Origin: a virus
DNA: 29,478 bases
Reading direction: 5' to 3' (one strand)
Virus record (IMG/VR): IMGVR_UViG_3300026374_000001
Coordinates: 1 to 29,478 of that record
Shown: one piece after another, positions 1 to 29,478 of the stretch
How positions within the stretch are numbered: the first letter of the stretch is position 1
How the letters are laid out: each line of letters begins with the position of its first letter
Position numbers and translations under genes: made by a program
Notes under the pieces: generated by a model
The model's database searches: none
What the model was told of the DNA's origin: nothing
What the model saw: only the letters and a program-made list of their open reading frames with translations

Positions 1-1
1 G

Positions 2-256
2 AGCCAATTCATCCCCCCATTCATGGACTTGGCCACGCTCGCCAGGCACATCTGCGCGGGTGAGGCGACGATCGAGCGATGGGTGAAAGAGGGATTGTTT
101 CCGGGGCCGAGGAGGAAGATCAAAGGCAAAAACCTCTGGCGGTGGAAAGATGTCGAGGACCACCTTGCCGAGGGTGGCAGCACGAGCACACCATTCGCCG
201 ATCGGAAGCCGGGAGACATTACCCATGCCACGCGGGCGGCGACGAGCAGACGCTAA
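2..256 (+). CDS. AlpA/MerR-like helix-turn-helix protein, probably 5'-truncated by the window edge
   Basis: Small DNA-binding protein. From the first ATG in the window (position 23) it is 77 aa. The core TLARHICAGEATIERWVKEG followed by FPGPRR and LWRWKDVEDHL is the pattern of AlpA/excisionase-type winged helix-turn-helix proteins: a recognition helix, a Pro-rich turn, then a W-x-W wing and a C-terminal helix. The frame stays open to the left edge (residues SQFIPPF before the ATG) and no Shine-Dalgarno sequence precedes position 23, so the true start probably lies to the left. Its 3' end overlaps the integrase start by 32 bases, which points to co-transcription. By position and fold it is a candidate excisionase or regulator of integration, but a general phage regulator is equally possible. 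The extreme C-terminus is basic and probably disordered. Confidence 0.7.
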   Translation, partial: SQFIPPFMDLATLARHICAGEATIERWVKEGLFPGPRRKIKGKNLWRWKDVEDHLAEGGSTSTPFADRKPGDITHATRAATSRR

Positions 257-1169
257 GGCCGGCACCTTTAGCGAGGTGATCGACGCCTACCTGACGAGTT
301 CGAAGTTCGACGGCTTGGCCGCATCGACGCGGCTGAGCTACGGCTACCTGCTGCGGATCGCCAAGCGGCCGGACATCTTGGGCGCCGTGCCCGTGGACGT
401 GATCCGGCCCAAGCTGGTGCAGGAATTCCTCGATGGTTTCAGCGACCGACCGGCGCAGCAGAAGAATGCGCAGACCGCAATCAAGGCCGTGGAAAAATGG
501 GCGATCGTGCGGGATCTGCTGCTCTATCCGATCACTACGGGCACCGAGGCGCCGGGCGGCAAGGGTGGCTATATCCCGTGGTCGGACGCGGAAGTCGAGC
601 ACGCCGAGCAGAACACCCCGCCGCACATCTCGCGCGTCATCACGCTCACGGCCAACCTCGGCCAGCGCGGCTCCGATCTGGTCAAGATGCGCTGGTCCGA
701 CATCGAGGTCTACGAAGGCCGGCCGGGCATGAACGTGCGGCAGAAGAAAACCGGGCTGGTGATCTGGATACCGTTTCCGCAGGAGTTGATTGCCAAGATG
801 GCGGGATGGGAACGCCGGCCGACCTTCATCCTGCTCAAGGAGGACGGCCAGCCGTGGACGAGACAGCAGCTTTCCAGCATCTGGTTTCTGGAACGCAAGA
901 CCAACCCGGCGCTCGCCCGCTTCATCTCGGGCGACGAGAAGCGGGTCATCCATGGTCTACGCGGCACCGCCTGCGTGCGGCTGCTGCGCGCCGGCGCGAA
1001 CACCCGGCAGATCGCCGACATGGTGGGCATGTCCGAGCCGATGGTGAAGCGCTACACCAGGTTTGCAACGCAGCGGCAGAACGCGCTGGCGGCCGTTCAC
1101 TATCTCGATCGGATGCCCCAGGAACAGCCCGCGAACCTTCACCGCCTAAAACGACCGGAACAAAGCTAG
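225..1169 (+). CDS. int: Tyrosine recombinase / phage integrase
   Basis: Site-specific recombinase expected to insert and excise the phage genome. From the chosen start it is 314 aa, a normal length for the family. An N-terminal SAM-like core-binding region (about residues 14-105) precedes the catalytic domain. Visible catalytic residues are Arg148 (in GQRGSDL), Lys174/175 (RQKKTG), His243 and Arg246 (IHGLRG), and the nucleophile Tyr277 (KRYTRF). The second His of the classical R-K-H-R-H-Y set is Met269 (VGMSEP), a replacement I believe is not rare in phage integrases. The ATG at 225 is preferred over the upstream frame start at 150 because GGGAGA lies 8 nt before it and the residues before it do not look like family sequence. 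It overlaps the HTH gene and converges on the - strand lysis genes. Confidence 0.93.
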   Translation: MPRGRRRADAKAGTFSEVIDAYLTSSKFDGLAASTRLSYGYLLRIAKRPDILGAVPVDVIRPKLVQEFLDGFSDRPAQQKNAQTAIKAVEKWAIVRDLLLYPITTGTEAPGGKGGYIPWSDAEVEHAEQNTPPHISRVITLTANLGQRGSDLVKMRWSDIEVYEGRPGMNVRQKKTGLVIWIPFPQELIAKMAGWERRPTFILLKEDGQPWTRQQLSSIWFLERKTNPALARFISGDEKRVIHGLRGTACVRLLRAGANTRQIADMVGMSEPMVKRYTRFATQRQNALAAVHYLDRMPQEQPANLHRLKRPEQS

Positions 1170-1202
1170 ATTGTTCAACGGAATCAGCGTCGTCGAGATG
1201 TT

Positions 1203-1216
1203 GTTCACTCGTGAAC
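1203..1216. promoter_or_regulatory. Palindrome GTTCACTCGTGAAC between integrase and late genes
   Basis: Six-base arms GTTCAC and GTGAAC are separated by two bases, in the 116-bp interval between the convergent integrase and the last late gene. A related half-site, TTGTTCA, lies about 30 bp to the left. It could be an operator or an integrase/excisionase arm site. No function can be assigned from sequence alone. I see no convincing intrinsic terminator in this interval, only a weak CCAATCGG stem followed by GGCTTTTT on the - strand near 1261-1278. Confidence 0.3.
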
Positions 1217-1285
1217 GAAGCATTGAAATGATTGAGGAAATCGGAAAAGTACAGATCGAAAAAGCCCCGATTGGCATCGATCGAC

Positions 1286-1750
1286 CTATTTTGGTTGTGA
1301 TCCAAATATCTTGTTCTGCCCCAGCAGGTATTGCTCCAGGTAGCGAACCCTGTCCTCCAGCCGAGCTGTAGTGTCTACCGCATTCTTATTCGCTGCCTGC
1401 AATTCTCCGGTCGTAGGACGGGTTGTTTCGATGATCGACAATTGCCGCCGAAGCGTATCGATCTGTCCGAAAATGCTTGCCTCGAACTGCTTGAATTCCG
1501 CCTGGGTGACCTCTGTTGCTTTGATGCCTTTGATGTCTCGATCCATGTCGGCCGCGCGGCGATCAATCTGCGCCTGGATCAGTGCCGCCGTCTTGTCGAT
1601 TATCTGCCTGTTCTCATAAATCTGGGCGTTCTGGGCAGTGAATTGTGTCTGGAAAATCGTCCACCCGCCGCCAGTGAGCAACGCCATAAATGCGGCTGTT
1701 GAGACAACAGTCGCCCAAGAAATGGTTGCTCCATTGGTGGTAGTTTTCAT
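1286..1750 (-). CDS. Membrane-anchored coiled-coil protein, possible inner-membrane spanin
   Basis: A 154-aa protein with one N-terminal membrane segment (about residues 11-31, SWATVVSTAAFMALLTGGGW). A long hydrophilic, heptad-rich region follows, with segments such as IIDKTAALIQAQIDRR and TARLEDRVRYLEQYL. This topology (short cytoplasmic N-terminus, one TM, periplasmic coiled coil) is what an Rz-type i-spanin has, and the gene is the last of the lysis cassette. No lipobox-bearing o-spanin was seen nested in or next to it, so the spanin call is inference. GAGGAG abuts the ATG directly, closer than usual, so the start is only moderately secure. Alternative: a generic phage membrane protein of unknown role. 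Confidence 0.6.
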   Translation of the reverse strand: MKTTTNGATISWATVVSTAAFMALLTGGGWTIFQTQFTAQNAQIYENRQIIDKTAALIQAQIDRRAADMDRDIKGIKATEVTQAEFKQFEASIFGQIDTLRRQLSIIETTRPTTGELQAANKNAVDTTARLEDRVRYLEQYLLGQNKIFGSQPK

Positions 1751-1769
1751 CTCCTCAGCCCATTAGAGT

Positions 1770-1795
1770 GGGCGCCCGCCGCTAGACGAGCGCCC
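1770..1795 (-). terminator. Weak GC hairpin after the exported-protein gene
   Basis: GGGCGC (1770-1775) and GCGCCC (1790-1795) can form a 6-bp stem with a 14-nt loop, 20 bases beyond the stop of the exported protein. No T-run follows on the - strand, so this is not a proper intrinsic terminator; it may only be a transcript-stabilising hairpin. Confidence 0.2.
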
Positions 1796-1815
1796 GTTAC
1801 GCATACGCCTGCAAC

Positions 1816-2619
1816 TCAGTAATACAGCGCCATGCCGGCGATGTACTGCGTCCCCATGTTCGCACCAGCCCCGAGCGTGGGGTTGTGGCTGGTCAGGTCG
1901 ATCGAGAACCCACGGCCAGGGAAAATCACCTTGGCATAGGTATCGAGTGCCGCCCCGCTGACGCCTCCGGTACTGTCGATGAGCGGGGTGATCATGCCCA
2001 CGCCGACCAGCGGCGCAAACCCGACGGCGTGGCCCGAGAACCCTGACACCCAGCCGTTGGCGTCGAACTCCCGCAGGCCGGCCATGAAGTAGGGTTTGGC
2101 AGCCGCAGCGGTGAACCCGGCCGGCAGCACTGGCGTCGGCGGTGTCAGGACCGGCATGCTGATCCCGATGTTTGGCAACCAGCCGAACAAGGCCGGGAAG
2201 CCTCCGAGCTTGACTACTTGCTCGGCCGACCACTTGGACCGCACGCCGACCGTCCCGAGCAGATCGCCATTGGCGTCGGTAGCAGCGATGCTGCCCGAAA
2301 TGTTGGCGTAGTTGATGCTGGCCTGAATGGCAAACCAGCTTGTCTCGGTTCCTTTGAGACAGCCGACCGTGCCGCCGATCGAGCCGCCGGCTGCTACCAA
2401 GTTGCCGCTCACGAGCGAGGTAGCAAACAGCGCGTTGCCGTTGACATTGCTTTGGGCTACGCCGGCTTCGGCATTGACTCCCCAATAGCAGCCAAATCCC
2501 GACGTGGGATAAGCGATTGGCTTGGCCTTGTAGAGCGGTGCGAGATCGGCCGCGAGCGCATGCGCGCCGAGACCGACGAGCAGCCATCCTCCGATGACCG
2601 CGGGATAGAACAGCTTCAT
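1816..2619 (-). CDS. Exported beta-barrel-like protein in the lysis module
   Basis: A 267-aa protein with a clear Sec signal peptide: Lys at position 2, the hydrophobic stretch AVIGGWLLVGLGAHALA, then a predicted cut before ADLAPLY. The mature part alternates short hydrophobic and Gly/Ala/Thr-rich segments (VNAEAGVAQS, GGTVGC, FAIQASINYANISG, GFAPLVGVGMITPL) and ends in an aromatic residue (GMALYY), as outer-membrane barrels often do. The N-terminal AADLxPxYK motif resembles rhizobial outer-membrane proteins. The internal ATG at 2619 is chosen because AGGGGGA lies about 8 nt upstream and the signal peptide starts exactly there; the 35 residues further upstream do not fit. It sits downstream of the holin. 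It may help lysis, be a virion or lysogenic-conversion surface protein, or alter receptor access. The function is not known. Confidence 0.65.
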   Translation of the reverse strand: MKLFYPAVIGGWLLVGLGAHALAADLAPLYKAKPIAYPTSGFGCYWGVNAEAGVAQSNVNGNALFATSLVSGNLVAAGGSIGGTVGCLKGTETSWFAIQASINYANISGSIAATDANGDLLGTVGVRSKWSAEQVVKLGGFPALFGWLPNIGISMPVLTPPTPVLPAGFTAAAAKPYFMAGLREFDANGWVSGFSGHAVGFAPLVGVGMITPLIDSTGGVSGAALDTYAKVIFPGRGFSIDLTSHNPTLGAGANMGTQYIAGMALYY

Positions 2620-2632
2620 TTCACAATCCCCC

Positions 2633-2648
2633 TGGGCAGGATTGCCCA
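2633..2648 (-). promoter_or_regulatory. Hairpin just upstream of the exported-protein ribosome-binding site
   Basis: TGGGCA and TGCCCA form a perfect 6-bp stem with a 4-nt loop in the 70-bp gap between the holin stop and the exported-protein start. It lies immediately before the AGGGGGA ribosome-binding site. The gap holds no other signal. It could modulate translation or mark a processing site. It lacks the U-tract of an intrinsic terminator. Confidence 0.3.
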
Positions 2649-2689
2649 AAGGCCGCATTATGTTTTCTAATGGAGCAAAGTATGTCCCA

Positions 2690-2977
2690 TCAAGAAATGT
2701 TCTTGGGTGTGTCTTTCGAGTCACTGATGGCCTTGCCGTTGAGCGGCACCATTTGTTTGATCGTCTCGTCTTTCTCGTGCGAGCCGGACGATGAGCCGAA
2801 AAAATAGGTGATGATCCCCGTGAATGCGGCGCCCATCATGCCGGTCAAGGTGTTGAGCACGGCGATCGATGCACCGTCACCCTGCGGCGGCTGATACATC
2901 CATCCGACGATGATGCCGAAAAAGCCCAACGTCACCATAATTGCCAGGCAGTTCTGGATCGAGAGGGCCGATCTCAT
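2690..2977 (-). CDS. Putative holin
   Basis: A 95-aa protein with two membrane segments: about residues 10-28 (CLAIMVTLGFFGIIVGWMY) and 41-62 (LNTLTGMMGAAFTGIITYFFG). A hydrophilic tail beginning SSSGSHEKDETIKQ follows. Size, two-TM topology and the small-residue-rich second helix followed by GSSSGS fit phage holins. The neighbouring endolysin supports this, since the holin would release it across the inner membrane. The start overlaps the stop of the preceding 65-aa gene as ATGA, so translation is likely coupled. Confidence 0.75.
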   Translation of the reverse strand: MRSALSIQNCLAIMVTLGFFGIIVGWMYQPPQGDGASIAVLNTLTGMMGAAFTGIITYFFGSSSGSHEKDETIKQMVPLNGKAISDSKDTPKNIS

Positions 2978-3171
2978 GCTGGCGGCTTTAGCATTGGACC
3001 AACCTCTGATAGTTGCGCCCGCCTCGCCCGTTCGATCGCCTCAAGCGCCTGCAATCTCTTGACCAGATCGGCGGCACCCTCTTTAACGCTGTTCCAATCC
3101 ATGTGCTGCAGGTCGAACGGCGAGCGAGCTCCGGCCAGCGCGGCGGCGAGGTCTTCGATCTTTGCGGCCAT
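2974..3171 (-). CDS. Small helical protein of the lysis cassette
   Basis: A 65-aa soluble, charged, mostly helical protein with no membrane segment. It starts MAAKIEDLAAALAGARSP and contains DLVKRLQALEAIERARRAQL. The ATG at 3171 is preferred over the longer frame: GAGAGGA lies 6 nt upstream and it starts 2 nt after the endolysin stop, whereas the longer frame would run back through the endolysin gene. It overlaps the holin start by 4 nt (ATGA). It could be an antiholin-like partner of the holin or endolysin, but nothing in the sequence proves that. Confidence 0.7.
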   Translation of the reverse strand: MAAKIEDLAAALAGARSPFDLQHMDWNSVKEGAADLVKRLQALEAIERARRAQLSEVGPMLKPPA

Positions 3172-3173
3172 GA

Positions 3174-3752
3174 CTAGTCCTCTCGGGTGAAAATGACGGT
3201 CGGGTCCAGCTTGGCAATCATCGCGAGAATTGGGGCACAGCCAGGCTGGCTGTCGATCGCAGTGCCTGACCATTTACCGTCTGCAACGTACTTGCCGGGC
3301 TTCTGAGCATTCGTGCCGCCCCACACGTAGGGCGATGGCAGGCCACGCTGGTCATAGCCGGCGCCGTTGAAAATCTCGCAGTAGTACAGGATTTTCTCCA
3401 GCCGCCAATCGATCACCTTGTCGAGGCCATCGAGATGCAGGGCGTCGATCGCACCTTTCTCGAATGCATTGGGCTCATTGAAAGGTCCACGGCCCTTGGG
3501 CACTAGCCGTGTGACACGATTGAGTGGTTCGCCATTGCCGAGGTAGGTGTGGAAGTCGGCATCACTCTCGCGCCGGTGCAGCACCGCGATGTGGGGCCAG
3601 GTGACGCCGGTTGCCGCTTCGATCGCCTGATAGCGAGCCTTGTGATTGAGCGCAAACTGCGCAAGCCCCGTGAAATCCCCCAGCCGCGCTGGCTTGATGA
3701 CCATCGCATCCCAGGCTTTTTTATATTGCGGCCATTTAACAGAATATCTCAT
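3174..3752 (-). CDS. Endolysin, lysozyme-like family
   Basis: A 192-aa cytoplasmic murein hydrolase expected to cut peptidoglycan at lysis. Recognisable blocks are VLHRRESDADFHTYLGNGEP (Glu62 is the likely catalytic acid), then VTRLVPKGRGP, GAIDALHLDGLDK, ILYYCEIFNGAGYDQRG, and SPYVWGGTN with GKYVADGKW. This series matches a phage 'lysozyme family' group seen in many podoviruses and cyanophages, from memory. There is no signal peptide, so export depends on the adjacent holin. The ATG at 3752 is chosen because AGGAG lies 5 nt upstream and it overlaps the previous stop as ATGA; the longer frame back to 3917 overlaps the previous gene without reason. The exact bond cleaved is not established from sequence. 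Confidence 0.82.
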   Translation of the reverse strand: MRYSVKWPQYKKAWDAMVIKPARLGDFTGLAQFALNHKARYQAIEAATGVTWPHIAVLHRRESDADFHTYLGNGEPLNRVTRLVPKGRGPFNEPNAFEKGAIDALHLDGLDKVIDWRLEKILYYCEIFNGAGYDQRGLPSPYVWGGTNAQKPGKYVADGKWSGTAIDSQPGCAPILAMIAKLDPTVIFTRED

Positions 3753-3925
3753 GCATTCTCCTGCATCTTGCCGCACTTCCATCTGATCTGCGGATCGTGA
3801 TAGTGCGCGCGCCAGTGATAGACTTGATGCCGTGCTCCGATGCGGCATCGGTGCATCGAATAGTATTCGCCGCCGACGAATGAGTCGCCGCTCGTCAGCA
3901 CGAACAGCAGCAGCCACGTCTCCAT
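3749..3925 (-). CDS. 58-aa protein leading the lysis cassette
   Basis: A short protein with a hydrophobic N-terminus (METWLLLFVLTSGDSFVGGE). It then turns basic and rich in His, Tyr and Cys (C32 and C50; segment HHQVYHW-like, RAHYHDPQIRWKCGKMQ). It starts one base after the spike stop and its stop overlaps the endolysin ATG (ATGA), so it is placed for coupled translation. The hydrophobic stretch is short and may be a weak signal or a buried strand. A longer upstream in-frame start would overlap the spike gene and is less likely. Function unknown. Confidence 0.65.
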   Translation of the reverse strand: METWLLLFVLTSGDSFVGGEYYSMHRCRIGARHQVYHWRAHYHDPQIRWKCGKMQENA

Positions 3926-3926
3926 G

Positions 3927-5102
3927 CTAGTTTCCAGCCATGATGACCCAGTTGGTCGCGTCGGATTGTAACAGCGCCCACTTGCCAGCAGTGGCGGCGA
4001 GAATCGCCGTACCTGCACCACCACCGATCAGCGGCACCACGTTGGATGCATTCGAGATCACGGTCTGGGCAGTGATCGTTTTCACCAGCAGTTGGCGCCC
4101 CGCATAGGTCGCGGCGGAAAGCAGCGTCAAGGTAGCACTACTGCCCTTGTTGAAGATGATCGAGGCATCGCTGATCGTCATCGCATAGTCGGCGGTCTGC
4201 GTGGTGGGTGACTTGGTCGCCAGCGGACCCTGGATGCGGTTGTAGGATGCGCCGCTGTTGAGCTGTACCGCCTGGTCGCCAGGGAAGTAGGTCAGGTTAT
4301 CTGTGTTCAACTGAGCGCGCGCACCGTCGGTAAAGATGCCACGCACGCCGGTGGCCGCTCCGGAGAAGTTGATGCCGTCCATCTGCAGCGTGCCGATATC
4401 GCAGAGGACAAACGCCTGAGAAAAGTTCGGCGTGCCAGTCAGCGTGATCGTCGTGCCACGATGACGGATGAGACTGTCTGACTGGCACGACCAGTGGCAA
4501 GTTCCACCACCCGAAATAGTGTCGCTGCCGTATTCCCACGATACTCCGTTGTTGTGAACGTTTATATGACTGCTTGTGCATGTCCCCCATTCGTTCTTCC
4601 CCAGTGTGAGGAAGCCACCATCAATATCGACGCAATCCCCTGAAGCGGTGCTGATCTTTAGCCCGAGTATGTCCCACTGCCATGGCCCGCAGGTGCAGTA
4701 AAAACCGCCGCTGGGGGAAAAGTTCACCACAACATTGCTCGGTGTTGTGGTGTCGCCTAGAATGTGGACAGTACCGCCAAATGCCCCGATCAAGTCGCCT
4801 AGTGGAAGCAGTCCGTTAATTGTGTAGGTTCCCGGTGCTACGTTGATGGTCACAGAGAAACCGTTAAAATTAAGAGACTTCACATAATCGGTTGCATGCT
4901 GGATCGTCTGCCATGCGCCGATTGCACTATTGATTGTCCCAGAATTGGTATCATTGCCGTCGGTCCGAACGTAGAAATTGAGATTTGCAGTCAACCTGGT
5001 TGTGGCTAAAAACGGAATGGCCTCTGCTGGCCCAGGTCCAATGCCGAGTCGACCAACAATTGTATTGGGTGGGAGAGTCGGCGGAAATGGAAAGGCGGTC
5101 AT
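3927..5102 (-). CDS. Tail spike/fibre with pectin-lyase-like beta-helix
   Basis: A 391-aa virion adhesin. Residues 1-40 (Pro/Gly-rich, PPNTIVGRLGIGPG) probably attach it to the tail. The block NFYVRTDGNDTNSGT, then AWQTIQHATDYV and VTINVAPGTY, is the usual opening of right-handed parallel beta-helix (pectate-lyase-fold) phage spikes, and the strand-turn pattern continues to about residue 300. The last ~75 residues (IIFNKGSSATLTLLSAATYA to ATNWVIMAGN) form a compact strand-rich tip domain seen at the end of other phage fibres. Its position after the ejection proteins and before lysis fits a receptor-binding spike. No Shine-Dalgarno precedes the ATG. Instead a 43-nt leader separates it from the previous stop. 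Confidence 0.8.
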   Translation of the reverse strand: MTAFPFPPTLPPNTIVGRLGIGPGPAEAIPFLATTRLTANLNFYVRTDGNDTNSGTINSAIGAWQTIQHATDYVKSLNFNGFSVTINVAPGTYTINGLLPLGDLIGAFGGTVHILGDTTTPSNVVVNFSPSGGFYCTCGPWQWDILGLKISTASGDCVDIDGGFLTLGKNEWGTCTSSHINVHNNGVSWEYGSDTISGGGTCHWSCQSDSLIRHRGTTITLTGTPNFSQAFVLCDIGTLQMDGINFSGAATGVRGIFTDGARAQLNTDNLTYFPGDQAVQLNSGASYNRIQGPLATKSPTTQTADYAMTISDASIIFNKGSSATLTLLSAATYAGRQLLVKTITAQTVISNASNVVPLIGGGAGTAILAATAGKWALLQSDATNWVIMAGN

Positions 5103-5130
5103 GGCCGGCAGGATGGCCGCCCGCGGGCCA

Positions 5131-5145
5131 GCCGCAACGCACCCT
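5131..5145 (-). promoter_or_regulatory. Stop-linked motif copy 1 (GGGTGCGTTGCGG)
   Basis: On the - strand the sequence directly after the TAA of the 1579-aa gene is AGGGTGCGTTGCGG. The same motif follows the TAA at 17661 and, with one change in its first 11 bases, the TAA at 25801. From this stop to the next ATG is 43 nt, the same as at copy 2. The rest of the leader is GC-rich and can pair (TGGCC/GGCCA around a 7-nt loop). A late promoter, RNA-processing site or translational element are all possible. Confidence 0.4.
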
Positions 5146-8100
5146 TTACTGCCCGGTGCGCTCCAGCCGCTCGATCTGCTCTGGCGTGGCCCGCTCGTAG
5201 AAGTGCTGGCGCTGCCGTGGGCTGATCCGGCTGGGGTCTTCGACCCAACGCTTGAGCATAACCTTGTCCCGCTCGGTCATACCGATGGCATCCATGGCCT
5301 TTTCGGCCCCGTCCTGATTGCCATTTTTCAGCATCTTGACGATCGCCGGCCGCTCGATGCTCAGCCGTGACTTGTAGCTGTCCTGCTCGGAGTAAATTTC
5401 CCCTTTACCCATGCCGCCAGGGGCACCCTGGCGCGTAGTGAAGCCGAAGATTGGCCCAAACGCCTTGACGGCATTCACCTTCTGGTCGCCCTGGTCACGC
5501 AGCAGGTCAGCAGCGCCCATGATCTGGTCTTGCGGAAAGTGCCGCCCGACGATGTGGTCGATTGCCGCGATGATATTCTTGATATGGCCGCCGTAGGTGT
5601 TCACGTTCAGGTCTCTGATCTTGCGACCAAACCCTTTGTCGTTGGCAAATACCTCAAACGCTCCGCCTACCGTCGGGGACAATTTGCGCCGTATGACATC
5701 CATGGGATCGGTCCCTATCCCCAGCCAATCCATCATTTCCTCGGGATATTTGCCTACCGGGTTTTTCGCATAGAGAGCTGTGCCGTCCCTGTCGTAGCCG
5801 AAGAAAATACGGTTCTCCTTGCCTGGCTCGTTTGCCGACATCGGGGTCATGCGATCGACCAGCGACAGCGGATGCATCAGCCGGAACGGGTCCATTTTGG
5901 TGTTGTTGAATTCGTCTTTCAGCCGTTCCGCATAGCCATGCAACTCCTTGTCGATTGTTGAATCATTGAGTACGACGTTCACGCCGTTCTGGATGAAGGA
6001 ATTCATAATCTTGGAAATCGCATAGTCGACCGCAATGATACCAATCGCCATCTTCGCCGCATTGCCCATAGCCCGGCGCTTGAGCGTCGTGTCGATAAAG
6101 CCGCCAACGCTGCTCTCGCCCATCTCCTTGGATAGCTCCGCGATCGGCATACCCATGTCGCGGGCGATCTGCGCCATCAGCGGCTTGGGCAGGCCGAGTG
6201 CCGCCGTCTTGAAGGTCTGCAGGTTGCCGAAGGTGAACGAGCGCGAGAAGAACACCGTATTAAGAAACGCCTTGGCACCCTGCGACATGGCCTCGTTGGG
6301 AATCGAGCCAACGATCATGTTGGCAAAGTGCGAGGCAACGCGATCGGCTACAATGCGCTCGGCGCCGAGGTGTACGAGCTTATTGCTCAGATGATCGGCG
6401 AGTCCAAACTGCACATCGGCGACACGGTCCCAGAGCAGAGTGTTGTGCCAGAAATCGCCCGCAGCATCGACATCACGCTTGATCTGCGTCATCATCTGTT
6501 CGGCCGTCAGGCCCTTTTGCGGTAGGTGGCCGAGCATTTCGCTCAAAAATGAAGAGGTCAACGAACGGCCGGGCTCAAGATTGGGCGCTTCCGCGATCGA
6601 TGAAATATCCTGATACGAGCCGCGGTTGCCCATCGGGGCAAGACCACGATCTACTAATTCTCCGGCGCGCTGCGGATTGTTTTTGATTTTGTTGCCGGTG
6701 AAGTAGAGACGGAAGCCGAGCCATTGCCCCGGCGCGGACGGTGCTACCTTGCCCCACACCACAGCGTTGTGGATGAGCGGCGAGTTCATGATCACCGTCA
6801 TCGTCTTGCCCTTGAGCGCCATCAGGCCCTGATAGGTCGATAGTGACGACTGCGCCAACGGATGCTTGCTCGCTGGCTCGTCAAGGATCGCGCGTAACGG
6901 CCCCTCGAATTCGTTTGCTACATGGATTGGCACTTGATCGAAAACGATATTGCCGTGATCCTTCACCACCGTTATCGCCACACTGCCATCCTCAAGCTCA
7001 ACCTCCTTGAACCTGGGCTGCCAAGTCTTGAACGCCGGATGGTCGATCGTAAAGCGGCCAGGATCGGGACCACCGACCAGCTCCTCGCCTGCGGACTTGC
7101 CTACTTCCTTGATGTGCTCGATCAATTGCCGGCCGGCGATGGCCTTCTGCTGGCGGGCAATCGCCATCGGCAGCACGCGAATGTCGCGCACGAGCTCGGC
7201 CTCCTCGCCAAACTTGTACTTGGCCGCTGCCTCGCTCTCCCCCGCGGTCAGATATTTGCGATGTCTCATCTGCGCAGTACGGGTGAAGAAGTTTTTGCCG
7301 ATGCTGTTGAGCGGTAATGCACCGTCCTCGGCCAAGCCTGCCGCCGTATTGATGAACATGCGCGGCGTCCAGGCCGGCAATCCTTCCTCGCTCTTGACCA
7401 TGCCTAATTCATACATGTTTAGCCAAGTCTCGCGTGCTTCGGCATGAAGTAGATCAACAACGTCAAGCTCTGCTGGCTTGAGTGTCGCAAGCCCTTGCTT
7501 TGCTATAGCTTGCTGCTCTGGGGTAACTCCGAGTTGCTTTGCGACGGATTCCTGATCAGATGCTTCATACATGCGTCTGCGGGTTTCGGGATCAAAACGA
7601 TCCACAATATCTTTGTCTATGCGCATCCAATCCCAATCCGCACGCCGCATGGCGTTAGCCGTATCCTTAGCCATCGCCATCGAGCGCGGCGATCCGGTTG
7701 ACATCGGGTCGAGCATGAATTGCAGATTGCGGGTCATCCCAAGCAGTTCACTCGACCCATCCTTGACTATCTGCCGCAGCCGGCCTGGCGGCGTCACAGG
7801 TTGCACCGCGGGTGACACCAGCGGCGGCATGTTGCCGGTGGCCGCCGCGCCCAGCGGATGCGGCTTGCCCTCCAGGATGCTCATGATCGCGTCGGTCGAG
7901 ACCCCGCGCCGCGATAGGGCCACGGTTAGATTTTTTCGATCATCCCCATATCCGGCAGATTCGAGGTTCATCTCCTTCATAATCTCGGTCGGCGTCTTGC
8001 CTTCCCTGATCATGCGCGCGATTTGCTCAGCCTGGCTCACCTCAGCACCGAGGCCGCGCAGCGAAATCTCGCCCTCCTCCCGGCCGGACAGGATACGCTC

Positions 8101-9885
8101 AATCTGCTCCTTGGGCATCTGTGCCGGTAAAGCTGGCTGCGGTACCGGCGGATTTTCCATGAGTCGCTTCAGCCGTGCCATGTCATTCTGAACGATTTCA
8201 GCCGCATCGGCACCGCCACCATATCGCTCGGCACTCTTATGGAAAGCATCGCGCAAGAGAGTTTGCGCATCACCGCCTGCTTTGGCCTCTTCGGACATGG
8301 CATGCTGAATTTTTGCCAATGTCCAATGATCATGCGGGCCGATCGGCGCGCCTTCACGAGGCAGACCACGCAGTGCATATCCGAGCGCGGTCACTCTATC
8401 GCTTCTATCTCCTTCAAAATCGCGCAGCTCGCGCACTAGATCGCGCCAAGCTTGCGGGTCGCTATATTCCGGCCATCCTTGGCCATCCAAATATGCTTGA
8501 TCCTGTTCTGTCAGGTTTGCCTTTTCTTCCAATTCAGCAATTTGGCGATCAAATTCTCTGGCTTCTTTGTCCTTATAGCCGCTATCCCAAGCGCGATCCG
8601 ATTGACGATGGAGCTTGCGCCATTTGTCGGCAGTTTCTTTGTCTCCCAAAATATTGTTCTCAATTGTTTCCTGATTTTCCTTCAGTTTGCCGGCAATTTC
8701 TTGTGCCTTGTCCGCAGTAAGCTCACCCGAGCGCGCAAGTTCAAACGGGTTCTGTGGAGCATACATATCTCCGCGCGGCTTTGGCGGCGCCGCGGCAGCC
8801 GGCGTCGTCAGGTCATGCCGCAGGAACGCATCATTGCGCGCATCGTTCACGGCCTCGGCGGGATGGATGCCGTCCTGCTCCCATAGCCGGCGCAGGTTGT
8901 GCTCGACAATCGGATCAGCGCCGCGCGCTTCTTTATATGGTTTCCCATTTTCATCGAAAATCTGATGAGCCATTAGATCAGAGGAACCTTCAGCCTCCAT
9001 GGCTCGACTACCAATCTGATCTTGCTTCTCCGCAATTTGCTTAGCCTCTTTGCGATCAACATATCTCCCGGTTGACGTGACAAACCCCTCCGAATCACGC
9101 AAAGACCCTATCTCATATCCTGCATCTTTTGCTTTAGCAGACGCTAATCCATGATTGATGTCGCTAAAAATAGAACCATCCTTGGTCTGAACCGCGGCTG
9201 CAGCAATTCTTTCAGGCGTCAATATCTCCGCACTGGTCTTAAAATCCGCATCCCGTGGCAGCTCACCGATCATCTGATCGTGGGATGCCTCAGCTTCCGG
9301 CGCGCGCACGGTGCGGCCGAATTTGGTGCCGGTGCCCAAAGTGAGCAAAGCAGTCTCCATTCCCGGCGCGACGTTGGCCTCGGTGACCTGGCCAGTCTTC
9401 TGGATTTCGCCGGCCGCCTTGATTGCCCGCTCAGGCAATGTCTTGAGGGATTCAATCATCCCACCGAGGACTTGCCCAAATGATGCTGCACCGCCCATCG
9501 ATGCTGCCCTGGCCTCCGGACTGGCGGGCCTGGTCGGATAGCGCTTCTGTATCCTACCTGCTGCCTCCTCCCATGGATCAGTCATAAACAACGGGCCGGG
9601 CCGGCCAAGCGGATCATGTGTGGGGTCGAGCCCCTGCTCCTCTGCAATCCGGCCGGCGATCAAGCGATCCATGAATGACCGGGGTACTGATGGTGTATCG
9701 GGCTCGGTTTGCTGGTCAGATTGCCAGGATGGCGCCTGCGACTTGCTGGTGAACGGCACCCATTTGTCCGGCGTCGCCGGCTTGTCGGCAAATGGCACAG
9801 CCGACTTGCTGGTGAACGGCACCCATTCATCCTTCGGCGCGGCCGGTCCACCAATCGGAACCCATTCATCTAATTCTGGCGGCAT
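5146..9885 (-). CDS. Large internal virion / DNA-ejection protein (gp16-like position)
   Basis: A 1579-aa protein, the largest in the window, in the slot of the T7 gp16-type ejection protein. The N-terminus carries near-repeats of D-K/E-WVPFTSKS (residues 7-50). A conserved-looking stretch at about 236-280 contains GSIFSDINHG and FVTSTGRYVDRKEAKQIAE, a pattern I associate with large polyvalent phage proteins. Long charged helical regions follow. A hydrophobic segment at about 1275-1300 (AAKMAIGIIAVDYAISKI) could insert in the membrane. The C-terminus is hydrophilic. I could not find a convincing lytic-transglycosylase motif. It probably travels in the capsid and helps pass DNA through the envelope. 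The start overlaps the previous stop as TAATG. Confidence 0.75.
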   Translation of the reverse strand: MPPELDEWVPIGGPAAPKDEWVPFTSKSAVPFADKPATPDKWVPFTSKSQAPSWQSDQQTEPDTPSVPRSFMDRLIAGRIAEEQGLDPTHDPLGRPGPLFMTDPWEEAAGRIQKRYPTRPASPEARAASMGGAASFGQVLGGMIESLKTLPERAIKAAGEIQKTGQVTEANVAPGMETALLTLGTGTKFGRTVRAPEAEASHDQMIGELPRDADFKTSAEILTPERIAAAAVQTKDGSIFSDINHGLASAKAKDAGYEIGSLRDSEGFVTSTGRYVDRKEAKQIAEKQDQIGSRAMEAEGSSDLMAHQIFDENGKPYKEARGADPIVEHNLRRLWEQDGIHPAEAVNDARNDAFLRHDLTTPAAAAPPKPRGDMYAPQNPFELARSGELTADKAQEIAGKLKENQETIENNILGDKETADKWRKLHRQSDRAWDSGYKDKEAREFDRQIAELEEKANLTEQDQAYLDGQGWPEYSDPQAWRDLVRELRDFEGDRSDRVTALGYALRGLPREGAPIGPHDHWTLAKIQHAMSEEAKAGGDAQTLLRDAFHKSAERYGGGADAAEIVQNDMARLKRLMENPPVPQPALPAQMPKEQIERILSGREEGEISLRGLGAEVSQAEQIARMIREGKTPTEIMKEMNLESAGYGDDRKNLTVALSRRGVSTDAIMSILEGKPHPLGAAATGNMPPLVSPAVQPVTPPGRLRQIVKDGSSELLGMTRNLQFMLDPMSTGSPRSMAMAKDTANAMRRADWDWMRIDKDIVDRFDPETRRRMYEASDQESVAKQLGVTPEQQAIAKQGLATLKPAELDVVDLLHAEARETWLNMYELGMVKSEEGLPAWTPRMFINTAAGLAEDGALPLNSIGKNFFTRTAQMRHRKYLTAGESEAAAKYKFGEEAELVRDIRVLPMAIARQQKAIAGRQLIEHIKEVGKSAGEELVGGPDPGRFTIDHPAFKTWQPRFKEVELEDGSVAITVVKDHGNIVFDQVPIHVANEFEGPLRAILDEPASKHPLAQSSLSTYQGLMALKGKTMTVIMNSPLIHNAVVWGKVAPSAPGQWLGFRLYFTGNKIKNNPQRAGELVDRGLAPMGNRGSYQDISSIAEAPNLEPGRSLTSSFLSEMLGHLPQKGLTAEQMMTQIKRDVDAAGDFWHNTLLWDRVADVQFGLADHLSNKLVHLGAERIVADRVASHFANMIVGSIPNEAMSQGAKAFLNTVFFSRSFTFGNLQTFKTAALGLPKPLMAQIARDMGMPIAELSKEMGESSVGGFIDTTLKRRAMGNAAKMAIGIIAVDYAISKIMNSFIQNGVNVVLNDSTIDKELHGYAERLKDEFNNTKMDPFRLMHPLSLVDRMTPMSANEPGKENRIFFGYDRDGTALYAKNPVGKYPEEMMDWLGIGTDPMDVIRRKLSPTVGGAFEVFANDKGFGRKIRDLNVNTYGGHIKNIIAAIDHIVGRHFPQDQIMGAADLLRDQGDQKVNAVKAFGPIFGFTTRQGAPGGMGKGEIYSEQDSYKSRLSIERPAIVKMLKNGNQDGAEKAMDAIGMTERDKVMLKRWVEDPSRISPRQRQHFYERATPEQIERLERTGQ
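9739..9827 (-). repeat. Two 26-bp direct repeats encoding the WVPFTSKS units
   Basis: Identical 26-bp copies lie at 9739-9764 and 9802-9827, 63 bp (21 codons) apart, inside the 5' end of the 1579-aa gene. Each encodes the WVPFTSKS element. A more diverged third unit (DEWVPIGG) precedes them. The 21-codon spacing keeps frame, consistent with tandem duplication. Confidence 0.8.
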
Positions 9886-10097
9886 TATTTGATCATCCGA
9901 TAGATCAAGCCCGGCGGAATAACGACTTCATTCTTTTTGAGTTGGGAGAACAAGACGCCGCCGCCTGTTTTGATCGCGGGACGGCTGAAAACCCATCGCT
10001 TTTCACCGGACTCGATATAGGCAGGAGGCCCATGTGTGACATTCCCGGACCACTGCTCATTCGCCGCCCAACTATCAATTTTGAATTTTGTTGCCAT
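9885..10097 (-). CDS. 70-aa hypothetical protein between ejection genes
   Basis: A small basic protein without membrane segments, with blocks FKIDSWAANEQWSG and VVIPPGLIYRMIK. A good ribosome-binding region (AAGAAGGTGA) lies about 6 nt before the ATG. It starts one base after the stop of the 565-aa ejection protein, and its stop overlaps the start of the 1579-aa gene (TAATG), so it is locked into the ejection operon. It may be a minor virion protein or a chaperone of its neighbours. I do not recognise the family. Confidence 0.65.
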   Translation of the reverse strand: MATKFKIDSWAANEQWSGNVTHGPPAYIESGEKRWVFSRPAIKTGGGVLFSQLKKNEVVIPPGLIYRMIK

Positions 10098-10098
10098 T

Positions 10099-11796
10099 TT
10101 ATTTCACCTTCTTTCCCCTGGCATCATAGAGTTGCCCATCCGGCCCGCGCCACTGCCGAAGACCCTCGTTAAAACTCCATCCGGCATCCCTTGGAGGAGC
10201 AAAGGCTGGCGTCGGCGACATCTGCGGCTCCCCCTGGGGTCGGGTCTCGCCCACCTTGCCCGCAGCCAAATTCTTATCGTACTCCTGCGCCTGCTTCATG
10301 GTGACGCGATAGCGAGCGATGTTTTGCGGGGTACCCCAGAAGTAAGGATTGCCTTCCCGCGAATCATAAACAAGGTTCGGATTCTTGCTATCCTTGCGCG
10401 CGGCTTCTTCCTGTTGGCGAGCGCCATCTAGAAACTGCTTCATACGCACTGAGCCGAGCACAGAATGCTGGCCCTGCTTGAAGTTGTAATCACCATCGAT
10501 CAGACGAGCATACACCTTGTTGAATTCTGCACGGTCCTGCGACAACGCAAGACCTTCCGGCGTCTTGCGATCAGCAATCTCTTTCCGCAACATCATGAAG
10601 TCGCGGTCATTGATGGCGTCTTCTGGCTTGGCAGGATTAGTGCGTGCAGTCCAGACCCGTCCCAAAAAGTCCTTTTCATCTAGGTCTTTCCTTGCATCAG
10701 GCGGCAATTCGCCCAGAAATTTGGTCGTATTGGCAGCAGAAATATCGTTCGTGGCTTCAGGCTTTAGCTTTGCATCGATATAGTTAAGCAGATTTTTTCT
10801 ATCATTTTTGGTCAGGGACGGATCATTCAATACTTTCTGTGCCAGCGGATCATTCGCGAGCCTTGGACTTTTCGATGCGGCCTCGATCACATACTGATCA
10901 GTTGCCTCGCTGCTAATTTCGACTTTTTCCTGCTTTTCGCGCCGCTGCTGATGTTCGGCGTCGGCATTGCGCGCCCTGATCTGCTGCCGTGCATTATTGG
11001 CCAGCACAATGGCCTCGTGCCCATTGATGTACTTGGGATATTTTGCGATCCACTCCTGAGCGGTCGCCTCCGGGTCGGCCGACTTCTGGATTGCCCCGAT
11101 CGCGCCGGCCTTGACGATCTGCTCGCGGCTTCGCTCCAGCACCTCGGTCTGTACTTTTGCACCTGCGACGCCACTGATGGGCGACGTGGAGACCAGCCCG
11201 CTGACCGCATGTTCCGATGCTTCCAACAATGTAGGAACGGCTGCCGGAGTGCGGAGCGCGGTGTTGGAACTCTCGTTGGTGAACGTATTGATCGCATTAT
11301 GAATGCCTATACCGGCCGCATGCGACACATCCGCAGACGATTCAACAAACATGTGGTTTCTGGTCTGGCCGACGAAATGCTGAGCCCATTCTTGGCTCTT
11401 TTCCGTCATGAAGCCTTTCTGGAAATTATCCAGCGCAGGCGCTAATGTTTTTTCACGCCATTCATTGATTGCAATCTCGACCTTTGCGCCATAGGCGGGA
11501 TCGTTTAGATCGATCTTCTTAATGGCTTCGTCTTTGCTTTTCCCGAGAGTGTCAAACAATTCTGCGCCGTGGGCGAGCCCGGCTGCAATCTGTTGATGAT
11601 CGATGTATTTGACTGCCACCGCGCCGGCTGCACTGATCGCCGAGCCGTAGCGCTGCCCGGTGCCCTCCTGCGCCGCTGCGGCCTGACTGTAATCCGCTTC
11701 CAGACGCCGTGCTGCGCCGGCAACCGCAGAGATCCCGGTCTCGGTCGGACGTAGGCCAAGTCCCTCGGGCGCGTCATACTGTGTAATCTTGGGCAT
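10099..11796 (-). CDS. Internal virion / ejection protein (gp15-like position)
   Basis: A 565-aa, mostly alpha-helical, charged protein in the T7 gp15 slot, between the gp14-like and gp16-like proteins. It opens MPKITQYDAPEGLGLRPTET followed by an Ala-rich helix (GISAVAGAARRLEADYSQAA). That N-terminus is commonly seen in podoviral internal virion proteins, from memory. The C-terminal part is Gln/Lys-rich and ends in WSFNEGLRQWRGPDGQLYDA. It has no signal peptide or membrane segment. It is expected inside the capsid and exported into the cell during infection. The start abuts the preceding TAG with no gap. Confidence 0.72.
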   Translation of the reverse strand: MPKITQYDAPEGLGLRPTETGISAVAGAARRLEADYSQAAAAQEGTGQRYGSAISAAGAVAVKYIDHQQIAAGLAHGAELFDTLGKSKDEAIKKIDLNDPAYGAKVEIAINEWREKTLAPALDNFQKGFMTEKSQEWAQHFVGQTRNHMFVESSADVSHAAGIGIHNAINTFTNESSNTALRTPAAVPTLLEASEHAVSGLVSTSPISGVAGAKVQTEVLERSREQIVKAGAIGAIQKSADPEATAQEWIAKYPKYINGHEAIVLANNARQQIRARNADAEHQQRREKQEKVEISSEATDQYVIEAASKSPRLANDPLAQKVLNDPSLTKNDRKNLLNYIDAKLKPEATNDISAANTTKFLGELPPDARKDLDEKDFLGRVWTARTNPAKPEDAINDRDFMMLRKEIADRKTPEGLALSQDRAEFNKVYARLIDGDYNFKQGQHSVLGSVRMKQFLDGARQQEEAARKDSKNPNLVYDSREGNPYFWGTPQNIARYRVTMKQAQEYDKNLAAGKVGETRPQGEPQMSPTPAFAPPRDAGWSFNEGLRQWRGPDGQLYDARGKKVK

Positions 11797-12426
11797 CTAC
11801 TTGCTTCCAAAATATCCGGCAGCGCCGCCGATGACGCCGCCAGCAACAGCGCCCCATGGTCCGAGCATCGCGCCTGCGGATGCACCTGCGGCGGCACCCT
11901 TTAGCCCAGCCGAGATGCCCGCGCCCTGTGCGGCCTTGTCCTCCGCTTCAGCCGCCATGCGCGCCGATTGCGCCATCAGGCCGTAGCTTTGCGCCTGCTC
12001 GCGATAGCCGGCCTCCTCGATCAAACCCTGCTGGCCGAGCACCTGCTTGGTGAGCGCACCTTGTGAAGCACTATCGCGCAACAGATCGAGCGCCGAGCCG
12101 CCGGCGCCAAAGCCCGAGGCCGCAACGTCGGCTGCCTGCTGCCCGAGCGCACCCTCAACGGTGCGCTGCTGCTGATAGGTCTTGATCGCGGTCGAAGTCT
12201 TGGTGAACTGCTCGTTCTGCAGTGAGAGTTGTTGTGCCAGATCATATTCTTGGGCCTGGATGCGATTGCCGGCGCCTTTGGTGCGATAGGCAGACGCCGC
12301 GAAGATATCGGCAACCGCACCGCCGGCATTGCTGAATGTGCTGGCGGAAAGACCGAGACCGCCGGTACTGCCGAAACCGCCGCTACCAAAACTTGGCATG
12401 CTGGCAGAATAACTTTCCAGTGCCAT
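11797..12426 (-). CDS. Internal virion protein with glycine-zipper tail (gp14-like)
   Basis: A 209-aa protein in the T7 gp14 slot, directly after the nozzle gene. The N-terminus is Ser/Gly-rich. The middle is a long Gln/Ala-rich amphipathic helix (RIQAQEYDLAQQLSLQNEQF) followed by ASGFGAGGSALDLLRDSA, a pattern typical of podoviral gp14-like proteins. The C-terminal ~40 residues (LKGAAAGASAGAMLGPWGAV onward) form a glycine-zipper hydrophobic hairpin suited to membrane insertion, consistent with forming an outer-membrane pore during DNA ejection. AGGA lies 11 nt before the ATG, three bases past the nozzle stop. Confidence 0.75.
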   Translation of the reverse strand: MALESYSASMPSFGSGGFGSTGGLGLSASTFSNAGGAVADIFAASAYRTKGAGNRIQAQEYDLAQQLSLQNEQFTKTSTAIKTYQQQRTVEGALGQQAADVAASGFGAGGSALDLLRDSASQGALTKQVLGQQGLIEEAGYREQAQSYGLMAQSARMAAEAEDKAAQGAGISAGLKGAAAGASAGAMLGPWGAVAGGVIGGAAGYFGSK

Positions 12427-12429
12427 GGC

Positions 12430-15400
12430 TCATATATCCTGTGTGTGCAAGAATTCAGCAACCGTGGCGATCGTCGCCGGCAGCGGCCGGCTCACCCGCC
12501 AGCACATGGCGCCGTTGAAGGTGTTGTCATCCTGCAGATCAGCGCGATAGATGCCGGAGAATGTCTGCCCTGGCCCCATTGCCACGCCGCTGCCTTGCGG
12601 ATTGAACTTTACCAGATCGAGCTTATCGAACCGGGTGCCGACGTTGAGCCCGGCAGTCTGATCCACCATGAAGGCATATTGCTGCTGCCGCCGCAGCTTG
12701 CCGAATGCCGGCCCGTTGCGTGCTCCCGACTCCGGCGGCAAATTCGGTCGCGTGATCTGGCCATCACTGTCATAGGTGAAGCCGACCACGACTTGCCCGG
12801 CCGCGACTGCTGCCTCTGCAAATGTCTGTGTGAACAAGCCACCGCCTGATCCCGCGGCCACACCGTCCCCATAGGGCACGTCGATCGATCCGTTTGTCAC
12901 CAGAAAATCGGAGCCAAGCACGCCCCGCTCGCCCATCGCGCAGTCGAGGCCGGCCGCGAAAACCGATACCATCTCGCCGTTGAGATGCCACAGACCGTTG
13001 AACCTACGACCACCGTATGGGGTAACACCGTATGGCGAAATAGGAGGTGTGAAATTTACTATCCAGCGTGCAATGCCGACGCTCAGGCGGAACTCGTCGA
13101 TCCAGCCGAACCAAGTAAATCCTAGCTGCTCGCCGCGCCGGCCAACCCCAAACAAGTTGCCGCTGTTGTTCACGGCCCCGGTAAAACCGAGGTCGCCGCC
13201 CTCCTGGATACCGTCGACAAACATCTTCAGGACGTTGCCGGTCCGCACAAACGCCAGATGGTGCCAGCCTGTATTTGTCACGTTGGTGATAGTCGTGGTA
13301 CCCGCAATCGCAAACTCGCTGCCGCCCTGAGCAACAGCACAGACCATCTTGTCGCCGCTCGACCGCTCCATCTTGAAGCTCTGGGAAGCATTAGTGCCGG
13401 CGGCGTCGATTTGACCGGCGATCTGGCTGAAGATGCCGCTAGCCGCAGTGCAATTGAACCAGCAGTCGATGGTGAAGTCGGTCGAACCCAGCGCGAAGTC
13501 CGCGTGGGCCGGCGTCGTTATGCAATCGGCAGTGCCGTCAAACAAACCAGATGCACCGCCAAATTTAGACTGCGCGGTGTCGATTTGCGCATTGCCGACG
13601 GCGGTCCACGTATGGGCCGAGCCGCCGGTATTGCTGTCGATGAACCCGGCCGAGGTATCGGCACCATCCATGTGCAGCAGTATTTTGGTAAATCCATCAT
13701 TGCCGACGATGGTAGCAGAAAAATTAGTGCTTGAGGTCGGCGTCACCGCATTGTCGAGGAACCATGCATCACCAAGCGCATCAGTCTCGACAAAAACATT
13801 GGTCAGCATCTCAACATGGCGAATATTGCTGTCATTGGTGGTCACCATAAAAAGCGCGTCAAGTGTGCCATCGCGGCTGCCTCCGATAGTGATGCTTTCG
13901 ACCGAGCGCCCGGAGCCCAGATCATGACGGTGCCAACCGGCATAATCCGGCGGGTTGGACGAGACCAGCGTGCGGCGGCCATAGGTGCAGCCAGCAAGCG
14001 TGCCATCAGCCATACGTGCCCAGATGATCGGGATCAGCTCCTGCTGATAGCCCACCTCGGCCATGCCGGTCTCGACCAGGTGCTTGGCGGTGAAAGCCAG
14101 ATCGGCGGCGCTGAACTTGCCGCTATAGACATCGGGGAAATATTCCAAGAGCTCACGCCGGAATGCCTGCACGATGACAGTCGTCAAGTTTGTTTTCGCC
14201 GGCAAGACGTTGGCACAATTGTACTTGGTGACACGGTGCGCCTGCGTCGTGGTCGGCGTCAGCGGTATATTGGTTTGTGTTGCGCGCACCAGCCACTCGC
14301 CGGATTGTGTGCCGCATACGATGCCGTTGTCGTCCGGCTCCATCCAGAAAATCGGGTTCACGTCCGGCGCATTGAACGTATAGGAAATGCCGGCATTGCC
14401 CGGCACTGACCCATCAGCATTGGTCGGCGCGAAGTTGAACGGCTCGTTTGAGCGCGAGGAATCGATGCGGTTGGCGACCACGCCGGACAACCACAGCCGT
14501 CCCTCATGATAGGTGCCACAGGTTGGCCAGCCGGTATTGTCGCTGTAGAGCCCGACCCGCCAAGTACGAATCGCCGTGGTGTAGAGCAACGCATCGCCGA
14601 GGATTTGCAGGCTGACACCTGCTGCCGATCCAGTGCCGGCTGGGTTGATCAGCGATAGCTCGGCAATGGCATTTGTCAGAGTGAAGGAAGAGGCGCCGGC
14701 ACCGCCGCCTATTTGCGACGTGGTGATTTGCTCGACCCAGACAAACTTCCAGGCCGTCACTTGATCGGTCGAAATCAAGGTGATCGGCGCGGTCGTGTTG
14801 GCAATAGGTGTACTAGTGGCTAACAACGTGCCGTCTGATGCATCGGCCGGCGCCGAAGCCTTGCCTCGCAGATTGAGGACAATCGTTGTGACGAGCGGAA
14901 TAATCAAAACGCCATGGGTGATAGCAGCATAAGAACCGAAAGCCAGGCCGTTGTCGCTCGATGGATAGACGATGGCTTGAGTAATTTTCTGGTCGGTTGC
15001 CGCGGTATAGTTTTTGCCGACATAGGATGAAAGATTGAGCGGTTGGAATGGCGGCGTCACGCCGCCGCTGATATTTTTCTCGGCACTTGCCGCTGCAAGC
15101 TGGTTCAGGTTGCCGTCGAATGCCGCAGCCAAGCCGCCGCCGGTATTCATATCGCCGATGTTCACTGATCCAGCCAGCCCCCGGTCAATGATGTTTGTCA
15201 ACGCCGTGATCTTGCCCCAGGTCCAGCGCGCGCCATTGGGATAGATCGCCCATTTGGTCAAGTCCGCACCAGGGATATTGCCGGTATTGCCGGCCGTAAG
15301 TGAAATCCAATAGACTGCCCCATCCGAGCGCGTGCCGGTGCCGCCATAGGCCACAACCGCGTCCTTGGCGTAAGCTGTGGCCACGGCCCACAACGCCGGC

Positions 15401-16452
15401 TCGGAATAGAGCCGCACCATGCGGCCGACATCGGCGCCGGTGAAGCCATTTGGCCCGATCGCATCGCCCGCGCTGACTGCTACCCAATTTGCCGAGGGCG
15501 GTGCCGAGGCAAGATTCGCATCGACCAGCGACTTGTAGTTGACGCCGGCCGAGGAAACATAATCGCCGATCGCGTAGGCGCGGGCCGCGTCATAAGCTGG
15601 GAACGACAGCGCAAGCGTGATGATACCGATCAGCGCCGATGGCGTTGCCAATGTGCCGCCGGCCACTGGATCGAGATATGGGCCATCCTTGAAGTTGGCC
15701 GCAGCAAAGGTGAAGGTGGCAAAAGCAACGGAGATGGCGGGATTTGGTAATGAGGCGACTTGCAGCACATACGGCTTAATCGCGCCATGCAGCAGGAACG
15801 CGCCGGGCTGAGTCGTTCCTCCGACAATAGGAATATCAGCTTGGATGCTTCGTAGCGTCTGCCACATGGTTCCGGTATAGGGAGTGGCAAATTCAAGGAC
15901 GCGCGCCACCGCGGGATTGCCGGCAGTGAACGTCCCTAGCGTTGCTCCATCGATAGCAAGACCAGTGATGGCATCTACAATGGTGAACTTATTGGCCGCC
16001 GTCACCGTAATCGAGAACTGCCGATTTTGCAGTAACGGCATGACCGTATCGAATGCAAAAAAATACACTTGGTTGCCAGTCGCAAAAGTATGATTGATGA
16101 GCGTCGTAATCTCGGCCGGATTAGCGGCCGAAACCGCCGAGATGAGCCTTTGATCGTTGGTTGCTACCAGGTTTGTCCCAGCACGAAAGCGCAGGAAACC
16201 GGCGGTAAATTCCATCGTGTAGGGCGCTGCTTGCTTGAAATCGAATGCGATGACGCGGCCCGGCACGCCGCCGCGGGTGTGACCGAGGTGCATGGTGCCC
16301 GGCCGGCGCGTCCAGGCGCCCTGCTCGAACGGCATCGCGTTGCGGCAGACCTGCATCGCCGTGCGATAGTCGGGCCGATCCATGCGGCCCTGCACGGTCT
16401 TACTCCATTCCCCGCCAAGGAAACTGTGCTGTGTGAAAGAGGCAGCCGGCAT
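12430..16452 (-). CDS. Tail tubular protein B / tail nozzle with inserted lectin-like and carbohydrate-binding-like modules
   Basis: A 1340-aa nozzle protein, far longer than T7 gp12 (about 790 aa). The nozzle signature is present. The N-terminus has FLGGEWSKTVQGRMDRPDYR, and RNAMPFEQGAWTRRPGT. The centre has CGTQSGEWLVRATQ, PLTPTTTQAHRV, DLAFTAKHL, IIWARMADGTLAGCTYG, and near the end GLWHLNGEMVSVFAAG and GKLRRQQQYAFMVDQTAGLN. Inserted in this framework are an E1-FCCH-like segment (about 104-166), two CBM5/12-like units (about 283-325 and 352-402), and a LamG/ConA-like sandwich (about 918-1140). The last shows LLHMDG, FGGASGLFDG, FTIDCWF, GWHHLAFVRTGNVLKMFVDG and GWIDEFRLSVGIARW. GGGGGA lies 4 nt before the ATG. 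Confidence 0.88.
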   Translation of the reverse strand: MPAASFTQHSFLGGEWSKTVQGRMDRPDYRTAMQVCRNAMPFEQGAWTRRPGTMHLGHTRGGVPGRVIAFDFKQAAPYTMEFTAGFLRFRAGTNLVATNDQRLISAVSAANPAEITTLINHTFATGNQVYFFAFDTVMPLLQNRQFSITVTAANKFTIVDAITGLAIDGATLGTFTAGNPAVARVLEFATPYTGTMWQTLRSIQADIPIVGGTTQPGAFLLHGAIKPYVLQVASLPNPAISVAFATFTFAAANFKDGPYLDPVAGGTLATPSALIGIITLALSFPAYDAARAYAIGDYVSSAGVNYKSLVDANLASAPPSANWVAVSAGDAIGPNGFTGADVGRMVRLYSEPALWAVATAYAKDAVVAYGGTGTRSDGAVYWISLTAGNTGNIPGADLTKWAIYPNGARWTWGKITALTNIIDRGLAGSVNIGDMNTGGGLAAAFDGNLNQLAAASAEKNISGGVTPPFQPLNLSSYVGKNYTAATDQKITQAIVYPSSDNGLAFGSYAAITHGVLIIPLVTTIVLNLRGKASAPADASDGTLLATSTPIANTTAPITLISTDQVTAWKFVWVEQITTSQIGGGAGASSFTLTNAIAELSLINPAGTGSAAGVSLQILGDALLYTTAIRTWRVGLYSDNTGWPTCGTYHEGRLWLSGVVANRIDSSRSNEPFNFAPTNADGSVPGNAGISYTFNAPDVNPIFWMEPDDNGIVCGTQSGEWLVRATQTNIPLTPTTTQAHRVTKYNCANVLPAKTNLTTVIVQAFRRELLEYFPDVYSGKFSAADLAFTAKHLVETGMAEVGYQQELIPIIWARMADGTLAGCTYGRRTLVSSNPPDYAGWHRHDLGSGRSVESITIGGSRDGTLDALFMVTTNDSNIRHVEMLTNVFVETDALGDAWFLDNAVTPTSSTNFSATIVGNDGFTKILLHMDGADTSAGFIDSNTGGSAHTWTAVGNAQIDTAQSKFGGASGLFDGTADCITTPAHADFALGSTDFTIDCWFNCTAASGIFSQIAGQIDAAGTNASQSFKMERSSGDKMVCAVAQGGSEFAIAGTTTITNVTNTGWHHLAFVRTGNVLKMFVDGIQEGGDLGFTGAVNNSGNLFGVGRRGEQLGFTWFGWIDEFRLSVGIARWIVNFTPPISPYGVTPYGGRRFNGLWHLNGEMVSVFAAGLDCAMGERGVLGSDFLVTNGSIDVPYGDGVAAGSGGGLFTQTFAEAAVAAGQVVVGFTYDSDGQITRPNLPPESGARNGPAFGKLRRQQQYAFMVDQTAGLNVGTRFDKLDLVKFNPQGSGVAMGPGQTFSGIYRADLQDDNTFNGAMCWRVSRPLPATIATVAEFLHTQDI

Positions 16453-16465
16453 TTATCCCCCGATG

Positions 16466-17617
16466 TCATGCACGGCAAGTCACGAAGTCATCTGCTGGAC
16501 TTTCCTCGGGTCCGGCCTCGATGCCATCGACAATGCGCGCCTCGCCCATGAATTTCTTGTAGATATCGGCAATGACCTTGAGCTTGTCGACCGATTGAGT
16601 CAGCGGCTCGCACACCTCAAGCGCCAGGCGAGCACCAAGGCCCTCGCAAAACATTGCATCCATCAGCCGCACATCGTAGACATCGGCGACAAAGCGAAAC
16701 AAAATGGCGTTGACCTGGGCCGAGACGATCAGGCCGTTCTCGATCAGCCAGTCCGAATAGTCCAGGTTCCACGAGGCGCCGAGCCACGGGCTCGATCCGG
16801 CCTTGGGATCTGGCGAAGTCACGCGCAAATAGCCTGCCGGCAGCATAAAGACATTGCGCGAGGTTGATTGTGTCGATGGCCCGGCATTGACCGGATAGAC
16901 GATGTTAGGCGGCACCACCGTCACCCCAAAGGGGAACTCCGTCCCGCCGATCTGCAGCCATTTGATCGAGCCGGTGCCGCCAACGAAGGTCGTCGTCCAC
17001 TGCGTGGGATGGGTGCTGGGTTGCTGATTGAGATTGAGGTCGACCAAGCTCATGTAGGCAATGGCCGAGAACGTCACGACCTGATTCTTGGCATAGGTCA
17101 CGGTTGCGGACCATGCGGTCGCGGTCGCCGGATTGTCGGCATTGGCGTTCTGCAGCGAGAGAAAGACGCGATTGGTGCCATCGCCAACGGCGGTGTAGAC
17201 GAGCTCGCCGGAAAAATACGATGCGGTGCTGTCGTAGATGGCGACTGACATTGGACCAAAATACTGCTGCCAGGCAGGAGTTGATCCAGGCTCGTTGTTG
17301 GCATTGTTCGGGATGACCGATTGCCAAATAACGCCGGCACTATCGGCCACGATCGAGTTGACGAAATAGGTTGGGGCCGCCGACCACAGCGCCGGGCTCA
17401 ACAGCATGGTGGTGGTGTCGACCGGGCGCAGGATCGCCCGCCGGATGGCAAAATTCCAGGCTTTGCGGCGCAGCTCGGCCTGTCTCACCTTGTCATAGAG
17501 CCGGCCGACAAGGCGCGCTTTTTTACTGTCCTCGTTGAAGCCGAGCGTTTCATCGATCGGGTCCTGACCACAATGATCAAGCGCTCGGTTGGCAATGTCG
17601 ACGGCGTTCTGGAACAT
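16466..17617 (-). CDS. Tail tubular protein A / adaptor with three inserted CBM-like modules
   Basis: A 383-aa adaptor that should join portal to nozzle. The N-terminal helical part (AVDIANRALDHCGQDPIDET, VGRLYDKVRQAELRRKAWNF) and the C-terminal part (YLRVTSPDPKAG, ENGLIVSAQVNAILFRFVAD, CEGLGARLALEVCEPLTQS) match podoviral gp11-like adaptors, which are usually near 200 aa. The excess is residues about 77-209. This holds three successive units of the form W-x5-Y-x3-V-x6-Y/W-x5-N-x5-P-x4-W, resembling CBM5/12 chitin-binding modules. No Shine-Dalgarno is seen before the ATG. A 43-nt leader with a GGGCA/TGCCC hairpin touches the start codon. Confidence 0.85.
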   Translation of the reverse strand: MFQNAVDIANRALDHCGQDPIDETLGFNEDSKKARLVGRLYDKVRQAELRRKAWNFAIRRAILRPVDTTTMLLSPALWSAAPTYFVNSIVADSAGVIWQSVIPNNANNEPGSTPAWQQYFGPMSVAIYDSTASYFSGELVYTAVGDGTNRVFLSLQNANADNPATATAWSATVTYAKNQVVTFSAIAYMSLVDLNLNQQPSTHPTQWTTTFVGGTGSIKWLQIGGTEFPFGVTVVPPNIVYPVNAGPSTQSTSRNVFMLPAGYLRVTSPDPKAGSSPWLGASWNLDYSDWLIENGLIVSAQVNAILFRFVADVYDVRLMDAMFCEGLGARLALEVCEPLTQSVDKLKVIADIYKKFMGEARIVDGIEAGPEESPADDFVTCRA

Positions 17618-17647
17618 GGGCAGGGAACTTGCCCCGCCGGCCGGTCA

Positions 17648-17660
17648 CCGCAACGCACCC
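17648..17660 (-). promoter_or_regulatory. Stop-linked motif copy 2 (GGGTGCGTTGCGG)
   Basis: It directly follows the TAA of the repeat-protein gene and is identical over 13 bases to copy 1. It starts a 43-nt leader to the adaptor ATG. That leader also holds CCGGCCGG and a GGGCA-AGTTCCC-TGCCC hairpin ending at the start codon. No ribosome-binding site is visible. Same interpretation as copy 1. Confidence 0.4.
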
Positions 17661-18923
17661 TTACCAGGACTTCAACTGGCCGAAGGTGGCGAAAAATGGC
17701 ATGTCATGATGCGGTGCCTCCGGGGGTGGTTGCACCTGCACCGTGTTGAACGGCACGAAGGTGTAGCCAACCGTAAACGTCGTGTACGGGATCGGCACTG
17801 CCCGTGAGAGTGGCGACAGATATGCGATCGAGTTGACCGTGTTGAAGATTTGCTGGACGGTGTTGAACGGAACAAAAGTGATGCCCTGCCGCACCGGCGG
17901 CTGGTTGGCCGGCCGGGACAACGGCTGCTGGTAATTGCCCCAGTAGACCGTATTAAACTGGGTATCGAGGAACGTATAGCTGACACCGCCTTGCCAGACT
18001 GGCGGCCGATCGGCCGGTCGGGACAACGGCTGCTGATAGTTGCCCCAATAGACCGTATTCTGGGTGAACTGGGTGTCGAGGAACGTGTAGCTCAGGCCGC
18101 CCTGCCAAACTGGCGGCCTGGCTGCAGCCTGCGATAGTCCTTGCCACCAGCCATAATTGGCCGCGACGACGATCTGGGCGGTGTCGAACGGCACAAATGT
18201 GCTGCCGATCGCCGCTCGTGGAATCGGCACCGCAATCGACAACGGCTGCTGATACAGCGAGTAATCGATGGTGTTGAAGATGATCTGTGCCGTATTGAAC
18301 GGCACAAAGGTAAAGCCGGCCCATACTGGCGGACGAGGCGCGGCCCGCGAGAGCGGCTGCTGATAGTTGCCCCAATAGACCGTGTTCTGGGTGAACTGGG
18401 TATCGAGGAAGGTGTAGCTCGGGCCGCCCTGCCAGACCGGAGGCCGCGGAGCAGGACGACTTAGCGGCTGCTGATAAGTCGAGTAGTCAGCCGAATTTTG
18501 TGTGAACGCCGTGTCGCGGAAGGTGTAGCTCGGGCCGCCCGGCTGCACTGGCCGCCGGTCCACCGCCTTTGACAGCGGCTGTTGCCATCCGACGCTGGCA
18601 ACTGCCGGCGCCGGCGGCACCCAAGTCAGGCCCGACGCCGCGATCATCCCTAGCGAGAGCGCCACCCTGACGGCGGGAGCGGAATAGCTGGTGAGGGCTC
18701 CGTAGACCTGCGTAACCGCCACCACAGGCGGCGGCAACGGAATCGTCAGAGCCTTGTAGTAAACGCGCGGGCCTTGAATCCGCGCGATTTGTTGCACAGG
18801 TATTCCGGCAAGCTTTATCTGCGGGGCGCCAACGTCAGGCACCGCCCGTGAATTATCGACAAATATCCCTATGCCGAATTTCTGACTTCCAAGAGCCTTC
18901 GGAACACCCTTCGGGTTTGGCAT
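17661..18923 (-). CDS. Repeat protein with eight ~36-residue units in AABBAABB order
   Basis: A 420-aa protein of unknown function in the virion block, between an accessory protein and the adaptor. Residues 1-105 are non-repetitive (Val/Ala/Pro-rich). Residues about 108-395 hold eight units, most opening QQPLSRP. Type A units contain GGxSYTFLDTQFTQNTVYWG (units 1, 2, 5, 6) and type B units contain TFVPFNTxQ (units 3, 4, 7, 8). The order AABBAABB implies a two-step duplication. It is rich in Gln, Pro, Trp and Tyr and poor in charge, with no signal peptide or TM. It starts 7 nt after the previous gene without a clear ribosome-binding site, so coupling is likely. It may be a virion surface or tail-sheathing component. 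That is inference from position only. Confidence 0.75.
   Translation of the reverse strand: MPNPKGVPKALGSQKFGIGIFVDNSRAVPDVGAPQIKLAGIPVQQIARIQGPRVYYKALTIPLPPPVVAVTQVYGALTSYSAPAVRVALSLGMIAASGLTWVPPAPAVASVGWQQPLSKAVDRRPVQPGGPSYTFRDTAFTQNSADYSTYQQPLSRPAPRPPVWQGGPSYTFLDTQFTQNTVYWGNYQQPLSRAAPRPPVWAGFTFVPFNTAQIIFNTIDYSLYQQPLSIAVPIPRAAIGSTFVPFDTAQIVVAANYGWWQGLSQAAARPPVWQGGLSYTFLDTQFTQNTVYWGNYQQPLSRPADRPPVWQGGVSYTFLDTQFNTVYWGNYQQPLSRPANQPPVRQGITFVPFNTVQQIFNTVNSIAYLSPLSRAVPIPYTTFTVGYTFVPFNTVQVQPPPEAPHHDMPFFATFGQLKSW
17735..18600 (-). repeat. Tandem and super-tandem DNA repeats inside the repeat-protein gene
   Basis: The eight 105-111-bp units are visible at DNA level. The block starting CGGCTGCTG recurs at 17922, 18027 and 18354. 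The copies at 18027 and 18354 stay nearly identical for about 88 bp and are offset by 327 bp (109 codons). The 17922 and 18354 copies are offset by 432 bp (144 codons), the length of one AABB super-repeat. All offsets are multiples of three, so copy-number change would keep the frame. Confidence 0.85.
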
Positions 18924-18930
18924 CTGAAAA

Positions 18931-19470
18931 TCAGTTCAGCGAGCGCCAGGTGTGGAACTTGGGAATGACGGATGGCGCAACGCTGAACGTGACACCGATC
19001 CACAATGCCTGTGCGATCGTGGTATCGACAGCAACCGCTGCGCCAACGGTTCCAGCAACAACCGCAGTTTCGCTGGCTGCCGTTGCAACTGCACCGTTGG
19101 ATTGCCAACTGCCGTATCCAAGTGCGGTCGAATTGGTGCCGGCGCCGCCAATCGTTCTGAACGTCAGATAATAACGGAACAGAAACGGCGCGGTCGTGAT
19201 GCTAGGCACATAATTCTGGGTTGGCGAAACGCCGAGCGAAACACCGCCGATGACAGTGCCAAATCGTGGCGTGAGAATAAGAGTTCCAGCAGCACCAGTC
19301 GTCACTGTGCCACCAACAATTAGTTCGTAGACCTTCCCAACCTTCGGCTCGAAAGCCGGAATAGGCGTGAAGATGGTCGGAATTAGAACCGTCTCAGTGG
19401 TCGCGGTGATGGTTGCATGGTCGGCGCCGATCGGTTCGCCGAGCACATCGCCAAAGTACTGTCTGCTCAT
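18931..19470 (-). CDS. Accessory virion protein, beta-rich, unknown function
   Basis: A 179-aa protein with alternating Thr/Val/Ala and Gly, little charge and no TM. Segments such as ELIVGGTVTTGAAGTLILTP and FLFRYYLTFRTIG suggest a compact beta sandwich like many phage head or tail decoration proteins. It ends PKFHTWRSLN. GAGGG lies 6 nt before the ATG. It lies in the accessory block between capsid and adaptor. I do not recognise a named family. Confidence 0.65.
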   Translation of the reverse strand: MSRQYFGDVLGEPIGADHATITATTETVLIPTIFTPIPAFEPKVGKVYELIVGGTVTTGAAGTLILTPRFGTVIGGVSLGVSPTQNYVPSITTAPFLFRYYLTFRTIGGAGTNSTALGYGSWQSNGAVATAASETAVVAGTVGAAVAVDTTIAQALWIGVTFSVAPSVIPKFHTWRSLN

Positions 19471-19479
19471 TTTGTGCCC

Positions 19480-19605
19480 TCAATATTCCACCATAACCGG
19501 CGGGTCTGGTTGAGCCACAACAACACTGATGACCACGAAAATATCAGGCGGCACATCATCCGGCACCTCGCCGAGCGCCAATACACCGAGTGCCTCGAAG
19601 ATCAT
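19480..19605 (-). CDS. 41-aa hydrophobic protein
   Basis: A very short gene translating as MIFEALGVLALGEVPDDVPP followed by DIFVVISVVVAQPDPPVMVEY. Its ATG overlaps the stop of the preceding 61-aa gene (ATGA) and it fills the gap before the 179-aa gene, whose GAGGG ribosome-binding site overlaps its stop region. Two short hydrophobic stretches could be strands or a small membrane peptide. The overlap and acceptable codon use support it, but at this length chance cannot be excluded. Confidence 0.5.
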   Translation of the reverse strand: MIFEALGVLALGEVPDDVPPDIFVVISVVVAQPDPPVMVEY

Positions 19606-19787
19606 GACTGCAACTCTACATTGCCGTTACTTTTCATGGCCGCGTCAGGGTCCACAGTCGGAATTCCGGCTGTGCTTGCAGCCTTTGAAATATCAGCGAT
19701 CAGCACAGCAACCTCTGCATAAGGTTGCCGTGACAGGTAACCGACGATCCGGTTGGCAAGCTCAAGTGACAGTGTAATGCTATTCAT
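19602..19787 (-). CDS. Small phage protein, 61 aa
   Basis: It begins MNSITLSLELANRIVGYLSR and continues with a second helix (YAEVAVLIADISKAASTAG). The form resembles small phage proteins that often accompany virion genes in rhizobial prophages, from memory. Its start overlaps the previous stop and its stop overlaps the next start (4-nt overlaps at both ends), so it is firmly in the operon. Function unknown. Confidence 0.62.
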   Translation of the reverse strand: MNSITLSLELANRIVGYLSRQPYAEVAVLIADISKAASTAGIPTVDPDAAMKSNGNVELQS

Positions 19788-20107
19788 GGCGTCACCGGTG
19801 TGTTGTCGATGTCGAACTGTCGCTCGGTGTCCGACATTTTGTTGAGCAACTGAAGTATCTGTTGGCCGCTTGCCGTGACACCGCCAGCGGTGTAGCTCTT
19901 GGCCGCGATCTGCGACGAGGCGCGTTCAACAACCGGCACCGCTGTACGATCCCGGCTCACGACCTTGCCAGTCGTGGTATCCTTTGCCCGCAGTTCACGA
20001 TGGCAGCGGATCTGCACCACATCTGTCTCGTCGACGAAGAATTCAATGCGCCAAGTTCGATCGACGATGTTCTGCGTTGTGGTGGTGTTGCCCTGGTCGA
20101 TTGCCAT
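19784..20107 (-). CDS. Accessory virion-region protein, 107 aa
   Basis: A charged soluble protein with a beta-like N-terminal half (RTWRIEFFVDETDVVQIRCH) and a helical C-terminal half (ASGQQILQLLNKMSDTERQF). AGGA lies 7 nt before the ATG, and its stop overlaps the next gene by 4 nt. It follows the fibre-like gene closely. I do not recognise the family. A minor tail or fibre-assembly role is possible by position. Confidence 0.62.
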   Translation of the reverse strand: MAIDQGNTTTTQNIVDRTWRIEFFVDETDVVQIRCHRELRAKDTTTGKVVSRDRTAVPVVERASSQIAAKSYTAGGVTASGQQILQLLNKMSDTERQFDIDNTPVTP

Positions 20108-20116
20108 TTTGATGTC

Positions 20117-21247
20117 CTATGCGGATGTGATGGCGGCCCAGGTCGTGCTGCCCGTTGTGTTGCTGTACAGTCGCAAGCTTGCACCAGCATTGTCGGTGCG
20201 GATGTAGATCGAACCCGATGCCGCCGAGACCGTCGGCGCGCCAGAGCCATAGTAGATGCCGAAACCGGCCGTGGTACCGAACAACAGGCGGGCCGAAGTT
20301 GATCCGCCTGCTGGCGTTGCTATGTCCGACCGGATGGTGATGTCGCCACCGCCATCGAGGCGCATTCGCTCGGTACCATTCGAGCCAAGTTGTACTGGGT
20401 GATTTGTACCTGAACCAAAGCGAACTGCACCAAAGGTTTCTGATGCGAAGAATTCTCCTTGAATAGTCGCAGATGTGTCGCTGGCAAAATGCACGAAACA
20501 ATTGGTACCATCGCCAAAGATATCAAAAGGTGCGTTCGTAGATTGGGCTTGATTAATGCCCACATTGCCAGTACTGGCGATGCGCATATGCTCGGTCGCC
20601 GCCGCGCCTGCTGCCATCGTCTTGAAAACGAGGTCAAAATCCTCCGACGTACTAGTGACATCAGTTGCCACCGCCTCAATCGTAGCGCCTATCTCTAGGT
20701 TGCCTGCCGTCGTCTCGACCTCAAATTCCAGGCTCGCGCCGATGCCGTTTGCTGGTGTGCCGGTGCTGCTGGAAGACAACCGCATTATTGGCGTGACGGT
20801 GTTTGTCGCCGCGCTGTCTATGCTAATCTGAGTCTTCCCCGCAATATTCAGCGCCCCACCAATCCCCACTCCGCCCGCCACAATCAGCGCACCAGTTGTC
20901 GAGGAGGTCGAGACGGTGGTGTCCGTGAAAGCATTGGCCTCGCGCAGATTGGCAATATCTTCCTTCGTCGCCGAGATGTAGACCTGGGCCGATCCAGACA
21001 AGCTGATCGCTGCATCAGCGTTGGTCGATTTACTCACTGTGCGGGTGAGCGTCGTACCGGCTGACGTGTAAGTGCCAGTGCCAACCTCGCTGTTGGCGCC
21101 ATCACGAATACCATAGGAGACAATCTGCCCGTCGGTCACGCCCGCCAGCGCAAACGTAAGGAAGCCCGACACCGCCCCGCCAAGCGTGATGGTGCCGGTG
21201 CCGATCGTCGGCGTCGTCATGCGGGCAAGATTGTAGAGCTTAGCCAT
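20117..21247 (-). CDS. Tail-fibre-like protein in the accessory block
   Basis: A 376-aa structural protein. Its N-terminal domain (MAKLYNLARMTTPTIGTGTI, TLGGAVSGFLTFALAGVTDG, then SYGIRDGANSEVGTGTYT) is a common opening of phage tail and fibre proteins. The rest is repetitive, Ser/Thr/Gly-rich beta structure with a VAGGVGIGGALNIAG hinge like those in trimeric fibre shafts. A later EHMRIASTGNVGIN element resembles the MRI-x3-GNVGIG motif that precedes fibre tips. No C-terminal chaperone domain is visible. It overlaps the upstream CxxC gene as TGATG. Together with the spike at 3927-5102 the phage has two candidate adhesins. Confidence 0.75.
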   Translation of the reverse strand: MAKLYNLARMTTPTIGTGTITLGGAVSGFLTFALAGVTDGQIVSYGIRDGANSEVGTGTYTSAGTTLTRTVSKSTNADAAISLSGSAQVYISATKEDIANLREANAFTDTTVSTSSTTGALIVAGGVGIGGALNIAGKTQISIDSAATNTVTPIMRLSSSSTGTPANGIGASLEFEVETTAGNLEIGATIEAVATDVTSTSEDFDLVFKTMAAGAAATEHMRIASTGNVGINQAQSTNAPFDIFGDGTNCFVHFASDTSATIQGEFFASETFGAVRFGSGTNHPVQLGSNGTERMRLDGGGDITIRSDIATPAGGSTSARLLFGTTAGFGIYYGSGAPTVSAASGSIYIRTDNAGASLRLYSNTTGSTTWAAITSA

Positions 21248-21522
21248 CAGACCGGATCTCTATTGCGCTTGGCTGCCTGATAGAGCTCCATCGCCCGGAT
21301 TTGTGCCTCCAGCTTTTTCTCGAACGGCGTACAGCCCTTGCCAGCGCAGGTTGGGCAGATCATCTGATAGCATTGCGGGCAGCGCGTGAGGTCCCGCCGG
21401 CTCGTCATGTCCACCCAGTGAACATGCACAACCCGATTGCAGTGATAGCAGGTATATGTATCGGTCTCGTTGACCCCGATCGGCCCGGTTAGAGTGGCAT
21501 AGCCGCTGGCGCCGCGAATCAT
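21247..21522 (-). CDS. Zinc-finger-like CxxC protein, 91 aa
   Basis: A small soluble protein with three CxxC pairs, CYHC, CPQC and CPTC, separated by His-containing spacers (VVHVHWVD). This suggests two zinc sites of ribbon or RING-like type, followed by a charged helix (FEKKLEAQIRAMELYQAAK). The ATG at 21522 is chosen over GTG at 21528 because GGAGG lies 7 nt upstream and it overlaps the previous stop as ATGA. It is next to another Cys-rich gene. Role unknown; an assembly factor or regulator are both possible. Confidence 0.72.
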   Translation of the reverse strand: MIRGASGYATLTGPIGVNETDTYTCYHCNRVVHVHWVDMTSRRDLTRCPQCYQMICPTCAGKGCTPFEKKLEAQIRAMELYQAAKRNRDPV

Positions 21523-21806
21523 TGCCACGCCTCCAGCTCAATCAACAACTGACCTGCATCCTGTATCCATTTGCTGTGGCGAGTGCAGACCGTGCAGGAT
21601 AGGCGGGCCGCGCCGTCCGCGGGATTGCACTCAACGAGTCGCCAGTAATTGTGCAGACTCTCGCCGGTCTTCTCGTCACGATGCGGGCCAAACGGCCATA
21701 GTGGTGGATTGTCCAGACGATCGACGTAGTAATCGCCGGGACCCATCTCGCTGCGCTTCTGCACCTTGCAAGGTGCCCCGCAGACCTTGCACGGCGCCAG
21801 TTGCAT
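21519..21806 (-). CDS. Cys-rich zinc-ribbon-like protein, 95 aa
   Basis: It has an N-terminal CKVCGAPCK cluster and a C-terminal CNPADGAARLSCTVCTRHSK region, enough cysteines for one zinc site. Between them is an aromatic/Pro-rich middle (DRLDNPPLWPFGPHRDEKTG). The 4-nt overlap with the following 91-aa gene and the shared CxxC style suggest the two act together. The ribosome-binding site is weak (TTGAGTAA). No known function is recognised. Confidence 0.68.
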   Translation of the reverse strand: MQLAPCKVCGAPCKVQKRSEMGPGDYYVDRLDNPPLWPFGPHRDEKTGESLHNYWRLVECNPADGAARLSCTVCTRHSKWIQDAGQLLIELEAWQ

Positions 21807-21812
21807 GAGCGA

Positions 21813-22328
21813 TTACTCAAGCCATTTTAGTTCGGTGATGCAAGTCGAGGCGTAGGTGGAACTCGCCGCCCGCACACCATAGCCGGCCTCGTCGGTCGCC
21901 GGGATGATGATATCACCGGGTCCGCCCGGATTGACCACCCAGCGATAGGATGCGCGCTGGTTTGCCGCCAAGCCCCAGCGTGAACTGTTCGCCGTTACCG
22001 TCGGTGCGGCCGTGAAATTGGCGTCCGCCGTGATACGTCCGGGGATGTCGGCCTGGTCGAGTGCCACTGGCACCATGCCAGCACCGGAGGCGGTGCCCGC
22101 CGCCGTCACCGCCGACAGATCCCATATAATGGCGCAATCGGTGGCATTTGGCAGCCCATTGGCGCCGACGCTGATCTCGTAGATGCGGGCGCGGCTCACG
22201 CCGAGCGTGGTGGTCTCTGCCGTGATCGCCAGCAGGCAACCCGTGGCGGCGCCAAGCGTGGTGCTGATGTTGGATAGCGCGCCAGCCGACGCAAAGCCGG
22301 GGCCGTTATTGACGGTGTAGAGAGCCAT
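21813..22328 (-). CDS. Accessory virion protein, 171 aa
   Basis: It begins MALYTVNNGPGFASAGALSN and ends TCITELKWLE. It is beta-rich with low charge and contains LGVSRARIYEISVGANG and RWVVNPGGPGDIIIPATDEA, a layout common in phage structural proteins encoded near the capsid (head fibre, decoration or tail collar). AAGGAG lies 6 nt before the ATG. I cannot name the family, but the coding evidence is strong. Confidence 0.68.
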   Translation of the reverse strand: MALYTVNNGPGFASAGALSNISTTLGAATGCLLAITAETTTLGVSRARIYEISVGANGLPNATDCAIIWDLSAVTAAGTASGAGMVPVALDQADIPGRITADANFTAAPTVTANSSRWGLAANQRASYRWVVNPGGPGDIIIPATDEAGYGVRAASSTYASTCITELKWLE

Positions 22329-22358
22329 TTCAGTCTCCTTATGCGGCGGCGGCTCGGA

Positions 22359-22637
22359 TTATCCGATCAGTTTTCTCATCTTGCCCTGGAGTTCTTCCAG
22401 CGCGGCCTTCTGGGATTGCACATCAACTTTGGTCTTCTCCAGCTCGGCCTGCGCCGCCGCGATATCCTTCAAGGTACGATCTAGCGCCGCTCTCTCATCA
22501 ACGATATTTTCCAGTGCCGCTATCAGATCGGTCATCACAGCCTTTGGCGTATCCTGCACAGCCCTAAGCACCGCCAGCAAATTCGCCGCGTTGTCGGCGG
22601 CCGCTACGCTTGTCGCTCCCAGGGTTCCAAACGACAT
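22359..22637 (-). CDS. Small coiled-coil protein, 92 aa
   Basis: After an Ala/Asn-rich N-terminus, residues about 32-88 form one continuous charged helix with heptads (IAALENIVDERAALDRTLKD, AAQAELEKTKVDVQSQKAAL), so it is probably a dimeric or trimeric coiled coil. An AGGG ribosome-binding site precedes it. It sits among minor virion genes. It could be a fibre stalk, tape-like spacer or assembly factor; function unknown. Confidence 0.65.
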   Translation of the reverse strand: MSFGTLGATSVAAADNAANLLAVLRAVQDTPKAVMTDLIAALENIVDERAALDRTLKDIAAAQAELEKTKVDVQSQKAALEELQGKMRKLIG

Positions 22638-22644
22638 TTTTGCC

Positions 22645-22965
22645 CTATGTGCTCAAGATCGCAGCGACTTTGAATCCGGCCCCGAGCGGGACGGCGTGAT
22701 ATTCGGTCTGTCCCGCGGCCATCCGCGTCGTCATGCCCGCGCCGATCGCCACCGCGGTCGGATTGAGGCCAAACTCGATGCAACAGACCGTGTCGGTATG
22801 CAGCCGTACGAACCGGGTCTTAGCGTTGAACGCACTTGATTGCGTGGTAGCGCCGGCATTGGCAACGCCTTGTGACGCCAGCGGCGGCTGCATCGGCATC
22901 TGCCCGGTACGGCCGGCTGGGCCAATCTGCATCTCGGCAAATTCTGTTACGTCAAGAAATGCCAT
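22645..22965 (-). CDS. Accessory virion protein, 106 aa
   Basis: A beta-rich protein with MAFLDVTEFAEMQIGPAGRT, then TRFVRLHTDTVCCIEFGLNP, TRMAAGQTEYHAVPLGAGF and the end KVAAILST. The pattern RFVRLHTDTVCCIEFG resembles small phage proteins found in rhizobial prophages beside capsid genes, from memory. GAGG lies 4 nt before the ATG. It is likely a small decoration or connector component; unproven. Confidence 0.65.
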   Translation of the reverse strand: MAFLDVTEFAEMQIGPAGRTGQMPMQPPLASQGVANAGATTQSSAFNAKTRFVRLHTDTVCCIEFGLNPTAVAIGAGMTTRMAAGQTEYHAVPLGAGFKVAAILST

Positions 22966-22971
22966 TCGTCC

Positions 22972-23235
22972 TCACGTCAGGATCGAGCCCCAAGGGCCGC
23001 CCATAAGGCTTACTGTGCATTCATCGACAACATTGGGTGAGATGCCGGCCGTGGTGGCCGCGGATTGCACGGCGACGAGAAAAGCAACATCGGCCGCCAC
23101 GATCGCCGCCTGATAAGCCGTCAGGTTGGCGAACACGCCGGCATAGGTCACGCCGGCGGCTCGATAGGCTTCCTGCTTGAGGCCGGCAGCCGTATTGACC
23201 GCGACGATGAATGCCTGCTCTTTCGCGGTCGCCAT
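22972..23235 (-). CDS. Small Ala-rich helical protein, 87 aa
   Basis: It begins MATAKEQAFIVAVNTAAGLK and includes AAIVAADVAFLVAVQSAATT. These are amphipathic or weakly hydrophobic helices without a true membrane segment. The ATG at 23235 is preferred over the longer frame: GGAGG lies 6 nt upstream and it overlaps the previous stop as TGATG, while the extra 26 Arg-rich residues of the longer frame come from the out-of-frame shadow of the upstream gene. Function unknown. Confidence 0.65.
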   Translation of the reverse strand: MATAKEQAFIVAVNTAAGLKQEAYRAAGVTYAGVFANLTAYQAAIVAADVAFLVAVQSAATTAGISPNVVDECTVSLMGGPWGSILT

Positions 23236-23474
23236 CAGACGCCTCCAGTTCCGAGCGCGCGCAACAGCGACTGGAATGGCTCGATGCCGGACCCGCCATT
23301 GTTGGCGTTGCACGAAACGATGCAGGCCCGTGCCCAGGCAATCTCGGCAGTGTTATACACGGCCTGGCCGGCCGCACTCTGCGCCACGCCGGCGACCGAG
23401 CTCTGCCGCACGCTTTCAGCAGCCGAGAGCGCGGCGTCATGTATGGTCAAACCAGTCTTGATCTTTCCGCCCAT
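23235..23474 (-). CDS. Small Ala/Ser-rich protein, 79 aa
   Basis: It begins MGGKIKTGLTIHDAALSAAE, with a Cys pair in ARACIVSCNANNG, and ends LLRALGTGGV. AGGA lies about 7 nt before the ATG. Its stop overlaps the next start (TGATG). It appears to be one of a string of tiny coupled genes downstream of the capsid gene. No recognised family. Confidence 0.6.
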   Translation of the reverse strand: MGGKIKTGLTIHDAALSAAESVRQSSVAGVAQSAAGQAVYNTAEIAWARACIVSCNANNGGSGIEPFQSLLRALGTGGV

Positions 23475-23483
23475 TGGCCTTTC

Positions 23484-23750
23484 CTATCGTCGCTTGCGGC
23501 TGCGGCTGCGGCTGTGGTGATCGTCACCATCCTCGGCATCCACCTCGGCCTCGGTCTCGTCCTCGGCCGGGATAGCGCTGAGCTCCTCGGCCTCGGCCTG
23601 CGCATTGGCGGCGGCATAGTCCGCGGTCAGATCGCGATTGAACTGCTCAAGCGCCTTGGCGGCCGGGGACTCATGCTGGGCACCCAACGCCTCCATGTGC
23701 AGCCGCTGTAGTTTGCGTTGGGCGGCATCGGGCGGGATGTCTTCGGCCAT
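23484..23750 (-). CDS. Acidic protein with Arg/Ser-rich tail, 88 aa
   Basis: The N-terminal half is helical (PPDAAQRKLQRLHMEALGAQ). The second half is strongly acidic (AEAEELSAIPAEDETEAEVD) and then flips to a basic, disordered end (HHSRSRSRKRR). The sharp charge split suggests binding to other proteins or nucleic acid through the tail. AGGTGA lies 3 nt before the ATG. Function unknown. Confidence 0.62.
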   Translation of the reverse strand: MAEDIPPDAAQRKLQRLHMEALGAQHESPAAKALEQFNRDLTADYAAANAQAEAEELSAIPAEDETEAEVDAEDGDDHHSRSRSRKRR

Positions 23751-23757
23751 GCGTCAC

Positions 23758-23982
23758 CTATAGGACTGGTGTCGTGGTGAAGATTGGCCCGCTTTCGATC
23801 AGCCGCTCGAACGCCTCCAGCGCCTTGATCAGGTCCTTGCGGGTCAGCACAGCGGCATTCAAGTCCGTGGTGTTGAACCGGAACTCGATGTCGTCGGCAT
23901 TGGGCGCCAGCGCTCCGGTCGTGAAGTCGCTGATCTTGAACCCGTCGTTGCCGCGTTTGATGGAGAAAGAGATGCCTGCCAT
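23758..23982 (-). CDS. Small capsid-region protein, 74 aa
   Basis: It begins MAGISFSIKRGNDGFKISDF, has a strand-rich centre (ADDIEFRFNTTDLNAAVL) and a C-terminal helix (KDLIKALEAFERLIESG). GGAG lies 6 nt before the ATG. It is placed immediately after the 194-aa capsid-associated gene. It is likely a minor structural or assembly protein; family not recognised. Confidence 0.65.
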   Translation of the reverse strand: MAGISFSIKRGNDGFKISDFTTGALAPNADDIEFRFNTTDLNAAVLTRKDLIKALEAFERLIESGPIFTTTPVL

Positions 23983-23985
23983 CGC

Positions 23986-24570
23986 CTACTCCACGTAATC
24001 GACTTTGATGCCGATGATCGGCGTCGTTACCGTTGGCACCGTCGTCGCCTTCATGATGATGTCGAAGAAGCCGCCGGGGTCGGTGGTGAACTGCGTCGCC
24101 CCGAGGTTCACCAGCGCTTGCCACAGCGGCAAGTTCGTCATCGCCAGCGTGAAGATGGTGCTGGCCGCCGCGAATGTTTGGTCGGTATCGACCAGGATGG
24201 CCGCGGTCAACGCCTTGGCCGTGCCGAACAGCTTGTTGTCAACCGGCCCGGTGATCTGCACCACCGGATTGGTCAGCGTGGCGAGTGACGGTGGCGTGCC
24301 ATCATTCGGATTATCGCTGAATGCCACGTCAATATCAGCCGCGCCAGCCGTGGCGACCGCGGTGATGACCAGGCCGACACGCTTGATCTTGGCATTGGTC
24401 GGGATACGCACAAAACGATACATATCGCCGATCGTGCCGAGCAGCGGCGCGGTGACGAAGTCGTTCACCGACTTGAGAAAGCCGGGTCCGCCCTCGCCCG
24501 TGGTGGGCTGGACTTGCGGGCTGGAGTCCCAGGAGATGATGCTTGCAGATTTGGTGATGACCAGGGCCAT
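23986..24570 (-). CDS. Capsid-associated structural protein, 194 aa
   Basis: A mostly beta protein with sections IKRVGLVITAVATAGAADID, TLTNPVVQITGPVD and the end PIIGIKVDYVE. It is the first gene after the major capsid protein. AAGGAG lies 6 nt before the ATG and the gap is 10 nt. The position and the low-charge sandwich composition suggest a head decoration or cement protein. This is inference from context, since no named motif is visible. Confidence 0.68.
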   Translation of the reverse strand: MALVITKSASIISWDSSPQVQPTTGEGGPGFLKSVNDFVTAPLLGTIGDMYRFVRIPTNAKIKRVGLVITAVATAGAADIDVAFSDNPNDGTPPSLATLTNPVVQITGPVDNKLFGTAKALTAAILVDTDQTFAAASTIFTLAMTNLPLWQALVNLGATQFTTDPGGFFDIIMKATTVPTVTTPIIGIKVDYVE

Positions 24571-24580
24571 GGGATGCTCC

Positions 24581-25507
24581 TTATGGCGTCACGTCGGCGG
24601 CGGCCGAGGTATCGGCGCAGAGAACCTGCAACAGCCGGCCGGGCTCGAGCCGGGTGGCGCCCGAACTCATGCCGGTCCAGAGTTGATAGGGCAAAGACGA
24701 CAAATCCTTGCGCTGGGTGACGTCGTTCTGCACATCCTTCCAGATGCCCAAATAGATGCCCGTCTTGACCCAGGTGATGTTCTGCCGAACGTTGGCCGAT
24801 GAGGTCAAACGCTCGGAGTAGATGATGTCGTAACCCATAAAGCGGGTCACCTTGCCCTCGACCAGAGTTGGCCGATCGGCACCCGAGAAGTCGGTCGACA
24901 CGACCTGCACCTGATTGAGCAGATCGGACTCGCCCTGGGAGTTGGTGATCCAGGTCAGCGACTCCATGTCCACATCAACCTGCGCCTTGCGGAAGATGCG
25001 CTTGGCCTCGATCATCTTGGCCACCGTCAACCCGGAGGCCGCCGAGGAGCCGAAGGTCGAGGCGATCTGGAACAGGCCAGAGGCGTTGAATACCTCGCCG
25101 GAGAGGCCGCCAGCATCGGCGCCGATCTGCGCGGTGGCGAACGATGCGCCGATCAGCCGATCATCCCATTCGCGGGCGACAGCGGCGGCGGCCACGTCGG
25201 AATACTGGCTGGTCGGGTCCTGCAGCAGCTTGAGCTTGTCAAAGCCATCGATGAGCTGCACCGCCTCCTTGTCGACCGGGAACACCCACCTGCGGGTGAA
25301 GTCGACATCCTGACGATCCAGGGGGGCGTACCGGCCCGTCGGGGTCTTCATCTGGATGGCGCCGATGTATTGAACGGGCGACGCCTGCTTGCCGAGATGA
25401 AAACCCTCCATGCAACGTCCGCGCAGTTTACTGGTGCGCTGCTGGAGCTTGACGTTGAGGATGGTGGAAAACTGAGTGACGTAAAGTTTGAATAGATTCT
25501 CGGACAT
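24581..25507 (-). CDS. Major capsid protein
   Basis: A 308-aa protein expected to form the HK97-fold capsid shell. Typical elements are VTQFSTILNVKLQQRTSKLR, the E-loop-like area GKQASPVQYIGAI, and the long helix DPTSQYSDVAAAAVAREWDD with LIGA after it. The A-domain includes KMIEAKRIFRKAQVDVD, then ITNSQGESDLLNQVQVVSTD, and VTRFMGYDIIYSERL, a phrase common in podoviral capsid proteins. CGGGAG lies 8 nt upstream. The gene follows a structured ~290-nt interval, the longest non-coding stretch in the late region, consistent with separate control of this most abundant protein. Confidence 0.85.
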   Translation of the reverse strand: MSENLFKLYVTQFSTILNVKLQQRTSKLRGRCMEGFHLGKQASPVQYIGAIQMKTPTGRYAPLDRQDVDFTRRWVFPVDKEAVQLIDGFDKLKLLQDPTSQYSDVAAAAVAREWDDRLIGASFATAQIGADAGGLSGEVFNASGLFQIASTFGSSAASGLTVAKMIEAKRIFRKAQVDVDMESLTWITNSQGESDLLNQVQVVSTDFSGADRPTLVEGKVTRFMGYDIIYSERLTSSANVRQNITWVKTGIYLGIWKDVQNDVTQRKDLSSLPYQLWTGMSSGATRLEPGRLLQVLCADTSAAADVTP

Positions 25508-25595
25508 TGCCCGATCTCCCGCACGGTTCGAATGATCGCCAGCGAGTGCCGGCGTTCTCTCGACCGTGTCCGCGGAGAGCGGGGGTCGCTAAAGG

Positions 25596-25800
25596 CTAGG
25601 CAGTGACCGTATCCTCCTCGGGGGCCTTACTCACCCAATCGGTCTTGTCCGTTCCGCGGCATAGCCGCCAGGGGACCGTATGCTTGGGCGCAGTCCAGAA
25701 AGTCCGAGGCTCCCAAGGACTAGGCTGGGAGGAAGCAAGGAGCCTCGGATCTCCTGCGTCGCATGCTATGCCACACGGGCATCCCCGTTGCGACGCACCC
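25596..25800 (-). other. Structured gene-free interval before the capsid gene
   Basis: The 293 nt from 25508 to 25800 carry no convincing gene but dense inverted repeats. These are TGCGTCGCA/TGCGACGCA (25755-25763 and 25789-25797) enclosing an ACGGG-CATC-CCCGT stem-loop, TCCGAGGCTCC/GGAGCCTCGGA (25703-25713 and 25739-25749), and GCGGC-ATA-GCCGC (25656-25668). CTCCC (25710-25714) can instead pair with GGGAG (25727-25731), so two mutually exclusive folds exist around the second repeat. The interval begins with motif copy 3 and GACCGT occurs three times. One frame stays open from the A-run at 25804 to a TAG at 25596 but has no start codon near its beginning. It could be a leader RNA, processing or attenuation region, or a short mobile structured element. 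Confidence 0.5.
25790..25800 (-). promoter_or_regulatory. Stop-linked motif copy 3 (GGGTGCGTCGC)
   Basis: It directly follows the TAA of the HiPIP-like gene and matches copies 1 and 2 except for C instead of T at the ninth base. Here the motif is also part of the outer arm of the 9-bp inverted repeat that opens the structured interval upstream of the capsid gene. Confidence 0.35.
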
Positions 25801-26109
25801 TTATTTTTTCTTCATCAGCGCGGAAATATTGGGTCCGTAATTCACACCACGCAGGTGCTTGGTGACTGGGCTGAGCCCGGCCTTGGCGAACAGCCGGCAC
25901 CAATATGCCGGGACAATGTGGCCGGCGACTTTCTCGCAGCCCCACGGCGGCTGGAAGTGCTTGCAGATGCCACAATGCTCCTTGGCATTGCCCTTGGAAT
26001 AATTGACCGACTCCTTGGTGCGCTTGCCGGGCTCGTCGGCGTCATGATCGCCGCGATCGTCGGCATCGGGCTCGCGATGCTTGAATGCCCCCACCCGCAT
26101 CCGCGCCAT
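25801..26109 (-). CDS. HiPIP-like four-cysteine phage protein, 102 aa
   Basis: A basic N-terminal region is followed by the block NYSKGNAKEHCGICKHFQPP, then WGCEKV and PAYWCRLF. The four Cys (46, 49, 58, 71; C-x2-C-x8-C-x12-C) with the PxxC and WC context match a small phage group resembling high-potential iron-sulfur proteins. The Cys could bind an Fe-S cluster or zinc; which one is not determined. The ATG at 26109 is preferred over the longer frame because it starts one base after the previous stop and has AAGAGA upstream. It ends MKKK on an A6 run directly followed by TAA. The role in the virion cycle is unknown. Confidence 0.72.
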   Translation of the reverse strand: MARMRVGAFKHREPDADDRGDHDADEPGKRTKESVNYSKGNAKEHCGICKHFQPPWGCEKVAGHIVPAYWCRLFAKAGLSPVTKHLRGVNYGPNISALMKKK

Positions 26110-26110
26110 G

Positions 26111-26296
26111 TCATCTCTTCTTGGCGTGCTTGCTGCGCATGCGGTTGGCGCGCTTGTTTGCCGTGGCAATGGCGGTTCCCTCAGGAACGCCCTCGCGAAT
26201 CATAGCATTGGCCTGCTTTGCCGCCGAGGCCGCCGCCGGCGTGCCGGCCAGCTTCTTGTTATGCCGGGCGGCAAATGAGGCGCTAGTCCAAGGCAA
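26111..26296 (-). CDS. Small phage protein MPWTxxxFAxRHN family, TTG start
   Basis: A 61-aa basic protein beginning (M)PWTSASFAARHNKKL, then SAAKQANAMIREGVPEGTAI and a Lys/Arg-rich tail. This motif series (PW, F-x2-RHN, AN-x-L/I-x2-G-x2-EG) is widely seen as a small conserved phage protein, from memory. The start codon is TTG at 26296, supported by GGAG 9 nt upstream and by the family's usual MPW start. It could bind nucleic acid given its charge. Function unknown. Confidence 0.72.
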   Translation of the reverse strand: MPWTSASFAARHNKKLAGTPAAASAAKQANAMIREGVPEGTAIATANKRANRMRSKHAKKR

Positions 26297-26302
26297 GACA
26301 CT

Positions 26303-26794
26303 TTACTCCTTCTGCGCCTCACTATCGAGCCGCTTGAGATAGAGCAGCGCCTGATCAAAACGCCGCTTCACCTCCGGCATGGTCAGGTACTTCGACTGCA
26401 GACCACCGAGGTCGGGATGGGCGCAAATCTCGCCGGTGATGATGCAGTTCGGCCCACACGCCGCCGGACAGCCGTTGCCGCCGAGCTTGGCGTGCCGCAT
26501 ACCCTCGAAATTCACGTCTGAGACAATCGGCTTGACCTTGTGCTCGACCGCCTTGCGCGCCTGCTTCACCTTCTTCTTGCGACGGTTGGGCTTGCGGAAC
26601 CGGGCCTGCACTTCCTGAGCCTGCACTTCCTGGGCCTGGATATTACCAATTCCAAGCTCGGCTGCCACGCCCGATGCCTCGACTTCCGGCCTTGGCTGGC
26701 CCTTGGCGGCGCGCACCCTGGCCATCCGATCGCGCATGGCCTGCTTGCGGGCCTCGGCCTCGTCGGTCTCGTGCAGAGGGTTTTGCAGTTCCAT
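26303..26794 (-). CDS. Cys-rich hypothetical protein, 163 aa
   Basis: It has a charged helical N-terminus (ETDEAEARKQAMRDRMARVR), a short QAQEV duplication (about residues 53-62), and a very basic patch (RKPNRRKKKVKQARKAVEHK). A Cys cluster follows (GCPAACGPNCIITGEICAHP, four Cys) and a C-terminal helix. The Cys cluster suggests a metal site and the basic patch suggests nucleic-acid or scaffold contact. The ATG abuts the scaffold stop (TAAATG). It lies between scaffold and capsid genes, so a packaging or assembly role is plausible but unproven. Confidence 0.66.
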   Translation of the reverse strand: MELQNPLHETDEAEARKQAMRDRMARVRAAKGQPRPEVEASGVAAELGIGNIQAQEVQAQEVQARFRKPNRRKKKVKQARKAVEHKVKPIVSDVNFEGMRHAKLGGNGCPAACGPNCIITGEICAHPDLGGLQSKYLTMPEVKRRFDQALLYLKRLDSEAQKE

Positions 26795-27691
26795 TTATGC
26801 GGCCTCCGCACTATCAGGCACGTAGCCGGAGATGAGCCGCGTCAGGCTCTCAAACTCCTTGCGCGCCTCGGGCTCGTTCTGGATCAACCGGCCGGCCCAT
26901 TGCTGGTTCGCCATGAGCTCGTTGAGCCTGGCCTGTGCTGTCTGTGCTGTGGTCATGAATTCACCGCCTTGCTTGCCCGGAATATATACGTCCTCGTTGG
27001 TGCCGGCGCCGACCTTGCGGAACATCTCCATGACGCGGGCATAGCCGACGACTTTTTCCAGCGCGGCAACATCCTCTGCCGTGACCTTGAGCTTTTGCGC
27101 GCCCTGCACCGCGGTCTGCCGGTTGAACTCGTAGTCGTTGCCCCAGTCCTTGGCGATCTGCGCCTTTTCCTCGGCAAGCTGGCGGGAACCCTGCTCGGCC
27201 TCGCGCCGGTCGGCCTGCTCCATGAAGCCGACGAACGACTTGCTAAGTTGTGCAGCGGTCTGCGTCGGCAGATGCAACTCGTGCGCCTTCTCGCGCATGA
27301 AATCAACAAAGCCGGAGTCGAGATCAGTGCCGTCGGAGAACTTCACGGTCGAGAGGTCGTAGCCCGACTTGTCGGCCGGCGCTCCGAGCCTGGCCCAGAC
27401 GTTAGCCCAGCCGACCTCGTCGTTGACATCGGCCGGCAGCCGCAGCAACTGGTTGGCGGGAACGCCAAGGAACTTGGTGGCTTCGAGGTGGCCCTTGCTG
27501 GCGGCAACAGCGATCTTGGCCGGGTCCGAGATGTCATAGCCCTTACTCTTCCAATAGGCTTGAACCTCGGGCTCGACCGCATGATGCCAGGGGATCGGCG
27601 AGCCGGGCGTGCTGACACTGGTGATATCGGGACCGCGCACGCCACCGCCGACAGCAGTGGGGGCCGGGGTGGGGGCGGACATATCAGACAT
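26795..27691 (-). CDS. Capsid scaffolding protein
   Basis: A 298-aa protein in the slot between portal and capsid where podoviruses encode the scaffold. The N-terminus is disordered and Pro/Ala-rich (MSAPTPAPTAVGGGVRG). The middle contains KGYDISDPAKIAVAASKGHL and GAPADKSGYDLS, typical of phage scaffold-like proteins. Long charged helices follow (SFVGFMEQADRREAEQGSRQ, LKVTAEDVAALEKVVGYARV). The ATG at 27691 is chosen for the GGAGA upstream and the 8-nt overlap with the previous stop; ATG at 27706 and 27682 are alternatives. It should fill the procapsid and be removed before DNA packaging. Confidence 0.75.
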   Translation of the reverse strand: MSDMSAPTPAPTAVGGGVRGPDITSVSTPGSPIPWHHAVEPEVQAYWKSKGYDISDPAKIAVAASKGHLEATKFLGVPANQLLRLPADVNDEVGWANVWARLGAPADKSGYDLSTVKFSDGTDLDSGFVDFMREKAHELHLPTQTAAQLSKSFVGFMEQADRREAEQGSRQLAEEKAQIAKDWGNDYEFNRQTAVQGAQKLKVTAEDVAALEKVVGYARVMEMFRKVGAGTNEDVYIPGKQGGEFMTTAQTAQARLNELMANQQWAGRLIQNEPEARKEFESLTRLISGYVPDSAEAA

Positions 27692-27968
27692 GATCGGGGT
27701 CTCCATCTGTTGCGGTACCGACAGCGCCGTAGAGCGCTGCCAAATCTTCCAGTCCAAGGCTCAGGTGCTCCTGTATGCGCAGGAACACCTCACGGCGTCC
27801 CTCCAGAACGGCATGAACGCGCGGGTCGGCGTGGAAGCAGGTCGCCTCGGCGCGGCAGAACTTGCGCAGGTCGGTCATCACCCGCTCGGAATGCGCCCCG
27901 GCAAACGTGAGCTGATAGGCGGCCTTGCGCTCGCGCAGATAGTCCAGCGTCTCCATCGACACCGTCAT
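27684..27968 (-). CDS. Bbp19-like phage protein
   Basis: A 94-aa helical protein of the Bbp19-type phage family (named after a Bordetella phage gene) often found beside the portal. Diagnostic stretches are AYQLTFAGAHSERVMTDLRK, then FCRAEATCFHADPR and LEGRREVFLRIQEHLSL. The start overlaps the portal stop by 4 nt (ATGA) and the stop overlaps the scaffold start by 8 nt. Its exact role is unknown. Position suggests head assembly. Confidence 0.75.
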   Translation of the reverse strand: MTVSMETLDYLRERKAAYQLTFAGAHSERVMTDLRKFCRAEATCFHADPRVHAVLEGRREVFLRIQEHLSLGLEDLAALYGAVGTATDGDPDHV

Positions 27969-29478
27969 GCCGGCACACCCTGCTGCGGCTGGCCTTGCTG
28001 CTGGCCCATGCCGGCCTTGGTCTGCACCGCCTGCGCCTTCATCATAGCTGCTTGTGCAGGGGCTGCTTGAATGGCCTCCTGCCGCGCTTGCGCCTGCGCA
28101 CGGCCCTTGCGCTTGCCCGCCACCGCCTCATCATCAGCCATCCAGCGCTCCGGCACCGCCTGGATGTTGGCGATGTCGGGGATGGCAGTGTCGAAGTCGA
28201 AGCGATCGAGCAGGCTCATGTCCTGCGTGATGTTGACCAGCTCCTTGACCGACTCCAGCGTCCGCATAAAGCCGGCGGCCTCCTCGGCATGCTGCGCACG
28301 CGCCAGCGGCGAGGTGTAGACCACGTCATATTCGCCATTGGCCTCCTGCAGCCGCGGCGGCATCGGCGGCAGCAGGCTCATGCGCGACAGGATGTCGAGC
28401 TCGCGGTTGATCAGCGGCCCCAGGTATTCCGACTGCTGCCGGCCGATGGTGGGGGCGAGCAGAATACCCTTCTCATTGGCGCGCTCGACCACCTCGGTTG
28501 CGGTCATCTGCGGGGTTTCGACCAAAATCTGGAACAGCGTGACCAGGAATGTGTCGTTGATGACGGCACGCTCCATCTCCATCATCTTCTCGCTGACCTG
28601 AATATTGCCGGTCGGCAGCACCTGCACCAGCGTCTTGCCGTCGGCCGATACCCCGCCCTTGTTAACCGCGCCTGGGCGCAAGCTGAAATCGACCAGCCCA
28701 TCGTCGTTGGTGAGCAGCACCGGATCGGCGGCGCGATGCGCCTGCTTGAGGAAGGTGCGCTTCTGCGCATTCAGCGTTTTCAGGCTCGGCAGCGTTATCT
28801 GCGCCGGACCGCGGCCGTACACCTCAAGCGGGGTCTGGTCATAGCGCGAGACCGCGAACGGGAAAATGCGGTAGCCGCCGCCCGGCTGCATCAGGCACTG
28901 GCCCTCGACGCTGACATAATATGACTCGAACGGCAGCGAGCGCTGGTCGAGCCGCTTATGGTCGTGATCCCGACGCGGGCGAACGCAGTGCAGGAATGAA
29001 TACATCCACTGACTATGCTGCTCCAGTGCCGAGGTCAGCGCCGGCGGCAGCGCGGCCTCGCCCCAGCGCTGCGCGGCCTGATAGGCGGTCATGCGGAACC
29101 AGCGAATGATGCGATCGACCATGCCCTGATGGTTTTCGCCAAAGAAAGTCTCACCCAGCGGCACCGCCTTATAACGCAGCCCCATCTGGCCGCCGTAGTG
29201 ACGGCCATCGAAGGCATCGATGAACATGGTGGCGTTACCGAAGGCGCCGAGCGACTGGAAATTGGAATTGTTCTGCGCGGCGAAATTGGCATTCGGCGCA
29301 TAGCGGTACTTGAACAATATCTTGGTCACCTCCTCGAACCACAGCCGGGTGAGGCGATCCTTCATCACATAAGCGCTGTTGGCGCTTAGCGTGTGCCACG
29401 TCATATTGCGCGGCGTGAGAAGCGAGTCGCAGATAGCAGCAAAGCGATGCAGCGCCAGCATCCCCGAGGCATCTATCT
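27965..29478 (-). CDS. Portal / head-tail connector protein (5' end beyond the right edge)
   Basis: Dodecameric portal through which DNA is packaged and ejected, of the podoviral head-tail connector type. At least 504 codons are in the window. The frame remains open to the right edge, with residues IDASG before the first internal Met. In this family a D-x-T/S-G-x2-AL stretch lies tens of residues into the protein, so the true start is outside. Recognisable blocks are LALHRFAAICDSLLTPRNMT and W after it, MFIDAFDGRHYGGQMGLRYK, RSLPFESYYVSVEGQCLMQP, TPLEVYGRGPAQITLPSLKT, and DPVLLTNDDGLVDFSLRPGA. The C-terminus is a long Gln/Ala-rich tail (QAQARQEAIQAAPAQAAMMK), likely flexible. It is the first late gene visible; terminase genes are expected to the right. 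Confidence 0.88.
   Translation of the reverse strand, partial: IDASGMLALHRFAAICDSLLTPRNMTWHTLSANSAYVMKDRLTRLWFEEVTKILFKYRYAPNANFAAQNNSNFQSLGAFGNATMFIDAFDGRHYGGQMGLRYKAVPLGETFFGENHQGMVDRIIRWFRMTAYQAAQRWGEAALPPALTSALEQHSQWMYSFLHCVRPRRDHDHKRLDQRSLPFESYYVSVEGQCLMQPGGGYRIFPFAVSRYDQTPLEVYGRGPAQITLPSLKTLNAQKRTFLKQAHRAADPVLLTNDDGLVDFSLRPGAVNKGGVSADGKTLVQVLPTGNIQVSEKMMEMERAVINDTFLVTLFQILVETPQMTATEVVERANEKGILLAPTIGRQQSEYLGPLINRELDILSRMSLLPPMPPRLQEANGEYDVVYTSPLARAQHAEEAAGFMRTLESVKELVNITQDMSLLDRFDFDTAIPDIANIQAVPERWMADDEAVAGKRKGRAQAQARQEAIQAAPAQAAMMKAQAVQTKAGMGQQQGQPQQGVPA

Follow-up and report, generated by a model that had tools for sequence, protein, structure and literature searches.

An eight-unit repeat protein with a shared C-terminal tag in the virion gene block of a short-tailed phage

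The repeat gene P0001 lies in the virion operon of a short-tailed phage and encodes eight peptide units that are kept alike by purifying selection. The protein has homologues in other viral contigs, is linked to a large family of phage repeat proteins, shares its C-terminal tag with proteins made of different repeats, and its gene behaves as part of a cassette. We tentatively propose that P0001 may be an accessory, extended and multivalent virion protein anchored by the tag; its presence in the virion, docking, conformation and anchoring are what we infer, and we hold this reading to be plausible rather than probable.

Tandem-repeat structural proteins of phages are a known kind in general. 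What is new is that, in a mobile cassette and within a common but unnamed family, the repeat body and the C-terminal tag are apparently exchanged separately. Proteins of this type are encoded in the structural block of dozens of uncultivated phages, yet remain unnamed in Pfam, PHROGs and NCBIfam. Recognising the unit and the tag would make annotation of this family possible, and it raises the testable question of whether repeat number and the exchangeable tag set the attachment of an extended strand to the phage particle.

Architecture and history of the repeat array

The window, i.e. the whole 29,478-bp virus record that was analysed, carries the structural block of a short-tailed phage on the minus strand (Table 1). 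A sequence-only reading of this DNA had placed a protein of no recognised function just before the tail adaptor. Both statements agree with our searches: Pfam, PHROGs, NCBIfam and PDB gave negative or chance-level results only for P0001, and the next gene downstream is T7 gp11-like. The product of this adaptor gene has 383 aa compared to the 190 positions of the phrog_394 profile, and a weak CBM_5_12-like match at its residues 168–207 suggests inserted carbohydrate-binding modules. Residues 972–1123 of the gp12-like protein form a Laminin_G_3 domain (ConA-like lectin). A 1579-aa protein (5146–9885), for which Pfam gave no match, starts with a small repeat (DEWVPI.../DEWVPFTSKS.../DKWVPFTSKS...) faintly resembling the FVPF heads of P0001.

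Table 1. Features of the window and of the repeat gene
Feature	Position	Strand	Remark
T7-type connector	27965–29461	(-)	PF12236
Scaffold-like gene	structural block	(-)	
Capsid protein	24581–25507	(-)	
Run of small genes	listed after the capsid gene, before the repeat gene	(-)	
Accessory-cassette gene (hp21813)	21813–22328	(-)	homologues accompany the repeat family
Accessory-cassette CxxC protein (hp21247)	21247–21528	(-)	homologues accompany the repeat family
Upstream neighbour of the repeat gene, 179 aa	18931–19470	(-)	
Repeat protein gene P0001, 420 aa	17661–18923	(-)	
N-terminal module, residues 49–131	18531–18779	(-)	collinear with the N-module of WxxPLSEPVR proteins
Short hydrophobic segment RVALSLGMIAAS, residues 86–97	18633–18668	(-)	predicted helix; counterpart LAVALIASGLF in relatives
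Unit A1	18420–18530	(-)	
Unit A2	18312–18419	(-)	
Unit B3	18201–18311	(-)	
Unit B4	18093–18200	(-)	
Unit A5	17982–18092	(-)	
Unit A6	17880–17981	(-)	shorter by 2 codons
Unit B7	17763–17879	(-)	
Unit B8	17664–17762	(-)	reduced to a head, followed by the linker PPPEAPHHD and the C-terminal tag
C-terminal tag MPFFATFGQLKSW	17664–17702	(-)	common to L003, L150/L185 and L021; degenerate in L022 and L023
T7 gp11-like tail adaptor	16466–17617	(-)	phrog_394, E 1.6e-32
gp12-like tail protein, 1340 aa	12430–16452	(-)	phrog_376
Internal virion protein genes (internal-virion-type protein in structural block)	5146–12426		

P0001 consists of eight units of ∼37 aa (33–39 aa), whose head types follow the order AABBAABB far above chance. 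This order, and the count of eight, had been proposed from the sequence and were recovered when the heads SYTF (type A) and TFVPF (type B) were located at residues 132 and 169 (A A), 205 and 242 (B B), 278 and 315 (A A), and 349 and 388 (B B). Phasing on the QQPLS core also yields eight units, spaced by 35–37 aa. A half-unit, WQQPLSKAVDRRP, stands before A1, and B8 is truncated. The linkers that follow the heads repeat with the same period (A-R, A-R, B-P, B-R / A-R, A-R, B-P), so the 4-unit order is more than a mere labelling of heads, and the proposal of two unit types with a 4-unit period is supported. At the DNA level, the best 45-nt self-identity within the gene was 0.98, compared to a maximum of 0.67 among 30 codon shuffles; all the significant offsets (105, 111, 321, 327, 432, 438 and 654) are divisible by three, as had been claimed.

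The repeats are old, and selection at the protein level keeps them similar. The sequence-only reading had instead taken a 432-bp offset between copies as a super-repeat and its visibility in the DNA as the mark of a recent super-duplication. We observed the strongest diagonal at 327 bp (A2 versus A5; 98% over 45 nt), followed by 111, 438, 105 and 432, and the identity was only 73% over 88 nt at offset 432 and only 74% at 438. A near-identical tract of ∼88 bp, also part of that reading, does exist (92%), but at offset 327 (18358–18445 versus 18031–18118). The closest unit pairs by DNA were A2/A5 (82%) and A5/A6 (85%). After a recent super-duplication A1/A5, A2/A6 and B3/B7 are expected to be the closest pairs, yet their dS values (NG86; estimates from short, partly saturated sequence) were 2.9, 1.8 and 1.9, respectively, compared to 0.73 for A2/A5 and 0.76 for A5/A6. 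This synonymous divergence ruled out a recent AABB super-duplication as the last step.

Over head, linker and core, A2, A5 and A6 show 6, 7 and 9 synonymous codon differences and no non-synonymous ones; therefore, what makes the copies look alike in DNA is purifying selection at the protein level together with later duplication or homogenisation of units. The simplest account of the array is an old 4-unit period with subsequent duplication or exchange of units within type A, and with purifying selection acting on the peptide. Misassembly of the region was judged unlikely, because the longest exact repeat within the gene is 30 nt and the copies differ at many synonymous sites.

Homologues and a related repeat family

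A tblastn search of a phage collection gave no relatives of P0001, and no cultured relative of the family was found there. Peptide-pattern searches of genome contigs and viral contigs gave none until the TFVPFNT pattern was tried, which retrieved three true homologues, all on contigs of uncultivated viruses (IMG/VR), namely L150, L159 and L160 (extended loci L185, L187 and L186, respectively). Their BLAST E-values range from 1e-17 to 5e-23 (4.6e-23, 1.9e-18 and 3.2e-21, respectively, among 25-odd ORFs), and from 1.6e-13 to 3e-15 in a tblastn-type genome search. The homologues have the same WQQPLS...FVPFNT unit of ∼36 aa, and homologues of hp21813 and hp21247 lie upstream in all three. Unlike P0001, they have hardly any type A heads (SYTFLDTQF) and do not follow the AABBAABB order, and the genes downstream differ from those of the window. 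Literature searches found no account of P0001-type repeats.

The pattern WxxPLSEPVR retrieved many further repeat proteins of phages. This unnamed family (L035–L132) comprises 64 non-redundant ORFs with a widely variable number of detected units (2–21) at a modal spacing of 36–37 aa. Residues 49–131 of P0001 aligned with its N-module over 70–72 collinear columns (hhalign score 29.6–30.9, probability ∼80%), a score that no shuffle reached in sets of 200 and 300 (maximum 19.7 and 19.0). We relied on this profile–profile control since hmmsearch alone was borderline (rank 2 of ∼4000, including shuffles). The units of the VPFNT proteins matched those of the family with a probability of 91%, with none of 100 column shuffles as good, and the P0001 units alone with 51–87%, a comparison that is partly circular because a PLSEPV pattern had served to collect the family.

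P0001 has the WxxPLS core at a spacing of ∼36–37 aa and an N-terminal module with an ALIASGLF-like segment. The second half of the unit, SEPVRxKxxLxxxxQQ, is absent and replaced by RPAPRPPVWQGG...SYTF/TFVPF, and the unit HMM of the family detected the PLS core alone. As this second half is missing, P0001 and its three homologues are treated as a putative sister group beside the WxxPLSEPVR family rather than as members. The same upstream cassette genes accompany both; the family differs in the QQ-rich half that stands in place of FVPFNT, in other C-terminal modules, and in its surroundings, the T7-type connector of the window not being found in the contigs tested. None of these repeat proteins had a match in Pfam or NCBIfam, and the PHROGs matches were all short and to families without a known function. 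The family occurs almost exclusively on viral contigs, and a genome scan gave two contigs of one MAG. These two short contigs (L075 and L076; Patescibacteria MAG REEB161) are possibly mis-binned phage contigs.

The C-terminal tag and the accessory cassette

Among the 18 loci retrieved with the adaptor, only L003 has a repeat gene at the corresponding place. Its capsid protein is 94–95% identical to that of the window, and DNA homology was present in gp11 but not found in the repeats. These are of another kind (LPVG.../DWPNPR...), without detectable similarity to the P0001 repeats. The agreement between the two proteins is limited to their last 13 residues, of which 11 are identical (MPFFATFGQLKSW versus MPFIATPGQLKSW). 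The tag was seen again on L185, a protein retrieved by its repeats, which ends in LPFLVTIGKLKSF, and on L021, of the DWPNP type, which ends in LHFHATLGRLKSF. Relaxed to F.A..G.[LM] and allowed anywhere in the last 25 aa, the motif is present in L003, L021, L022, L023 and only one other among ∼4,675 ORFs, a descriptive count since the form was generalised after these four had been viewed. As the tag is common to a VPFNT homologue and to unrelated DWPNP bodies, the repeat body and the tag appear to be exchanged independently.

The DWPNP family (unnamed; L003, L021–L034) resembles P0001 in composition, in the tag carried by L003 and L021, and in the slot before gp11 (L003, L021 and L023). The units themselves show no detectable similarity to those of P0001 and scored at background level (hhalign probability 1–2%), and homology between them was rejected. 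Several DWPNP proteins (L028, L030–L033) end in another module, GGxARAxxLTxxQRxxIAxxAAxxRW, and a TerL-like gene follows the repeat gene in L028, L031 and L033. The idea that the tag docks specifically on gp11 was weakened, as L185 carries it with TerL as the next gene; a specific tag–adaptor contact is thus not supported.

Homologues of hp21813 and hp21247 were found at 34 and 32, respectively, of 60 WxxPLSEPVR loci and at all three VPFNT loci, and were missing from all 15 informative adaptor relatives without a repeat gene. The repeat gene and its companions are absent from these 15 relatives, which share MCP/gp11. These data indicate that the repeat gene travels in an accessory cassette between the capsid and adaptor genes. 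The conserved pairing with small cassette genes nearby would also suit a non-virion assembly helper that does not stay in the particle, either scaffold-like or acting as a chaperone for proteins of the cassette or for the adaptor. Long tandem arrays are rare in such helpers, and we regard this explanation as improbable.

The upstream neighbour of P0001 has a homologue (43% identical) directly upstream of the DWPNP repeat gene in L023. The slot between capsid and gp11 (17617–24581; compared with L002 and L004–L019) is a hot spot: in many relatives it measures about 1 kb, and in others (L003, L010–L013) it holds 6–7 kb of unrelated accessory genes.

Predicted conformation and proposed role

P0001 is rich in proline (12.9%) and aromatic residues (14%), has few charged residues (D/E 3.1%) and no cysteine; the other window genes scanned have less than 9% proline. 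AlphaFold gave a mean pLDDT of 42 (16 sequences), with no secondary structure except the helix at residues 86–97 and the tag, the sole confidently modelled segment (pLDDT 74–80). A WxxPLSEPVR member (34 sequences) was modelled mostly as coil (mean pLDDT 54; N-module 54–78). Neither run, both of low confidence from shallow alignments, predicted regular secondary structure per repeat or the solenoid suggested earlier. Together with the composition, the coil models make an extended chain most likely, but low confidence of this origin is no proof of disorder, and models of this kind could also arise from alignments with few sequences.

A predicted unfolded state would also suit an internal protein that is held in the head and delivered with the DNA through the short tail, and the hydrophobic segment close to the N-terminus fits the same explanation. 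However, the internal virion proteins of this phage are encoded elsewhere (5146–12426), and P0001 resembles none of the internal virion families in PHROGs; we regard ejection as quite improbable. A host-interaction fibre or adhesin, i.e. a long appendage close to the neck that attaches to the cell surface and whose reach depends on repeat number, would account for the variable unit number among relatives and for a gene that is accessory and exchangeable, as receptor-binding genes are. This is unlikely, as no beta-structure, trimerisation or chaperone domain is predicted, no similarity to fibre families was found in P0001, and the units are strongly conserved within the protein rather than diversified.

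Several observations favour the accessory virion strand proposed here. The gene sits in the virion operon between the capsid and tail-adaptor genes, and the family is found almost only on viral contigs, with homologues beside TerL, gp11/gp12-type neck or phrog_3287 virion proteins. The gene and its companions are missing from the 15 relatives that have MCP/gp11. The composition, the coil models, the purifying selection on the units and the occurrence of the tag on different repeat bodies speak for the same reading. P0001 would then be a long strand, extended over most of its length and rich in proline, aromatic residues and glutamine; each of its ∼36-residue WQQPLS...FVPFNT-type units would dock at one copy of a site that occurs many times on a particle component. 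The N-terminal module and the exchangeable tag would anchor the strand, which would lace or decorate the head or neck region and be dispensable for particle building. It is rather doubtful, though conceivable, that such proteins form a new class in tailed-phage virions, i.e. unstructured multivalent lacing strands of ∼36-residue aromatic/proline units, with bodies and C-terminal docking tags exchanged independently in a mobile cassette across several short-tailed lineages.

The tape-measure or glue protein P30 of PRD1, a minor component of the virion, acts as a cement between capsomers and makes a mesh on the particle (PMC3185693). Virus and protein are unrelated to those described here and share no sequence link with them; by analogy only, P0001 may work like P30.
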